64,000 nt of DNA from Rheinheimera nanhaiensis E407-8 (GTDB lineage Bacteria; Pseudomonadota; Gammaproteobacteria; Enterobacterales; Alteromonadaceae): the NCBI RefSeq assembly GCF_000296695.1, contig NZ_BAFK01000021.1, positions 1 through 64,000 on the forward strand, written 5' to 3'. The translations under genes and the position numbers were made by a program. Below the pieces are notes generated by a model, which worked only from the letters and a program-made list of their open reading frames with translations, was not told the DNA's origin and did no database searches. This document shows positions 1 through 64,000 of this stretch, piece after piece. Positions within the stretch are counted from its first letter, which is position 1; each line of letters starts with the position of its first letter.

Positions 1-143
1 CCTTCGCGGCTACGCTCGGGCACCTGCAGTGCCGGCACCAGCGCCGCACACCCCAGCCATAACAATAGCCCCAGCCACAGCAGTTGGTAAAAGCGCTTAT
101 CTTCTGTTTGCCAGCTGTGCTGGCTTACTGCTGCCGCTGTCAT
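1..143 (-). CDS. TonB/AgmX-like inner-membrane protein, N-terminal part (runs off left edge)
   Basis: The ATG at 143 overlaps the stop of the upstream ExbD gene (ATGA), so translation is probably coupled. About 47 residues are visible: a polar cytoplasmic start, then one hydrophobic segment at about residues 19-40 (LLWLGLLLWLGCAALVPAL), then a polar stretch. This is the topology of a TonB-type protein, anchored once in the inner membrane with the rest in the periplasm. Downstream of an ExbB and two ExbD genes, a TonB or AgmX/PglI C-terminal-domain protein is the expected product. The diagnostic C-terminal domain lies outside the window, so the family call is inference from position and topology. 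Confidence 0.6.
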   Translation of the reverse strand, partial: MTAAAVSQHSWQTEDKRFYQLLWLGLLLWLGCAALVPALQVPERSRE

Positions 144-664
144 GGTACCTCCGGCTTAGCCGGCGCCAGTGCTTCCACCGCCAGTGACAAGTCGCGGTAT
201 TCAGTAGCGGCACAAATCGCCATAAGCTGGCGCAACAAACCGTAGGGGGTGGCCGCATCGCCTAAAATAGTCAACGGCCGGCCGACAGCTTGCTGTGTCT
301 CGTCAAGCGCACCGGCGCGGCTGGCCAGGTAATTCAGCTCAGCGGTTAATGCTTGCGTTAACTGCGGCAGCCACAGGCTGCTGTCTTGTTGCCAGTCGCC
401 CTGCCATACCGGTTTACCCTGCACCAAAATGCCGTTGCCGGTAATGGTCAGCATCACTTTTTCTGTGGGTAACTGCTCTGATACCGAGCGTGGCAGGCTG
501 ATATCTTTATTACTCTGCAGCACTTTAACTTCAGACTGATTCACCATCAGGAAAAACACCAGTATGGTGAAAATGTCCATCAGTGCCACCAGATTCAGCT
601 TACTGGCCTGTGCCAGGCGCTGATTTTGCCGCTCCAGGCGCTTAGCGCGAAATGACATCTTCAT
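140..664 (-). CDS. ExbD/TolR-family proton-channel subunit (second of two)
   Basis: The product is 174 aa with a short basic N-terminus, one transmembrane helix at about residues 23-42 (NLVALMDIFTILVFFLMV) and a periplasmic remainder. Asp30 inside the helix is the position of the proton-carrying aspartate of ExbD/TolR. The ATG at 664 overlaps the stop of the preceding ExbD-like gene (ATGA). Such subunits sit in an ExbB/TolQ pentamer and couple proton flow to a periplasmic or outer-membrane partner. The partner is probably the TonB-like protein starting at 143. The substrate or process energised cannot be read from the sequence. Confidence 0.88.
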   Translation of the reverse strand: MKMSFRAKRLERQNQRLAQASKLNLVALMDIFTILVFFLMVNQSEVKVLQSNKDISLPRSVSEQLPTEKVMLTITGNGILVQGKPVWQGDWQQDSSLWLPQLTQALTAELNYLASRAGALDETQQAVGRPLTILGDAATPYGLLRQLMAICAATEYRDLSLAVEALAPAKPEVP

Positions 665-1176
665 TCGCTCACCTCCGTCGGCAACGGGCCCAGCGCAATT
701 TGCGGAAACAACTCGGCATCAACCAGCTGGGCCGCGACCACGGCTTTAAACGAGCGCACCGTGTCCATCGCGCTGACCAGGGTTTGATAGTCCAGATCGT
801 CCGCGGCCAGAATACTGATATCCTGCTTATCAATATTTTTTTGCTGCAAGGTCAGCTTCAAGTCCTGTAAAAACAGGCTTAAAGCGGCAAAGTCATAGTG
901 GCCCTGAGCATTAAGCGGAAATACCCGCAGCGGCTGGCCGGCCGGATAATTCAGCCTTAACCGGTCGGGGTGAATTTCCAGCTCCAGCTGCTGCGGTTGC
1001 TGCTGCTCTTGCTGTAATTGCTGTTCGGTTAACGGCGGCAGCTGAATATTCAGCACCCGGATTTGCGCAAACACCAGGCTGAGTAATAACACCGGCACCA
1101 GCACGATCATCAGGTTCATAAAAGACGTGATATCTAGCTCAGCCTCGGTGAGCAGGTTTTTACGCCGCTTGATCAT
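661..1176 (-). CDS. ExbD/TolR-family subunit lacking the membrane aspartate (first of two)
   Basis: The product is about 171 aa from ATG 1176. An earlier ATG at 1203 would add nine residues and overlap ExbB further; I prefer 1176 because MIKRRKNLL gives the usual short basic N-terminus. One membrane helix (about residues 16-37, ITSFMNLMIVLVPVLLLSL) is followed by a Gln-rich periplasmic stretch and an ExbD-like C-terminal domain. Where canonical ExbD has Asp, this helix has Asn21 (FMNLM). Paralogues with Asn here are often paired with an Asp-bearing ExbD, as seen next door, so this one probably has a structural role. It overlaps both neighbours. Confidence 0.85.
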   Translation of the reverse strand: MIKRRKNLLTEAELDITSFMNLMIVLVPVLLLSLVFAQIRVLNIQLPPLTEQQLQQEQQQPQQLELEIHPDRLRLNYPAGQPLRVFPLNAQGHYDFAALSLFLQDLKLTLQQKNIDKQDISILAADDLDYQTLVSAMDTVRSFKAVVAAQLVDAELFPQIALGPLPTEVSE

Positions 1177-1819
1177 CCCGCCCACCGTCTGTTTGCTTGG
1201 CAATGCTGTTCATCAGTTTAATACCGACCATTTCCATGGTGTCGATAATGGTCGCGGTTTTGCCCTGCAGCAACGCATGGACAAATACCAGTGGAATAGC
1301 GGTAATAAGACCAAAAGCCGTGGTGTTCATCGCCACCGAAATACTGGACGATAACAGGCTGGCTTTTTCCGACGGATCGGCATTGGCTACCGCCGAAAAG
1401 GCCGCAATAAGCCCCATAATGGTACCCAACAGCCCGAGCAGGGTGGCCACGTTGGCCAGTGTTGCCAGAAACGGCGTGCGCTTTTGCAGCCGCAGGCTGT
1501 ATTCCAGCACCACCTCTTCCATCGCGTATTCCATATCTTCGCGCCGTTTTGACGAGCGCAACCGGTGTACGCCACTGGCCAGCATGGCAATCAGCGGCGC
1601 ACTGCTTTGCTGTGCCAACTGCAGAATTTTACCGGTATCGGCCTGCGCCAGTGCCGGCTGCACCTGCGCCAGTGCCCGTTGGTTTACCGCATAGACCGAG
1701 CGTAAAAACCACCAGCGCTCAACGGCAATCACTATGCCTAACACCAGAATAAAGGCGATAGGATAGATAAAGACACCACCTTCCTGTAAAAACCGAACTA
1801 TGCCGTTGAACAACTCCAT
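1160..1819 (-). CDS. MotA/TolQ/ExbB-family proton-channel protein
   Basis: The product is 219 aa with three hydrophobic segments at about residues 15-38, 112-135 and 155-180. The last two carry the family signatures GLLGTIMGLIAAF and AMNTTAFGLITAIPLVF. ExbB/TolQ pentamers form the stator with ExbD/TolR dimers in their pore. The gene is followed by two ExbD genes and a TonB-like gene, giving a complete energising module. It is the first membrane-motor gene after the TPR block, 14 bp below the small periplasmic protein. It could be called aglR/tolQ-like, but no specific symbol is safe. Confidence 0.92.
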   Translation of the reverse strand: MELFNGIVRFLQEGGVFIYPIAFILVLGIVIAVERWWFLRSVYAVNQRALAQVQPALAQADTGKILQLAQQSSAPLIAMLASGVHRLRSSKRREDMEYAMEEVVLEYSLRLQKRTPFLATLANVATLLGLLGTIMGLIAAFSAVANADPSEKASLLSSSISVAMNTTAFGLITAIPLVFVHALLQGKTATIIDTMEMVGIKLMNSIAKQTDGGRDDQAA

Positions 1820-1832
1820 GAAACCTGTCCTC

Positions 1833-2126
1833 TTATTGCTGTTTTTCGTTAACTGTGGTTGGGTTTAGTGCGCTGTTATTGTCTTGCTTCAGCGCGATAA
1901 AGCGTAAAAATTGCGGCCGATCGAGCGGCGACAAGGTGATTTTTCGCGCGGCCAAAGGCTCGGCCGCAATACGAATTTCGCCGACCGGGCTTTGCCAGGG
2001 CAGCACATAAATCGTTTTCGGCTGCTCCTGATTACCACTGATGGTGCTGTCAATTTGGACTTCGGCAGTTTGCTGTGCCGCTGCTGTGCTGCAAACGCAC
2101 AGTAACAGCCAGGTTTTAGCGTTCAT
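1833..2126 (-). CDS. small periplasmic protein of unknown function
   Basis: The 97-aa product has a cleavable signal peptide (MNAKTWLLLCVCSTAAAQQ, cleavage near residue 18). A short domain follows with IYVLPWQSPVGEIRI in the middle and a polar tail rich in Asn and Gln. I do not recognise the family. It overlaps the end of the TPR lipoprotein gene by 11 bp and precedes exbB by 13 bp, so it belongs to the operon. Its position between TPR lipoproteins and the motor subunits suggests a periplasmic accessory to the same complex (inference). Confidence 0.7.
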   Translation of the reverse strand: MNAKTWLLLCVCSTAAAQQTAEVQIDSTISGNQEQPKTIYVLPWQSPVGEIRIAAEPLAARKITLSPLDRPQFLRFIALKQDNNSALNPTTVNEKQQ

Positions 2127-2760
2127 CGGTTTGCTCCTGCGCTAATTGTTGATCCAGCAGCGCCAGCCAGCCGGCCACCGCCGGATCCTGGCTTAAGGCT
2201 TCATATTGCTGATAGTGATAGCGTGCCTGTAATAACTGGCCTAAATATAACTCGTACAAAAATGCCAGGTTTTTATGGGCCGGCGCATACTGGCTATCGG
2301 CTGTCAGAGCAGCGCTGAAATACTGCTCAGCGTTGGCAAAGCGGCCCTGCTGGCGTGCCAGCACACCGGCTAAATTCAGCGCCGGCGCATACTGCTGTAA
2401 CGATGGTAGCCTGGTTAAGGTCTGCTCGGCGCTATCAGTATCGCCCGAGCGCCACTGGCTTAATGCCAGATTATAAGCCACACCGGGCGCCTCTGGCAGT
2501 TGCTGCTGTAATAACGTAAAAGCGCTGACGGCGCTGGCAAAGTCGCCCTGGCGCAGCAAGGCGGCTGCGGCTGAAAACTGCGCTTGTTCGGCATCGGTCA
2601 GGCGTTGAGGCGCCAGCACCGGGCTTTTAACTACCTGATGCTGCTGTGCTGGCTCTGGCGCTTGCGGCGTATCTGGCAAGGCCGTTGTTGACGGTGTCTG
2701 GCTACAGGCCGCCAGTAACACCGCTAACATCAGGGTAAGACTGCGATTAATAGGCCGCAT
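2116..2760 (-). CDS. TPR-repeat lipoprotein
   Basis: From ATG 2760 the product is 214 aa. This start gives a proper lipoprotein signal (MRPINRSLTLMLAVLLAAC, lipid-anchored Cys19); a longer ORF reading would put 22 non-signal residues in front. After a Pro/Gln/Thr linker (about 20-55) come tetratricopeptide-like helix pairs at about 60-185, such as LRQGDFASAVSAFTLLQQQL and QGRFANAEQYFSAALTADS. It overlaps the large TPR gene upstream by 14 bp. Probably a periplasm-facing scaffold, comparable in position and type to GltC/GltE-like TPR proteins of envelope motor complexes (inference). Confidence 0.8.
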   Translation of the reverse strand: MRPINRSLTLMLAVLLAACSQTPSTTALPDTPQAPEPAQQHQVVKSPVLAPQRLTDAEQAQFSAAAALLRQGDFASAVSAFTLLQQQLPEAPGVAYNLALSQWRSGDTDSAEQTLTRLPSLQQYAPALNLAGVLARQQGRFANAEQYFSAALTADSQYAPAHKNLAFLYELYLGQLLQARYHYQQYEALSQDPAVAGWLALLDQQLAQEQTDER

Positions 2761-5584
2761 CGGCAGCTCCGCTATAAGCTTCAGGTTTATTAAATTTTGC
2801 CGGCAATAACTGCGCCAGGCGTTCAAAGCTCTGCGCTATCCAGCTGTCCCACAGTTGCTGCTGAGTAAGCCGGGTGTTTTGCTGATAAATGGCAATGGCC
2901 TGCTCTTCAAACGGGTAAGCCTGCTCCTCCAGCAATAGCTCGTATTCCTCCAGCGCCAGCTCGTCCAGGCCCTTTGGCCGGTCTGACGCTAAAATGGCTT
3001 TGGCCATTTGCTGATACAACTCTGCCACCTGAAACTGCGCTTCGCTAACCAGCTCTGCCACACCAAACTGCATACTTTGCTGGTACTGCTTAATGGCAGT
3101 ACTCATATGTTGCTGTTTGGCTTTCAGGCTTTTGTTAAGTGGATGGCTCAGCGCTACGCCACGAAACAACAGGCTGTTGTGCCGGCCCAGCTCTAACAGC
3201 GCCTGCGCCGCCAGCTGCTGGCTGCGGCTATTACCGTCACTGGCGTATTGCTGCTCGAAGCTGGCAATTTTTTCCCGCCAGAAGTTTTGCCGGTACAGAT
3301 CCTGCTGTTGTTGATACAGCGCCACTAATTGAGCGCGGGCTTCCTGCGCCAACAGATGCGGCTGCGGGTAACGGTTTGCGTAACTGCGCCAGCTATCCAG
3401 TGCCTGCTGCTGCGCACCGGCGCGCTGGTAGTACTGCGCCGCCAGATACAACGCCTCGCGCTGCTGCTCAGGCGCAGTACTATTTGCCGCCAGATAGCTC
3501 AGCTCGTCGGCTGCGGCTTGCCACTGCTCTGCCTGCTCGTAGCTGTCCAGCAGCATGGCACGGGCGCTAAGTAGGCGCTCGCTTTGCGGGTAACGCTGTA
3601 TAAACTGCTTAAGCGATAAGATAGCGTGCTGATGCTGGCCTTGCTGGCGCAGCAAGGTTATTTGCTCAAAGGCCGCAGCCTGGTGATAGGCCGAGTCTGG
3701 CAGCACACTTTGTAGCCGCTGTAAGTGGCTTAAGATCTGCTCCGGGCTTTGCGCTGGCAGCTGAGCCTGCTGATAAATACTGGACGCCAGTTGCTCGGTT
3801 AACAGCTGACGGCGCTCTGCTGTCAGGTTGCTTTGCAGCAAGGCACTGATGCTTTGCTCAGCGGCGCTATACTGCGCCAGTGCCAGCTCGCTCTGGCAGT
3901 GCAAAAACTGCGCCTCGGCCACTAAAGCCGGCGTGCTTGGCGTTGGCCACTGCGTTACCACACTACTAAGCGTGAGCACCGCCTGATAGTCTTTTGCCTG
4001 ATAGGCTTGCTGCAGCTGCTGTAGCGCCACTTGCTGCGCGGCAGGATGAGCACTGTGGTAGCGGACAAAGTCATGCTGCTGGCGCTGCCATTGCAGTATC
4101 TCTGCCTCAGTGGCGGTCTCACTTTGCGCCAGTTGTTCACTGAGCAACAGGGCTTTATAAGCTGCGTCGGGCGCACTAAACAGGCTGGCGTTAAGCTGTT
4201 GCGCATAACCGAGCGCCGTGTACAGGCTTAACGCCGCCTGCCACTGCTTAGCACCAAAGTGTGACTCGGCCAGCAAATAGCGCAGATCATCGGCCTGATA
4301 GCTGTTAGCTACCGCAGCGCGCTTAAGACGGGGTTCTTCCAGCACCTGTAACATTTGCTGCCACAGCGGCACCACAGCGGCATAGGCTGCCTGCTGCTGT
4401 GCCTGTGGCAGCGATTGGGCATTGGCATAACCACTGCGGGCAAAGTAATCCAGATATTGCAGCAAATAAGGCTGCACTTCACTAAGTGCAGTGCTATCGG
4501 CCTGCTGCCAGAAGGCAGCGGACGGGCCAAACAGGCTGATATACTGCTGCTGCGCTGCCAGCGCCGCACTGGCGTTGGCGTCTGACAAATGGTAACTGAT
4601 GATATTAAGCTGCATTCGCGCTGCCAGCACTGAGCCGGGGTAGCGCTCAACAAAGGCGGCATAGCTTGCCAGTGCCGCGGCAGCTAACTGTTTCTCCAGC
4701 AGAAAATCGGCCAGTGCCTGATACAGCTGGGCCACCATTGGCAGCGGCCGCTGGTTGCCTTTAAAACTTACCCGCTCAATCAGCGCCGTTAAGCTGTCGG
4801 CCTGCGCCTGATAACTGAGTGAAATACTTAAGGTGCGCAGCACTTCCTGCTGGATGCTCTGGCGGCTGTCGTCCGCCGGCGTAATGGCATCACTGTACAG
4901 GCTGTCTAACAGCTGTAAAAACTGCTCGTCGGCGCGCTCAAACTGCTGCTGTTTAAAGTAGCTCCAGCCTGCCATATAGCGTGCCTGTGCCTGCAAACTG
5001 TGCTCACCGGTTTGTAGCACAGCCAGGTAGCCCTGCAGCGCCTGGTCATAGGCGGCGCGGCTGTAATAAATATCGGCCAGCCGAAACCAGGCTTCAGCGG
5101 CGAAGGCCGAGTCAGGATATTGCTGTAACAGGATTGTCAGCTGGTCCAGACAGGCCTGCTGCTCGCCAAGCAAGTCGTAGCTTCGCGCCAGCTGATAGCG
5201 GATAAGCTCGTTATTCGGATCCTGCGGGTATTCGCTAAGCAACTGCTGATAGCGCTGCACCAGCTGCCACAAGGCGTCACGCTCCTGTGCGGCCGGCAGC
5301 GTCTGGCGCTCCAGTTGGCTGGTATGCAGCTGCGACAAGCGGTATAAAATTTTCTGCCGGGTGGCTTCAGCGGGCGCTAACGCCAGTATTTGCTGATACA
5401 GCTTATCCAGTTGCTGCTCCGTCACCGCCGGGGCCTGTTGCAAGATGCTTTGGTCAAAGGCCGGCAAATCGGCCAGCCCAGGCCGTGCCATTAGGCGTTG
5501 CTCAGAGGCGCAGCCCGCCAGCAGCGCACTGCACAGGCTAAGCGAGACCAATAATGCCGGTTGACGCAGCTGAAATAGGCTCAT
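2747..5584 (-). CDS. large TPR-repeat lipoprotein (945 aa)
   Basis: The signal is of the lipoprotein type with a LLAGC box (Cys25). The body is a nearly continuous array of tetratricopeptide-type helical repeats, very rich in Gln, Ala and Leu, for example YQLARSYDLLGEQQACLDQL and QARYMAGWSYFKQQQFERAD. It starts with an ATGA overlap on the upstream coiled-coil gene and overlaps the smaller TPR lipoprotein downstream. No enzymatic domain is visible. Long TPR lipoproteins beside AglRQS-type motors (GltE/AglT, NfsE) act as outer-membrane-anchored scaffolds. That role is a reasonable but unproven guess here. Confidence 0.82.
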   Translation of the reverse strand: MSLFQLRQPALLVSLSLCSALLAGCASEQRLMARPGLADLPAFDQSILQQAPAVTEQQLDKLYQQILALAPAEATRQKILYRLSQLHTSQLERQTLPAAQERDALWQLVQRYQQLLSEYPQDPNNELIRYQLARSYDLLGEQQACLDQLTILLQQYPDSAFAAEAWFRLADIYYSRAAYDQALQGYLAVLQTGEHSLQAQARYMAGWSYFKQQQFERADEQFLQLLDSLYSDAITPADDSRQSIQQEVLRTLSISLSYQAQADSLTALIERVSFKGNQRPLPMVAQLYQALADFLLEKQLAAAALASYAAFVERYPGSVLAARMQLNIISYHLSDANASAALAAQQQYISLFGPSAAFWQQADSTALSEVQPYLLQYLDYFARSGYANAQSLPQAQQQAAYAAVVPLWQQMLQVLEEPRLKRAAVANSYQADDLRYLLAESHFGAKQWQAALSLYTALGYAQQLNASLFSAPDAAYKALLLSEQLAQSETATEAEILQWQRQQHDFVRYHSAHPAAQQVALQQLQQAYQAKDYQAVLTLSSVVTQWPTPSTPALVAEAQFLHCQSELALAQYSAAEQSISALLQSNLTAERRQLLTEQLASSIYQQAQLPAQSPEQILSHLQRLQSVLPDSAYHQAAAFEQITLLRQQGQHQHAILSLKQFIQRYPQSERLLSARAMLLDSYEQAEQWQAAADELSYLAANSTAPEQQREALYLAAQYYQRAGAQQQALDSWRSYANRYPQPHLLAQEARAQLVALYQQQQDLYRQNFWREKIASFEQQYASDGNSRSQQLAAQALLELGRHNSLLFRGVALSHPLNKSLKAKQQHMSTAIKQYQQSMQFGVAELVSEAQFQVAELYQQMAKAILASDRPKGLDELALEEYELLLEEQAYPFEEQAIAIYQQNTRLTQQQLWDSWIAQSFERLAQLLPAKFNKPEAYSGAADAAY

Positions 5585-7458
5585 CGGCTCACCTCAGCTT
5601 GTGTCAGTGCTGCCGGCAACAGCCGCTCCATCATGCGCGCCATCGACTGTTTATTGTGGCGCTGCAACTCGGTTAACCGCGCCAGTTGCGCTTTGCGCTG
5701 CTGCTGCAGTTGCTGGTTTAACTGTGCCAGTAACTGTTGCTGCTGGCTTAGCAGTGTCAGGTTTAGCTGCTGCTGCGACGCACTTAACTGCGCCAGGCGT
5801 TGTTGCTGGGCTTTTAAACGCTCGGTGCTGCTGCCCTGTGCGGCCAGCTGCGCCAATTGCTGCTCTGCCGTTTGCAGGGCGCTGCTGATTGCGGCCAGTT
5901 GCTGGCGGCGCTGATAGCGCCCCTGGGCACTATTATCACTGTAATGCCAATGCAATAAGCCACGCAGCCGCGCCAGCCGCTGGGCATAATTGTTGTCATA
6001 GTTGTTATCGCTATTAAGCGCGTTTTCTATACTGGCAAAACGCTGCCCGGCTTGCTCAACGCGGCGCAGCTGCTGATAGGTGTCGCCGTCGGTCAGGCTC
6101 AGCGCCAGCGGTTGCTGCTCGGCGTCAGCAATTTGCCGGCGCAAATCGTCATAACGCTGCTTGAGTGTGGCTGCAAGGCCGGTCAGCTGTGGCAGGCGGC
6201 TACTGAGTAATTGTTGTTGCTGGCCTAATTTAAACTGCACCACCTGGGTAAGCCGCTGCAGGCGCTGCTGGCGCACTGGCGCCGCCGCTAGCTGCTGCTC
6301 GACGGTTAAAATGTCCTGGCTAAGCCGGTACAAGTCATTGTGCTCGGTCAGCTGTAACTGTTGCCAGTCTGATAAGCCTTGTTGTAGCTGACTCACCTGT
6401 AACGGCCTGGCTTGCTGGTTAATTAAGCTGCTTTGCTGCTGATAATATTGCTCAGCCCATTGGTACGCTGCCAGCGCGTCGGAAAAGTTCGCTTGTCGCT
6501 CCAGTTGTTCGCCCAGGCGGGTGGCCCCCTGCCAGGCTGTCAGACTAAACGGCTGCTGCTTAATTTGCTGCTGCAAAACGGCCAATAGGGATGGAATATG
6601 GCGCTGCTCGGTCAGAATATGGCTGTATAAGCCAAGCGCGGTGTCACTAAGCACACTGTCGAGCGGAAAGCTTGCCAGCAGTGCCTCGGCATCTGCCAGC
6701 TCCTGCCGGTCGATATGCAGCTGAGCTTTGAGCAGGGTGACATAATCGCTCAGTGCTGCTTTTTCTGCCGCCGGATAAATAAAGCCAGCCGGCGCGCGCA
6801 GCGAGCGCCACTGACCGCTGAACAGCAGCGCCCAAAAACCACGCTGCTCCGGCACCCTTAACTGTTGCTGCAGCTGGTTAAGCCAGTTAAGCGCCACATC
6901 TGACTGGCCGGCCCTTGCCAGCGCCAGTGCCTGATTGCTGACGATATAGGGCATTTCACTCTGGCCTGCCAGCGCGCGAATCGGCGGCGTTTCAGGCAAG
7001 CTGATATCAGGCCAGTAGATTAACTGACTCAGTAACTGCTGCTCACCCAGCCACTGGCCGTCGGCGCCTATTTGCACCTGCGCCAGGTAGCGTTGTGCCA
7101 GCGCTTTGTTACCCAGCTCCAGCTGGTAACGGGCAAACTGCAATAAGGCAACATTACGCAGCGTACGCGGTAAAGCGTTATCGCCAACATCGTCTTGGTT
7201 TAGCAAGTGCTGCAGAATAACAGCGGCATGCTGCGGCATAGCCAGTTGCAGGTACAAGCCTGCTTCAAGCAGCGCGGTGCGCGGGTCTTGTGCTTTGGCC
7301 AGCTGCAGGGTTTCCAGCGCCTGTTCAGGCTGTTGCAAATAAAACGCCCAGGCCGCCTGACGGTAATGCCAGTTGTCGGGGATAACGGGTGACGCCGCCA
7401 GCAGTGAGGATGGCAGTAGCAGCGTCAGCAACAGGGCGCGGCTTAGTCGTTGGACCAT
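5581..7458 (-). CDS. periplasmic TPR and coiled-coil protein (625 aa)
   Basis: An N-terminal signal peptide (MVQRLSRALLLTLLLPSSLLAAS) is followed by TPR-like repeats at about residues 25-330 (WAFYLQQPEQALETLQLAKA is the first). The C-terminal half, from about 340 to the end, is strongly coiled-coil with long Gln-rich heptad stretches and ends in a basic helix. It resembles GltD/NfsD (AgmU) in layout: periplasmic repeats plus a long extended region. The start at 7458 overlaps the upstream gene by 16 bp and the stop overlaps the next start (ATGA). No membrane anchor other than the signal peptide is seen. Confidence 0.75.
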   Translation of the reverse strand: MVQRLSRALLLTLLLPSSLLAASPVIPDNWHYRQAAWAFYLQQPEQALETLQLAKAQDPRTALLEAGLYLQLAMPQHAAVILQHLLNQDDVGDNALPRTLRNVALLQFARYQLELGNKALAQRYLAQVQIGADGQWLGEQQLLSQLIYWPDISLPETPPIRALAGQSEMPYIVSNQALALARAGQSDVALNWLNQLQQQLRVPEQRGFWALLFSGQWRSLRAPAGFIYPAAEKAALSDYVTLLKAQLHIDRQELADAEALLASFPLDSVLSDTALGLYSHILTEQRHIPSLLAVLQQQIKQQPFSLTAWQGATRLGEQLERQANFSDALAAYQWAEQYYQQQSSLINQQARPLQVSQLQQGLSDWQQLQLTEHNDLYRLSQDILTVEQQLAAAPVRQQRLQRLTQVVQFKLGQQQQLLSSRLPQLTGLAATLKQRYDDLRRQIADAEQQPLALSLTDGDTYQQLRRVEQAGQRFASIENALNSDNNYDNNYAQRLARLRGLLHWHYSDNSAQGRYQRRQQLAAISSALQTAEQQLAQLAAQGSSTERLKAQQQRLAQLSASQQQLNLTLLSQQQQLLAQLNQQLQQQRKAQLARLTELQRHNKQSMARMMERLLPAALTQAEVSR

Positions 7459-7952
7459 GGCTTAACGACAAAATCAGGTTGATAATCACTGCTGCGATCA
7501 TTGATCTGCAGCTCCAGCAGCACCGCGTCTTCGGCTTTGGTAAATGTATGGCTGACCGCACGGCGATAATCACGGTTATCCGGCCCTTTGCCAACAAATA
7601 CCGCGGTCAGGTGATGCTCGCCGGCTTTAATATTGCCCTTATACAGCGGCTGAATAGCGCCACGCTTGATCGCGTCCCACTGCTGAGCAGTATACAAATG
7701 TGACTCAACCGGTGTGTCGTTTAACAGCAGTTGCACGCTGTCGAGCTGGAAAAACTGGCCGGCATCGGCCGATACAAACACCGCCAGCTGAGTTTGTGGC
7801 GGAAACAGCAACTCTTCTTCCAGCAGGAATAATTCGCGATTTAACTGGATAACCTGCTGCTTCAGCTGCTCCAGCTCAGTGGCCACCGGCAGCTGATCCG
7901 CGCGGGCCAGCAGGCTGGCAAACAACAAGGCAATACACACTAGCACTTTCAT
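7443..7952 (-). CDS. periplasmic coiled-coil/beta protein of unknown function
   Basis: The 169-aa product has a signal peptide (MKVLVCIALLFASLLARA), a short coiled coil at about 25-50 (ELEQLKQQVIQLNRELFLLE) and a globular C-terminal domain. That domain contains QLDSVQLLLNDTPV, LYTAQQWDAIKRGAIQPLY and a GEHHLTAVFVGKGPDNRDY segment that looks like an immunoglobulin-like sandwich. I remember similar proteins in Shewanella-type clusters, some mislabelled as AraC regulators; no DNA-binding motif is visible here. Between the DUF3570 barrel and the TPR block, it probably links the barrel to the periplasmic scaffold (inference). Confidence 0.7.
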   Translation of the reverse strand: MKVLVCIALLFASLLARADQLPVATELEQLKQQVIQLNRELFLLEEELLFPPQTQLAVFVSADAGQFFQLDSVQLLLNDTPVESHLYTAQQWDAIKRGAIQPLYKGNIKAGEHHLTAVFVGKGPDNRDYRRAVSHTFTKAEDAVLLELQINDRSSDYQPDFVVKPWSND

Positions 7953-7964
7953 CTGGTTATCCTG

Positions 7965-9113
7965 TTAAAAATAAAGGCTAAAAAAGGCCCGCACTACATT
8001 GGCATCCAACCGGTATAACGGCTCCTGCCCCGGCTGCGCCTCGGTAATGGTGACATTACGAAAATTCTGATAGCTAAAACGGATATGATCCCACTGCAGG
8101 TTAAGCTCGGGTTTGGCAGCAGGCCAGAACGACCACAGCGGCAGCGCATAACTGGCGCCCAGCCCCAGGGTAATATTGCTAAACTCGCTGAGCTCTTTGT
8201 CGCGCGCCATAAAGTTTTGCTGATTGGCAAAGTCGAACAGGTCACGGTAAAACTCGGCCTGGCCCTGCGCATACCAGCGCAGTTTGGCTTCCAGTGTCCA
8301 GTCGGCATTTAGCGGGTGCACATACTCAAGCTCGGCATCTAATGCGCGGATATCCCAGCTATCCTGATAATGTCTGAGGTTGAAACTCAGCGCAGCGCGA
8401 TAAGGCAGGTACACTTTATTCACCAGCGAGATGGCCAGCGCATTACGGGTGTCAGGGTAGACTTCACTCTGGTAGCTATAGCCGAGCGGGGCTGTGTTAT
8501 CGCGGTAACGCACACTGCGATAGGGGTTATTTAAAAAGCCTTCGTCTAAATCGACCTGCATATTAAGCGCCGCTATCCAGCTGCTGCTCAGCACCTGTGT
8601 CCAACCCAGTTTATAGTTATAGCGCTTTACACCGGCAGTAAAACTGTCGTCGCCATTGCGCCCCACCGTATCATCGCCAAAGCCCGCTTCCAGGCTCAGC
8701 GTCGTCATGCCGCCAAAGGTGTCATGGGCGATGGCAAAGGACATCGATTTGGCGTTGTAATCATCTTCATCGCTTTGCGCGTAGTTCAGGCTGAGGATAC
8801 TGTTACCGGCCAGATAATCGACACCTACGCGTTTTTCGTGCCGGGTTTCGGTATAGGCAGAGGCTGTTGCCTGCACATCAATAGAGGCACCCGAGACAGT
8901 ATCAATGTAATAGTAGCCGGACAGTGACACAGTCTGGCCCACTTTTTTACGCAGCATCAGCGCCGGGCCATCAATAGATACACCGCCGCCCTGATAACCG
9001 TGATACATCAAGTCAGCTCTGTCCTGCGGCAATACCGCAGCCTGTAGCAGCGGGCTTAGCAGAAATAGTGCGGCAAACACCCCAAACGGCCAAAGCCCCC
9101 TAGTTACAGCCAC
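7965..9113 (-). CDS. DUF3570 outer-membrane beta-barrel protein
   Basis: I place the start at a GTG (9113) preceded by a perfect GGAGG at 9119-9123 with a 5-nt gap. This gives 382 aa with a clean signal peptide (FGVFAALFLLSPLLQA). The GTG lies inside the last codons of the DUF4266 gene. The mature protein begins with LPQDRADLMYHGYQGGGVSI, typical of DUF3570. It continues in alternating amphipathic strands and ends in an aromatic C-terminus (FSLYF), the mark of a BAM-assembled barrel. DUF3570 genes usually travel with DUF4266 and a thioredoxin, as here. Biochemical function unknown. Confidence 0.85.
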   Translation of the reverse strand: MAVTRGLWPFGVFAALFLLSPLLQAAVLPQDRADLMYHGYQGGGVSIDGPALMLRKKVGQTVSLSGYYYIDTVSGASIDVQATASAYTETRHEKRVGVDYLAGNSILSLNYAQSDEDDYNAKSMSFAIAHDTFGGMTTLSLEAGFGDDTVGRNGDDSFTAGVKRYNYKLGWTQVLSSSWIAALNMQVDLDEGFLNNPYRSVRYRDNTAPLGYSYQSEVYPDTRNALAISLVNKVYLPYRAALSFNLRHYQDSWDIRALDAELEYVHPLNADWTLEAKLRWYAQGQAEFYRDLFDFANQQNFMARDKELSEFSNITLGLGASYALPLWSFWPAAKPELNLQWDHIRFSYQNFRNVTITEAQPGQEPLYRLDANVVRAFFSLYF

Positions 9114-9321
9114 AGCCGCCTCCGCCACTGCCATTGGCGCCTTTAGCCGCCTCACGCGAGTCCTGCACATGTACGATATGTTGCAGCGCTACCGGATGAC
9201 GGCCAAACGCCATGATAGGGTCAGCCAGCTTGTCGCGCTCATAGGGTTTTACCCAGGGCTCTAAGCTGGCACAGCCACTAAGCAGCAATACAGGCACTAA
9301 ACCCAGCACCCGCTTATTCAC
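9100..9321 (-). CDS. DUF4266 lipoprotein with Gly/Cys-rich C-terminus
   Basis: The start is probably GTG 9321, overlapping the stop of the TlpA gene, with AAGG eight bases upstream. This gives 73 aa with a compact lipoprotein signal (VNKRVLGLVPVLLLSGC). ATG 9348 is an alternative with a less typical N-terminus. The middle contains WVKPYERDKLADPIM, and the end is a glycine run closing with GGGGCGCN, the hallmark of DUF4266. The two terminal cysteines suggest metal or haem binding, or a substrate for the neighbouring thioredoxin (inference). It is embedded between tlpA and DUF3570, its usual companions. Confidence 0.85.
   Translation of the reverse strand: MNKRVLGLVPVLLLSGCASLEPWVKPYERDKLADPIMAFGRHPVALQHIVHVQDSREAAKGANGSGGGGCGCN
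9119..9123 (-). promoter_or_regulatory. strong Shine-Dalgarno for the DUF3570 gene
   Basis: On the minus strand this reads GGAGG, five bases before the GTG at 9113. It lies inside the Gly/Cys-rich 3' codons of the DUF4266 gene, so the glycine codons of one protein double as the ribosome-binding site of the next. This decides the start of DUF3570 in favour of the GTG over the upstream ATGs at 9170 and 9134. Confidence 0.6.
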
Positions 9322-9787
9322 GCAGCAAGCCTTTGATATCGTTTTCATATTTCTTCTCATAACCCGGCTGATAACCGCGATGCACGCTGCGCACTGCACC
9401 GTTTTTGTCAACAATGACGGTGGTCGGCATCGCTTCTACCTGAAACGCCTTGGACACGCTGTTATCGACATCAAACAGCACCGGAAAACCGACCGGCACC
9501 TTGTTCAGATAAGCCAGCGCCGCTTTGCTGTCGTTTTCTACATTAACGCCCCACACCTGCACACCCAGCATCTGATATTTCTGTGCCAGTTTATCCAGTG
9601 CCGGCATTTCCTGAATACAAGGGCCACACCAGCTGGCCCAGAAGTTAATCAGCATAATGTCACCACGCTGTTCAGCCAGGCGCAGGTTGTTGCCATCCAG
9701 TGCCTTCAGGGTAAAATCCGGCGCCTGCGCCGCCTGCAGCGGCAGTGCCAGAGCGGCCAGTACTAATGTGATGATGCGAAGTTTCAT
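9314..9787 (-). CDS. TlpA-family thiol-disulfide oxidoreductase
   Basis: The 157-aa product has a signal peptide (MKLRIITLVLAALALPLQAAQA) and a thioredoxin fold of the TlpA/ResA type. The active site is WCGPC (Cys54, Cys57), the cis-proline loop is MPTT, and FWASWCGPCIQEMPAL is a classic TlpA strand-helix. It acts in the periplasm, probably as a reductant of cysteines. Likely clients are the CxxCH haem motifs of the cytochrome at 11133-13748 or the terminal cysteines of DUF4266 next door (inference from context). It sits 23 bp below the outer-membrane barrel gene. Confidence 0.93.
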   Translation of the reverse strand: MKLRIITLVLAALALPLQAAQAPDFTLKALDGNNLRLAEQRGDIMLINFWASWCGPCIQEMPALDKLAQKYQMLGVQVWGVNVENDSKAALAYLNKVPVGFPVLFDVDNSVSKAFQVEAMPTTVIVDKNGAVRSVHRGYQPGYEKKYENDIKGLLRE

Positions 9788-9810
9788 GCTAGTTCACCTT
9801 CTCTATACAG

Positions 9811-10425
9811 CTAAAAATACAGCGCCAGCCCAAGCGACAAACTTAAGTTATGCGTGGTTTTGCTGCGCGCTAAAATAGTGGTTTCAAAAATATAATCGCT
9901 AAAGGTCAGCTCCACTGCCAGCCAGTCGGTGGCATACAACCTGAACTGACTGCCCAGGTGCAGTGCAAACACTTTATCGCCGGCAAAATCAACATTACCG
10001 CCGCCGGCAAACAGCGCCAAGCCGCTGTTCAGCGCGAAATCACGCGTTAAAAACACTTCGCCCGGCAACAACATATAGCCAACATGGGCACCGTAGTATT
10101 GCCATTTGCGCTGCTCGTCGGTTAACAGCGGTGCGGCGCCACTTAATTCTTCAAACGAGGTGCGACCCGCTTTGGCAAAGGCATACTCGGCACTGAGATA
10201 AAAGTCTTCGTTGATCTGGTAGCTTAATTGCAACGCCCCCAGCGCACTGCTGCCAAAATCTTCAATGCTAAGCACCCCGGCGCGCACCCCCAGCAGCCAA
10301 TTTTCACTATCCAGCACATCTTCGTTAATGATGGTGCGCTCAATATCCGGTGTCACCTGTTGTGCGCCGGCCCAGACGGGGGCCAAACACAGCACTAAAA
10401 AAATACGCTGAAGCCAAGTTTCCAT
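9811..10425 (-). CDS. outer-membrane beta-barrel protein (myxobacterial OMP-like)
   Basis: The 204-aa product has a signal peptide (METWLQRIFLVLCLAPVWAGAQQ), then a short acidic N-terminal stretch (VTPDIERTIINEDVLDSENW) and eight or so amphipathic strands ending in LGLALYF. The pattern NWLLGVRAGVLSIEDFGSS resembles the outer-membrane beta-barrel family found beside GltA/GltB/NfsA-type proteins. The gene overlaps the upstream SH3/barrel gene by 31 bp. Likely an outer-membrane anchor of the envelope complex; ligand unknown. Confidence 0.78.
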   Translation of the reverse strand: METWLQRIFLVLCLAPVWAGAQQVTPDIERTIINEDVLDSENWLLGVRAGVLSIEDFGSSALGALQLSYQINEDFYLSAEYAFAKAGRTSFEELSGAAPLLTDEQRKWQYYGAHVGYMLLPGEVFLTRDFALNSGLALFAGGGNVDFAGDKVFALHLGSQFRLYATDWLAVELTFSDYIFETTILARSKTTHNLSLSLGLALYF

Positions 10426-11132
10426 GTATCAATCTCTTCGTTGTCATTACGGTCGGTGACGATTACGCTGCGCCGGTAGCCGGCACGGGCAATAAAATTG
10501 CGGCTGATATAGTAACGCAGGCCAAGTTCGCTGCTGGCCAGCGTATTGTTGCGATCCGGCGTTTGCACCAGCACAGTGCGCGGCGTGGTACGCAGTACAC
10601 CACCACCGATGCCAAAATAAGGCGATAAGCGCCAGTGTGGCATGGGGCTTAGGTAAATACTCAGCTCTGCCGACAGGTTATCCGCCTGCTGGCCATTGGC
10701 CTGGCCCAGCGCCAGTTCGGCCTGCACAAATTCGCTAAACAGATAAGATACAGACAGCTGATAGTAACTGCTGCCGTTAAAATCACCAAAGGCGACACCC
10801 GCTTCAAACTGACGCTGCCTGTACGCATCCAGTTTGTCGTCGCTGACACTAAAACGCGCACCGTCCTCGCTTTGTAACGCCATCAGATCAGTGCGTGCCA
10901 GCCAGTAACGTTGCTGCTTAAATTCTACCTGCACCCAATCCTGCCGCCGGCTAACTAAGGTTAACCTTTCTTGCTTTATCGCCACCTGTACAATCGGATA
11001 ACCGCGGCCGGGGCCGGAATGTAAATTGACAAAATCGGTCTGCACCGTCACCTGCAGCGGCTCTGCCAATAGCGGCTTTGCCTGTAGCGACGAGCCTATC
11101 AATACCAGCAGAGCAAAAACGAAGCTGCGCAT
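10395..11132 (-). CDS. SH3-domain outer-membrane beta-barrel protein
   Basis: The 245-aa product has a signal peptide (cleavage near LQAKPLLA). A bacterial SH3 domain follows at about residues 26-85 (NLHSGPGRGYPIVQVAIKQE...WVQVEF...YWLARTDL). The C-terminal part is a barrel-like domain of about 140 residues ending LGFSVFF. SH3b domains usually bind peptidoglycan or protein, so this could tether the outer membrane to the cell wall. It follows the cytochrome gene with no gap (stop of one adjoining start of the other) and overlaps the next barrel gene. It is a paralogue-like partner of the 204-aa barrel. Confidence 0.8.
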   Translation of the reverse strand: MRSFVFALLVLIGSSLQAKPLLAEPLQVTVQTDFVNLHSGPGRGYPIVQVAIKQERLTLVSRRQDWVQVEFKQQRYWLARTDLMALQSEDGARFSVSDDKLDAYRQRQFEAGVAFGDFNGSSYYQLSVSYLFSEFVQAELALGQANGQQADNLSAELSIYLSPMPHWRLSPYFGIGGGVLRTTPRTVLVQTPDRNNTLASSELGLRYYISRNFIARAGYRRSVIVTDRNDNEEIDTWKLGFSVFF

Positions 11133-13748
11133 TTATTGCTCCGGTACGGCAAAGGGCGAGTTGTAATACTGGGCGCCGATATCTAACCAGTCCGCCAGCA
11201 GTTTTAGCTCGGCGGCTGTCAGGTAGCCCTGATGGCTGCCGCTTTGGCCAAAGCGGCTGAAAAACGCTGTACTTTGCAGGGCGCTGCCCGCGCGCATACT
11301 GGCGTTTACCGTAACGGTGACCATTAATGGGATCGGATTGCCGTTATCGTCGAGGATCAGATTGCCGTCTTCATCGGTGACAAACAGCAGGTTGCCGTCA
11401 GCGTCTGTCGCCTGCACCAGGCGGTCGACCAGTACGCCACCGACTAACTCCTGTTCATTGTCATTGCTTAACAGCTCACGGTAACTGCGATAGTGCGCAG
11501 CTTCCAGATCTGAGGGTTCAGCATCCAGCTCCAGTTGGGCTACCGGTATGCGGGCATTACCATCGGCATCGGTGCGGCTGTGACAGCTGACACAGGTATT
11601 ATCGGCTATCAGCTCATTGCTTTGGCCATCAAAGCGGCGCCGATCCAGGCTCCACAGTGGCTGGATATGGGTCGGATAGTCAATGCGCAGCCGGCAACTG
11701 GCCAGCCATTGCTCAAAGCAGGCGACGCCGACCGGTAGCGCTGTGGTTAAGTCCTGATAACTGACTAACTCAGCTGCATCCGGTGCGCGCCGGGCCGGAT
11801 CGGTCCAGATATCAATATAGCGCAGCGCTTCATCAAGCTCTGGCACACCATTAATACGGGCTGCGGTTTGCGCCATGGTTTCCCCCGGCAGGGCAATCAG
11901 TTGCGGGTTAGCATTGGCAAAAGGTGCCATAGCGCCTGCGCCACCATTGGCGGGGTCCGCCTCGCCGACGCCGTCAACCCGGCCATGCGGCGCAGTGCTG
12001 TCGGCGGTATGGCAGCCATTACAGCTGCGGGTTTCGCCCGGCCGTAAACTGAGCCATTGTTGGTGCAGCGGCGACACCGCCTGGCCCTGGGCATTTAACA
12101 GCGCTAAATTAAACGGCACATCGGCCGGCACCTTCACCAGTACTGAACCGTCTGGCTCGACCGCGACGGTACCGAGAATGTCGCGCATTAACTGGCGCCG
12201 GCTAACGCCAAAGGCAAAATCCGGCGTATCTAATACCTCTTCCGGCGGCAACGGCACGCCGCGCACTAAACGCAAATACCTGACCGGCCGTTCGCTGGCG
12301 GTGTTTTGCATCGGGTCCGCCAGGCTGGCAAGGTCGACACTGCTGCTACCGGCAAAATCATACACACTGCGGATCTCTAAAATAGCGGCGTTTTCATCAA
12401 TCAGTGTAGTGTCCAGTGTTGGCTTGGCGGGTAAAAAAGCGCCATTGTCATAAGCCTGCAGCACCACCGGCTCACTGACCAAAAGCCCTTCCTGCCCCGG
12501 CCGGACCGGTACCTGAGTTTGCTTTACCGTATCGAACAACCAGAGGCCGTAGAGCGGCTGTGCCAGTTCCAGTTCGCTGGCGTCTTCCACCTGAGCACAG
12601 CTTAACACTTGCTCTGCCACAACAAGCCGGCACGGTGACCAGCTTACCAGGTAGCGGCCACTGCCATCTTTTAACGGCACATAGCTGTTTATCGCACCGG
12701 CGCGCTCGGTACGGCCGGTATTATCAAAAGCCCAGGGAAACAGCGGCGTTTGCGCCGGTTCAACCAAGGTCTGTCCGGCCAGCGGCTGGCTATTGTCGCT
12801 GGCAATATCAATAGCAATACGCTGGGGCCAGCTGTTGTAATAGGGCGCATCAACACTGCTTAATGCCAGCGATACACTGCCATCGTCCAAGACAATCGCC
12901 TTGCCAAACTCCACCCGGCTTTGCTCGGCGCCGCTATTATGTGAATGCCAGCCATAAACTAACTGGTTGTCAGTGCCATCCGGGCGCATTTGGTACCAGT
13001 TCAGCATATTGCGATCGCTTTGGTTATCCCAGCGGCTGTAGATAATGTGGCCATCCGGCAGCAGTGTCGGGTAAAGATCGTGGCTGAGATTAAAGGTTAA
13101 TTGCTCAAGGCCAGTACCGTCGGCATTGATCACATGTAAGTTAAACGCCGGCGCATTTAAATCCTCATCTAACGCAGTGTACTGCGGCTTAAATTCGTCC
13201 AGCAGAATTTGCCGGGATTTTAGCTGGCGGGTAGAGCTGAAAATAATACGGCCGTCGGCTAAAAATGCCGGGCTGACATCATGGCCGCGCTGTGCCTGTT
13301 GCTGATCGGCTATCAGCGGGCTTAAACTGGCACTAGCCACATCATAACGCCATAAGTCCCATTTGGGCTGCAGCTCGTCCGGCACATTGTCGATATCGGG
13401 TGCACGCAGTGCAAACAGCAGCGTTTTGCCATCAGGCGATGCCACCAGATCTTTTACATCGTATAACGCATCGTCAGGGAATAACGCACTGGTTAAATCA
13501 CGCTCGGGTGAGTCGGCAAAGGCATTTTGTTTCAGGATAAGGCGGGCACCTGGGTTAAAGGCACTGGGGTCAAATACCTGTGGCGCGAAGGGTTCGTCTT
13601 CGCTAATCAGCAGCGGACGCTCGACAAATGCCAGCGCAATTTCCTGCACTACAGGGTCAACAGGCTCTTGCTGCACACTGATGTCGGCTTTGCAGCCAAG
13701 CAGTGACAAGCAGACTGAAAGAAGGCATGCTCTTGTTATTATTATCAT
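11133..13748 (-). CDS. beta-propeller di-haem cytochrome c lipoprotein (HzsA-related)
   Basis: The 871-aa product carries a lipoprotein signal (LSLLGC, Cys19). Residues about 85-345 hold WD40/PD40-like propeller blades, such as LVASPDGKTLLFALR, PDGHIIYSRW and INADGTGLEQLTF. The C-terminal part has two haem c-binding motifs, CNGCH (576-580) and CVSCH (719-723), and the cytochrome-type phrase YPTHIQPLW just before the second. An Asp/Asn/Gly-rich loop (about 780-808) looks calcium-binding. The architecture matches the hydrazine-synthase-alpha-related family, whose members are mostly of unknown function. It is the first gene of the operon, right after the recA terminator. A redox or sensing role at the cell surface is inferred. 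Confidence 0.82.
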   Translation of the reverse strand: MIIITRACLLSVCLSLLGCKADISVQQEPVDPVVQEIALAFVERPLLISEDEPFAPQVFDPSAFNPGARLILKQNAFADSPERDLTSALFPDDALYDVKDLVASPDGKTLLFALRAPDIDNVPDELQPKWDLWRYDVASASLSPLIADQQQAQRGHDVSPAFLADGRIIFSSTRQLKSRQILLDEFKPQYTALDEDLNAPAFNLHVINADGTGLEQLTFNLSHDLYPTLLPDGHIIYSRWDNQSDRNMLNWYQMRPDGTDNQLVYGWHSHNSGAEQSRVEFGKAIVLDDGSVSLALSSVDAPYYNSWPQRIAIDIASDNSQPLAGQTLVEPAQTPLFPWAFDNTGRTERAGAINSYVPLKDGSGRYLVSWSPCRLVVAEQVLSCAQVEDASELELAQPLYGLWLFDTVKQTQVPVRPGQEGLLVSEPVVLQAYDNGAFLPAKPTLDTTLIDENAAILEIRSVYDFAGSSSVDLASLADPMQNTASERPVRYLRLVRGVPLPPEEVLDTPDFAFGVSRRQLMRDILGTVAVEPDGSVLVKVPADVPFNLALLNAQGQAVSPLHQQWLSLRPGETRSCNGCHTADSTAPHGRVDGVGEADPANGGAGAMAPFANANPQLIALPGETMAQTAARINGVPELDEALRYIDIWTDPARRAPDAAELVSYQDLTTALPVGVACFEQWLASCRLRIDYPTHIQPLWSLDRRRFDGQSNELIADNTCVSCHSRTDADGNARIPVAQLELDAEPSDLEAAHYRSYRELLSNDNEQELVGGVLVDRLVQATDADGNLLFVTDEDGNLILDDNGNPIPLMVTVTVNASMRAGSALQSTAFFSRFGQSGSHQGYLTAAELKLLADWLDIGAQYYNSPFAVPEQ

Positions 13749-13862
13749 TTCTAATACCAGCTTGCTTCTACTGCGTGGGCAGGATGGCGCAACAGTTTAA
13801 CTTACCATACCGACAGCTTATCGCTGGCTTAACAACACAGCAAGATAAAATTTATTACAAAA

Positions 13863-13884
13863 AAAGCCAGCATAGGCTGGCTTT
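13863..13884 (-). terminator. rho-independent terminator of recA
   Basis: The arms AAAGCCAGC and GCTGGCTTT (nine pairs) enclose a four-base loop and are followed on the minus strand by a T-rich tail (TTTTGTAATAAATTTTA). It lies 22 bp past the recA stop and separates recA from the envelope operon at 13748. Confidence 0.88.
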
Positions 13885-13906
13885 ATTAACGTTAGATGAA
13901 CAGCTG

Positions 13907-14950
13907 TTATAAGTCGGCTTCAAACGCCTCAGGAATGGCCTGCTCTACCGGTGTTTCACCCGGCTTTAACAGCAGGCGGGCACGCAGCTCTTTTTCAATT
14001 TCATCTGCCACCGCCGGGTTGTCCTGCAAAAATTTCATTGCATTGGCTTTACCCTGGCCAATTTTATTGCCCTGATAGGCATACCAGGCGCCGGCTTTAT
14101 CTACCAGGCCTTGTGCGACACCTAAATCAATCAGTTCGCCTAACTTATTAATGCCGGCGCCGTACTGAATAATAAACTCGGCTTGTTTAAACGGCGGTGC
14201 GACTTTGTTTTTCACCACTTTAACGCGGGTTTCGTTACCGGTAATTTCATCACCTTCTTTTACCGAGCCGATACGGCGAATATCCAGACGCACAGAAGCG
14301 TAGAATTTCAGTGCGTTACCACCGGTAGTGGTTTCCGGGTTACCAAACATCACACCAATTTTCATGCGGATCTGATTGATGAAAATACACAGCGTATTAG
14401 AGCGTTTAATGTTGGCGGTTAACTTACGCAGCGCCTGTGACATTAAACGTGCCTGCAAGCCCATGTGGCTGTCACCCATATCACCTTCAATCTCAGCTTT
14501 GGGCGTTAACGCCGCTACCGAGTCAACGATGACCACGTCTACCGCTGCAGAGCGTACCAACATGTCACAAATTTCTAAGGCCTGCTCACCGGTGTCGGGT
14601 TGAGATACCAACAGGGCATCCACATCAACACCCAGTTTTTTCGCGTATACCGGGTCCAGCGCGTGCTCAGCGTCGATAAAAGCACAGGTTTTGCCAGAGC
14701 GCTGCGCTTCAGCAATCACCTGCAGCGTTAAGGTGGTTTTACCGGAAGACTCAGGACCATAAATTTCAACAATACGGCCATAAGGTAAACCGCCGATGCC
14801 AAGGGCAATATCCAGCCCCAGTGAACCGGTCGATACGGCTTCGATATCCAGGGCGGTACTGTCGCCAAGGCGCATAATAGAGCCTTTACCAAACTGACGT
14901 TCAATCTGGCCTAAAGCGGCAGCAAGGGCTTTTTGTTTGTTGTCGTCCAT
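13907..14950 (-). CDS. recA: RecA recombinase
   Basis: The 347-aa product is counted from ATG 14950 ([17 protein letters not shown]), which aligns with the usual RecA N-terminus; earlier ATGs at 14962 and 14986 add unconserved residues. Walker A is GPESSGKT, Walker B is [10 protein letters not shown], and the DNA-binding loops ([16 protein letters not shown] and the [15 protein letters not shown] segment) are intact. It forms the filament on single-stranded DNA for homologous recombination and triggers LexA self-cleavage. A perfect-spacing LexA box at 14991-15010 shows SOS control. It is a monocistronic unit with its own terminator. Confidence 0.98.
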
Positions 14951-14990
14951 TTTTATATCCATGGTTGCGCCGGCGTCACCGGACAATTAA

Positions 14991-15010
14991 CACTGTATGC
15001 TCGTACAGTA
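14991..15010 (-). promoter_or_regulatory. LexA (SOS) box upstream of recA
   Basis: On the minus strand it reads TACTGTACGAGCATACAGTG, which fits CTGT-N8-ACAG exactly and is close to the E. coli recA operator. It lies 41-60 bp upstream of the recA ATG. A TTGACA hexamer inside the last codons of pncC (minus strand) and an AT-rich segment (GTTAAT) just after the box are candidate promoter elements; which pair is used cannot be decided by eye. Confidence 0.92.
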
Positions 15011-15012
15011 GT

Positions 15013-15513
15013 CTAGTTTGCTTCTGCTGTCAACAGCGCAATACTCTGTTTCAGCGCGTAATGAATGGCTTGCTGGCGCACGGCAGCCCGGTCGCCGGCA
15101 AACACCAGCTGACTGCTGGCCAACTGGCCGTTAAGATAAAAACCAAAACAGACGGTGCCCACCGGCTTATAGGCCGAGCCACCGTCTGGCCCGGCGATGC
15201 CGGACACGGCAATCGCCATGTCAGCGCCGGCTGCAGTGGCCGCGCCCTGCGCCATCTCGCACACCGTTTGCTCGCTTACTGCGCCGTATTGCAATAAGGT
15301 GGCGCTGCGCACCGCCAGTAACTGCTGTTTGGCTTTGTTGCTGTAGGTAATAAAACCACGATCAATATAAGCCGAGCTGCCGGGCACGGCGGTTAAACTA
15401 TAAGCAATACCGCCACCGGTGCAGGATTCAGCAGTGGTGATACTGTACTTTTTCCGTAATAATAGCTGGCCTAAATCTGTCGCCAGCTGCAGGCTGTCTG
15501 CTGCGACCGTCAT
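15013..15513 (-). CDS. pncC: nicotinamide-nucleotide amidohydrolase (CinA C-terminal family)
   Basis: The 166-aa product is a single CinA C-terminal domain. It contains the family signature TAESCTGGGIAYSLT (about 27-41) and VSGIAGPDGGS (about 103-113). PncC hydrolyses NMN to nicotinate mononucleotide in the pyridine nucleotide salvage cycle, in the cytoplasm. Its place just upstream of recA is the standard gammaproteobacterial arrangement. It is divergent from mutS with only 32 bp between the starts, so the two promoters must overlap. The recA promoter lies in its last codons. Confidence 0.93.
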   Translation of the reverse strand: MTVAADSLQLATDLGQLLLRKKYSITTAESCTGGGIAYSLTAVPGSSAYIDRGFITYSNKAKQQLLAVRSATLLQYGAVSEQTVCEMAQGAATAAGADMAIAVSGIAGPDGGSAYKPVGTVCFGFYLNGQLASSQLVFAGDRAAVRQQAIHYALKQSIALLTAEAN

Positions 15514-15545
15514 AGCTTATCCAACAGGGAATACACAACGCCATT

Positions 15546-18119
15546 ATGCCGTCAGAGATGAAAACGGAGCAAGCCTTAAGCGCACATACCCCGATGATGC
15601 AGCAATACCTGGGGTTAAAAGCCCAGCACCCGGACATTTTACTGTTTTACCGCATGGGTGATTTTTATGAGCTGTTTTACGACGATGCAAAACGCGCCGC
15701 AGCGCTGTTGGATATCTCGCTGACCAAGCGCGGCCAAAGTGCCGGCACGCCAATCCCGATGGCGGGCGTGCCCTATCATGCGGTGGAAGGCTATCTGGCA
15801 CGGCTGGTGCAATTAGGCGAGTCGGTGGCCATTTGCGAGCAAATTGGCGATCCGGCGACCAGCAAAGGCCCGGTCGAGCGCAAAGTGGTGCGCATTGTCA
15901 CGCCAGGTACGGTTACCGATGAAGCCTTACTAAACGAGCGGCAGGATAACCTGCTGTGTGCTATCTATCAGCAGCGCGGCCAGTATGGTCTGGCACAGCT
16001 GGATTTAACCAGCGGCCGCTTTTTATTAAACCAGGTGGATAACAGTGACGATTTAGCGGCCTTACTGCAGCGGTTAAACCCGGCAGAGCTGTTGTACCCG
16101 GAAGATTTCAGTGACAGTTACCTGACTGAAAAACGCAAAGGCGCACGGCGCCGGCCAGAGTGGGAATTTGAGCTGGCCAGTGCCAAACGGCTATTGTGCC
16201 AGCAGTTTGCCACCAAAGACTTACTCAGTTTTGGTGTGGAGGATGCCCCGGTGGCACTGATGGCTGCCGGCTGCGTCATGCAGTATGTAAAAGACACCCA
16301 GCGCGCGGCACTGCCGCATATCCGCGCCATCGCACTGGAGCGCAGCCAGGACAATATCGTACTGGATGCCGCGACCCGGCGTAACCTGGAGCTGACGCAA
16401 AACCTGGCCGGCAACTATGAGCATACGCTGGCCGCAGTGCTGGATCGCAGCCAGACGGCGATGGGCTCGCGCCTGTTAAAACGTTGGATCCACGCGCCGC
16501 TTCGCCAGCAGGCCCAGGTGAATGCCCGCTTAGACGCGGTAGCCGAATTACAGCCGCAGTATGACGAGCTACAGCCACTGCTAAAACAGATTGGCGATAT
16601 CGAGCGGGTGATTGCCCGTTTAGCACTGCGTAGCGCCAGGCCGCGTGATTTTGCCAGGCTGCGCCAGGCATTAAGCCAACTGCCCGAGCTGGCGCCGTTA
16701 TTACAGCCACAGCAAAGCGCTCTGCTGCGGCAGATCTGCCAGCACAGCCAGCCGCTGCCCGACTTGCAGCAACTGTTGCAACAGGCCATCGTTGAAACGC
16801 CGCCGGTGCTCATTCGTGATGGCGGTGTCATTGCCCCTGGCTACAACGCCGAGCTGGATCAATGGCGTGCGCTGGCCAGCGGCGCCACAGATTACCTGGA
16901 GCAACTGGAGCGGCGTGAGCGCGAGCGCACCGGCATCGCATCTTTAAAGGTAGGGTTTAATAAAATTCATGGTTATTACATTGAAACCGGCCGCAGTGCT
17001 GATACCAAGGTGCCGGCAGACTATGTGCGCCGCCAGACGCTGAAAAATAACGAGCGTTATATTATTCCCGAGCTAAAAGAGTATGAAGACAAGGTGCTGG
17101 GCAGCCAGAGCAAAGCGTTAGCGCTGGAAAAACAATTGTATGAGCAGCTGTTTGAGTTAACCGCGCCCTATTTGGCCGCGCTGCAGCAGTTAGCGCAGGC
17201 ACTGGCTGAGCTTGACGTACTGTGCTGCTTTAGCGAACGTGCCGACAGCTTGCGTTATTGCCGGCCGAAACTGGTCAGCCAAACCGGCATTAAGCTTGAG
17301 CAGGCGCGCCACCCGGTGGTAGAGCAGGTATTAACCGAGCCTTTTATTGCCAACCCTTTAACGCTCAACAGCAGCCGGCGCATGCTAATGATTACCGGCC
17401 CCAATATGGGCGGTAAATCAACCTACATGCGCCAAACCGCGCTTATTGTGTTAATGGCCTACATCGGCTGCTTTGTGCCGGCCGACAGTGCCGAAATTGG
17501 CCCGGTCGATCGTATTTTCACCCGCATTGGCGCCTCAGATGATTTAGCCTCAGGCCGCTCGACCTTTATGGTAGAGATGACCGAAACCGCCACCATTTTG
17601 CACCATGCCACCGAGCACAGCCTGGTGCTGATGGACGAAATTGGCCGCGGCACCAGTACCTACGACGGCCTGAGTTTAGCCTGGGCCTGTGCCGATTACT
17701 TAGCCAGCCAGATCAAAGCCTTAACCCTGTTTGCCACCCATTATTTTGAATTAACCGAGCTGGCCAGCACTCTACCGGGCTTAGCCAACGTGCACTTAGA
17801 CGCGGTAGAGCACGGTGATGATATCGTGTTTATGCACCATGTACAGGAAGGCGCTGCCAGTAAGAGTTTTGGTTTGCAGGTCGCCCAGCTGGCAGGCGTA
17901 CCTAAAGCAGTTATACAGCGCGCACGGCATAAACTCAGCGAGCTGGAGCAGCATAACCAAAATGCTACACCAGAGGTTACGGCTACAGCAGCACAACCCC
18001 AGCTTGAACTGCTACCGGCTGAGCACCCTGTGCTGGAACAACTACGCGGCCTGGATCCGGATCACCTCAGTGCCCGCCAGGCATTAGAGCTGTTGTATCA
18101 GTTAAAACAGCAGTTATAA
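15546..18119 (+). CDS. mutS: DNA mismatch repair ATPase MutS
   Basis: The 857-aa product has the mismatch-reading motif FYELF in [15 protein letters not shown] near residue 40, the connector and lever domains, Walker [10 protein letters not shown] (about 618-626), and the Walker B/signature region [16 protein letters not shown]. It recognises mismatches and recruits MutL. The length matches E. coli MutS (853 aa). The ATG at 15546 is used; ATG 15558 (four codons later) is an alternative, neither with a strong ribosome-binding site. The C-terminal dimerisation tail is present ([21 protein letters not shown]). Confidence 0.97.
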
Positions 18120-18126
18120 CTTGACA

Positions 18127-18144
18127 TAAAATGTATACATTTTA
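18127..18144 (+). promoter_or_regulatory. operator palindrome in the benE-gntR promoter
   Basis: TAAAATGTATACATTTTA is a perfect 18-bp palindrome centred on GTATAC. A TTGACA hexamer lies just before it (18121-18126) and TAAATT (18143-18148) follows as a weak -10, so the palindrome fills the spacer. A second GTATAC occurs at 18151-18156. GTATAC-centred sites are typical of FCD-type GntR regulators (VanR/FadR subfamilies), and such a regulator is encoded as the second gene of this operon. Repression by that regulator is the obvious inference. Confidence 0.7.
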
Positions 18145-18177
18145 AATTAGGTATACTTTTTATCGTTGAGTGTTGCT

Positions 18178-19353
18178 ATGCGAGTCAAAGATCTGAGTCT
18201 GTCGGCGATAGTTGCCGGCTTTGTCGCCGTGCTGGTAGGCTTTGCCAGTTCGGTGGCCATAGTGCTGCAAGCAGCCAGTGCGGCCGGTGCCAGTCAGGAC
18301 ATGATGGCCTCCTGGCTGTTGGCACTGGGTATAGGTATGGCCGCCACCTGTATCGGCCTGTCGTGGTATTACAAAGCGCCCATTATTACCGCCTGGTCTA
18401 CGCCGGGCGCAGCCCTGCTCGCCACCAGTCTGCAAGGGTTAACCATCAACGAAGCCATAGGGGTGTTTATCTTTACCGCGGCCTTGGGTGTGGTTATTGG
18501 CCTAAGCGGCTGGTTTGATAAACTCACTCGGCTTATTCCGCTACCCCTGGCCAGCGCCATGCTGGCTGGCATTCTGCTGCAGTTTGGCCTGAGTATTTTT
18601 AGCTCGCTGCAAAGCCAGGCGGTACTGGTTGGCATAATGTGCCTCAGTTACCTGCTGGCGAAACGGCTGTCACCACGTTATGCCATTTTATGGGTGTTAG
18701 TCACGGGTTTACTCTGTGTGGTAACACAGGGCCAGTTTAACTTCAGCGCCGTGACGCTAAGTGTTACCACGCCGGTGTGGGTAACACCGCACTGGTCACT
18801 GAGCGCCCTGTTGGGGGTTGGCTTGCCATTGCTGTTGGTGACCATGGCGTCACAAAATATTCCGGGCATTGCCGTTATCCGCACCAGCGGTTATCAGACG
18901 CCGGTGTCACCGCTTATTAGCAGCACAGCGCTGGCGACCCTGCTGCTGGCGCCCTGGGGCGCCTTTTCTATTAACTTAGCCGCTATTACAGCGGCTATCT
19001 GCACCGGCCCGGAGGCGCACCCACAGCAAAGCAAACGCTATATCGCCGGTATCGCAGCAGGCATATTTTACCTGCTAGCGGGTCTGGCGGGCGCGACCGT
19101 AGTGGCGCTGTTTGCTGCCTTTCCCAAAGAGATGATTGCCGCCCTGGCAGGTCTGGCGCTGCTTGGCACCATAGGGGCTAATCTGGCGGTAGCCAGCAGC
19201 GATGGCGAGCACCGCGAAGCGGCCATAGTGACCTTGCTGGTTACCGCCAGTGGTGTCAGTTTCTTTGGCGTGGCCGCTGCATTCTGGGGCCTGATTGCCG
19301 GCGCAGTAACGCTGCTGGTGGTTAATGGCCTGCGCCGGAGCAGAGCATGCTAA
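18178..19353 (+). CDS. benE: BenE-family (benzoate/proton symporter-like) transporter
   Basis: The ATG at 18178 gives 391 aa; a TTG four codons upstream is possible. The protein has about 11-12 hydrophobic segments and BenE-family features near MASQNIPGIAVIRTSGY (about residues 220-236) and GAFSINLAAITAAICTGPEAH. BenE proteins are inner-membrane carriers thought to import benzoate with protons, but many members, especially outside benzoate catabolic clusters, have unknown substrates. No benzoate genes are nearby. It is co-transcribed with a GntR-type regulator (7-bp overlap) that probably senses the substrate or its metabolite. Confidence 0.88.
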   Translation: MRVKDLSLSAIVAGFVAVLVGFASSVAIVLQAASAAGASQDMMASWLLALGIGMAATCIGLSWYYKAPIITAWSTPGAALLATSLQGLTINEAIGVFIFTAALGVVIGLSGWFDKLTRLIPLPLASAMLAGILLQFGLSIFSSLQSQAVLVGIMCLSYLLAKRLSPRYAILWVLVTGLLCVVTQGQFNFSAVTLSVTTPVWVTPHWSLSALLGVGLPLLLVTMASQNIPGIAVIRTSGYQTPVSPLISSTALATLLLAPWGAFSINLAAITAAICTGPEAHPQQSKRYIAGIAAGIFYLLAGLAGATVVALFAAFPKEMIAALAGLALLGTIGANLAVASSDGEHREAAIVTLLVTASGVSFFGVAAAFWGLIAGAVTLLVVNGLRRSRAC

Positions 19354-19988
19354 AAAAACAGCAGCTGTATCAGCAGTTAAAGCAGGATATTCAGCTGCAA
19401 TACTGGGCACCGGCACAGGTGCTGACACAGCAACAGCTGGCGGCACATTATGCGGTAAGTCGTATCGTGGTGCGCGATGTGCAGCAGCAACTGATGAACG
19501 AAGGCTGGCTTGATGCCCATGGTAAAGCCGGTATGCAGGTGGCCGGTTTTAGCGCTGCGGAAGCAGAGGAGCTGTGTTTGCTGCGGCTGCAACTGGAGCC
19601 GTTAGCCCTGCAGTTAGCTGCCCCAGCACTGAGTTTCAGCCAGCTGGGTCAGGCTGAAGATCTGCTGACACAGTTAGCGGCGCACACGGCCTTGCCTGCC
19701 TATCAGCGCGGCGAATTAAACTGGCAGTTTCACCGCCTGCTGTATCAAAGCTGTGGCAAACCGCATTTACTGCGCTTGCTGGATTTATTACACCAACAGG
19801 TGGCGCGCTATCTGGGCTATCAGGAGCAGGCTCTGGCCTACACCGATACCAGTGCTGGCGAGCATCAGCAACTGGTCACACTGTTACGCAGCGGTCACAC
19901 GGCTGCCGCTTGTCACTTGCTGACAGAGCACATCAGCGCTGCCAGTGCCCTGCTGGTCCAATATCTGAAAAACACAAAAGGCGCCTGA
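19347..19988 (+). CDS. GntR-family regulator with FCD domain
   Basis: The 213-aa product has an N-terminal winged helix (about 5-68, LTQQQLAAHYAVSRIVVRDVQQQL is the recognition region). The C-terminal all-helical FCD domain (about 75-205) has its usual metal/ligand histidines visible in WQFHRLLY, GEHQQLV and LLTEHI. FCD regulators are mostly repressors released by small organic acids. It overlaps benE by 7 bp and very likely controls the operon through the 18127-18144 palindrome. Its last codons form the 5' arm of the terminator. Confidence 0.9.
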   Translation: MLKKQQLYQQLKQDIQLQYWAPAQVLTQQQLAAHYAVSRIVVRDVQQQLMNEGWLDAHGKAGMQVAGFSAAEAEELCLLRLQLEPLALQLAAPALSFSQLGQAEDLLTQLAAHTALPAYQRGELNWQFHRLLYQSCGKPHLLRLLDLLHQQVARYLGYQEQALAYTDTSAGEHQQLVTLLRSGHTAAACHLLTEHISAASALLVQYLKNTKGA

Positions 19989-20005
19989 CAGCGCCTTTTG
20001 TGTTT
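19969..20005. terminator. bidirectional terminator between gntR and rpoS
   Basis: The arms AAACACAAAAGGCGC and GCGCCTTTTGTGTTT form a 15-bp stem with a short loop that includes the gntR stop codon. There are A/T-rich flanks on both sides, so it can end gntR (plus) and rpoS (minus), which converge here. Confidence 0.88.
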
Positions 20006-20041
20006 ATGTTAGTTAATACTCTTGCTTAACCTGTACCTGCG

Positions 20042-21031
20042 CTATTCCTGAAACAGCGTTTCGATATTCAGCCCCTGATGGGTAACTATTTCACGCAGCC
20101 GCCGCAGGGCTTCTACCTGAATTTGCCGCACCCGCTCGCGGGTTAAACCAATTTCGTGGCCAACATCTTCCAGCGTTGACGGTTCATAGCCGAGCAAACC
20201 AAAGCGGCGGGCTAATACCTCGCGCTGTTTCGGATTAAGCTCGTTTAACCACACCACCAGATGCTGACGAATGTCTTCATCCTGCAGCTCGGTTTCCGGC
20301 CCCAGCTCTTTTTCATCGGCAATCACATCCAGCAGTTGTTTCTCTGATGCCCCTGCCACCGGCGTGTCAACCGAAGTGATTTTTTCATTTAGCTTGAGCA
20401 TTTTGCGCACTTCATCAACCGGCCGGTCCAGCGCGGACGCTATTTCTTCCGGTGTTGGCTCATGATCAAGCTTTTGCGACAACTCGCGCGCGGCGCGCAG
20501 GTAAATGTTCAGCTCTTTTACCACATGGATCGGCAGCCGGATGGTGCGGGTTTGGTTCATGATGGCCCGCTCAATGGTCTGCCGGATCCACCAGGTGGCA
20601 TAGGTAGAAAAACGAAAACCGCGCTCGGGGTCAAACTTCTCCACCGCACGTATCAGGCCCAGGTTACCCTCTTCAATTAAATCCAGCAGTGCCAGGCCAC
20701 GGTTGATATAACGGCGGGCAATTTTCACCACTAAGCGCAGGTTACTCTCGATCATGCGTTTGCGCGCCGCCTGATCGCCTTTTAACGCCAGACGGGAAAA
20801 ATACACTTCTTCTTCGGCGGACAACAGCGGCGAAAAACCAATTTCACCCAGATAAATCTGCGTCGCATCCATGGTTTTCTGGCTATCGTCGCGGGTGAAG
20901 ATATCATCAGTGCTGCTGTCTTCACTGGCCAGTGCAGCGGCATCCGGCTCTATCTCATCTTCCAGCAGGGTTTCTTCTGACAACTCATCTTCTTTAAACT
21001 CTAATACGTCATCGTCACTTTTTTGTCCCAT
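20042..21031 (-). CDS. rpoS: stationary-phase sigma factor RpoS
   Basis: From ATG 21031 ([15 protein letters not shown]) the product is 329 aa, matching RpoS; a longer reading to 21109 adds unconserved residues. A GGAG lies seven bases upstream of the ATG. Sigma regions are clear: 1.2 ([20 protein letters not shown]), 2 ([38 protein letters not shown]), 3, and 4 ([20 protein letters not shown]). It directs the general stress and stationary-phase response. It follows nlpD, and in related bacteria its main promoter lies inside nlpD. Confidence 0.97.
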
Positions 21032-21114
21032 ATCCTTTCTCCCACGTCTACAGGGTGTTGGGGCTTTGCAAGCGCTATCGCATCCATTCCTGATAATACT
21101 TGTTGTCAATCTTA

Positions 21115-21960
21115 TTATTTTGGCAAATATTTTAACGGGTCTACTGAACTGCCACGAAAACGGATCTCAAAATGTAACCGGGGATCTGTGGCGTCAGTAC
21201 TGCCCAATTCGGCGATCTGCTGTCCTGCGGTAACCATTTGTTTTTCTTTTACCAGCAATTTACGGTTATGCGCATAAGCACTTAAGTAATCTTCGTTATG
21301 TTTTATGATAACCAGATTACCGTAACCGCGTAGGGCATTACCGGCATACACCACCTGCCCACTTGCCGCCGCGTTAACCCTGGCACCGTCCCGCCCGGCA
21401 ATATCGATACCTTTATTACCGTGCTGCTGACTGGAGAAGCCGGAAATAATTTTACCTTTTACCGGCCACTGCCATTGCACCAAGTCCCTATTCAAGGTAG
21501 GATGCGCGGTTTTTTCTGGCGTTTTCGCTGTAGTCTGAACATAACCCTTTTGATTTTTTGGCGCAACAGGTTTAGCCGGTTTTACCGAACTATTTGATTT
21601 TGCTTGGCTTGAACTATTCTTATTTGTGTTTTTGGTCGGGGTTGTTTTCGTAATTACCGGTGTGGTGTTGGCACTGGCCTTTGGCAGCGGGCCAGATAAT
21701 TTCAGACGCTGGCCAGGGTAAATAGTATAGGGGCTGGCAATACCGTTAATACTGGCCAGTTGCCGCACATCTTTGCCGGCACGAAAGGCTATCGCATACA
21801 GGGTGTCGCCGCGCTGCACGGTGTAACTGCTGCCACTTAGGCTACCGCGGTTACGCTCCTGATAAAAATTTTCCCTAAGCTCCAGCGTGGTCACGGGTGC
21901 CGGCGCGGTGCGCGATGAGCAGCCTGGCAATACCCACAACCCAGCCAATAACAAAGCCAA
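21115..21960 (-). CDS. nlpD: NlpD murein hydrolase activator lipoprotein
   Basis: The product is 281 aa with a LysM domain (about 44-90, [17 protein letters not shown]), a long Thr/Asn/Ser/Lys linker (about 95-155) and a LytM/M23 domain (about 160-281). The M23 domain is degenerate: the metal-binding H of HxxxD is Asn in NKGIDIAG, as in NlpD, which activates AmiC rather than cutting murein. The lipobox is VLPGC (Cys14). No ATG is in frame; I use TTG 21960, with AAGG seven bases upstream. The resulting signal lacks the usual positive N-terminus, which is odd. Confidence 0.9.
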
Positions 21961-22077
21961 TAACGCGCCTTTGCCGTAGCATAGCCCGGCAGCGTCCTTG
22001 TAGCAGCCAGTTATCAGATTAACAACGCAGCGGATAACGCACTCCTTTTACCGCCCAGCATCGCCGGGGCCTTGGGC

Positions 22078-22980
22078 TTAATCTGCCTGCCGCTGCCCGC
22101 TTACCGGTGCACTGGTTTTAAGCCATTTTTCCATATTCAGTAACAGTAACATTATTACCACGCCAAGCACTGCACTGGCAAACGCCGCCACGGCATCGGC
22201 CGGTGCCACCTCACGGGCATACTGCCAGGGCCAATACAATTGCTGTGCACTCTGCCAGGGCCAGATACGATAAAAAGCCCCTATTACAACGCCAATCAGT
22301 AGCGCCAGGCTGGCATCATGATAATGCCCTAACAACCAATTGAGTAAACGGGAGAAGCTCAGCAGCCCGACAATACAGCCCAGCATAAACAATAACAAAA
22401 TGCCGACTTGCAGCTGTGTCACCGCCAGTAGCACAGGGGCATACATACCCGACATCAGCAGGATAAAGCTGCCGGAAATACCGGGTAAAATCATGGCGCA
22501 AATAGCCACAGCGCCGGCGACAAAGAACATCCAGGCCTGGGGCTCCAGCTCACGCGGCGTCAGCATGCCCACCAGCACGGCGAAAGCAATACCGAGCGCA
22601 CACAATACCAAGCGCCACAGCGTCCAGCGCAGCGTACGGCATAAATGAGGCAAGGCAGTTACTATCAAGGCACAAAATAACGCCCACAGCGGAATGGGCC
22701 GCTGTTCAAGAAAATAGCTGATAAGCCCGGCCAGCGAGAAAATACTGGCCAAGACGCCGCCAAACAGACAGAGTAAAAAAGTACCATCAATATGGCGCCA
22801 GAATGCCTGAAGACGGCCACGACTCAGTAGCTGTAGCGCCTGTAAGTTACAACTGCTGATGGCCGCCAGTAAGCGCTCATAAATCCCCAGAATAAACGCC
22901 AGGGTGCCACCGGACACGCCGGGCACCACATCGGCTGCGCCCATTGCCAGCCCTTTGATAATCCATTGTAGATACTGCAT
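22078..22980 (-). CDS. DUF368 (PopT-type) polyprenyl-phosphate transporter
   Basis: From ATG 22980 (MQYLQWIIKGLAMG) the product is 300 aa; the longer ORF reaches into pcm and is not used. It has about eight membrane segments and the two repeated DUF368 motifs, GAADVVPGVSGGTLAFILG near residue 14 and MILPGISGSFILLMSG near 160. DUF368 proteins were shown in Vibrio and Gram-positives to recycle undecaprenyl phosphate across the membrane. It starts 13 bp after pcm, in the same operon as surE-pcm and upstream of nlpD, a cell-wall context that fits. Confidence 0.9.
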   Translation of the reverse strand: MQYLQWIIKGLAMGAADVVPGVSGGTLAFILGIYERLLAAISSCNLQALQLLSRGRLQAFWRHIDGTFLLCLFGGVLASIFSLAGLISYFLEQRPIPLWALFCALIVTALPHLCRTLRWTLWRLVLCALGIAFAVLVGMLTPRELEPQAWMFFVAGAVAICAMILPGISGSFILLMSGMYAPVLLAVTQLQVGILLLFMLGCIVGLLSFSRLLNWLLGHYHDASLALLIGVVIGAFYRIWPWQSAQQLYWPWQYAREVAPADAVAAFASAVLGVVIMLLLLNMEKWLKTSAPVSGQRQAD

Positions 22981-22993
22981 GGCTACTCCTGCC

Positions 22994-23632
22994 TCAGGCC
23001 AAACTACCTGGTACCAGCGGCACAAAACGCACCGCTTCGATGTCCTGCGCGCTAATATCATCACCGCTGCGCTGATACACCCTAAGCACTTGCTCCTGTG
23101 CGCCAACCGGGATCACCAGCCGGCCACCGTCGCTTAATTGCTGTAGCAAAGCTACCGGCACTTCGGTGGGCGCCGCTGTGACAATAATGCTGTCAAACGG
23201 TGCTTTACTGGGCCAGCCTTGCCAGCCATCACCATGCTTCATCGACACATTATGTAAGTCGAGCTGCTGCAGGCGCCTTTTAGCCTGAAACTGCAGCGCT
23301 TTAATACGCTCTACGGTACAAACGTGCGGAAACAGCCGCGCCAGTATTGCCGTTTGGTAGCCCGAGCCGGTACCAATTTCCAGTAATTTGCCCGGCGCCT
23401 TATCTTGCAGCAACAACTCGGTCATGCGCGCCACGATGTAGGGCTGAGAAATGGTCTGGCCCTGGCCTATTGGCAGGGCGGTATTTTCATAGGCTTTATG
23501 CGCCAGCACCGCTTCGACAAACAGGTGTCTGGGGGTATGGGCGATAGCGGCTAATACCTGTTGCTGTTTAATGCCTTCGCTTTGAAGTTTCTGCGCCAAT
23601 ACCGCGGCGCTGCGTGATGTTGCTACTGCCAT
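22994..23632 (-). CDS. pcm: protein-L-isoaspartate O-methyltransferase
   Basis: The 212-aa product shows the SAM-binding motif [15 protein letters not shown] (about 83-97). The Pcm signatures are [20 protein letters not shown] (about 48-67) and [14 protein letters not shown]. It methylates isoaspartyl residues to start repair of aged proteins in the cytoplasm. It starts 1 bp after the surE stop, the standard surE-pcm pairing linked to stationary-phase survival and to rpoS downstream. Confidence 0.97.
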
Positions 23633-23633
23633 G

Positions 23634-24386
23634 TTACAGCCGGATCCCCTCTAACCAGGTTTGTAGTCTGTCCATACTTTTGTAGGCCGTCATATCAATT
23701 TGCAATGGTGTAATAGACGCATAACCATTTGCAATAGCATAAAAATCGGTGCCTTCACCGGCATCCAGCTCGGGCCCCAAGGATCCATACCAGTAGATGT
23801 TACGCCCCCAGGGATCGGTAGCGCTGGTCATGGTTTCGGCTTTGTGACGCCGGCCCAGCCGGGTTACCTGTATACCTTTTAACTGCTCAATCGGCACGGC
23901 CGGCACATTGATATTAAGGATCTGATCGGCCGGTAGCGGGTGCGATTTCAGCTTTTTAATCACCTGCACGGTAACATAGGCTGCGGTGGTAAAATGCGTC
24001 TCATCGCGCCCGGCCAACGACACTGCCAGCGCTGGCAACCCCAGGTGGCGGCCTTCCGTTGCCGCGGCAACTGTACCGGAGTACAGCACGTCATCACCTA
24101 AGTTAGCACCATGGTTAATGCCAGCCACCACCAGATCCGGCGTAAAATCCAGCAACTGACTGATCGCCAGATGGACGCAATCGGTCGGGGTGCCGTTTAC
24201 CGCCATAAAACCGTTGTCCAGTTGCTGTACCCTAAGCGGGTTAATCAACGTCAGTGAGTTACTGGCGCCGCTGCAATTGCGGTCCGGCCCGACAGTGGTC
24301 ACTTCAGCAATTTGACTCAGCGCCTGCTGCAGCACCTGTATGCCTTTGGCATGCACACCATCATCGTTACTTAAAAGAATTCGCAT
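23634..24386 (-). CDS. surE: 5'/3'-nucleotidase SurE
   Basis: The 250-aa product begins [16 protein letters not shown]; Asp8 and Asp9 are the metal ligands. Other conserved parts are [13 protein letters not shown] (about 35-47), [20 protein letters not shown] (about 90-109) and [12 protein letters not shown]. It dephosphorylates nucleoside monophosphates and short polyphosphate. Three bases separate its start from the truD stop, and it is followed by pcm. Confidence 0.97.
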
Positions 24387-24389
24387 TTG

Positions 24390-25427
24390 TTACTCCAAAT
24401 CCTGCGTTTTGCTGCAATCGCGGTACTGCACTAACTCGCGCAATACGCTGGTGGCAAAACAGCCCGGGGGCAAAGCAAAGCTCAGCACCATATCACTGCC
24501 CTGCACACTGGATGTCAGTTGCTGCGGCAGCAGCCTGATGGCACGACGCTCTGCACTTAAACGGTAGTCAATCAGCCCCTGCACCAACTCACTGTGCTGC
24601 GCCAGCACCTGTTGCTCAAATACCGCTGCGTCGGCGCTGACCATCGGCTCACCCAGGCCCGGCAGACAGGCCGTTAGGTGCACATCCAAGTCAGTTAACC
24701 GCTGCTGCAAACCGGCCTCTGCCAGCGGCACCCGAAATACCGAGCCTGAGCCATTTAACTGCAACACGTCGCCATTTAGCACAGTGTTAAACATAGCGGC
24801 AGTGATACGGGCCGACACCTGCTGGTTAAATACAAAAGAGCGTGCGGCCGATAGCGCCAGGCCGCGCAGTTTCCTATCGCTGATGCTCTGGCCGGCAAAC
24901 AGCTGACGGGCCAGTTCCAGGTTGCCACCATTGATGCCAAAACGCTGCTCACCATAATAATTCGGCACACCCTGGCTTACCTGCTCAATGCGTTTAAGCA
25001 CGCTGCTGGCCTCTGACACCTGGCGCAGCCTTATCTGAAAGTGGTTGGCTTTCAGCGCGCCTAAGCGCAGTTTGCGGTAGTGGCGTTGTATCTGCAGGAT
25101 CTGACAACCGGGCAGTACCCAGTGCTGCGTATTCAGCTCAGCTTTAATTGGCCATTTAAAACAAAACCACTGACGGGTCACGGCGTGACGATCTTTTAAA
25201 CCAGCATAACTAATATCTCGGGCGCGTAAACCAGTCAGCTCGGCCAGTTGTTTGGCAACGAATTGGGTATTCTGGCCGGTTTTCTCGATATACAACAGCA
25301 CATGCTCGCCGCTGCCGCTGGGGGTAAAATTCAGCTGCTCTTCGACAATAAAATCATCGGCTTGCTGGCGCAGTAAGGCGCTAGCGTCTGGCTTACCATA
25401 CAAATAGGCTAACGGCGCTACACTCAT
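24390..25427 (-). CDS. truD: tRNA pseudouridine(13) synthase TruD
   Basis: The 345-aa product contains the catalytic motif [13 protein letters not shown] with Asp79 as nucleophile, NYYGEQRFG (about 172-180) and the C-terminal insertion domain typical of TruD. It isomerises U13 of tRNA-Glu. Its ATG overlaps the ispF stop (ATGA), and surE follows three bases after its stop. Confidence 0.97.
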
Positions 25428-25903
25428 GCGCCAACCAGCAGTACCACAGCTTCGGCTGCAATACCCTCTTTACGGCCAACAAAACCCAGCTTTTCGGTGG
25501 TGGTGGCCTTTACATTGACCTGGCTGATAGCACAGGCTAAATCATCGGCGATACACCGGCGCATTGCCGGAATATGCGGCGCCATTTTCGGTGCCTGCGC
25601 CATAATGGTCATGTCGACATTACCGATAGCAAAACCGCGCGCTTTGACCTCACTAAACACTTTACGCAGCAAAATACGGCTGTCTATGCCTTTATAAGCA
25701 GCGTCGGTATCAGGAAAGTGATGGCCGATATCGCCCAGCGCCAAAGCACCCAGTAGCGCATCCGAAAGTGCATGTAACAACACATCGCCGTCAGAATGGG
25801 CCAGCAAACCCTGTTCGCAGGCAATTTTTACACCGCCCAGCGTAATTGGGCCCTCTCCACCAAATGCATGGACATCAAAGCCATGGCCAATGCGCATTGT
25901 CAT
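25424..25903 (-). CDS. ispF: 2-C-methyl-D-erythritol 2,4-cyclodiphosphate synthase
   Basis: The 159-aa product has the metal-binding GHGFDVHAF (about 6-14), [25 protein letters not shown] in the middle (cited region about 37-61) and the C-terminal [17 protein letters not shown]. It makes the cyclic diphosphate of the MEP isoprenoid pathway from the product of IspE. The ATG at 25903 overlaps the ispD stop (ATGA); ATG 25897 two codons later would also work. Confidence 0.97.
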
Positions 25904-26595
25904 TGTGCTAACTGCTCCAGATAAAATGCTGCCAGCGCCAGATCGGCCGGCTGAGTAATTTTAATATTGTCACTACGCCCCTCGACCAGCAGCACCTTAT
26001 GGCCGGCCCACTCCATGGCAGAGGCTTCATCGGTTACCGCGACACCGGCCTGAATGGCATCTTTCAGCGCCGCCTTTAGCATAGCGGTAGGAAAAAACTG
26101 CGGCGTCAGCGCATGCCATAAATGCTCACGGCTGACGGTTTCTGCTACGCAGAGCTCACCACGTTTCATGGTATCGCGCACTCTGCAGGCCAAAATGCCG
26201 CCCTCATTGGCCGCTAAGCACTGTGTGATCAGCTTTTCAATGTCGTCAGGGCGCACCAGTGGCCGGGCGGCATCATGCACTAAAACCCAGGGATAATGAT
26301 GCTCGTCAATAAACTGCAGCGCGTTTAGCACCGAGTGCATCCGCTCGGCGCCGCCTTTAACGCGCTGAATATCACTGTGCGCTAGCGCCGTGGCGGCAAA
26401 ATAGCTGTCATCAGGCGCCAGCGCCAGCCAAATGGCGCTTACCGCTGGCACCGCCTGTAACCGCGCTACGCTATGCTCCAACAGAGTTTTACCATGCAGC
26501 TGCAGATATTGTTTTGGCAGCGCCGCTTGCATGCGGCTGCCAATACCCGCCGCCGGCATAATAGCAGCAATCGCCGGCCACTCAGGGTTTTGCAT
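25900..26595 (-). CDS. ispD: 2-C-methyl-D-erythritol 4-phosphate cytidylyltransferase
   Basis: From ATG 26595 ([17 protein letters not shown]), with GGGGG five bases upstream, the product is 231 aa; the upstream ATG at 26640 lies inside ftsB. The nucleotidyltransferase signature [18 protein letters not shown] (about 14-31) and [11 protein letters not shown] (about 103-113) are intact. It activates MEP with CTP in isoprenoid synthesis. It overlaps the ftsB 3' end by 14 bp. Confidence 0.96.
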
Positions 26596-26881
26596 TATTG
26601 CCCCCGCCGCTTTGGCTAAATACGCGGAAAAACACTTCATCCTGGCGGATCAGCCCAAGCTCGTTGCGGGCCCGCTCTTCAATAGCGTCCAGGCCTTGTT
26701 GTAAGTCTTTTACGTCGGCGCGCAGTACCCGGTTACGCTTTTCCAGCTCCAGATTACTGGCCTGCTGGCTGCGTAGCTCTTCTTGCTGGCGGAAATAATC
26801 GGCAATACTGTGCTGACCAAACCACAGCCGGTATTGCAGCAGCGCCAGCACAATCAGTAACAGGGCAGTAAGTAAGCGCAT
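26582..26881 (-). CDS. ftsB: cell-division protein FtsB
   Basis: The 99-aa product has one N-terminal membrane helix (RLLTALLLIVLALLQYRLWFG) followed by a leucine-zipper-like coiled coil (about 28-68) and the FtsB motif ERARNELGLIRQDEVFFRV. It forms the periplasmic FtsQLB bridge that activates septal peptidoglycan synthesis. It is first in the ftsB-ispD-ispF-truD-surE-pcm run, the usual order. Confidence 0.95.
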   Translation of the reverse strand: MRLLTALLLIVLALLQYRLWFGQHSIADYFRQQEELRSQQASNLELEKRNRVLRADVKDLQQGLDAIEERARNELGLIRQDEVFFRVFSQSGGGNNAKP

Positions 26882-26954
26882 AAAACAGCTTCATTTGACA
26901 GGATGTGGCTATTATGAAGCCTGAGCGGGCGATTGCAAAGCCTGAAACACCACA

Positions 26955-27608
26955 TCAGGTTAACAAGGCCGGCAGCGGCTTAGCAAAATTGTGCCAGTTA
27001 ATCCGACTGGCCAGTAACAACTCACGCAGGCTGAGCAAACGCGGCGGCTTTTTATCACCATTTAACCACTGGTGGCCACAACAGGCGGCGGTAATAATGG
27101 CTTTAGCCGGTTTTAGCAAAAATTTATCGCTGTTGCCGGTTTCCAGCGGCGTACCGCCGAAGCTAAACCAACCTTGCTCATTACAATGCAGGCGCATGCC
27201 TTCGCTATCGACTTCATCAACACTATCGAGCACTATTTGTTCGTGCGTCAGCTGGGTTATGTAAACCGGCACAATTAAACCGGGTTTAGCGTATTTGCGG
27301 TAAAACGCATCTATCGGATCGGCCTGCTGCTTGCGCGCCGGGCAACTGCCAGCCTGTTTGGCAAACCAGGACGCGTTCTGGCTGTCTAACTGCAGCTCGG
27401 TTTGCTGCTGCAAGATATTGCTGGCAGCACGGCGAATATAAAAAGGCAAACTGGCCAGCCGGTTTGGCAAGCGCAATAGTTGCTCGGTGCTGAGCTGTGA
27501 CAGGCGCAGCAGTTCACGCTCATACAAAGCGTTACACAGCTCGGTATAAGTCTGGTTTTCTCTGGACACCTGCCAGAAATGCGGTTGGGTTGCGCCGGCA
27601 TCGATCAT
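26955..27608 (-). CDS. conserved hypothetical protein
   Basis: The 217-aa product has no signal peptide or membrane segment and no motif that I recognise. Notable stretches are LRLPNRLASLPFYIRRAA (about 43-60), a central YAKPGLIVPVYITQLTHEQ and a C-terminal ITAACCGHQWLNGDKKPPRLLSLRELL. It is a lone gene 73 bp from ftsB and divergent from the DUF1569 gene. Codon and base usage resemble the core genes around it, so recent transfer is not suggested. Confidence 0.65.
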   Translation of the reverse strand: MIDAGATQPHFWQVSRENQTYTELCNALYERELLRLSQLSTEQLLRLPNRLASLPFYIRRAASNILQQQTELQLDSQNASWFAKQAGSCPARKQQADPIDAFYRKYAKPGLIVPVYITQLTHEQIVLDSVDEVDSEGMRLHCNEQGWFSFGGTPLETGNSDKFLLKPAKAIITAACCGHQWLNGDKKPPRLLSLRELLLASRINWHNFAKPLPALLT

Positions 27609-27737
27609 GGCCAGATGTTAGCCAATCCGCCGGGGCTTGTACAAGCAAATCCTGCGCGGGTAAGCGATAAATTCACCTGCCACCATAGCCGCAGCCGGGC
27701 AAATCGATTAGTCTGCTATAAACAGCAGTGAGGCTTT

Positions 27738-28256
27738 ATGAACAGACGGCAATTTCTGCAGCTTGCACTGGCGGCTCCGGCAGCGGCTATTATTGGCACC
27801 AAAGTAGCGGCTATGGCGCGCCACTATCCGCTTGAGCAATTAGTGCTAACGTTGAAAAGGCTGCCTGCAAATAAGCTAAGCAGCAGTGGCATTTGGAATG
27901 TCAGCGAAATTTTTCAGCATCTGGCGCAAAGCGTACGCTATTCCCGCTTGGGGTATCCGCTGGCTAACAGCACGCTGTTTCAATATACCGCCGGAAGTTT
28001 AGCCTTTAACGCCTTTGCGGCGGCCGGCACTATGCAGCACCCTTTGGACGAAGCCATTCCCGGCGCCCCAGCGCTGGTTAACGCTGTGCCTGCCGATGTT
28101 GCGCTGGCCGAGCTTATTCATGAACTTGAGCTTTTTATCAGCTGGCAGGGCGATTTAACGCCGCACTTTGCTTATGGCAATTTAACCAAACAGCAGTATT
28201 ACAGCGCGCATTACTTGCATATACAAAACCACTTAGAGCAAATCAGCCTGTCATGA
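27738..28256 (+). CDS. Tat-exported DUF1569 (DinB-like) protein
   Basis: The 172-aa product begins MNRRQFLQLALAAPAAAIIG, a clear twin-arginine signal. This implies export of a folded, probably metal-containing protein. The body carries helices with WNVSEIFQHLAQSVRYS near residue 53 and YYSAHYLHIQNHLEQ near the end. These histidine-bearing helices fit the DUF1569/DinB metal-binding four-helix bundle. Function unknown. It ends 14 bp inside the 3' end of the convergent EAL-GGDEF gene. Confidence 0.8.
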   Translation: MNRRQFLQLALAAPAAAIIGTKVAAMARHYPLEQLVLTLKRLPANKLSSSGIWNVSEIFQHLAQSVRYSRLGYPLANSTLFQYTAGSLAFNAFAAAGTMQHPLDEAIPGAPALVNAVPADVALAELIHELELFISWQGDLTPHFAYGNLTKQQYYSAHYLHIQNHLEQISLS

Positions 28257-30033
28257 CCTTAGGGCTTACGCCGTCAGATAAAGCGGCTAGATGATTAGGC
28301 ACCCTGCGCTTGTTGCAAAACACAGCAGAGCCCGTAATCTTTTTGGCTTGCTGCTTGGCATCCGATGCCAACGCAGCGACATCATGATGGTTACTGCATT
28401 GGCTGAGATCGGGCGTCGCCAAACCTATCGACAAGGTTAACAAGGGATAAAAGCACGGGCTGCCGAGCCGATCGGTGGCGTAGAACCCTGCGCTAGCCAG
28501 ATGCTCAGGTAAATAGTAACTGGCCATGCGCTGCTCAAAGCGCTTGCAAATTCGCTCTGCCCGCACAGTGGCATCTTCACCGACGAACAACACTATAAAA
28601 TCATCACCGCCGATATGGCCGACAAAATCGTGCTGGCTTACTTCAGCTTGAATGATCTGCGCCAGCAGTTCGATAATCAAATCGCCTTTACTATAACCAT
28701 AAACATCATTGTATGGCTTAAAGCTGTCTATATCGATATAACCAATGGTGAAAGCGGTAGCACTGCCCAGCAACTGATCAATATGCCGGTTAATAGGCAC
28801 ATTGCCCGGCAACATCGTCAAAGGGTTGGCATAGCGCGCCAATTGAATTTTGTGCTCACTAAGCTGGCGTAATACTTTACGCACCGACCCCAGGCCATAA
28901 TAACGGCCCTGCTCAGTGACAATAAAATACGGGCTGGCATCATCGTTCACCTCTGCCGTCAGCACGCCACTTAAGTCATCCATAGATAAAGTGCGCTCGA
29001 CTATGATGGCCGGCTCCATACACTGATGGATAGGTTTTTTTTCGTAAAGCGCCCGGCCAAAAGGATGCGAAAAACGCTCGTTAATCATACTGCGGCTTAC
29101 CAAACCAAGTGGTAACTGCTCTTTGTTTACCACCGCCACACAGGCCAATTGTTTATCAGCGGCAAACAGCGCAGCCACTTGCTGCGCAGCCAGCTGAGCA
29201 GGCACAGCTACTACCTTAGTTACCACCGGCTCTAAGGATTCATTTAACGATAAGGCTTTGTCCTGCCGTAGCAGTGATAATGCTGCCAAGGGTACTTCGA
29301 CACAGTCAGCGTTTGGCCTACCCAGCAAATAGCCCTGGCCGATATCGGCCCCCAGCTCGCGGCAAAACAGTAACTCTTCACTGGTTTCTATGCCTTCAGC
29401 GACGATCAATGAGCCGGTACTTTTTGCCAGTTCAATAATATTTTTTACAAAGGCTTTTTTTATTGGGTCGCTGTGCAGTTGGTCGACAAAATAGCGGTCA
29501 ATCTTGACGATATCAGGCCGCAGTTCAGACCACAGTTTTAAGCCGGAGAAGCCACTGCCCAGATCATCAATAGCAATTTTGAAACCAAATTCACGGTAGT
29601 GCTTAACGGCGCTGATAAACAAGTCGGTGTCTTCAACCTGAAACTGCTCAGATAACTCAATAACTATCCGCTCCGGTGCCAGGCCCGCCTGTTGGATATA
29701 GCTTTTTGTCAGACCCGACGGATGATCTGATGTTAATAACAGCATGGGGTTAACATTAATAAACAACTGACCAGCAGCGCCGCTGTCAGCAAACGCCTGA
29801 ATACTCAGCTGGCGGCACAGCAACTCGAGTGGTTCCAACAAATCGAAGCTTTGTGCCGTTTTAAACAACAATAACGGCGAGTGCAGCGCACTATCAGACG
29901 GACCGCGGATCAGCGCTTCGTAACCCAAAATGCTACCGTCTACCAAAGAAACTAACGGCTGAAACAATGGCGTAAGCAGCCTGCCACTGATGATCCGCTG
30001 CAGTTCCTGGCGGTGAAAATCACTGAGTCCCAA
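28243..30033 (-). CDS. EAL-CBS-GGDEF cyclic-di-GMP enzyme
   Basis: The 596-aa cytoplasmic product has an N-terminal EAL domain (about 15-250), a CBS-pair-like region (about 265-395) and a C-terminal GGDEF domain (about 400-575). EAL residues needed for phosphodiesterase activity are all visible: E39 in YEALIRGP, N93 in FINVNP, E127, D156/D157 in IDDLGSGFSG, K177, E213 and Q233. The GGDEF signature reads GGDDF (475-479), a conservative variant that may or may not be active. CBS domains often sense adenosyl ligands. No sensor membrane domain is present. Confidence 0.92.
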   Translation of the reverse strand: MGLSDFHRQELQRIISGRLLTPLFQPLVSLVDGSILGYEALIRGPSDSALHSPLLLFKTAQSFDLLEPLELLCRQLSIQAFADSGAAGQLFINVNPMLLLTSDHPSGLTKSYIQQAGLAPERIVIELSEQFQVEDTDLFISAVKHYREFGFKIAIDDLGSGFSGLKLWSELRPDIVKIDRYFVDQLHSDPIKKAFVKNIIELAKSTGSLIVAEGIETSEELLFCRELGADIGQGYLLGRPNADCVEVPLAALSLLRQDKALSLNESLEPVVTKVVAVPAQLAAQQVAALFAADKQLACVAVVNKEQLPLGLVSRSMINERFSHPFGRALYEKKPIHQCMEPAIIVERTLSMDDLSGVLTAEVNDDASPYFIVTEQGRYYGLGSVRKVLRQLSEHKIQLARYANPLTMLPGNVPINRHIDQLLGSATAFTIGYIDIDSFKPYNDVYGYSKGDLIIELLAQIIQAEVSQHDFVGHIGGDDFIVLFVGEDATVRAERICKRFEQRMASYYLPEHLASAGFYATDRLGSPCFYPLLTLSIGLATPDLSQCSNHHDVAALASDAKQQAKKITGSAVFCNKRRVPNHLAALSDGVSPKVMTG

Positions 30034-30164
30034 ATTTACTTACCCGGCTAATACATTACAGGCCAGAGCTGTCCGATGCCAACGATTATCGTCCTGATAA
30101 CGGTGCCGATAATAAGACGCCGCGATGACTGTTTTATGACAACCTGGCTCGGTTAAGTGATTTA

Positions 30165-30917
30165 TTAAGGCTTTTTCATATGCCGGGCTAAGGCGCGATC
30201 AATAAAGCCGGTACGATGGGCTTCGCGGATAAAGGCATCAAGCCGCGGTTTTAACCGCGTCCATTTCGGGTGTAATGCCAATGTCAGCTCAGTTTTATCG
30301 GCGGCCTGATGCTGGCGGTAAAAGGTGTGCGCAGAAAAATGATTATTTACCAGCCAGCTGGCGACATGTTCATTCATATAAGCCAGTTGACAGCGGTTAT
30401 TCACTAACATATTAAATTGATCAAATTCAGATTCAGCGTCAATTCTGATCAGGTCACCGCTTTGCAGCGCAGCGTTTATTGCGCTGTAAATGTAATGCCG
30501 GCGCAGGCAGATGGTTTTGCCGGTCAAACTGGCCGGCTCATCATTTAAAGGGCTGGTAGCATATAAATAGTCACGATGTTCAAGCACGGGCTGGGAAAAC
30601 AACAAGTCTTCAGGTTGCATGGTCCATTTGGCTGACAACACCGACGCATCGTACTTGCCGTCGTACAGGCCAACTTCGGCCCGGTAGCGGTTTTCATACA
30701 CGTATTGCAAGGTATAGGGTTGTTGTGCGAAAAAAGCGTTTAATAGCTCAGGGATCACGCCCTGTGGCGTATTATTCTTACCGGCATACATATAAGGCGG
30801 CACCTGCGGGTAATAAATAGCCACCCGAAATGCCGGCTCGGCCTGAGCTGGCAGGATAAAAAAGGCACTGCTAAACCAAAGCAATACAGCATAATATGGA
30901 TACAACCGGTTTCGCAT
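30165..30917 (-). CDS. periplasmic solute-binding protein, amino-acid type (SBP family 3-like)
   Basis: The 250-aa product has a signal peptide (about residues 1-26, ending PAQA) and a bilobal periplasmic-binding pattern: FRVAIYYPQVPPYMY, then YDGKYDASVLSAKWTMQPEDLLFSQP, then LTGKTICLRRHYIYSA, then a C-terminal helix. No permease or ATPase gene is adjacent. Like many Alteromonadales proteins of this type it is probably a stand-alone ligand binder or sensor partner, not part of a dedicated ABC transporter. It has its own short intergenic regions on both sides. Confidence 0.8.
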   Translation of the reverse strand: MRNRLYPYYAVLLWFSSAFFILPAQAEPAFRVAIYYPQVPPYMYAGKNNTPQGVIPELLNAFFAQQPYTLQYVYENRYRAEVGLYDGKYDASVLSAKWTMQPEDLLFSQPVLEHRDYLYATSPLNDEPASLTGKTICLRRHYIYSAINAALQSGDLIRIDAESEFDQFNMLVNNRCQLAYMNEHVASWLVNNHFSAHTFYRQHQAADKTELTLALHPKWTRLKPRLDAFIREAHRTGFIDRALARHMKKP

Positions 30918-31035
30918 TATCCTTTCCGCCAGCTTAAGTTACATTAGCGTGTTCCTATATTGCCGTCACCATATGCCAAAAGCCGGCGCAGTGCAAATTT
31001 TGTTCAGCTAAGCGCTAATGGCGTCATTTAAAACA

Positions 31036-31061
31036 ACAAAGCCACCTTGCGGTGGCTTTGT
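31036..31061 (-). terminator. rho-independent terminator of eno
   Basis: The arms ACAAAGCCACC and GGTGGCTTTGT (11 pairs) enclose a four-base loop and are followed on the minus strand by TGTTTTAAATG. It lies 26 bp past the eno stop. Confidence 0.9.
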
Positions 31062-31087
31062 TTGTGCTAATGATTGCTGGCCTCTTA

Positions 31088-32395
<1,308 letters not shown>

Positions 32396-32407
32396 TTAAA
32401 ACGAAAA

Positions 32408-32431
32408 AAGCCGTACTGGAAGGCACGGCTT
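32408..32431 (-). terminator. hairpin between pyrG and eno
   Basis: The arms AAGCCGT and ACGGCTT enclose a ten-base loop and are followed on the minus strand by TTTTTTCGTTTT. It lies just after the pyrG stop and would end or attenuate pyrG transcription before eno. Confidence 0.75.
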
Positions 32432-32438
32432 AGCAAAG

Positions 32439-34392
<1,954 letters not shown>

Positions 34393-34752
34393 ATGCAAGT
34401 TCAAGTTCATACAGACCGTCATATTCAGTCAGACGAACGGCTAGCTGAATTTATCAGTGATACGCTGCAAAACAAGCTAAGCCGCTTTACTGATCATCTC
34501 ACCCGTATTGAAGTGCACTTAGGCGATGAAAACGGCCAGCAAAAACGCGACAGCGCCGATAAGCGTTGTTTACTCGAAGCCCGCTTTGAAGGCTTAGATC
34601 CAGTGGCTGTTACCGAACACGCCGCCAGCGTAGGCCAGGCCATCAATGGCGCCGCCGATAAACTGCAGCGCAAGCTGGCCACCGTAACCGGGAAATTGCG
34701 CGCTAAACATATTCGTAACAGTAGCCTTAGTACTGAGAGTGAAGTGGTCTAA
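34393..34752 (+). CDS. HPF/RaiA-family ribosome-associated protein
   Basis: The 119-aa product has the beta-alpha-beta-beta-beta-alpha pattern of S30AE proteins: VQVHTDRHIQSDERLAEFIS at the N-terminus, ITRIEVHLGDENGQ-type strands, and a C-terminal amphipathic helix (AINGAADKLQRKLATVTGKL). Such proteins bind the 30S decoding region and promote hibernation. It differs from the usual hpf downstream of rpoN, so it may be a second paralogue. Which class (RaiA or HPF) cannot be settled from sequence by eye. Confidence 0.82.
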   Translation: MQVQVHTDRHIQSDERLAEFISDTLQNKLSRFTDHLTRIEVHLGDENGQQKRDSADKRCLLEARFEGLDPVAVTEHAASVGQAINGAADKLQRKLATVTGKLRAKHIRNSSLSTESEVV

Positions 34753-34761
34753 CGGCATCAG

Positions 34762-34786
34762 GCAGAAGCGGGAATACCGCTTCTGC
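34762..34786 (+). terminator. hairpin after the HPF/RaiA gene
   Basis: The arms GCAGAAGCGG and CCGCTTCTGC (ten pairs) enclose a five-base loop between the convergent HPF/RaiA and lipoprotein genes. The T-tract is poor on both strands, so termination is likely but not certain. Confidence 0.5.
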
Positions 34787-34803
34787 TTATGAAGAGTTAA
34801 GGT

Positions 34804-36564
34804 TTATAAACTGGATGCTGTTTGCTCGGTTTGTTGTTTCATAGCGTCAAGCAGCTGTTCAAAACGAAGCTGTAAAGCTTGGATATCAACGTTTTTCATG
34901 GTTTGCCAGCTTTGACCAAAATCACTGGTGCTAATGATATCCCCTTCAGTGCAGAGCAAATGTAGGGTTTGCTGATAGGTCAGCTCAGGCAACAATATAT
35001 TGCAATCTTCACGCACTGCCCCACGCCGTTGCCAACTGCTTTTAACGTTCAGTTTGCCACCTTCTGCGCTCATCAAATACATTTGGCTGCTTTGTTTTGC
35101 ACTATCCCGCTCCCGACTGAGCGTAACCAGAGTACCGTCAGCCAGTTTAGCTGCCAACCCGGCTTCAGCGGCTCTGTCGCCAAACATACCAAGATTACGG
35201 CGCAGCGGCTGCCAGCTTACGCCATCATCGACACTCAGTTGCTGGTCGCCAATACCATCCCATTGGCTAACGGCCACACCAAGCAGACTGCCATCCACTA
35301 ACTGTGTCAGTTTCACCATGGCTTGCGATTTATTTTTGCGCCATTGCCCGGATACCTCGTCATAGTGGTTAAGCTCACTGTCATTGAGCACTTTGAGCTT
35401 GCCTTGCCGGTCGAGAAATGCGAACACGCCCCCATATTGCACTAAGAAGCTAAACTCCTTGCGCTTAAACTGACCGATCTGTTGCCACCCCTGCTGCAAC
35501 GAGGAGGTCTGATACACCGTAAAGGCCGATGAAGACTGCGTCATCGCGTAATAACGATCCGCGCCTTTGCGCAGCCAAACAATAGCCTCAGCAGATGACA
35601 CCGGCGTATATTTCTGCCAACCACTTTGCCATGACGATGCCACAAACAACTGCCCCCGCTCAGCGCCGACTGCAATGTAATCCGGCGTATCAACAACGGA
35701 CGTTAGCTGGGCATTAGTATCCAGCTTGGTACTGTGCCAGTCGCCTCGTTTGTCCAGGTAATGCAGTAAGCCAAAGCGCGACATCAGTACCGCATGTCCA
35801 TGATGCGACAAGGGTAATGCCAGATTACCCCAGGCATTTTTCTGTGCCTCTTCAGCCAGTTGCTGGCGTAGGTTATCAAAGCCATCTGGTTGCCAGGTCA
35901 GCGGCTGCTCCACATTCAGTGATGACCGCAGATGAGGATATTTAGCCAGCACATAATCGGTCAGCGCCTGCTCCGGTACCCTTGTCACAAAAGCCTTTTG
36001 TGAGCTCGAATTACTCCAGAAACTCTCAGACTTTACATCCAGTAAGGGTTGAAACACCAAGGTGCCCAGGCTGGTCAGTTCAGCCGGTTTAATGTGAAAC
36101 ACGCCCGCGGCATGCCTTACCGGCATCTGGATCCAGGCGGATACATTACCGTCAGAATAATGCGCGTACAGCCCGGCAATCATATATTCACCGGCTGGCA
36201 TAGTGCCGACAAACAGCTGGCTACTCACTACGCCTTCAGCTGAGGGCGCCAGCGTATAAATATCCGGGCTCCAATCCACTTTAGCTTCATCAAAACGTTT
36301 TTTTTCTGCTTCAGCTTTTGCTTTCGCCGCCGCAATAGCTTGTTCGCGCAGCTGGTCACGGTTATCCAGCCTGACGGCCAGCACTTCGGTCCAATCAGCG
36401 TGATAGCGTGATAAACGCTCAGTGTTATTTACCAGTTGCAAGGCAACAACACCGTGTCCATCACTGAGTTGCTTAACCTGATCGATACGGGTGGTTTTTA
36501 TCGTATTGCTGGCGCAAGCGGTTAACACCAGACAACAAAATGACGCAATCATTTTCTTAAGCAT
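34804..36564 (-). CDS. beta-propeller (BNR-like) lipoprotein of unknown function
   Basis: The 586-aa product has a lipoprotein signal (MLKKMIASFCCLVLTAC, Cys17), an Ala/Lys helical stretch (about 75-92) and a beta-sandwich-like part to about 190. The C-terminal two thirds consist of sortilin/BNR-like blades, such as LSVDDGVSWQPLRRN and ISTSDFGQSWQTMKN (Asp-box-like SxDxGxxW). Asp-box propellers occur in sialidases and in non-enzymatic surface proteins; no catalytic set is apparent. It lies between HPF and a strong terminator, in the interval that separates mazG from pyrG. Confidence 0.75.
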   Translation of the reverse strand: MLKKMIASFCCLVLTACASNTIKTTRIDQVKQLSDGHGVVALQLVNNTERLSRYHADWTEVLAVRLDNRDQLREQAIAAAKAKAEAEKKRFDEAKVDWSPDIYTLAPSAEGVVSSQLFVGTMPAGEYMIAGLYAHYSDGNVSAWIQMPVRHAAGVFHIKPAELTSLGTLVFQPLLDVKSESFWSNSSSQKAFVTRVPEQALTDYVLAKYPHLRSSLNVEQPLTWQPDGFDNLRQQLAEEAQKNAWGNLALPLSHHGHAVLMSRFGLLHYLDKRGDWHSTKLDTNAQLTSVVDTPDYIAVGAERGQLFVASSWQSGWQKYTPVSSAEAIVWLRKGADRYYAMTQSSSAFTVYQTSSLQQGWQQIGQFKRKEFSFLVQYGGVFAFLDRQGKLKVLNDSELNHYDEVSGQWRKNKSQAMVKLTQLVDGSLLGVAVSQWDGIGDQQLSVDDGVSWQPLRRNLGMFGDRAAEAGLAAKLADGTLVTLSRERDSAKQSSQMYLMSAEGGKLNVKSSWQRRGAVREDCNILLPELTYQQTLHLLCTEGDIISTSDFGQSWQTMKNVDIQALQLRFEQLLDAMKQQTEQTASSL

Positions 36565-36595
36565 ATCATGACCTTGTGGTTATTATTCTTCCATG

Positions 36596-36639
36596 CAGAT
36601 ACAACAAAACCCGCCATCAGGCGGGTTTTGTTGTATCTG
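36596..36639. terminator. long perfect hairpin terminator beyond the duplicated mazG end
   Basis: A 20-bp perfect stem (arms 36596-36615 and 36620-36639, core AACCCGCC/GGCGGGTT) has a four-base loop and T-rich 3' arms on both strands. It lies 28 bp past the stop codon of the mazG-end copy at 36668. It is probably the original terminator of mazG, now separated from the functional gene by the island. Confidence 0.85.
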
Positions 36640-36667
36640 TCGCTATTGTTATATCAATTTACCAACA

Positions 36668-36780
36668 TTAACACAATCGTTTCATTTTCTGCCACAGCGC
36701 ATCCATTTCGGCTAAGTCTGACTGCTCGGGCATTTTGCCTTGTTCTGCTAAGGCCTGCTCTACCGCGCAAAAGCGTTTTT
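36668..36780 (-). pseudogene. duplicated 3' end of mazG (copy 2)
   Basis: The minus strand encodes KRFCAVEQALAEQGKMPEQ and SDLAEMDALWQKMKRLC followed by a stop, matching the C-terminus of MazG at 42826 onward. Over the best 90 bp I count four differences. The match ends abruptly at 36780, where the mazG copy continues into coding sequence but this one meets a GTAG-hairpin element. There is no start codon or MazG body. It is in direct orientation to mazG and followed by a strong terminator, so it is probably the ancestral gene end left by an insertion. Confidence 0.9.
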
Positions 36781-36838
36781 GTAGAAAAGGGGCGGAGCTA
36801 ATTAACCAACCCCAAAATTGCTCCGCCCCCTTTCTCAC
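36781..36838. repeat. REP-like hairpin and left copy of a direct repeat (R1)
   Basis: GTAG is followed by the inverted arms GGGGCGGAGC (36789-36798) and GCTCCGCCCC (36820-36829). A GTAG/GTGG head before a palindrome is the layout of REP sequences mobilised by RAYT transposases. From 36800 the segment AATTAACCAA...AAATTGCTCCG is repeated imperfectly at 39457-39486, on the other side of the large HEPN-type gene. The REP assignment is inference; no RAYT gene is in the window. Confidence 0.55.
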
Positions 36839-36931
36839 ATTTTCAGTTAAATAACTTAATTTTTTGTGCACAAACGCTCCGAACATCGGCCGAGTAGAGA
36901 GAGGTCTGATTGCCTCGGACTGTTAAATTTT

Positions 36932-39244
36932 TTATACATTGTCACGAAAAAAACAGATGTACTTAACGAAAAGCTCAGCGATATAATGTGCTTTATTAAA
37001 TAATTCTTTCCTTTCATGCTCACTAGGTGTCTTTCCATGAGCCCTATTGTTTCTTTCTTCTCTTAGTGTATTCAGATGATGTCCTTTTGTAACAATGCCT
37101 TCTCTAACCACACAGTCAATCATGTTCGATAATTTTGCCATATCCTTTGAACTTACATCAAGTGCTCCACTCGCTTTTTTATTTGTTAAATAGTCTTTTA
37201 CGCTTGTTTCAAATATCAGCCCTAACTCAAACAAAGCTATATCAACGTTCTCTATCGTCAACAATGACAATGGCCTATTAAGCATGGAAATGGTCTTACT
37301 GTTTGCTGTATATTTTGTTATATCGATACCAATCTTTTCTACATCCTCGTTATGATAATAAACCGCATAGTAATTATTTCCTTCTTTGTACTTATGAATA
37401 TCTTTCATTCTTTCCAGATACTGATAGAACGTTGGACGAATGCATTCTACGTTCTTCGATACCTCTTTAAAAAGATCTCCTTTTTTAATTGGGATATTCG
37501 GCTGCTCGAACAAAATTGATCTAATTTCTTGCTGAACCTGATCTAGGAGAAGGGTTCGTTCCTCAACCCTTGCACTCAATTCATCTATGTCTTTGCAATA
37601 AACTATTTTATTTCTCCCACCATTTTTCTGAGTTATTTGAAGCGCATTGGTAGAGCATACCCTTTGCCTAACACTTACCTCAGACAGACCAGTGGATGCA
37701 GACACGGCTCGTATCAAATCAGAAAGATCTATGGGGTTTCTATCTCCAATAACGGCTTTTATGACCTCATTAAATTCTGAAACTAGAATGTATTCACTCT
37801 TTTTGGCTTTTTCTACTGATTGGAGCCTCCATGCACTTAGAGCATACTCACCACGCCCAACTCTCGAAAATTTTGATTGGTCACTTAAATAGACTTTTAA
37901 AGATCTTGGGGAGGCATCTGGCCTAATTTTTTCTAAAGCTAGCTTTATCTCGATAAACTTAAGCGGCTTTCCCGCTGTGTGCAAAATGTTCTCAATAGCT
38001 TGCACTATCGTTATATTGGCTACATTTTCCCAAGCTGCCAGCGCCCATTCCCCGCTCTTTCCAATAGGAACAAATCTGTCATCAGCAACCAACTGATTCT
38101 TCAAGTTTGTTTCTTTGATCAAATCTGAATAAACGGATGATTTTGACAAAAAATTTATTTCCTGAGAGATCTTTGAAAAGTGCATAGGCTTTCCGGAGGA
38201 TTCGAGAACGCGAAAAGCCTTATCTGCAGCGCTTCGAAGCCTTGAGAACTTTACAAGAATGCTATCATCGTGTATTTCAATATCTTTGGTGGCAGATAGC
38301 GCAATTTTTATAGAGTCATTCGAAATGCTCGATTTCTTTCCACTTTTTCGCTTTGCGCTCACTATTAAATCGAAAACAGGCAAAGAATTAGCTCTATCAT
38401 ATATATGATCAAGAGCTTGAAAAACAGATTCAATCTCATGCTTTTCGTATTTTTCAGCAATACACCAGGCTTCTGATATCTCCCCTCTGAATCCGACAAT
38501 ATTTTTAGGAAGTTTTGTGTATCCAGATACTTCCATAAGTAAATCTAAATACTCTTCACTTAGGGTTTCCCCACACTTTTCAACGAATATTCTTTCTATA
38601 TCTTCTTTTAAAATCAACCACTCATATACTTTCATACTCTCTTGAAACGATTTGTAAGCTGCATATATTTGAGGAGATAGTTTCCAAGTGCTTTTTCTTA
38701 ATTCGTCCATTAAAGCCAACTTTAGCTCTTTAATAGACTTTTCTTCAATTTGCCTTATCCTTTCCCGTGTGACGTCATAAAACGCACCAAGATCCTCCAA
38801 TGTGTATCTTTTATTTCCATTTAAACCAAAACGCTTTTTAATAACATCAGTATCCCGTTTAATATTAGATGATTTCTTTCTTGATAGATACAGCTCAACA
38901 ATCGCTGGAAATGCTTCAACAAGATTACCATTTGTCGACGAGAGAAATTCTTCTCTAGGATCAACATAGCGTTTTATTTTTTCGTCCGAAGCTGACTCGA
39001 CCTCTTGTATGAATTTATAAACTGCAGAGCTTGTCTCTGCAACTGTCTTAACACCAACACCCTCCGATTCGGATAGCTCGGACAAAGCCAGAAGCACAGC
39101 TTCATAGCTATTTCGGGCTCCAAGAGAGATTAGAACATTACGAGCGCGCGTTGGTAATCCAATAACATCTATAGGAATTAGGGAGGCTCTTTCCTTAAAT
39201 ATTGGAGATATTTCTTGTAAAATTTCGTTTTTTCCAACATCCAT
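36932..39244 (-). CDS. large multidomain protein: sigma-70 region 4-like HTH, HARE-type winged helices, C-terminal HEPN-type motif
   Basis: From ATG 39244 the product is 770 aa; a TTG at 39283 would add 13. In order: an alpha-CTD/helix-hairpin-helix-like segment (about 27-75, LPTRARNVLISLGARNSYEA); a region 4-like HTH (about 146-175, YTLEDLGAFYDVTRERIRQI); two HARE-type winged helices (about 339-404 and 411-473, each with GKP(M/L) and a closing GE(W/Y)AL.AW); two more winged-helix-like stretches; and a C-terminal helical domain with RNNRAH (731-736), the HEPN RNase signature RNxxxH. The gene is strikingly AT-rich and flanked by direct repeats. Function unknown; a DNA-sensing regulator or defence nuclease is inferred. 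Confidence 0.75.
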   Translation of the reverse strand: MDVGKNEILQEISPIFKERASLIPIDVIGLPTRARNVLISLGARNSYEAVLLALSELSESEGVGVKTVAETSSAVYKFIQEVESASDEKIKRYVDPREEFLSSTNGNLVEAFPAIVELYLSRKKSSNIKRDTDVIKKRFGLNGNKRYTLEDLGAFYDVTRERIRQIEEKSIKELKLALMDELRKSTWKLSPQIYAAYKSFQESMKVYEWLILKEDIERIFVEKCGETLSEEYLDLLMEVSGYTKLPKNIVGFRGEISEAWCIAEKYEKHEIESVFQALDHIYDRANSLPVFDLIVSAKRKSGKKSSISNDSIKIALSATKDIEIHDDSILVKFSRLRSAADKAFRVLESSGKPMHFSKISQEINFLSKSSVYSDLIKETNLKNQLVADDRFVPIGKSGEWALAAWENVANITIVQAIENILHTAGKPLKFIEIKLALEKIRPDASPRSLKVYLSDQSKFSRVGRGEYALSAWRLQSVEKAKKSEYILVSEFNEVIKAVIGDRNPIDLSDLIRAVSASTGLSEVSVRQRVCSTNALQITQKNGGRNKIVYCKDIDELSARVEERTLLLDQVQQEIRSILFEQPNIPIKKGDLFKEVSKNVECIRPTFYQYLERMKDIHKYKEGNNYYAVYYHNEDVEKIGIDITKYTANSKTISMLNRPLSLLTIENVDIALFELGLIFETSVKDYLTNKKASGALDVSSKDMAKLSNMIDCVVREGIVTKGHHLNTLREERNNRAHGKTPSEHERKELFNKAHYIAELFVKYICFFRDNV

Positions 39245-39283
39245 AGTAGATTCGACTCCAGATTTGAAATTGTTTTTACTCAA

Positions 39284-39309
39284 CGGAAAATCCGTATTTA
39301 ATCACGGAT
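39284..39309. promoter_or_regulatory. inverted-repeat cluster upstream of the HEPN-type gene
   Basis: CGGAAAATCCG (39284-39294) is followed by the overlapping pair ATCCGT (39290-39295) and ACGGAT (39304-39309). They lie 40-65 bp before the ATG at 39244 in an AT-rich region. The arrangement suggests an operator, perhaps for autoregulation by the multi-HTH product. No convincing -35/-10 pair could be fixed. Confidence 0.35.
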
Positions 39310-39442
39310 ATCTCTGCCTTTGTAAATATAATGTACAGAACACTACATTGCTTTTGCATAACTTACAACAGGTTATAGGTACAGTGGGTATTTGTGTTTG
39401 CGATAACTGAGGATGAATCCGTCTGATTAACAAAAGCCAGAA

Positions 39443-39613
39443 ATGGCGTTGAAGCAAATTAACCAAATAAATTGCTCCGTTCCCACTTTAACGGTAAAAC
39501 GATTGGTCGATATGGCTGGAAAAAAGACACCCTGGATGCTGGATCCTCGGCCAAACTCCTATATTGGGGAGTTCAGAGACGACTATACCGACCTAGACTA
39601 TCACCCTAAATAA
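39443..39613 (+). CDS. possible small ORF (56 codons) or remnant
   Basis: An open frame from ATG 39443 encodes a 56-residue peptide with a polar C-terminal half (PWMLDPRPNSYIGEF, then acidic Asp/Tyr residues). The ribosome-binding site is poor and the 5' part is the R2 repeat. It could be a degraded gene end or a real small protein; I do not recognise it. It is the only coding potential in the 367-bp gap between the HEPN-type gene and the lipoprotein at 39652. Confidence 0.3.
   Translation: MALKQINQINCSVPTLTVKRLVDMAGKKTPWMLDPRPNSYIGEFRDDYTDLDYHPK
39457..39486. repeat. right copy of the direct repeat flanking the HEPN-type gene (R2)
   Basis: AATTAACCAA followed by AAATTGCTCCG and a C-rich stretch matches 36800-36830 in the same orientation. 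Unlike the left copy, it lacks the upstream GGGGCGGAGC arm and cannot form the hairpin. The pair brackets the gene at 36932-39244 together with its upstream region. Confidence 0.55.
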
Positions 39614-39651
39614 AAGAAACTCGTTATTGAGGGTCTTGGAGAGTTTTCAGC

Positions 39652-39981
39652 ATGAAGCGGATTTTCACCTGTATAGTTATTCTGTTTTTAATTGCCTGCC
39701 AACCGGTAACCAGCTCTGAGCCAGAGTTCAGGCCCGAGCCTGTGCCGGTTTCTGCCCTTTGGATAGGTGGCGCTGATGGTGGTGTTTATGTTGATATAAG
39801 CCGCGATGATAAAAACTATTCCGGTACGGTTTACACAGACAGCACTGGCGATGTTTGGTACAGCGGCAGCTTTACCTATAGTGGCACCGCAGAGTTTGAC
39901 GTTAAGTCTGCAGAATCTTATACAGGCTGGGACGGTGAAATGCTCTATCTGGCTAATGGTGAGTATCTTAAAGCAGAGTAG
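39652..39981 (+). CDS. small lipoprotein of unknown function
   Basis: The 109-aa product has a lipoprotein signal (MKRIFTCIVILFLIAC, Cys16), a Pro/Glu linker and a beta-rich domain with repeated Tyr/Gly/Ser strands (YSGTVYTDSTGDVWYSGSF). It resembles small periplasmic or outer-membrane-attached beta proteins and could be an immunity-type lipoprotein, by analogy with the neighbouring module. There is no family match I can name. GGAG lies ten bases before the ATG. It ends in the hairpin repeat at 40015. Confidence 0.65.
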   Translation: MKRIFTCIVILFLIACQPVTSSEPEFRPEPVPVSALWIGGADGGVYVDISRDDKNYSGTVYTDSTGDVWYSGSFTYSGTAEFDVKSAESYTGWDGEMLYLANGEYLKAE

Positions 39982-40014
39982 CTATAACCTGGCTTAGGTT
40001 TCAATAATTATCAG

Positions 40015-40115
40015 GAAAATAGAAAGGCCTGCTGCACGCCGGCCTTATCGTCAGCTTACGAACTAGACGAGGGAGCAAAGACAGCTAAGAAAAGTACTCC
40101 ACTTCCATTGTAATG
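40015..40115. repeat. hairpin-plus-small-ORF repeat, copy A
   Basis: AAAATAGAAAGGCCTGCTGC and the following bases match 42228 onward (copy B). The hairpin (40024-40046, arms AAGGCCTGC/GCCGGCCTT, one mismatch) is a terminator with a T-rich tail on the minus strand. Past it, the two copies share AAGT..CTC....CATT...ATGTCAT. On the minus strand copy A encodes a remnant ending DDVAAWYHDITMEVEYFS, with a stop codon just upstream and no start. The rest of the 39982-40383 gap holds only the mazG-end fragment at 40177-40230. Confidence 0.7.
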
Positions 40116-40176
40116 TCATGGTACCAAGCGGCTACATCGTCCGCATCTCGACGTTAGAACTACTATCTTGCAGACA

Positions 40177-40230
40177 CTAGCGCGGTGTTTGCTTTTTAAC
40201 CTGATTCCAAAGCGCATCCATTTCCGTAAT
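40177..40230 (-). pseudogene. short diverged copy of the mazG 3' end (copy 3)
   Basis: On the minus strand the frame reads ITEMDALWNQVKKQTPR and stops, matching the last codons of MazG (LAEMEALWQALKHSC) and of copy 2 (LAEMDALWQKMKRLC). Identity is highest over AGCGCATCCATTTC. It lies between the two cargo modules, in the same orientation as the other two ends, and looks like the end of a different mazG allele. Confidence 0.7.
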
Positions 40231-40383
40231 GGGCGGATTGGTCAGAGGTTTTGCAAAAAAACCTGAGTTAATAATACCTCTGAGGCAACCCAACCGGCAA
40301 AATTAACACTAAAAAAACATCTTTAACATCATTAAGCAAAGTATTAAGATATCAGCAATCAAAAAATAAACAGGATTGTAGAA

Positions 40384-41028
40384 ATGCTTGGATGGCAGCC
40401 TGCTTGCCAAAAGGCAATCGCCGTTGGCTTAGGGCTTATACTTTCTGTGCTAACAACAAAGGTGGAGGCAGGTGTGTTTGATTGGTTAAGAGGGACTGAA
40501 ATCCAGTGGTCGCCGGAAATACGCGGGATCATTAGGGAAAATGGCACACCAGTTTCCGGTTTAAAAGTAGTACGGGAACTCTACTACGAAGATGACGAAT
40601 TTAACGACAGTACAGTAACAGATAATGAAGGTCGCTTTAGTTTCCCACGCAAAACATTAAGAACACGTAGGGTTTTATTTGACTACAGCATAGGGTTATT
40701 TTTATCCGTGTCTGATCATCCCATTGCAGGTGGACAAAACCGTTTTTTTGATATCCGCTGGGGTAACCAACTGGATGGCAAGGCGCTCAATTTATTGATG
40801 TCAGATATGCAGTGTGAACTGACCGCAGAAGAAAAGAATTTTAGCCTTAGAAACTTAGAAACACCCGACGGTGCAGCACCTTGGTTTGGCGCAAAGTGTA
40901 CCTTCACTCATGCCAGTATTGCAGTGTATTCAGATGAAGAGCTAGAAGAACAACGCCTTGAGCGAGAGCGAGAGCTTGATGAACAGGATCGTATTCTTAA
41001 TGAACAAAACAAGGAAAGTAAATCATGA
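40384..41028 (+). CDS. secreted beta-sandwich protein (DUF6795-like), possible lipase immunity protein
   Basis: The 214-aa product has a signal peptide (about residues 1-29, hydrophobic core AIAVGLGLILSVL). A carboxypeptidase-regulatory-like domain follows (about 38-125, IRGIIRENGTPVSGLKVVRE ... TDNEGRFSFP), then a two-cysteine part (MQCELT and AKCTFT) and a charged C-terminal helix rich in Glu/Arg. The DUF6795 label is from memory. Its stop overlaps the start of the lipase gene (ATGA). A periplasmic protein coupled to a phospholipase-like gene fits an immunity protein; this is inference. Confidence 0.7.
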   Translation: MLGWQPACQKAIAVGLGLILSVLTTKVEAGVFDWLRGTEIQWSPEIRGIIRENGTPVSGLKVVRELYYEDDEFNDSTVTDNEGRFSFPRKTLRTRRVLFDYSIGLFLSVSDHPIAGGQNRFFDIRWGNQLDGKALNLLMSDMQCELTAEEKNFSLRNLETPDGAAPWFGAKCTFTHASIAVYSDEELEEQRLERERELDEQDRILNEQNKESKS

Positions 41029-42185
41029 ATACATTAACACCAAGAATAGCAGTTTGGTTAGCCAGGGAACCTTATGAAGCTCAAAAAATAGCAGCTGGGC
41101 GGCGTTTCACTCCTAAATCAGAAGCATTAACAGATTACTTTGACTTTAGCCAAACCGGCGGCGTGATACATGCTACTTCTGGCAGTGTCTTGTCGACATT
41201 GTTTAACCGCACTACTGGCTTTGCTATTGTTGGCAAAGGTAAGGGAAGGTTTAGCTCTGACGTTGCCCTGGGTATTCGTGGCACCAATATGAAAAGTGGC
41301 CGAGACTGGTTTAGTAATGCCAATGCAAGTTTAGCCACCGCCGATAACAACAGCGCTGTGCACTCCGGTTTTCAAAAGGTGTTTAAGAGCATGCAACCGG
41401 CGCTTGAAAAGCAATTGGCTCCGTTACTAAATACCAACAGTAACGGTGTTGTACATTGTGCTGGTCACAGTTTAGGCGGAGCCTTAGCCAGCCTTGCTGC
41501 TATCTGGATAAAACAGCGTTTCGGTAATCGTGTAGCGCTTTATACCTATGGCGCGCCACGGGTAGGCTTAAACGATTTTGCCCTTAAATCTTCAGGCAGC
41601 ATAGATAAGATATACCGGTGTTTGCATGGCGATGATCCTGTGCCTATGGTGCCAGTATGGCCGTTCTATCATGCTCCGCTTAATGGTAGTAGCGTACTGC
41701 TGACGGCTGCAACGGGTATCAATATTTCGTCGCATTCTATGATGGAAAATCCGGGTTATGTCACAACATCTCGTGGTCAATGGGATGACTTACAACGTCG
41801 TGGTGATGTGGTTAAAGCGGTGCGTTTAGCATACGAGCGTCGTTTTGAATGTAGCTTTAGCACTCACTGGCAAGAGCGTCTAAGCCATGCATTGATTACC
41901 TTATTAAAAGACGCTGGTATGTTAGCAGCGGTATCCGTGCAAATGACTATTAGCGGCATTATGACATTTTATGATGTGCTGGCAATGACAGTAGAAAAAA
42001 TTGCAAATATAAGCAGCCAGTTTGCCGAGCAGGTTAAAGGCTTACTGGGCCATATGTTGGTATTTGCCGGTAAAGTGACAACGGCGGTTACCGAGCTTAC
42101 TGTTCGTTTTATTCGCTGGGTGTTTAAGGTAACACTGGAGGCTATGTATCGTGTAGCTCGCAAAGCAATTGAATTGGTGAGCTAA
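41025..42185 (+). CDS. class 3 lipase-family protein, candidate T6SS-type phospholipase effector
   Basis: The 386-aa product has no signal peptide. The alpha/beta-hydrolase core shows GHSLG (147-151, nucleophile Ser149), FRGT-like oxyanion strand LGIRGTN, acidic HGDDPVP (Asp203/204) and His237 in SSHSMM, so the catalytic triad is complete. After about residue 285 come long hydrophobic or amphipathic helices that could insert in membranes. Leaderless lipases of this family with an adjacent periplasmic partner are known as type VI secretion effectors (TseL-like). No T6SS structural gene is in the window. Confidence 0.8.
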   Translation: MNTLTPRIAVWLAREPYEAQKIAAGRRFTPKSEALTDYFDFSQTGGVIHATSGSVLSTLFNRTTGFAIVGKGKGRFSSDVALGIRGTNMKSGRDWFSNANASLATADNNSAVHSGFQKVFKSMQPALEKQLAPLLNTNSNGVVHCAGHSLGGALASLAAIWIKQRFGNRVALYTYGAPRVGLNDFALKSSGSIDKIYRCLHGDDPVPMVPVWPFYHAPLNGSSVLLTAATGINISSHSMMENPGYVTTSRGQWDDLQRRGDVVKAVRLAYERRFECSFSTHWQERLSHALITLLKDAGMLAAVSVQMTISGIMTFYDVLAMTVEKIANISSQFAEQVKGLLGHMLVFAGKVTTAVTELTVRFIRWVFKVTLEAMYRVARKAIELVS

Positions 42186-42227
42186 TTTGTATTAGTCCCA
42201 ACTTCAGCTTTCAAAGCATCATCGGCA

Positions 42228-42335
42228 AAAATAGAAAGGCCTGCTGCACGCAGGCCTTATCGTTAGCTTAAACGTAAGACCAGGGGGCAAAACCGATTAA
42301 CCAGTGAAGTGCTCAGACTGCATTTTCATGTCATC
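42228..42335. repeat. hairpin-plus-small-ORF repeat, copy B, with terminator
   Basis: It is related to 40015-40115. The hairpin at 42236-42258 is perfect (arms AAGGCCTGC/GCAGGCCTT, five-base loop) and followed on the minus strand by TTTCTATTTTT. It therefore ends the Rap1a-like gene and the 27-codon ORF, and probably also the convergent lipase gene. Downstream similarity includes the stop region of the small ORF. Confidence 0.75.
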
Positions 42336-42380
42336 CGACGAATAATGATTTTTCTTTAAAGTAGCGTAACTTGGTTTCAT
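42297..42380 (-). CDS. 27-codon ORF coupled to the Rap1a-like gene
   Basis: The ATG at 42380 overlaps the stop of the Rap1a-like gene (ATGA). The peptide begins MKPSYATLKKNHYSSDD and ends with a MKMQSEHFTG-like tail. It stops 38 bp before the terminator hairpin. The related repeat copy A preserves the frame of the C-terminal part (a DD...ME.EYF pattern), which argues that the peptide, or the end of a longer ancestral gene, was under selection. It may be a real microprotein or the remnant of a C-terminal extension. Confidence 0.45.
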   Translation of the reverse strand: MKPSYATLKKNHYSSDDMKMQSEHFTG

Positions 42381-42763
42381 AAATTCCCTTTACATGCACT
42401 CAGTTCAATCAATGCTGCTTCGATTACCGATGAAGCACGCTGTTGCAGCTGCGACTCGGTTAGCTTATTAAAATAGCCATTTAAGTAATCACGCAGCGAG
42501 AGGGTTTTAAACTGCTGGTAGCTACACCAGGTTTTACCCTCAGTGGCATCCATCACGCCGAGTAAATAATGTCTTGCAGCATATTTATCAGCTGGAAGAT
42601 TGCTGGTGTAAGCGCGCCAGAACATTTCAGCTGAGAGATTATTGCTATCGATAGAAATTATCTCTGGCTTTTCAAAGACAGTCGGCGTCTCATCAGCATG
42701 ACCTTGGCTAAATGTTGACAGCAGCAACAGCGGCACTGCGATGACAAGTTGATAGCGAAACAT
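42377..42763 (-). CDS. Rap1a/Tai-like immunity protein
   Basis: The 128-aa product has a signal peptide (MFRYQLVIAVPLLLLSTFSQGHA). Its helical domain contains AARHYLLGVMDATEGKTWCS (about 62-81), LRDYLNGYF and VIEAALIELSAC (about 112-123). Two cysteines, the YLLGVMD motif and the length fit the Rap1a/Tai family of periplasmic proteins that neutralise amidase effectors of type VI secretion. No amidase effector gene is adjacent, so it is an orphan immunity gene or has another partner. It is the first gene past the mazG stop in the second module. Confidence 0.72.
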   Translation of the reverse strand: MFRYQLVIAVPLLLLSTFSQGHADETPTVFEKPEIISIDSNNLSAEMFWRAYTSNLPADKYAARHYLLGVMDATEGKTWCSYQQFKTLSLRDYLNGYFNKLTESQLQQRASSVIEAALIELSACKGNL

Positions 42764-42825
42764 AAAATCTCCATCGGTTAGAGCACCACACTCTAATGAT
42801 GAAAAGACACCAAATCAACAAAATG

Positions 42826-43599
42826 CTAACAACTATGTTTTAACGCTTGCCACAGCGCTTCCATTTCGGCAAGGTCTGACTGCTCGGGCGTTTTGCCTTG
42901 TTCTGCTAAGGCCTGCTCTACCGCGCAAAAGCGTTTTTCGAATTTGCTGTTAGCGGCGCGCAGCACGGCTTCGGGGTCGAGTTTATGTTTACGTACGACA
43001 TTTACCAGCGCGAACATTAAATCACCCAGCTCTTCAGCAAGCGCTTCACTGCCAGCTTCACACTGCTCCACTTCGATAATTTCTTCTTTGACTTTATCCC
43101 AGCAGCCTTGTACATCGGGCCAGTCGAAACCGACATTGGCGCAGCGCTTTTGTAGCTTATAGGCACGGCTAAGCGCGGGCATGGCCTGCGGGATGTTATC
43201 GAGCACGCTGTGCTGGCCGACATCTTTGCGCTCGGCGCTTTTTAGCGCTTCCCAGTTCTTTAAAACCGCTTCGGCATTGTCGGCGCTCACATCACCAAAC
43301 ACATGCGGGTGACGCCGCTCTAACTTATCGCAAATGGCCGCCACACAGTCATCAAATTCAAAGCGGCCTTGCTCTTTAGCCATTTGGGCGTAAAACACCA
43401 CCTGAAACAGCAAGTCACCCAGCTCGTCTTTTAGCTCGTCAAAGCTCTCACGGGCAATGGCGTCGGCCACTTCGTAGGCCTCTTCCAGCGTGTAAGGCAC
43501 GATAGTGGCGTAGGTTTGCTTAAGATCCCACGGGCAGCCGCCTTGCGGGTCGCGCAGGCGGCTCATAATATTGAGTAAACGTTGAATATTGTCTGACAC
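42826..43599 (-). CDS. mazG: nucleoside triphosphate pyrophosphohydrolase MazG
   Basis: The 257-aa product is a tandem MazG protein: domain 1 at about 8-110 (CPWDLKQTYATIVPYTLEEAYE, with E-rich DELKDELGDLLFQVVF) and domain 2 at about 130-235 (WDKVKEEIIEVEQ ... EELGDLMFALVNVV). It hydrolyses (d)NTPs and influences ppGpp levels, consistent with relA 15 bp upstream. The last 35 codons are duplicated at 36668-36780. No terminator follows directly. Part of the 3' end was probably supplied by the island that now lies downstream. Confidence 0.96.
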   Translation of the reverse strand: MSDNIQRLLNIMSRLRDPQGGCPWDLKQTYATIVPYTLEEAYEVADAIARESFDELKDELGDLLFQVVFYAQMAKEQGRFEFDDCVAAICDKLERRHPHVFGDVSADNAEAVLKNWEALKSAERKDVGQHSVLDNIPQAMPALSRAYKLQKRCANVGFDWPDVQGCWDKVKEEIIEVEQCEAGSEALAEELGDLMFALVNVVRKHKLDPEAVLRAANSKFEKRFCAVEQALAEQGKTPEQSDLAEMEALWQALKHSC

Positions 43600-43614
43600 T
43601 GCAGGCCTTTACAC

Positions 43615-45810
43615 TTAGTGGTGGAAGCGCTTGGCTTCCACTACATCATCTATCTGGCTGATTTTACTCAGCAGTTTATTCAAGGAGTCAAGGTTATACA
43701 GCTCCAGCGTCATATTAATCACCGCCGTTTGCGCTTTAATATCCGAGCTGCTGCTCATCTTGGTCACGTTGGCCTTTTCGTTGGCTAGAATACTGGTGAT
43801 ATCGCGCAGCAAGCCGTTGCGATCGTGCGCCACGATGCGGATATCTACCTCATAGCCCGAGGCATATTTATCGCCCCAGGTGGCATCGACCACCCGCTCG
43901 GGGTGGCTGTCCTGCAGGGTTTTAAACTGGTCACAGTCGTCGCGGTGAATGGCAATACCGCGGCCCTGGGTAATGTAACCGATAATGGCATCGCCCGGCA
44001 GCGGGTGACAACAACCGGCCATATGGGTTAGCAGGTTACCCACGCCCTGCACCACCACGTCGCTTTTCGCCTTGGCAGGTGCCAACGGCTTAGTGATTAA
44101 ACGCGGGTCAATTTCCGGCTCTTCCGCTTTGGCATACTGGCTTTGAATAAAGTGCACCACCTGGGTCACTTTTATTTCGCCACCGCCAATGCCAACCAGC
44201 AACTCTTCCATGCTGTTGACATTAAAGCGGCTTAGCACCTTGGCCGGGTATTCCATCACCAGGTTCAGCCGGGTCAGTTCAGTGTCCAGCAGCTCTTTAC
44301 CGGCCGCCAGGTTTTTATCTCTGTCCTGCAGGCGGAACCAGTACTGCACTTTGGAGCGCGCCCGGCTGGATTTTAAATAGCCCAGATGCGGGTTTAACCA
44401 GTCGCGGCTGGGGTTGGGCTCGCGTCCGGTCAGAATTTCCACCTGATCGCCGGTTTTAAGCTGATAGGTAAAAGGCACAATACGGCCGGAGACCTTGGCG
44501 CCGATACAGCGATGGCCGACGTTAGAGTGCACATAGTAAGCAAAATCCAGCGGGGTGGAGCCCATCGGCAAATCGACAATATCGCCTTTGGGGGTAAACA
44601 CATAGACCCTGTCTTCAATCACCTGATTACGCAGCTCTTCGGCTAAGTCACTGCTGTCGACCACGTCTTCCTGCCACTGCAGAATTTTACGCAGCCAGCC
44701 GATTTTTTCATCGTTGGCGCCGTCTTTGCCGGCGGCGGCGCCTTCTTTGTAGCGCCAGTGCGCCGCTACACCCAGCTCGGAGTCTTCGTGCATCTGCCGG
44801 GTGCGGATCTGAATCTCTACCGGCCGGCCCTGTGGGCCTAATACCACGGTATGAATAGACTGATAGCCGTTTTGCTTGGGCGTGGCAATATAATCGTCAA
44901 ACTCTTTGGGCAGGTGGCGCCAGCTGGTGTGTACCAGGCCTAAGGCGGCGTAGCAGTCCTGCACCCGCTCGGTAATAATGCGTACCGCCCGGATGTCGTA
45001 CAGCTGATCAAACGCCAGCTGCTTTTTCTGCATTTTTTTCCAGATACTAAAAATATGTTTCGGCCGGCCATACACCTCGGCCTGCAGGTTAGCATCCGCC
45101 ATTTTCTGCCGCACACTGGCGACAAAGTCCTGCATATATTGCTCGCGGTCCAGCCGCTTTTCTTCCAGCAGGCTGGCAATTTGTTTGTACAGTTGTGGGT
45201 GCAGATAGCGAAAGGCTAAATCTTCCAGCTCCCATTTTAACTGGCCGATGCCCAAACGGTTGGCCAGGGGCGCAAAGATGGCGTTGGTTTCTTTGGCAGC
45301 CAATACCCGGGTTTCTTCATCGGCATTTTTCACTTCCCGCAGATAACAGATCTGCGCCGCCAGCTTAATCACCACAGCGCGCACATCTTCCACCATCGCC
45401 AACAGCATACGGCGCAAATTATCGGCTTGCTGCGGGTTAACACTTTGATTAGGGCCGGTGGGTATGGTGCGAATGGCTTCCATTTGCTGCACCGAGCGCA
45501 GCAGGCTTACCACCTGACTGCTAAAGGCCGCTTCTACCTGCACACTGCTGATAAGCCCGGCGTCTAACAGCGGGAATAACAGCGCGGCCTGCAGCGAGTC
45601 GCTGTCCATTTTCAGCTCAGCGAGGATTTCGACCATTTCCCAGCCGTGGCGTACTGCCGTTTCACTGTCGGTCAGCTGATGCTGCTTTAAAAACTCGGCC
45701 GCCTGCATCAGGCTGCTGATTTTTTTCTCTGTCAGTCCCAGCGAGCAAAGCCACTCCAGCGTCTCTCCGCTGTTGTAGTCTGTTGTATGCGACTGACGAA
45801 CCCTAACCAT
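43615..45810 (-). CDS. relA: GTP pyrophosphokinase RelA
   Basis: The 731-aa product has a pseudo-hydrolase domain (about 40-190, lacking the HD metal motif of SpoT) and a synthetase domain (about 235-345; LYDIRAVRIITERVQDCYAA, ATPKQNGYQSIHTVV). It continues with TGS (about 405-466; DRVYVFTPKGDIVDLPMGST), a Cys-containing zinc-finger-like domain (CCHPLPGDAIIGYITQGRG) and ACT (about 655-728). It makes (p)ppGpp on stalled ribosomes. It is followed by mazG at 15 bp and preceded by rlmD at 17 bp. Confidence 0.97.
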   Translation of the reverse strand: MVRVRQSHTTDYNSGETLEWLCSLGLTEKKISSLMQAAEFLKQHQLTDSETAVRHGWEMVEILAELKMDSDSLQAALLFPLLDAGLISSVQVEAAFSSQVVSLLRSVQQMEAIRTIPTGPNQSVNPQQADNLRRMLLAMVEDVRAVVIKLAAQICYLREVKNADEETRVLAAKETNAIFAPLANRLGIGQLKWELEDLAFRYLHPQLYKQIASLLEEKRLDREQYMQDFVASVRQKMADANLQAEVYGRPKHIFSIWKKMQKKQLAFDQLYDIRAVRIITERVQDCYAALGLVHTSWRHLPKEFDDYIATPKQNGYQSIHTVVLGPQGRPVEIQIRTRQMHEDSELGVAAHWRYKEGAAAGKDGANDEKIGWLRKILQWQEDVVDSSDLAEELRNQVIEDRVYVFTPKGDIVDLPMGSTPLDFAYYVHSNVGHRCIGAKVSGRIVPFTYQLKTGDQVEILTGREPNPSRDWLNPHLGYLKSSRARSKVQYWFRLQDRDKNLAAGKELLDTELTRLNLVMEYPAKVLSRFNVNSMEELLVGIGGGEIKVTQVVHFIQSQYAKAEEPEIDPRLITKPLAPAKAKSDVVVQGVGNLLTHMAGCCHPLPGDAIIGYITQGRGIAIHRDDCDQFKTLQDSHPERVVDATWGDKYASGYEVDIRIVAHDRNGLLRDITSILANEKANVTKMSSSSDIKAQTAVINMTLELYNLDSLNKLLSKISQIDDVVEAKRFHH

Positions 45811-45827
45811 GTGCGCTTTCCTCTGTA

Positions 45828-47147
45828 CTACCGGCTGAATAAGGCCATTAACTCAAGATGGCTGGTGTAACTAAACATATCGGCGCCGCCGATTTTCTGC
45901 AGCTGATAGCCCTGCTGCAGCAACACTTTGGCGTCACGGGCGAAGGTAGCCGCATTGCAGGACACGTACAATATCTGTGCCGGCTTTAAGCGGCATAATT
46001 GCTCCACCGCGCCCACCGCACCGGCCCGGGCCGGATCCAGCAACGCTTTACTGTAGCGTGGCCGGTTCCAGTCTGCTTTAGGCCAGGCTAAATGCAAATC
46101 GGCCTGTTGTGCCACTACGTTGCTAAGACCGTTTACCTTAGCATTGGTTGCCAGCTGTTGCACCATTTTGGCCATGCCTTCCAGCGCCTGCACACTTTTA
46201 GCGCGCTGCGCCAGCGCCAGGGTAAAGTTACCCATGCCGGCATACAGCTCCAGTACGTTATCGTCAGGCGTCGGGTTCAGCCAGTGCAGCGCCTGATCGA
46301 CCATCAGCTGGTTAACCGCAGCATTGACCTGAATAAAATCGTCCGGCGCAAACTCCAGCTGCAGCCCCTGCTTTAGGCCATAGCTCAGTGCCTTAGGCTG
46401 TTGCCAGTAATCAAACTGGCCGCTGTGCGCCTCACCCAGCCACAATGCTTCAGGCCAGGCGGCGATAAAGCGCTGACGCTGTTCAGTGGTGAGTGCTTTG
46501 GTATGACGCAGGATCACCACCGGCTGGCTATCTGTTAGCAGCACTTCGGCATGGGTAATGATAGTCGGATCCGCCAATGTCGGCACCAGCTGCTGTAACA
46601 CAGTAAAAATCGGCTGTAGCGGCGCCGCCAGCACCATGCAGCTGGCCACATCGGTAATCTGCTTATCGCCCTGCTGGCGAAACCCGACGCTTAAGCGCCG
46701 CTGCTTTTTGTCATACCACAAGCCTATGCGGGCACGGCGCCGGTAGCCGCTGTCATCGGCTACCAACATCGGCTGCCAGGGCAGCGCACTCAGCCCGGTT
46801 TGATGGCGGATAAGCTTATCAATGCCCTGCTGCTTTAACTGCCGTTGATTGTCCGGGCTGATATGTTGCAGCTGACAGCCACCACAGCTGGCCGCGTAGG
46901 GGCAAAGCGGCGTAATACGTAACGCAGAGGCGCTTAACACCTTTACCGTACTGGCTTTGATAAAACCGGCTTTATCTTCGCTGACACGCGCCTGCACCTC
47001 TTCACCGGGCAAAGCAGCACTGATAAAAGCAATCTTATTGCCCTGCTGGCTGATGCCGTGTACTTCGTAATCGTGATCAGTGATGGTAAAAGGTAAGACT
47101 TTACCCTGCAGACTGGCTTTGGGTTTGGCTTTGTATATGTTAACCAT
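45828..47147 (-). CDS. rlmD: 23S rRNA (uracil-1939-C5) methyltransferase
   Basis: The 439-aa product has an N-terminal TRAM-like domain and four iron-sulfur cysteines (CPYAASCGGCQ at 82-92 plus one near 168). The SAM motif is LELYAGMGNFTLALAQ, with DFIQVN and the catalytic YVSCNAATFARD near the C-terminus. It methylates U1939 of 23S rRNA. It is divergent from barA and precedes relA, the common arrangement. Confidence 0.96.
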   Translation of the reverse strand: MVNIYKAKPKASLQGKVLPFTITDHDYEVHGISQQGNKIAFISAALPGEEVQARVSEDKAGFIKASTVKVLSASALRITPLCPYAASCGGCQLQHISPDNQRQLKQQGIDKLIRHQTGLSALPWQPMLVADDSGYRRRARIGLWYDKKQRRLSVGFRQQGDKQITDVASCMVLAAPLQPIFTVLQQLVPTLADPTIITHAEVLLTDSQPVVILRHTKALTTEQRQRFIAAWPEALWLGEAHSGQFDYWQQPKALSYGLKQGLQLEFAPDDFIQVNAAVNQLMVDQALHWLNPTPDDNVLELYAGMGNFTLALAQRAKSVQALEGMAKMVQQLATNAKVNGLSNVVAQQADLHLAWPKADWNRPRYSKALLDPARAGAVGAVEQLCRLKPAQILYVSCNAATFARDAKVLLQQGYQLQKIGGADMFSYTSHLELMALFSR

Positions 47148-47251
47148 GAGCTCTCTGTTGCTGTTTTGCGTGCGTGGCGTGTAGGCAAGCGCGATGTCTT
47201 ATGTCATTATCCGGTCTTGCCTTTTTAGCATTTTGCCAGCCGGTGACGACA

Positions 47252-49942
47252 ATGAGTTTACGTTCTTGGTTACTGCTTTGTAGCTTGCTGCCAGCCTTGC
47301 TGGTTAGTGTAAGCTGTGCCGGTTATTTTAGCTATGTTCGCTACCAGGAGTTAGTACTTTCTTTTCAAAACCGCGCGCAGGATATCGCCCTGCCGCTGGC
47401 GATAAGCAGCCAGGATTTACTCTCGCGCCAACAGCTGACCGAACTGACCAATTTACTCAGCACCGCCCACCGCTTACACTCGCCGACACTGAGCAATATC
47501 AGCCTGTTAAGCTCACAGCATCAGCTTATCGTGCAAACCAATCCGCAGCAGGCGATAGCCCTGCCAACGCCACAGAGCAAGGCGCACAGCCAGCAACGGC
47601 TTTACCCCGACAACAATGCAGAATATCTGCTGCTGTATCAGCAGTTACCCCAAGCAGAACAGGCCGCCGGCTATCTGGTGCTGCAACTGCCACTCACCAC
47701 ACTGCAACTGGCAAAACAGCAGTTGCTGCTGCAGGCACTGCTGGTGGCCTTCGGCTGCCTGCTCTGTATTGGTTTGCCGTTATATCTGCTGCTGCGTCTG
47801 TTATACCCGCAGCTACACAGCAGCCGCCGGCAACTGCAGCAATTATTATCCAACAGCCCGGTGCAGGCTGGCAGCCACAGCGTCATCCGCGAGTTTAATG
47901 AGCTACAACAAGGGCTTGTGCAATTAGGCCAGCGCCGGCTGCAGCAAGAGCAGGATATGCAAAGCCAGATTGAGCAGGTTACCGGCGACTTGCAGCAAAG
48001 TATGGAGCAGCTGGAAGTGCAGAATATCCAGCTGGATTTTGCCCGGCGCAAAGCACAGGAAGAAAACCGGCAAAAATCCGAATTTTTAGCCAAGATGAGC
48101 CATGAACTGCGCACGCCGCTAAATGGCGTTATCGGTTTTACCCGTCAGCTGCTAAAAACCCAGCTGTCAGCCAGCCAGCACGATTATCTGACTACCATTC
48201 AAAAATCAGCCAACAGTTTACTGCATCTGGTCAACGACGTGCTGGATTTCTCCAAACTGGAAGAAGGCCGGCTGTCGATTAACCCTGAGCCTTTTTCGCT
48301 GCGCGATTTACTCAATGACGCCATTGAGCTGCTGGCGGCCAATGCCTTTGATAAACATTTAGAGCTGGTGCTGATGGTCGATCCATCCTGCCCGGACGAT
48401 CTGGTTGCCGATCCGGCGCGCTTCGTGCAGGTGCTGATGAACATTGCCGGCAATGCGATTAAATTTACCGATCACGGCAGCATAGTGGTGCGGGTGTCGG
48501 CCACCTTGTTAAACGAAGATCAGCTTAGCCTGCACTGCTCGGTCCAGGATACCGGTCGCGGTATCAGCGACGAGCAACAGCAGCAGCTGTTTTTAGGCTT
48601 TACCCCCCACGAGCAGCGCAGCCATCAGAGTGGCTCGGGCCTGGGCCTGATGATTTCACAGCGGCTGGTGAAGGCGATGGGCGGTAATATCGGCTTTGAA
48701 AGTAAACCCGCTGAGGGCTCCACCTTCTGGTTTACCATTAAATGTCTGCGCCACCAGCTGAGCGTCGCCGAGCCGCTGCCGCTGGACGTGCTGGAAAACA
48801 AACAGCTGCTGTACTTTGAACCGCAGCAGTATTCCCGCGAAGCCACGTTAAACCTGCTGCACAGCTGGGGTTTGCAGGTCACCGCCTGTGCCACCAAAGG
48901 CCAGCTGCAACAGGCGCTGGCCCACCAGCAACACTATGACATCGGCCTGATTGGCCGCACGGTAGCGATTAATCAGGTTAATCAGGTGATGGCGCTGATC
49001 CCGCAGTTAAAAGCGCAGTGCAGCTATACCTATTTGCTGGTAAATGCACTGTCACCACACCTGCGGGAAACCTTGTTAAAATCCGGTGCTGATGCCTGTT
49101 TATCTAAACCGCCCCATCAGCGCAAGCTGGCTGCCACCCTGGCACAGCCCTATTTACAGGCAAAAACGGCCCAGAGCGAGCAACAAGCCGCCCGGCCAGC
49201 CAGCCTGAAGGTGCTAACCGTTGATGATAACGATGCCAACCTGAAGCTGATTAACACCCTGCTGGCCGAGCAGGTAGAGCATATCGACTCTGCCCGTGAT
49301 GGTGCCGAAGCCTGGCACAAGGCCACGCAGCACGCTTACGACATTATTTTTATGGACATTAATATGCCGGTAATGGACGGCGTAACGGCTTGTCAGCGCA
49401 TCCGGCAAAGCTCATTAAACGAACACACGCCTATAGTTGCTGTAACCGCCCATGCGGTAGACGGCGAACGCGCCCGTCTGCTGACACTGGGCTTTAATGA
49501 GTTTTTAACCAAACCGCTGGATGAAAAAATGCTGCACTGCAGCCTGCAGGAATTCTGCCCGGCCAGCCGGCTTAGCGCGCCGGCGCAGCAGTGGCCCGAC
49601 AGTAAACTGGTCGATTGGCCGCAGGCGCTGGAACGGGCCGGCGGTAAATGCCAGCTGATGAAAGATATGCTGCAAATGCTGCTGGCCAGTTTACCGGCCA
49701 GCCGTGACGCGCTGCAGCGCGCTGTGGCGGCAAATGATAGCGCTGCCCTGCTGCAGCAGATCCACAAGTTACACGGCGCCTGCTGTTATACCGGCGTACC
49801 CCGGTTAAAACAGTTGGCCGAACTGTTAGAAACCCAGCTAAAACAAGGCAAAAGCCTGACAGCACTGGAGCCGGAATTATTAGAGCTGGACGATATTATG
49901 CAGGCGCTGCTTGAGGAAAGTCAGCACTGGGCCCAGTGGTAA
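47252..49942 (+). CDS. barA: hybrid sensor histidine kinase BarA
   Basis: From ATG 47252 (MSLRSWLLLCSLLPALL) with GGTGA five bases upstream the product is 896 aa; a longer reading to 47174 adds an unrelated leader. Order: TM1 (about 4-26), periplasmic sensor, TM2 (about 145-170), HAMP/coiled coil, HisKA with H-box FLAKMSHELRTPLNGVIG, HATPase (NIAGNAIKF, DTGRGIS, GSGLGLMIS), a degenerate receiver (about 510-640), an intact receiver (VDDNDAN, FMDINMPVMDG) and a C-terminal HPt (IHKLHGACCYTG). It phosphorylates UvrY/GacA and so drives the Csr small RNAs. Confidence 0.94.
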   Translation: MSLRSWLLLCSLLPALLVSVSCAGYFSYVRYQELVLSFQNRAQDIALPLAISSQDLLSRQQLTELTNLLSTAHRLHSPTLSNISLLSSQHQLIVQTNPQQAIALPTPQSKAHSQQRLYPDNNAEYLLLYQQLPQAEQAAGYLVLQLPLTTLQLAKQQLLLQALLVAFGCLLCIGLPLYLLLRLLYPQLHSSRRQLQQLLSNSPVQAGSHSVIREFNELQQGLVQLGQRRLQQEQDMQSQIEQVTGDLQQSMEQLEVQNIQLDFARRKAQEENRQKSEFLAKMSHELRTPLNGVIGFTRQLLKTQLSASQHDYLTTIQKSANSLLHLVNDVLDFSKLEEGRLSINPEPFSLRDLLNDAIELLAANAFDKHLELVLMVDPSCPDDLVADPARFVQVLMNIAGNAIKFTDHGSIVVRVSATLLNEDQLSLHCSVQDTGRGISDEQQQQLFLGFTPHEQRSHQSGSGLGLMISQRLVKAMGGNIGFESKPAEGSTFWFTIKCLRHQLSVAEPLPLDVLENKQLLYFEPQQYSREATLNLLHSWGLQVTACATKGQLQQALAHQQHYDIGLIGRTVAINQVNQVMALIPQLKAQCSYTYLLVNALSPHLRETLLKSGADACLSKPPHQRKLAATLAQPYLQAKTAQSEQQAARPASLKVLTVDDNDANLKLINTLLAEQVEHIDSARDGAEAWHKATQHAYDIIFMDINMPVMDGVTACQRIRQSSLNEHTPIVAVTAHAVDGERARLLTLGFNEFLTKPLDEKMLHCSLQEFCPASRLSAPAQQWPDSKLVDWPQALERAGGKCQLMKDMLQMLLASLPASRDALQRAVAANDSAALLQQIHKLHGACCYTGVPRLKQLAELLETQLKQGKSLTALEPELLELDDIMQALLEESQHWAQW

Positions 49943-49989
49943 CATGGCAGACCCAACCTTAGCGTGGTACCGCCAGGCCTGATGCGGCC

Positions 49990-50385
49990 TTATTGCCGCT
50001 CCAGGATAACCGTGGCCACCGCATAGGCCTGCTCATCACTCAGCGACAGCCAAATATGATTAACGCCCAGCTGGGCGGCGCGCTGTGCAGCGCCATCGCT
50101 CAGGCTAAGCAGTGGTGCACCGTCGCTGTTATTACTGACATGAAAATGCTGGAACGACACCCCGCGGCCAATGCCCGTACCCAGCGCCTTGGCTGCAGCT
50201 TCTTTTACGGCAAAACGTTTGGCAAAATAGCGCGCGGCGTTATCCGCGTTAGCCTGCGCCAATTCGTGGTATATCGCCTGCTCTGCTGGTGTCAGCACCC
50301 GTTTTACCAGCGCCGGGCTGCGGCTTAAGCTTTGGCTTATCCGGCTTATTTCTACAATGTCGGTGCCAAGGCCCACTATCGCCAT
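49990..50385 (-). CDS. acpS: holo-[acyl-carrier-protein] synthase
   Basis: The 131-aa product shows GLGTDIVEISRI at the N-terminus and FAVKEAAAKALGTGIG (about 60-75), the metal- and CoA-binding motifs. It transfers 4'-phosphopantetheine to ACP. It starts 1 bp after the pdxJ stop and converges on barA. Confidence 0.96.
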   Translation of the reverse strand: MAIVGLGTDIVEISRISQSLSRSPALVKRVLTPAEQAIYHELAQANADNAARYFAKRFAVKEAAAKALGTGIGRGVSFQHFHVSNNSDGAPLLSLSDGAAQRAAQLGVNHIWLSLSDEQAYAVATVILERQ

Positions 50386-50386
50386 C

Positions 50387-51121
50387 TTAGCGGCGCGCCT
50401 CCACCATTAGGCGTTTCATCTCCCGCACCGCCGCATCTAAGCCGCTGAATACCGCGCGCGCTACGATGGCATGGCCAATGTTCAGCTCGTGCATCTGCGG
50501 TATCGCTGCTATCGGTTGTACATTATGGTAGTGCAGCCCGTGGCCGGCGTTAACAATCAGCCCAAGCGACGCAGCAAAGGCCGCCGCTTCACTAATGCGC
50601 TTTAGCTCCGCTTGTGCCACAGCGGCCTCCTGAGTTTCAGCGTACTTACCGGTGTGAATTTCAATATAGGGCGCGCCGGCTTTGGCCGCCGCTTCAATTT
50701 GTTTGTGGTCAGCATCAATAAACAGCGATACCAGAATATTGTGCTCGCGCATTTGCGTCACCGCCTCGGTAATACGGCTTAACTGGCCAGCCACTTCCAG
50801 GCCGCCTTCGGTGGTCAGCTCCTGGCGTTTTTCCGGTACAAAGCAGGCAAAATGGGGCTTTAGCTCACTGGCAATGCCCAGCATTTCGTCAGTCACCGCC
50901 ATTTCAAAATTCAGCCGGGTGGCAATAGTCTGGCGCAGTACAAACACATCGCGGTCAATAATGTGGCGGCGATCTTCGCGCAGGTGCACAGTAATGCCGT
51001 CGGCACCGGCCTGCTCGGCCACTAAGGCGGCATGCACCGGCTCAGGATAATAAGTGCCGCGCGCCTGGCGTAATGTTGCAACGTGGTCAATGTTAACACC
51101 CAGAAAAATAGGATTATGCAT
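50387..51121 (-). CDS. pdxJ: pyridoxine 5'-phosphate synthase
   Basis: From ATG 51121 ([20 protein letters not shown]), with GGAG five bases upstream, the product is 244 aa; the ATG at 51154 lies inside recO. Conserved features are [25 protein letters not shown] and [10 protein letters not shown]. It condenses 1-deoxyxylulose 5-phosphate with aminoacetone 3-phosphate to form vitamin B6 phosphate. It is in the recO-pdxJ-acpS operon. Confidence 0.96.
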
Positions 51122-51140
51122 GCTTACTCCAGCGTAAAAA

Positions 51141-51824
51141 TTAACGGCCAGCAAACAGGGCGCGGCTGGCCAGTGGCTTATTGCCTAATAAGGGTGCCAG
51201 CAGTTGCCGGCTTAGCTGCTTTGCTGCCTGTCGGGTGGCCGCATCCTGCCAGTTGGCGGCACCGATATTCAACAGCTGCGCGCCGGCAAATCCGCCCGCC
51301 GCCGGCACAAAACCTTGCTCGTGCTGCCACTGATAACACAGGTTTGTCGTTATCGGCTCGCCCAGTGCATCATACTGCCAGTCAACCGGCTGGCCCAGCT
51401 CGGTCAGCAAGGCAAATTCAAACTCGCGCAAACAGGGCTCCAGCTCAGCTTTGGCTTGCTGCACGGCCTGTAACTGCGTAAGGCAATGCTGATACAGCTG
51501 AAACAACTGCTCAGCAGCCAGATTATCCGGCCACAACCGGCACACCAGTTCATTAATATACAGCCCGCTGTATAACACCTTGCCGCTAAACAGCAGCGCC
51601 GGGCCGGCTTCATCCAGGCTTTTTACGGTTTTAAGTTCGCTGCGGCCCATCAGCTGCAGGCTATATAACTGAAACGGCTGCAATGCCTGGCGGGCTTTAC
51701 CCTGACGCTTGCGCACCACCGCCGATAACCGCCCCAACTGCGGCAATAATAACTGCAGGATCAGCTTATCTTCACCCAGCGGCCTGCTGTGTAAAATGTA
51801 GCCTGGCCAGAGCGCTGCCTGCAT
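51141..51824 (-). CDS. recO: recombination mediator RecO
   Basis: The 227-aa product has an N-terminal OB fold ([23 protein letters not shown]... about 9-75) and a helical C-terminal domain. It loads RecA onto SSB-coated DNA with RecR. It starts 6 bp past era and overlaps nothing; pdxJ follows after 19 bp. Sequence divergence is normal for this family. Confidence 0.93.
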
Positions 51825-51830
51825 AGCGGT

Positions 51831-52739
51831 TTAGTCTTCACCATAACCCAGGCTGCGCAGTGCCCGCTCGTCATCGGCCCAGCCCGATTTTACCTTGACC
51901 CAAATTTGTAAAAACACCGGCTGCTCCAGCATATTGGCCATATCCAGCCGCGCTTCGGTAGCGATGGTTTTAATGCGCTCGCCTTTATTGCCAATCACCA
52001 TTTTTTTCTGGCTGTCGCGCTCAACCAGCACTAAGGCCGCGATATGATAGTGTTTTTCTTCCCATTTAAAGCGTTCAATCTCTACCGTTACCGAATAGGG
52101 CAACTCGTCGCCTAAAAAGCGCATCAGCTTTTCGCGCACAATTTCTGCCGCCATAAAGCGCATGGAGCGGTCGGTGACATAGTCATCCGGGAAGAAAAAC
52201 TCACAGGGCGGCAGGTGTTTTTGCACCACAGCGCGCAGCGCCTCTATATTGTCGCCGGTTTCGGCGGACAGCGGCACCACATCAACAAAGTTCAGCTGAC
52301 TGCCAAGCCATTGCAAATGCGGCAACAGGGTGTCTTTATCGCGGTATAAATCGACTTTATTTACCACCAGTACCACCGGCTTTTTCGCCGCGATAAGCCG
52401 GTTTAATACCATTTGATCATCATCAGTCCAGCGCGTGCCCTCGACCACAAACAGCACAAACTCAACATCTAAAATCGAGCTGGCGGCCGCTTTGTTCATC
52501 AAACGGTTAATGGCGCGCTTTTCTTCGCTGTGCAGGCCCGGTGTGTCGACATAGACGGTCTGATAATTATCCCGCGTATCAATACCGACAATGCGGTGGC
52601 GCGTGGTTTGTGGCTTTTTCGACGTAATGCTGACCTTTTGCCCCACCAGCTTGTTCAATAAGGTGGATTTACCCACATTGGGTCGCCCGACAATGGCAAC
52701 CAAGGCAGCATAAGTGGGTAAGGTAGTGTTATCTGTCAT
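51831..52739 (-). CDS. era: GTPase Era
   Basis: The 302-aa product has G1 GRPNVGKS, G3 DTPGLH, G4 NKVD and the C-terminal KH domain with [17 protein letters not shown]. It binds 16S rRNA and helps assemble the 30S subunit. Its start overlaps the rnc end by 11 bp. Confidence 0.97.
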
Positions 52740-53403
52740 TTTTTAACTGTTCCAGCGCCATGTGAGCGGCGTCCTGCTCTGCCTTGCGGCGTGAACTGCC
52801 GGTAGCGGTTATCGGGGCCATGCCGGCAATGCTGCAGCGCACGGTAAAGGTTTGCTGATGCGCCTCGCCGACAGTGGCTATCACATCGTACACCGGCAAG
52901 GCTAAGCGTAGCCCCTGCAGGTATTCCTGCAAGCGGGTTTTGGAGTCTTTCTGCTCGCCCGGGGTAATGGTGTCCAGCCGGCTGCCAAACCAGAGTAAAA
53001 TCCGCGCTTTACAGGCCGCCATACCGCTGTCGAGGTAAATGGCGCCCAAAATGGCTTCTACTGCATCGGCTAAAATGGACTCGCGGCGAAAACCGCCGCT
53101 TTTCAGCTCGCCCGGCCCTAAGCGCAAATACTCTGACAACCGCAGCTCCTGGGCAATTTCAGCCAGGGTGACGCCTTTTACCAGGGTAGCCCGCATCCGG
53201 GTCAGGTCGCCCTCGCGCGCTTTGGGGAAATGGCTATACAGCGTTTCGGCAATGACCAGGCTAAGCACCGCATCGCCTAAGAACTCCAACCGTTCGTTGT
53301 GTTGGCCTTTGCAGCTGCGGTGCGTCAGTGCCTGCTCCAGCAGGCTAGTATCAGAAAACTGATAGCCCAGACGGGCCATCAGTGGGGTTAACGATTTTTG
53401 CAT
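52729..53403 (-). CDS. rnc: ribonuclease III
   Basis: The 224-aa product has the RNase III signature [14 protein letters not shown] (about 38-51), a second acidic cluster [14 protein letters not shown] (about 111-124) and a C-terminal dsRBD (about 150-222, ending [16 protein letters not shown]). It processes rRNA and double-stranded RNA. It lies between lepB and era, as usual. Confidence 0.97.
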
Positions 53404-53432
53404 TACTGTCTCGTGTCTGCTGTTAGCGCGGC

Positions 53433-54356
53433 TTAGTGGATAGCGCCCAGCCGCTCAAAACGCACACCTGTCGGCACCCAGCCGGGTAACCAGCTGTCCG
53501 GATCGTCGCTAAATTCAAAACTCATCCAGATAAACACCGCTTTCCCCACCATATTGTGCTCGGGCACAAAGCCCCAGAAGCGGCCATCGCGGCTGTTATC
53601 GCGATTATCGCCCAGCACAAAATAGTGGCCTTCGGGCACGATAAATTCGTCTATTGCCGTGCCGCGCTGTTTAAAGAAAAACTCGGTGTGTTCACGCCGG
53701 GCTGGCGTTTGCAGGATATCAAAGCTCACCTCGCCTAACTGCTCAGTGTAACGGCGCTGCGGGTACTGCTCCTGATAAAACTCACCTTCATTTTTCAGGG
53801 TTTGCGGCACCATCTCCAGCGTACCACAATCGCTGCTTTGGCCAGCCTGACAGGCCTTTTCAATAAACAGCTGTTTATTACGGTAGATGATCCTGTCGCC
53901 CGGCACGCCGATAATGCGTTTAATGTAGTCTACCGTCGGTTGCTCCGGGTATTTAAACACCGCCACATCGCCACGCTGCGGCTTGTTGTTGCTGTACAGC
54001 GTAGTGCGCCAGACCGGATCTTTAACGTCGTATGAGAATTTTTCTACCAGTATAAAGTCACCGACCAGCAAGGTTGGCATCATAGAGCCAGACGGAATTT
54101 GAAACGGCTCATAAATAAAAGAGCGAAAAATGGTAATAAGGGCAATCACCGGGAAGATTGACTTGGCGGTTTCCACAATTTGTGGCTCTTTGGTCAGCTC
54201 TTCACTGGCCTTAAGCGGCAGCTCGCCAGCGCTGGATGCCTGCGCCAGTGCAAGCTTTTGCTGGCGTTTAGGTGCCAGTACCAGCGCATCAAGCAACCAG
54301 ATTAACCCGCTGGCCAGCGTCAGCAGCACCAGAAAAATTGCAAAATAACCCGCCAT
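53433..54356 (-). CDS. lepB: signal peptidase I
   Basis: The 307-aa product has two N-terminal membrane segments (about 5-27 and 66-80), the catalytic Ser91 in [13 protein letters not shown] and the general base Lys146 in [12 protein letters not shown], plus [17 protein letters not shown]. It cleaves signal peptides on the periplasmic face. It is 11 bp below lepA. Confidence 0.97.
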
Positions 54357-54367
54357 GCTAAACCCTT

Positions 54368-56167
54368 TTATTTACCCACTTTCAATATGGCCAGGAAGGC
54401 TTCTTGTGGCACTTCCACATTACCCACCTGCTTCATGCGTTTCTTACCTTCTTTTTGCTTTTGCAGCAGCTTTTTCTTGCGGCTGACGTCACCGCCGTAA
54501 CACTTGGCTAATACGTTTTTACGCATTTGCTTAATGGTGGTACGGGCAATCACGTGGTTACCAATAGCGGCCTGAATGGCAATATCAAACATTTGGCGTG
54601 GGATAAGTTCTTTCAGCTTTTCCGCCAGCTCACGGCCACGGCCCTGGGCAAAATCGATATGGCTGATAATGGCCAGCGCATCAACACGCTCACCGTTGAT
54701 CAGAATATCCACCCGCTGCATGTTCGAGGTCTGGAAGCGCTTAAAGCTGTAATCCAGTGACGCATAACCGCGGCTGGTCGACTTTAAGCGGTCGAAGAAG
54801 TCCATGACCACTTCGGCCATTGGCAGCTCATAGGTTACCGCCACCTGACGGCCGTGATACAGCATATTGGTTTGTACACCGCGCTTTTCGATACACAGGG
54901 TAATAACGTTACCCAGATATTCCTGCGGCACCAGGATATGCGCTTCCACGATAGGCTCACGAATTTCATCAATATCGTTAGTAGGCGGCAGGCTACTGGG
55001 GTTGTCTACCATGACGATATCGCCGTTTTTCTTCACCACTTCATACACAACGGTCGGCGCTGTGGTAATCAGGTCTAAATCGTATTCGCGCTCTAAGCGC
55101 TCCTGAATAATTTCCATGTGCAACATGCCAAGGAAACCGATGCGGAAACCAAAACCCAGTGCACCGGAGTTTTCCGGCTCGTAAAACAGTGATGAGTCAT
55201 TCAGGCTGAGTTTGGCCAGCGCATCACGGAAATCTTCGTAGTCATCGCTTGATACCGGAAACACACCGGCATACACCTGCGGCTTAATGCGTTTAAAGCC
55301 GGGTAACGGCTTTTCTGCCGCATTTTTCGCCAGCGTTAAGGTATCGCCTACCGGCGCGCCTTTAATTTCTTTAATACCGGCGATAACAAAGCCTACTTCG
55401 CCGGTTTTCAGCTCGCCGGTGTTGGTGGCTTTAGGGCTGAAGACCCCGACTTTGTCCACTTCGTAGGTTTGGCCGGTCGACATCACCTTAATTTTGTCTT
55501 TTTCTTTAATACTGCCGTGCTTAACCCGCACTAAAGAGACCACGCCCTGGTAAGAGTCGAACCAGGAGTCGATAATCAGTGCCTGGGTAGGCTGCTCCGG
55601 CTCACCTTCCGGTGGCGGAATTTTCTTCACGATAGTTTCCAGCACATCTTTAATGCCCAGGCCAGTTTTGGCTGAGCACTGCACTGCGCCTACCGCTTCA
55701 ATGCCGATAATATCTTCAATTTCCTGCGCTACCCGATCCGGATCGGCCTGCGGCAAATCAATTTTATTCAGTACCGGCAGCACCTCTAAATTCATATCCA
55801 GCGCGGTGTAACAGTTAGCTACCGTTTGCGCTTCTACGCCCTGACCGGCATCAACCACCAGCAGTGCGCCCTCACAGGCGGCCAGCGAGCGGCTGACTTC
55901 ATAGGTAAAGTCGACATGGCCCGGCGTGTCGATAAAATTCAGCTGATAAGTTTCACCGTCATCAGCCTTATAATGCAGCGTCACACTTTGCGCTTTAATG
56001 GTAATACCGCGCTCGCGCTCTAAGTCCATCGAGTCCAGCACCTGCTGCTGCATTTCGCGGTCAGACAGGCCACCACAGTACTGAATTAACCGATCAGACA
56101 GTGTCGATTTACCGTGGTCAATGTGGGCGATGATAGAAAAGTTTCTGATATGAGTGAGTTTAGGCAT
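54368..56167 (-). CDS. lepA: elongation factor 4 (LepA)
   Basis: From ATG 56167 ([20 protein letters not shown]), with GGA just upstream, the product is 599 aa as in E. coli; the ORF extends ten codons further up without similarity. GTPase motifs [14 protein letters not shown] and NKIDLP are present, with EF-G-like domains and the LepA-specific C-terminal region. It is a ribosome-associated GTPase. It is the first gene of lepA-lepB-rnc-era-recO-pdxJ-acpS. Confidence 0.97.
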
Positions 56168-56301
56168 CTTGTCCGCAAAAAACAGTAGGCGTAACACAGG
56201 GCGCTATGGTGTTGGTTAACCAGAACCTGCAGCAGTGAAACGCGGGTTATTCCGATAAATTAGCGCGAATTGTACTCTATCCGGCGCGCGCTTGCTATGT
56301 G

Positions 56302-56745
56302 TTATTGCTGCACGCCAACCGATGGCAGCACCTGCAGGATCACCACCTGACTGTGCTTTTCCTGCTGTTTGCCGTAGCGGCGCGCCAGCATAAAACCCAC
56401 TGCAGCACCCAACAGCGCCAGCAGCATCAGGTAGCCCTCGCTCAGTCCGGCGCCAGCGCCGGCTAACGCCAGGGTTAACAGCAACACCAGCGGCAGCAAA
56501 TATACCATCAGGGCAGCAACTATCAGTTGTTGCTCACTCAGGCCCACTTTTACCTGCTCACCGGGTAAGAGGTTTAACCGGGTGGGGACAAAAAACTGCT
56601 GGCTGCGCGCCGTTAAGGTTTTGGCCACTATGCCGGTGCCACAATCACTGGACACCTGACAAGCGTTGCAACTGGCCACCGGGGTAGAGCTTAACCAGAC
56701 GCCGCCCTGCTCGACACGCAGCACCGTCGCAATTTGCTCGACCAT
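56302..56745 (-). CDS. rseC: sigma-E factor regulatory protein RseC
   Basis: The 147-aa product has an N-terminal cysteine cluster (CNACQVSSDCGTG, about 26-38), two membrane helices (about 73-93 and 101-121) and a cytoplasmic tail. In E. coli it modulates sigma-E mildly and may deliver electrons with Rnf-type systems. It overlaps rseB by one base and ends the rpoE operon. Confidence 0.93.
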   Translation of the reverse strand: MVEQIATVLRVEQGGVWLSSTPVASCNACQVSSDCGTGIVAKTLTARSQQFFVPTRLNLLPGEQVKVGLSEQQLIVAALMVYLLPLVLLLTLALAGAGAGLSEGYLMLLALLGAAVGFMLARRYGKQQEKHSQVVILQVLPSVGVQQ

Positions 56746-57674
56746 CAGCGCACCGCTGCCGCCAGTTGCCGGGCAGTATCAATACTGACCGGGCCTATTA
56801 CCGTTACTTCCAGTTGGGCATTGGTTTGTACATAAATGGTGGTGGCACCGTCTCGATATGCCTGGGTAGGTAACCGCTGTGAGTTTTGCACAAACACCGA
56901 CACCTGGTGCAAGCCATCGCTTAACAGCCAGTAACTTAGCAGGCTGCCTTCAAGCTGCGGTATGCTGGCCGGCTCTGCCACCGGCTGGTACCCTTCCGGC
57001 AACCAGGTTAACTGGTGGCTGCTGTTAAAGGCCGCGGCAACGCTGTTATCGGCCGGTTGCGGTAAGTCGGCGGCCATTAAGGCGCGTAAATTTTCCGGCA
57101 GCTCAGGGCTTATCTGCATATGGGTAACCAGCCAACGCTCCAACGCATTCTGGTTATCTGACAGGGTATCTATGCGTAGCGGAAAACCGGTTTGTGCGTC
57201 TAACCACAACCAATAGTGGTAGCGTCCGCCTTGTTTGGCGGTCAGGCGCAGCAGCTGAGCACTGCGCCCTGACATCACCGAGCTGCTGCCTGCCACGGCG
57301 TTATATAGCTGACGAATGGTGTCTTTGTCTTCAAACAACAATGCCGGCAGCTCTGGAATATGGCTGGCGCGGGTGACAAAGGCCGGCCTGTCGGTTAACA
57401 GATAATACACCAGCGCATCACGGCGCAGAATGTCTACGCCACTGGTATCGAGCGGAATAAGATGCTCTATTTCCTGCCCGGCTGTCTGGCCATGTAACCA
57501 GCGGTAGGTGTCAACTTTACTGCCTTTTAACACCACAAAAGAGGTGTCAAAGTTGTAGTGCTTAACCGCATACTGCACTTTATCAAACAACTGCCAGCCT
57601 ACCTGCTCGGCCTGAGCCAGGGCAGACAGCAGCATTAATACAATGGCACTACATACGCCAGAGGTTCGCATCAT
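56745..57674 (-). CDS. rseB: sigma-E negative regulator RseB
   Basis: The 309-aa product has a signal peptide (cleavage near ALAQAEQ) and the LolA-like MucB/RseB fold, with LLRLTAKQGGRYHYWLWLDA and FPLRIDTLSDNQ in the N-terminal domain and a smaller C-terminal domain (ADNSVAAAFNSSHQLTWLPE). It binds RseA in the periplasm and shields it from DegS until lipid signals arrive. The start overlaps the rseA stop. Confidence 0.95.
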   Translation of the reverse strand: MMRTSGVCSAIVLMLLSALAQAEQVGWQLFDKVQYAVKHYNFDTSFVVLKGSKVDTYRWLHGQTAGQEIEHLIPLDTSGVDILRRDALVYYLLTDRPAFVTRASHIPELPALLFEDKDTIRQLYNAVAGSSSVMSGRSAQLLRLTAKQGGRYHYWLWLDAQTGFPLRIDTLSDNQNALERWLVTHMQISPELPENLRALMAADLPQPADNSVAAAFNSSHQLTWLPEGYQPVAEPASIPQLEGSLLSYWLLSDGLHQVSVFVQNSQRLPTQAYRDGATTIYVQTNAQLEVTVIGPVSIDTARQLAAAVR

Positions 57675-58291
57675 TAAGGCTCGTTAGGTTTGGGTCCGTC
57701 ATTGTTTTGCTGCTTGGCTTGCTGCGCCTGCTCCATTACCCGCACCTGCTGGCGATGCGCATTTAATAGCGCCTGTAGCCGCTTTTGTTGCTCCAGCATC
57801 GCTTGCTGCTCCTGCTCGGCAAAGCGGTCAGACACTGTGGTCTGGCTTAAGCTAACCGGCGTAGCAAAACCGGCGATTGGCTGGGTTTGTAACATAGGTT
57901 GCGGTGTCAGCATTTCTTCGCCCGGCTGTTGATACTGCTGCACACCTAATACAGCAATCAGTGCCACACCAGCGGCCACCGCGCCCTGCGCTACCGGTTG
58001 CAGCCAGCGGCCATTAGCGGCCTGTGCCACACCGTTTTTAATGCGGCTGAACCAGCTTTGGCTGTTTGTTAGCTGATAGGTTGGTTCATTTTGCAGCGCA
58101 GCGGCAACATCATCGGCAAAACTGGCCGGTAACGGGCTTTGCGTTTCGTGGCGTAACACAGCACCTAGCATCTGATAGCGCTCCAGTGTTTGCTGCAACT
58201 GCGCTGAACTTAGCAAGCTGTCGAGCTGTGCTTTGCTCAGTGGCTGGTTGTCGCTGGCAGCTGAGAGCCAATCCTGATTTTCTAACGACAT
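57674..58291 (-). CDS. rseA: anti-sigma-E factor RseA
   Basis: The 205-aa product has an N-terminal sigma-binding domain (about 1-85; LSKAQLDSLLSSAQLQQTLE), one membrane helix (about 99-117; AQGAVAAGVALIAVLGV) and a periplasmic part with a Gln-rich coiled coil. It holds RpoE at the membrane and is degraded by DegS and RseP under envelope stress. It lies 39 bp below rpoE. Confidence 0.94.
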   Translation of the reverse strand: MSLENQDWLSAASDNQPLSKAQLDSLLSSAQLQQTLERYQMLGAVLRHETQSPLPASFADDVAAALQNEPTYQLTNSQSWFSRIKNGVAQAANGRWLQPVAQGAVAAGVALIAVLGVQQYQQPGEEMLTPQPMLQTQPIAGFATPVSLSQTTVSDRFAEQEQQAMLEQQKRLQALLNAHRQQVRVMEQAQQAKQQNNDGPKPNEP

Positions 58292-58330
58292 AATGTTTCC
58301 TGTCTTAATTACTGGTTGTTGCCCTGCCCG

Positions 58331-58906
58331 CTAGCTTATTAACGGCTTAAGCTGCAGATCAATTGCTTCCCGAGCGCGGAAAATACGGCTGCGTACAGTG
58401 CCTATCGGGCAGCCCATCACGTCCGCAATTTCCTCATAACTTAACCCTTCCAGCTCACGCAGCGTAATGGCAGTGCGCAGCTCGTCCGGCAATTTCTCAA
58501 TGGTGCTAAACACCACATGACGGATCTCGTCGGATAACAGCAGTTTTTCCGGTGAATCCTGTTCTTTTAACGCGTCACTGCCTTCAAAATATTCGGCATC
58601 TTCAGCATCAACATCAGTTGCCGGCGGCTTACGGCCATTGGCAACCAGATAATTTTTCGCACTGTTCACAGCTATGCGGTACAGCCAGGTGTAAAAAGCG
58701 CTTTCGCCGCGAAACCCTGGTATTGCCCGGTAAGCTTTAATAAAAGCTTCCTGCGCCACATCGGCTACGTCTCCGTGGTTAGAAACATAGCGTGAAATTA
58801 AGTTCGCAATACGGTGCTGATATTTTCGCACCAATACATTAAACGCGGCCTTATCGCCTTGCTGTACGCGCTGGACAATCTGCCAGTCCAATTCTTGCTC
58901 GCTCAT
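58331..58906 (-). CDS. rpoE: envelope-stress sigma factor RpoE
   Basis: The 191-aa product is nearly identical in layout to E. coli sigma-E: DWQIVQRVQQGDKAAFNVLV, region 2 YQHRIANLISRYVSNHGDVA and AFYTWLYRIAVNSAKNYL, and region 4 LSYEEIADVMGCPIGTVRSR. It transcribes outer-membrane assembly and periplasmic quality-control genes. It is divergent from nadB. Confidence 0.97.
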   Translation of the reverse strand: MSEQELDWQIVQRVQQGDKAAFNVLVRKYQHRIANLISRYVSNHGDVADVAQEAFIKAYRAIPGFRGESAFYTWLYRIAVNSAKNYLVANGRKPPATDVDAEDAEYFEGSDALKEQDSPEKLLLSDEIRHVVFSTIEKLPDELRTAITLRELEGLSYEEIADVMGCPIGTVRSRIFRAREAIDLQLKPLIS

Positions 58907-58967
58907 ATCTGAGCTTATCCCCTGTAATACTCGTCTTTATGCTAACTGGCGCTTATCTCGCGTGCTG

Positions 58968-58995
58968 TTAGGACTCACGGCCTGAGAAATAGTTC
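58968..58995 (-). promoter_or_regulatory. candidate sigma-E promoter of rpoE
   Basis: On the minus strand GAACTA, 16 bases, then TCCTAA approximates the sigma-E consensus GAACTT-N16-TCTGA/TCAAA. It lies 62-89 bp upstream of the rpoE start, where an autoregulated promoter is expected. The match is imperfect. Confidence 0.4.
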
Positions 58996-59054
58996 TGCTA
59001 AGTTTGACAAAAAAGCTACAATAGCCGCACTTTCATTGACAGCAAGTGTATCGC

Positions 59055-60659
59055 ATGACGCAAGCAAATGAACATCTGTGTGACGTTTTAATTATCGGTA
59101 GTGGCGCCGCCGGGCTGTCGCTGGCGTTACAGCTGGCGGCACAGGCGAAGGTGCTGGTGTTAAGTAAAGGCCCGCTGCGTGAGGGCTCTACCTTATATGC
59201 CCAAGGTGGTATTGCAGCGGTATTTGATGAAAACGACAGTATCGCCTCTCATGTTGAAGACACGCTGATTGCCGGTGCCGGTTTATGCGATAAAACCGCC
59301 GTGCAGTTTACCGCCGGTAATGCCAAAGCGGCGATGGAATGGCTGATTGCGCAGGGCGTGCCCTTTGATCAGTATCAAGATGAAGATGGTAGCCTCAAGT
59401 ACCATTTAACCCGCGAGGGCGGCCACAGCCACCGCCGTATCTTGCATGCCGCCGACGCTACCGGCCAGGCAGTGCAGATCACCCTGGTCGATAAGGTGAA
59501 AGCGCACCCGAATATCCGTTTGCTGGAGAACTACAACGCGATAGATTTAATTAACGGCCGCAAACTGGGGCTTGACCCCAAACGCTGCTATGGCGCCTAT
59601 GTGTGGAATAAAAGCGCCGCTAAAGTTGAGCTGGTCAAAGCTCGCTTTACCGCACTGGCCACCGGCGGCGCCAGCAAGGTGTACCTGTACACCAGTAACC
59701 CTGATGTGGCCAGTGGTGACGGTATTGCCATGGCCTGGCGCGCCGGCTGCCGGGTGGCCAATATGGAATTTAATCAGTTTCATCCCACCAGCTTGTATCA
59801 CCCCGATGCGCCTAATTTTTTAATTACCGAAGCCATGCGCGGTGAAGGCGCCTATTTAAAACGGCCGGATGGCAGCCGCTTTATGCCTGATTTTGATGCG
59901 CGTGCCGAGTTAGCACCACGCGACATTGTGGCCCGGGCCATCGACTATGAAATGAAGCGCCTGGGCGCCAACTGTGTGTATCTGGATATCAGCCACAAGC
60001 CAAAAGATTTTATTATTGAGCACTTCCCCACTATTTATGCCAAGTGCTTAAGTGTTGGCATCGACATTACCAAACAGCCAATACCGGTGGTGCCAGCCGC
60101 CCACTACACCTGTGGCGGCGTGATGACTGATTTACACGGCAAAACTGACTTAGATAACCTGTACGCTATTGGCGAAGTCGCCTATACCGGCCTGCACGGC
60201 GCTAACCGCATGGCCAGCAACTCGCTGCTTGAGTGCGTAGTCTTTGCCCGCGCGGCAGCGCAGCACATTTTGGCCCAACTGGACAGCCAGAGCCCGCTAC
60301 CGGCGCTGCCAGCCTGGGATGACAGCCGGGTCAGTGATTCTGATGAAGAAGTGGTCATTACCCACAACTGGCATGAGCTTCGGCTTTTTATGTGGGATTA
60401 TGTCGGCATAGTGCGCACCAATAAGCGGCTGGAGCGGGCACTGCACCGGGTAGAACTGTTACAGCGGGAAATTCAGGATTACTACAGCCATTTCCGTGTC
60501 AGCCATAATCTGCTGGAACTGCGTAATCTGGTGCAGGTGGCTGAGCTGATTATCCGCTGCGCCATGCAGCGCCAAGAAAGCCGTGGTTTGCATTACAATC
60601 TGGATTACCCACAGCAGCGTGAAGGCAGTGGCCCCAGTATCCTTGCACCTAAGTTTTAA
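59055..60659 (+). CDS. nadB: L-aspartate oxidase
   Basis: From ATG 59055 ([20 protein letters not shown]) the product is 534 aa and aligns with NadB; a GTG three codons upstream is not needed. FAD-binding is [11 protein letters not shown] (about 15-25). Active-site stretches are [17 protein letters not shown] and [12 protein letters not shown], and [18 protein letters not shown] is near the C-terminal domain. It oxidises aspartate to iminoaspartate, the first step of NAD synthesis. It is divergent from rpoE, as in many gammaproteobacteria. Confidence 0.97.
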
Positions 60660-60694
60660 GCCGAAAACTTAAGCCTAAAACCTGGGCTTTAAAC

Positions 60695-61132
60695 TCAGGC
60701 TGCTGGTTGGCGCTGCCAGTTAGCCTGATTAACCGCCCGCGCCAGCGCGCGAAACTGCGCCGGTGGGCACTGATCGGCAAATACCCAACGCTGGCTTATC
60801 GCCTTGCTGTTATCCCTGCGCCAGTAAAGTTTAATGGCCCACTGGCTGACCAAACCGCCACATAATATGCCGCTGACAGCAGCAGGGCTGGCTGGCACGG
60901 TAAACCAATGCACAGTACCGTCATTATGCAGCAGCAACGCTTGTGACAGACAGAGCTGCTGATATTGCTTAACCCCCAGCCAATAGCCGCTAAACAGCAA
61001 CGGCATCGCCACCAGCAAGCCCCACCAGGGCATCGGCACCAGCCAAAATAACAGCGGTGGCCAAAGTGCCGTTAGCATTAATACCATTTTCGCCCGGCGC
61101 GACGGCGCCAGTACCAGCTCAGACGCGGACAC
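60695..61132 (-). CDS. ygfX: YgfX-family (CptA-like) membrane protein
   Basis: The 145-aa product has two adjacent membrane helices (about 16-35 and 37-52) and a cytoplasmic C-terminal domain with LCLSQALLLHNDGTVHWF. YgfX/CptA is reported as the toxin-like partner of YgfY/SdhE in E. coli, although SdhE's role is flavinylation. It overlaps sdhE by 14 bp. Confidence 0.85.
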   Translation of the reverse strand: MSASELVLAPSRRAKMVLMLTALWPPLLFWLVPMPWWGLLVAMPLLFSGYWLGVKQYQQLCLSQALLLHNDGTVHWFTVPASPAAVSGILCGGLVSQWAIKLYWRRDNSKAISQRWVFADQCPPAQFRALARAVNQANWQRQPAA

Positions 61133-61370
61133 GGTCCAGGATCAGCTGAATAAGTGCCTGAATAGCGGCATCTGACGATTTAGCGTGGCCCATAAACCAG
61201 GCAAACAAATCCGGGTCGTCACAGGCCAGCAGACGCTCAAAATCCTGTTTCTGTTGCAGGCTTAAAGCGTCGTAGCCTTCTTCCACGAAGGGGGCCAATA
61301 ACACATCCAGCTCCAGCATGCCGCGCCGACACGCCCAGCGTAGCCGGGGTTTACTCATTAATTCTGCCAT
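61119..61370 (-). CDS. sdhE: FAD assembly factor SdhE
   Basis: The 83-aa product contains the RGxxE signature CRRGMLELDVLLAPFVEEGY and CDDPDLFAWFMGH. It promotes covalent FAD attachment to SdhA (and FrdA). ATG 61370 is used; ATG 61358 (MSKPRLRWACRRG) aligns slightly better with E. coli and may be the true start. Its context with ygfX downstream and ygfZ divergent is standard. Confidence 0.93.
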   Translation of the reverse strand: MAELMSKPRLRWACRRGMLELDVLLAPFVEEGYDALSLQQKQDFERLLACDDPDLFAWFMGHAKSSDAAIQALIQLILDRVRV

Positions 61371-61526
61371 ATCTGCTTTCGTCTTCCTGTTCTGGTTAAA
61401 TTGCCGCCGGGTACAGCGTCATTGCCGGCTGATTCTAACAAAATTCGGCCCCCGGGGTTGAGCTTTTGCCGCTTTCCCCCAATCATAGTGCTATTGTTTA
61501 TCAGTCTTAGCGAACATCACAGTATT

Positions 61527-62513
61527 ATGCACACATCCTGGTTAACCGCAGAACAATACGCCAGTTTAAGCACTAAAGTTCAGGGCGCCTTTCTCTCGCC
61601 GCTGCCGGCCTTTGAGACGTTATTAATCAGTGGTGCTGACAACCGCAAGTACCTGCAGGGCCAAACCACCTGCGACCTGAACAGCTTAACTGATGCCAGC
61701 TTTTTACACGGTGCCCATTGTGATGCCAAAGGCAAAATGTGGTCGCAGTTTTATCTGGCCGATGCCGGCGAGCAGTTAGTGGTTATTGCATTTCGTGATG
61801 AGCTGGCCGCGTCCAGCGCGCAGTGGAAAAAATTTGGTGTATTTTCCAAAGTCGGCTTTGAAGCCGGCCAGCAGCATTATGCCGTGTTTGGCCTAAGCTG
61901 CAGTGAAGGTACCGACAGCACTGCCCTAACCGCACTGATTCAGCAACTGGACTTTGCACGCCCGGCCAAAGGCGCCGTTAGCCGCCAGCAGCAGGCGATG
62001 TTACTGGCACTCACCGACACCCATTTTTTACTGCTAACGCCGTTACCCCAGGCGCAGCAAATCATGCAACAAGGCTTACCCCTGGCCTGCCCCAATGCCT
62101 GGCTGGTGCGCCATATTCAGCAGGGGTTTAGTTACCTGGAGCAGGGCTTAATTGGCGAGTTAGTGCCACAGATGCTTAACTTACAGGCGCTGGATGCCAT
62201 CAGCTTTACCAAGGGCTGTTATATCGGCCAGGAAACGGTGGCAAGGCTGAAATACCGCGGCGGCAATAAACGGGCGGCCTTTATTTTCAAGGCGCACAGC
62301 GACGAGCTGCCCGCCGCCGGCACTGATATTGAAATACAACTTGGAGACAACTGGCGCCGCAGTGGCCAGGTCGTCAATGCTGCTAACATTAATAACGAAT
62401 TATGGTTAATAGCAGTATTACCTAACGACATAACCGCGGCAGACACGTTACGGCTGCACAGCGACAGCGCGCCGCTGTTGCAGTTAATGCCGTTACCCTA
62501 TTCGCTAACTTAA
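61527..62513 (+). CDS. ygfZ: YgfZ/GcvT-family folate-binding protein
   Basis: From ATG 61527 (MHTSWLTAEQYASLS) the product is 328 aa; the ORF extends 42 codons upstream without a signal or similarity. The signature KGCYIGQETVARLKYRG (about residues 229-245, KGCYxGQE) and the N-terminal ISGADNRKYLQGQTTCDL are typical. It helps repair or assemble certain Fe-S enzymes with tetrahydrofolate. Confidence 0.95.
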   Translation: MHTSWLTAEQYASLSTKVQGAFLSPLPAFETLLISGADNRKYLQGQTTCDLNSLTDASFLHGAHCDAKGKMWSQFYLADAGEQLVVIAFRDELAASSAQWKKFGVFSKVGFEAGQQHYAVFGLSCSEGTDSTALTALIQQLDFARPAKGAVSRQQQAMLLALTDTHFLLLTPLPQAQQIMQQGLPLACPNAWLVRHIQQGFSYLEQGLIGELVPQMLNLQALDAISFTKGCYIGQETVARLKYRGGNKRAAFIFKAHSDELPAAGTDIEIQLGDNWRRSGQVVNAANINNELWLIAVLPNDITAADTLRLHSDSAPLLQLMPLPYSLT

Positions 62514-62523
62514 TGAGGTTTTC

Positions 62524-63009
62524 ATGACCATTTCTCAGGACAAAGTCGTCGCCATGCACTACACCGTTACCGATAGCAAAGGTAACCAACTGGACAGTTC
62601 AGTCGGTGGCGAGCCTTTAGTCTTTCTGTTCGGCCACGGCTCACTGATCCCCGGCCTGGAGCAAGCGTTAGCCGGCAAAAATGCCGGCGATAAATTCAGC
62701 GCTAATATTGCCGCGGCAGATGCTTACGGCGAGCGGCACGATGCGCTAACCCAGGCCGTGCCTAAGTCGATGTTTGACGGTATGGAAGTGGCCGTAGGTA
62801 TGCGCTTTCGCGCCGCCGGCCCGGATGGCCGCGAACAATCGGTAATTATTCTGGAAGTGACCGAAGATGAAGTGGTGGTCGACGGCAACCATCCGCTGTC
62901 TGGTATCGACCTGACCTTTGATGTCGAAGTGGTGATGGTACGCGATGCCACCGATGAAGAGCTCGACCACGGCCATGTGCATGGCATAGATGGTCACGCT
63001 GGCCATTAA
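62524..63009 (+). CDS. SlyD-like FKBP peptidyl-prolyl isomerase
   Basis: The 161-aa product has the split FKBP domain with YTVTDSKGNQLDSS and PLVFLFGHGSLIPGLEQALAG (about 32-52), the IF insert (about 70-125, FDGMEVAVGMRFRAAG), and a short His-rich tail ELDHGHVHGIDGHAGH. It is a prolyl isomerase/chaperone of the SlyD type. The tail may bind nickel or zinc but is much shorter than in E. coli SlyD, so slyD is not used as a firm symbol. It follows ygfZ by 10 bp. Confidence 0.9.
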   Translation: MTISQDKVVAMHYTVTDSKGNQLDSSVGGEPLVFLFGHGSLIPGLEQALAGKNAGDKFSANIAAADAYGERHDALTQAVPKSMFDGMEVAVGMRFRAAGPDGREQSVIILEVTEDEVVVDGNHPLSGIDLTFDVEVVMVRDATDEELDHGHVHGIDGHAGH

Positions 63010-63016
63010 TGGCTCT

Positions 63017-63045
63017 GGCAGACGGTTTGCTATACGCCGTCTGCC
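63017..63045 (+). terminator. hairpin after the SlyD-like gene
   Basis: The arms GGCAGACGG and CCGTCTGCC (nine pairs) enclose an 11-base loop, followed by a short GTTTA. Probably a terminator before the DUF2804 gene; the T-tract is short. Confidence 0.55.
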
Positions 63046-63057
63046 GTTTAGCTGCCG

Positions 63058-64000
63058 ATGTCGCTAATGTCAGCTGCCTGCCCTCAAAGCGCGGTGATCG
63101 GTCAGGACGGCCTGCCCTGTTTTGGTCATTACGCCAGGCCGCCGGCTGAGCTCGGCCTGGAGCGTTTTGTTTATCGCACCGTGCTGGACAAACCCGCCAG
63201 TGCACTGAGTAAATACCTGCATTTTAAACAGTTTCAGTTCGTCAGCCTTTGCCACCCCGACTGGCAAATTGGTATTGCCATTGCCGATATCCGCTATCTG
63301 GCCAGCGCTTTTTGTTATTTTTATGACCGCAACACCGGTCAGCTGGACGAGCTGGAGCTATTAAAACCCTTTAGCCTGGGGGTTAGCATGAGCCCAAGCC
63401 CAACACAGGGCGAAGCCCGCATCAGCGGCAAGCAGCATATCAGCCTGACACTACAGCATTATAATTGGCATGTTCGTTTAAGTGGTGCCTTGCTGCAGGG
63501 CGAATTTAGTCTCAATGGCGCAGCAGATGCCTCCCCGCTGGCGCTTTGTACGCCCACCGGCTACAACGGCTGGACTTACACACAAAAACATAATGCCCTG
63601 CCGCTTAACGGCACACTGAGCTACCGCGGCAAGCCGCTGGATGTAACCGCCGCCCTGGCTGGTTATGATTTTTCGGCCGGCTTTATGCGCCGCGAGACCA
63701 GCTGGCGCTGGGGCAGTATCAGTGCCTTGCTACCACAGGGCCGCTTTGGCTTAAACCTGGCCTGTGGCGTCAACGAAACCGGCACTACAGAGAACGGTTT
63801 ATGGCTAAATGGCCAGTGGCAAAGCCTGCCGCCGGTAGCCATAACGCTTAACCGCCAACAGCCACAAACACCCTGGCAATACCATGACGACAGCGGTCGG
63901 GTAAAACTGCAGTTTAGCCCGCAGCAAGTGCGGCAGCAGAAACTGGATCTGGGCGTACTGGCCAGTAATTTTCGTCAGTATTGCGGTTTTTTTTGCGGCG
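63058..64000 (+). CDS. DUF2804 protein (runs off right edge)
   Basis: The open frame from ATG 63058 (ATG 63067 also possible) continues to the window end without a stop, giving 314 codons. The N-terminal part has GQDGLPCFGHYARPPAELGL, then FKQFQFVSLCHPDWQIGIAI and ADIRYLASAFCYFYD. These are typical of DUF2804, a lipocalin-like family of unknown function, usually about 330-350 aa, so little is missing. It has no signal peptide. The gene is on the same strand as ygfZ and the FKBP gene but lies beyond a terminator-like hairpin. Confidence 0.85.
   Translation, partial: MSLMSAACPQSAVIGQDGLPCFGHYARPPAELGLERFVYRTVLDKPASALSKYLHFKQFQFVSLCHPDWQIGIAIADIRYLASAFCYFYDRNTGQLDELELLKPFSLGVSMSPSPTQGEARISGKQHISLTLQHYNWHVRLSGALLQGEFSLNGAADASPLALCTPTGYNGWTYTQKHNALPLNGTLSYRGKPLDVTAALAGYDFSAGFMRRETSWRWGSISALLPQGRFGLNLACGVNETGTTENGLWLNGQWQSLPPVAITLNRQQPQTPWQYHDDSGRVKLQFSPQQVRQQKLDLGVLASNFRQYCGFFCG

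Follow-up and report, generated by a model that had tools for sequence, protein, structure and literature searches.

A candidate integron cassette gene of Rheinheimera nanhaiensis couples sigma region 4 and HARE winged helices to a probable HEPN domain

In a 64,000-nucleotide stretch of Rheinheimera nanhaiensis E407-8 (contig NZ_BAFK01000021.1; hereafter the window), a single low-GC gene encodes a 770-residue protein in which an alphaCTD-like segment, a sigma-70 region 4 helix-turn-helix and two HARE winged helices are followed by a C-terminal domain that is probably HEPN (Table 1). From its sequence and surroundings, we take the gene to be, most probably, a cassette of an integron; it would have moved between distant bacteria, and its own attC site is now decayed. 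As to its function, we favor, at about an even chance, a self-contained RNase effector with promoter- or polymerase-like modules, moved as an integron cassette and acting as a toxin or defense effector.

Table 1 Features of the 770-residue protein gene and its flanks in the window
Feature	Coordinates	Strand	Basis
CDS, 770-aa alphaCTD-like/sigma-4/HARE-HARE/HEPN-like protein	36932..39244	minus	ORF call; homologue alignments
RNA polymerase alpha-CTD-like helix-hairpin-helix, residues 22-71	39032..39181	minus	sub-threshold Pfam, hhalign, Foldseek
Sigma-70 region 4 HTH, residues 129-180, includes VTRERIRQIE	38705..38860	minus	Pfam, PDB matches
HARE winged helix 1, residues 332-409	38018..38251	minus	Pfam, VIA-align
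HARE winged helix 2, residues 406-475	37820..38029	minus	hhalign to HARE1, VIA-align
Residues 476-640	37325..37819	minus	secondary structure of low-confidence model
HEPN-like domain, residues 641-770	36935..37324	minus	sub-threshold DUF4145 and HEPN_RiboL-PSP; weak model
ETSVK, Ex3[KR] motif, residues 679-683	37196..37210	minus	ETSVK/ETSIK/ENSLR in three members
RNNRAH, Rx4H motif, residues 731-736	37037..37054	minus	invariant in query and two homologues
Inferred whole cassette unit	36875..39272	minus	segment shared with Undibacterium
Decayed attC-like site at 3' end	36870..36928	minus	inferred crossover between 36875 and 36874
attI-like repeat upstream of cassette, last bases degenerate	39273..39424	minus	copies in own genome and relatives

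The reading frame opens with ATG and has no internal stops. This ATG is the better start, because an ATG also stands at the equivalent position of the Undibacterium homologue (L021), with the 26 nt upstream common to both copies, and because the alternative TTG (39283) lies within the degenerate end of the flanking repeat. The CDS has 36.9% GC, the rest of the window has 53.3%, and none of 568 other stretches of equal length falls below 44.0%, which bears out an initial annotation that had placed its GC content plainly below that of the neighbors; the motif positions given there were likewise recovered (TLEDLGAFYDVTRERIRQI from residue 148, GKPMHF from 351, GKPLKF from 425 and RNNRAH from 731).

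The sigma-70 region 4-like helix-turn-helix and the repeated HARE-type winged helices that had been read by eye from the sequence both stand. Pfam Sigma70_r4 matches at E = 2e-8 (33.9 bits versus a cut-off of 24.1), sigma factors lead the PDB matches (E 7e-10 to 1e-9), and this segment is the part most conserved relative to the Cobetia copy (62%). We would not file the 770-residue protein as a sigma factor, because region 2, which binds core RNA polymerase and the -10 element, was not found in it (no Pfam match to sigma-70 region 2 or region 3 at E up to 1). The first HARE copy matches Pfam HARE-HTH (PF05066) at E = 4e-9 (37 bits versus a cut-off of 25.9) and aligns by VIA-align with 9a6y_A, an RPOE model (Z 9.1, rmsd 2.2, 67 aligned), with other winged helices reaching Z 10.6; the second copy matches the first (hhalign probability 94%, E = 1e-7) and aligns with RNA polymerase delta 2m4k (Z 8.5, rmsd 2.1, 67 aligned). 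The winged helices on which the initial annotation had made its reading depend were recovered. In the stretch that follows, the order of helices and strands in the low-confidence model resembles two further, possible winged helices; hhalign of residues 476-640 against the HARE copies was negative, and residues 470-639 gave no match in a Pfam search.

The N-terminal segment matches Pfam RNA_pol_A_CTD (PF03118) at E = 0.0037 (17.4 bits) in the window copy and at E = 0.0006 (19.9 bits) in the Undibacterium copy, both below the cut-off of 23.8, with no Pfam match in the Cobetia copy (L022). Foldseek returned two chains named alpha CTD (2max and 9dvt_A; probability 0.89, E 1.1 and 2.1). As the curated cut-off is not reached, we call these residues alphaCTD-like only and treat the alphaCTD fold as presumptive. 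The initial annotation did not mention this segment.

The C-terminal region is probably a HEPN domain, with a putative RNase activity. The earlier reading of RNNRAH as the HEPN RNase signature RNxxxH holds for the motif: Rx4H with N after R is invariant across the three family members and agrees with the superfamily definition, Rx4-6H with a polar residue after R (PMC3710099). When residues 641-770 were shuffled 2000 times, the pattern R[NDH]xxxH arose 69 times. An upstream acidic Ex3[KR] motif, which occurs in many HEPN families and is placed in helix 2 (PMC3710099), is also present in 3/3 members, and lies in the first long helix of the weak model. Profile evidence stays below threshold: HEPN-type models are the top Pfam hits (E 0.004-0.025), but chance matches to unrelated families follow closely (0.035-0.26). 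DUF4145 (PF13643) matches two of the three members (E 0.0037 and 0.011) with a score of 17.7 bits versus a curated cut-off of 23.1, so the protein is not filed as a DUF4145 member, and HEPN_RiboL-PSP matches all three (E 0.025, 0.021 and 0.016). The fold check that had been proposed gave four long helices in the C-terminal AlphaFold model at pLDDT 49 (both AlphaFold models are of low confidence, with pLDDT about 50), and a Foldseek search of this model returned zero matches. Foldseek listed one HEPN-type chain, 1jog, only at E 1.9 and probability 0.35, and a PDB profile search matched no HEPN chain; residues 328-472 take up the VIA-align list, which makes the absence of HEPN chains from it uninformative.

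This domain might instead be a non-catalytic dimerization domain of a promoter-binding transcription regulator, in which the alphaCTD-like, sigma-4 and HARE domains bind promoters and the protein rewires expression rather than RNA stability. We consider this unlikely. In its favor, the confidently assigned domains are of DNA-binding types, the HEPN assignment is sub-threshold, and some HEPN domains have lost the motif (PMC3710099). Against it, both motifs persist down to 47% overall identity, and the C-terminal domain ranks with the better conserved regions relative to Cobetia (58%), whereas residues 181-338 reach only 37%.

The family has three known members, and the Undibacterium (88% amino acid identity) and Cobetia (47%) homologues align across nearly the full length. 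CDS GC is 36.5-38.1% in all three hosts, in surroundings of 46 to 63%. Between the window and Undibacterium copies, dN is 0.068 and dS 0.517 over the whole gene (dN/dS about 0.13), and 0.060/0.549 over the HEPN part; by these values the gene is under purifying selection though rare. Among 30 other same-genus genomes no match extends beyond residue 199, and a profile of the C-terminal 581 residues, run on sets of 369, 398, 245 and 151 genomes, matched each time a single genome, the one on which the search was centered. The N-terminal profile (E up to 1e-11) has matches in 67 of 398 genomes; those listed other than the gene itself are all stretches of ~50-60 residues over sigma region 4. No family member was found in searches of plasmids (sigma-4-only matches in five records), phages (none or one match at E 0.5) or E. 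coli, and none was confirmed in viral contigs. A Segatella copri plasmid match is HARE-only, and a match in a 793-residue frame of a same-genus relative (G008) is an MzaA-like sigma factor; neither is a family member. The initial annotation would have fitted poorly with homologues occurring only as conserved core genes without mobile or defense context; the few homologues found are sporadic and not conserved core genes.

The defense island that had been suggested was not found. The gene looks like a single integron-type cassette, none of six window neighbors matched PADLOC, and in Undibacterium and Cobetia it stands alone among apparent core genes, with no obvious partner ORF at any of the three loci. 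Two of ten neighbors of the Undibacterium and Cobetia copies matched PADLOC. A mad2 match in the Undibacterium locus (13670-14932; E 3e-14, residues 181-360) was read as a shared methyltransferase domain, and matches to RtcR/PspF models in the Cobetia locus (8022-9830; E 1e-93, residues 228-504) as a shared AAA+ regulator domain. For the 770-residue protein itself, matches in PADLOC, the single defense library used, are limited to the sigma-4 and alphaCTD-to-sigma-4 stretches. Where the initial annotation spoke of a candidate defense system, we would speak of a presumptive anti-phage function.

In the RNase-effector reading that we favor, the N-terminal half, from the alphaCTD-like segment through sigma-4 and both HARE copies, would bind DNA, with promoters or their complexes with RNA polymerase as the most likely targets, and would serve as both sensor and brake. 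The C-terminal HEPN domain would be a metal-independent RNase released when phage infection or stress disturbs this binding, and once freed would cut RNA and halt growth or phage production. The product would be a one-protein toxin or defense effector, directed at phage or stress, whose cassette would have been exchanged between gamma- and betaproteobacteria and would today occupy a mazG-pyrG site that collects cassettes. We infer both the sensed signal and the defense benefit.

A second reading, which we rank level with the regulator, is that of a toxin-antitoxin-like protein that acts as a stress or cassette-stabilizing toxin and carries its antitoxin as the N-terminal half; the gain would be cassette maintenance or dormancy, and phage defense incidental. 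The single gene lacking a partner would suit it, as would the proposal that HEPN domains in integron cassettes (PDB 3jrt) are RNases with a role in stress (PMC3710099), but the family is very sparse in the genome searches above and no copy of the gene was seen inside an intact attC array. Somewhat less probable still is that the protein acts as a decoy or guard, imitating phage-attacked polymerase parts at promoters or on the polymerase, with the RNase firing when the decoy is bound or displaced; it is suggested because domain types of three RNA polymerase subunits (alpha-CTD, sigma region 4 and delta/HARE) occur together with a probable HEPN RNase. Sigma-4-binding takeover proteins are the example of phage attack behind this idea.

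The segment common to the window and Undibacterium spans 36873-39270 (86.7% nucleotide identity). A unit of ~2.4 kb would be large for a one-gene integron cassette. Homology breaks exactly at the attC-like crossover GCG|TT on one side, and on the other, by our reading, no more than about 2 bp from the presumed crossover of a repeat that we provisionally name attI-like; three other copies of this repeat lie in the same genome, and further copies at the mazG site in two relatives. The heptamer GTTGAGT (39278-39284, minus strand) was first taken as the 5' core site; in the alignment it looks instead like the degenerated terminus of the attI-like repeat. Integron integrases score over the cut-off twice in the R. 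nanhaiensis genome and once in Undibacterium, and in 0/14 controls; none does so in the Cobetia genome. The orthologous mazG-pyrG interval carries attC sites in three of 14 same-genus relatives, in which the interval lacks the 770-residue gene; none of seven ORFs checked in these attC-bearing intervals matched PADLOC. Of the 13 attC-model hits (E up to 2) in 225,764 bases, 12 fall inside this interval, which appears to be a variable, cassette-collecting site in the genus. We regard the gene as a likely integron cassette because of the GCG|TT end, the two host integrases and the attC sites in this interval of relatives. The foreign origin and mobility implied earlier are supported by the 88% identity to Undibacterium, the low GC in every host and the attC-like segment end.

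The Undibacterium site has an attC-like fold at 17.8 bits (E 0.056), below the attC sites of arrays (20.6-65.4 bits), and the window's copy scores 6.9 bits, third among background-like matches; the Cobetia copy has no attC, and the Undibacterium 5' junction shows no recognizable core site. The attC model (R1) yields matches above 20 bits outside arrays: one in the window (55369-55435, 23.2 bits) lacks the AAC core and is probably false, though it outscores the Undibacterium site, and another lies at 9288-9324 of a relative's contig (L091; 20.2 bits). These scores and absences speak for transfer by homologous recombination or a transposon with a chance attC-like end, which we nonetheless hold to be improbable given the exact GCG|TT break, the opposite end so near the attI-like crossover, and the attC sites clustered in the orthologous interval.

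The initial annotation's statement that no described system has this architecture was too strong, since SIGMA-HTH figures in Table 1 of a 2013 survey as a fusion partner of DUF4145-type HEPN domains (PMC3710099). Our protein shares with these the Rx4H motif and the combination of a sigma-type HTH and a HEPN domain, here a probable one, of DUF4145 type; the entry names SIGMA-HTH only, and does not describe HARE copies, an alphaCTD-like domain, an integron context or a mechanism. The integron cassette HEPN family (3jrt), similar in being cassette-carried and a proposed RNase, is a separate HEPN family for which the survey's account mentions no DNA-binding half. Both kinds have been known since 2013 (PMC3710099). 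The new point would be the mode of movement, as an integron cassette. PglW of type 2 BREX (PMC12839542) similarly has an alphaCTD-like domain followed by several wHTH domains, and its PADLOC model aligns with residues 24-173 of our protein (E = 0.0007); however, PglW is described with a NERD nuclease, kinases and an inactive STAND in a multi-gene system (PMC12839542), and kinase, NERD and STAND have no Pfam match at E up to 1 in the 770-residue protein. A shared alphaCTD-sigma-4 module was not upheld with pieces of three PglW proteins, for which hhalign aligns the alphaCTD region only (E = 0.002, probability 13.6%). MzaA of the MZA anti-phage system also has sigma region 4 and is the best NCBIfam hit at 58 bits, but this match spans the sigma-4 stretch only, against a cut-off of 800 bits. 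The same-genus MzaA-like protein adjoins MzaB-E-like genes. A HARE-HTH/restriction endonuclease fusion, a proposed reader of modified DNA (PMC10853773), likewise joins a HARE winged helix to a nuclease, there a DNA-cutting REase rather than a HEPN. Under artificial expression, at least 16 of 179 V. cholerae and 9 of 57 tested V. parahaemolyticus integron cassettes gave phage defense (PMC12409362).

If the proposed function is true, this gene would join three themes: the storage of phage defense in integrons, the use of HEPN RNases as effectors, and sensing by transcription-initiation modules. Known phage transcription inhibitors would allow a direct test of the idea of a sensor for polymerase takeover. 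Finally, further candidate genes in the genus can be sought at the mazG-pyrG cassette site with its attI-like repeats.

The minus-strand ORF at 36932-39244 of Rheinheimera nanhaiensis E407-8 encodes a protein of 770 residues and is best explained as an integron cassette for a toxin or defence effector that joins alphaCTD-like, sigma-4, paired HARE, and HEPN-like domains. A contig scan, which depends on exact short peptides and so may miss distant relatives, recovered two homologues, from Undibacterium macrobrachii (88% at the amino acid level) and Cobetia amphilecti (47%), where by eye the gene stands alone among core-looking genes. Profile searches in sets of 369, 398, 245, and 151 sampled genomes each matched only in the genome on which they were centred, and in 59 other genomes, 30 of the same genus, no match extended beyond residue 199, the matches being of the sigma-factor type. 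The GC content of the coding sequence is 36.5 to 38.1% in all three hosts, against surroundings of 46% to 63%. The window copy differs from that of Undibacterium with a dN of 0.068 and a dS of 0.517 (ratio ≈0.13), the corresponding values for the HEPN part are 0.060 and 0.549, and third codon positions hold 202 of the 303 differences; on these figures, the entire protein, C terminus included, has been constrained since the two copies parted. The segments better conserved against the Cobetia homologue are sigma-4 (62%), the HEPN-like domain (58%), the HARE copies (56% and 54%), and residues 561-640 (52%), with 35-42% in the remainder.

The N-terminal half resembles components of the transcription machinery (Table). 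The RNA_pol_A_CTD match falls under the Pfam cut-off in the Undibacterium homologue as well (E = 0.0006), and neither alphaCTD nor DUF4145 is among the Pfam matches of the Cobetia homologue. The sigma-4 region keeps an intact VTRERIRQIE stretch, the helix with which primary sigma factors read the −35 element, and sigma factors are the top matches of the protein among PDB sequences (E 7e-10 to 1e-9). The NCBIfam model of the RNA polymerase (RNAP) delta subunit matches residues 338-412 at 34.7 bits, against a cut-off of 42. With VIA-align, residues 337-405 align to 9a6y_A (RPOE model; Z 9.1, rmsd 2.2, 67 aligned) and residues 407-473 to RNAP delta 2m4k (Z 8.5, rmsd 2.1, 67 aligned); because other winged helices reach scores as high or higher (up to Z 10.6), the comparison backs winged helices but not delta specifically. 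A Foldseek search with the weak full-length model gave 305 matches, every one with E >0.08, which include RNAP delta chains 2krc and 2m4k (probability 0.89 and 0.82) and RNAP alpha CTD chains 2max and 9dvt_A (0.89), all with E >1. Residues 476-640 have no domain assigned, and Pfam gives no match over 470-639.

Residues 640-770 are, in our judgement, quite probably a HEPN domain. DUF4145 and HEPN_RiboL-PSP are both HEPN families. In the whole-protein Pfam scan, DUF4145 matches residues 669-744 (E = 0.044); with residues 640-770 alone, the best matches are DUF4145 in two of the three members (E = 0.0037 and 0.011) and HEPN_RiboL-PSP in all three (E = 0.025, 0.021, and 0.016), all of these being sub-threshold and with unrelated chance matches close behind (E = 0.035-0.26). 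Searched against its own genome (E up to 0.01), the DUF4145 model matches this gene only, under the cut-off. The Rx4H motif, R731-N-N-R-A-H736, is the same in the query and both homologues, and an Ex3[KR] motif lies upstream (ETSVK, ETSIK, and ENSLR in the three members); a 2013 HEPN survey (PMC3710099) defines the active-site signature by Rx4-6H, the residue that follows R being polar, joined in many families by Ex3[KR]. RNNRAH alone is modest evidence, since R[NDH]xxxH arises in 69 of 2000 shuffles. AlphaFold, from an alignment of only three sequences, yielded poor models of the whole protein and the C-terminal piece (pLDDT 50.5 and 49.4); the latter has four long helices, with the Rx4H motif ending the third, and returned nothing useful in Foldseek, and a PDB profile search found no HEPN chain.

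Nucleotide homology with Undibacterium spans window positions 36873-39270 (86.7% over 2399 columns). On the 3' side, it continues ≈60 bp beyond the stop codon and stops after GCGTT, which places the break at G|TT, where integron integrases cut attC, the cassette recombination site. The Undibacterium 3' end adopts an attC-like hairpin fold (z −2.9 on one strand and −3.6 on the other); the fold of the window copy is not outstanding (z −0.6 and −0.5). We made a covariance model, R1, from ten attC sites of the two integrons in the R. nanhaiensis genome and one of the Undibacterium integron; on the array loci, it recovers all 11 and adds four at 20.6-36.7 bits. With R1, the 3' end in Undibacterium reaches 17.8 bits (E 0.056 over 168,251 bases) and ranks just below a match at window 55369 that is probably false (23.2 bits); the window's own 3' site scores 6.9 bits, third among 13 background-like matches, and the Cobetia copy has no credible attC site. 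Integron integrases, called over the TIGR02249 cut-off, number two in the R. nanhaiensis genome and one in Undibacterium, which also has a sub-cut-off fragment, with none in Cobetia or in any of 14 control genomes. In an integron of R. nanhaiensis, two acetyltransferase-like ORFs that closely resemble each other lie, by eye, in tandem cassettes (L044 15975-17013).

The mazG gene is present in each of the 30 other same-genus genomes, and its region was compared in 14 of them. The mazG-pyrG interval is 8.7 kb in the window versus 0.3-6.5 kb in these relatives, none of which carries the gene there, the only matches being 43-residue sigma-4 ones outside the interval at four loci. Across 225,764 bases of the 14 loci, R1 gives 13 matches (E up to 2), 12 within the interval of three relatives and one outside it, in a further relative (L091). 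No integrase-like ORF of ≥120 aa was seen by eye near the sites of the three relatives, and these clusters resemble the integrase-less CALIN (PMC9024848). In one relative (L092), the sites lie between a small lipoprotein gene, the same as that at window 39652-39981, and an S30EA-like gene; the window cassette also lies between these two genes, together with one further gene (34804-36564), and ≈200 bp of the flank beside the lipoprotein gene are nearly identical. Separately, 91 bp from the 3' region of mazG occur twice, 6 kb apart (window 36690-36780 and 42848-42938, 95.6% identical), with a third short fragment between the copies (40207-40224), and the island between them looks as though it arose by insertion at, or recombination with, the mazG end.

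A repeat makes up the 140 bp adjoining the cassette; it has three further copies in the R. nanhaiensis genome, and others stand before the cassettes in two relatives (L090 and L092). In our alignment, the crossover expected in the repeat falls ≈2 bp from the start of the Undibacterium homology. An attC-like site follows four of the six copies (61, 33, 16, and 10 bits); the window copy is followed by the decayed site, and for the last, near a contig end, none was found. Since the repeat resembles the attI region (the integron insertion site) next to the C37 integrase over no more than a short GAATAAGC stretch, we infer rather than observe that it is attI-like. It has two predicted hairpins, with five pairs changed on both sides, and at several loci it stands ahead of a single cassette-like gene, perhaps as a dispersed attI-like landing site or as a mobile promoter.

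Protein domains, attC-like sites, and copies of the ≈140-bp repeat
Feature	Location	Evidence
RNA_pol_A_CTD	residues 22-71	Pfam E = 0.0037, sub-threshold
Sigma70_r4	residues 130-175	Pfam E = 2e-8, over cut-off
HARE-HTH	residues 339-405	Pfam E = 4e-9, over cut-off
Second HARE copy	residues 406-475	hhalign to first copy, probability 94%, E = 1e-7
attC-like sites in mazG-pyrG interval, relative L089	11720-14285	six sites, 20.4-39.0 bits (R1)
attC-like sites in mazG-pyrG interval, relative L090	11372-11528	32.8, 14.2 bits (R1)
attC-like sites in mazG-pyrG interval, relative L092	2666-5196	61.1, 22.6, 13.8, 12.9 bits (R1)
Repeat, window	39284-39424	
Repeat, own-genome locus L031	9856-9988	
Repeat, own-genome locus L032	9064-9131	
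Repeat, own-genome locus L030	9835-9940	
Repeat, relative L090	11885-11976	
Repeat, relative L092	1860-2020	

PADLOC recognised none of six window neighbours, none of seven ORFs that relatives carry in their attC-bearing intervals, and two of ten neighbours at the Undibacterium and Cobetia loci, matches that we read as generic methyltransferase and AAA+ regulator domains; the genomic context therefore speaks neither for nor against defence. Adjoining mazG in the window (40384-42185 and 42377-42763) are genes for a DUF6795 protein, a class 3 lipase, and a Rap1a-family protein; together they may be an orphan effector-immunity set. A same-genus relative (G008, L103 2342-15630) has a full-length MzaA-E-like set, no member of which reaches its NCBIfam equivalog cut-off, and next to it a reverse transcriptase whose closest match is retron St85, also below cut-off.

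A functional prior comes from integron cassettes that give phage defence: at least 16 of 179 from V. cholerae and 9 of 57 tested from V. parahaemolyticus did so on artificial expression, according to a review (PMC12409362). In the defence system DS-11, one protein combines HEPN with a regulatory domain, CBS (PMC13092281). A DUF4145-type HEPN fused to SIGMA-HTH, a pairing that matches the sigma-4 and HEPN-like domains described here, was listed in 2013, as was HEPN in integron cassettes (PMC3710099). The whole architecture, which also includes HARE and alphaCTD-like domains, went unnamed in the literature covered by a partly aimed search, and it may be described in the principal work on HARE-HTH (Aravind and Iyer 2012). 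A 653-residue plasmid protein of Segatella copri (L048 4429-6390) has a similar plan, with two C-terminal HARE-like stretches and, by eye, perhaps an alphaCTD-like N terminus but gives no HEPN or sigma-4 Pfam match.

The evidence here covers anatomy, mobility, and selection, and the mechanism is a proposal. Most likely, the N-terminal half would bind promoter-like DNA or polymerase while the HEPN domain is kept in check, until infection or stress would release it to cut RNA. In a bolder version, the protein would be a guard: the attachment of alpha-, sigma-, and delta-type domains to a predicted RNase suggests a decoy for transcription-targeting phage proteins.
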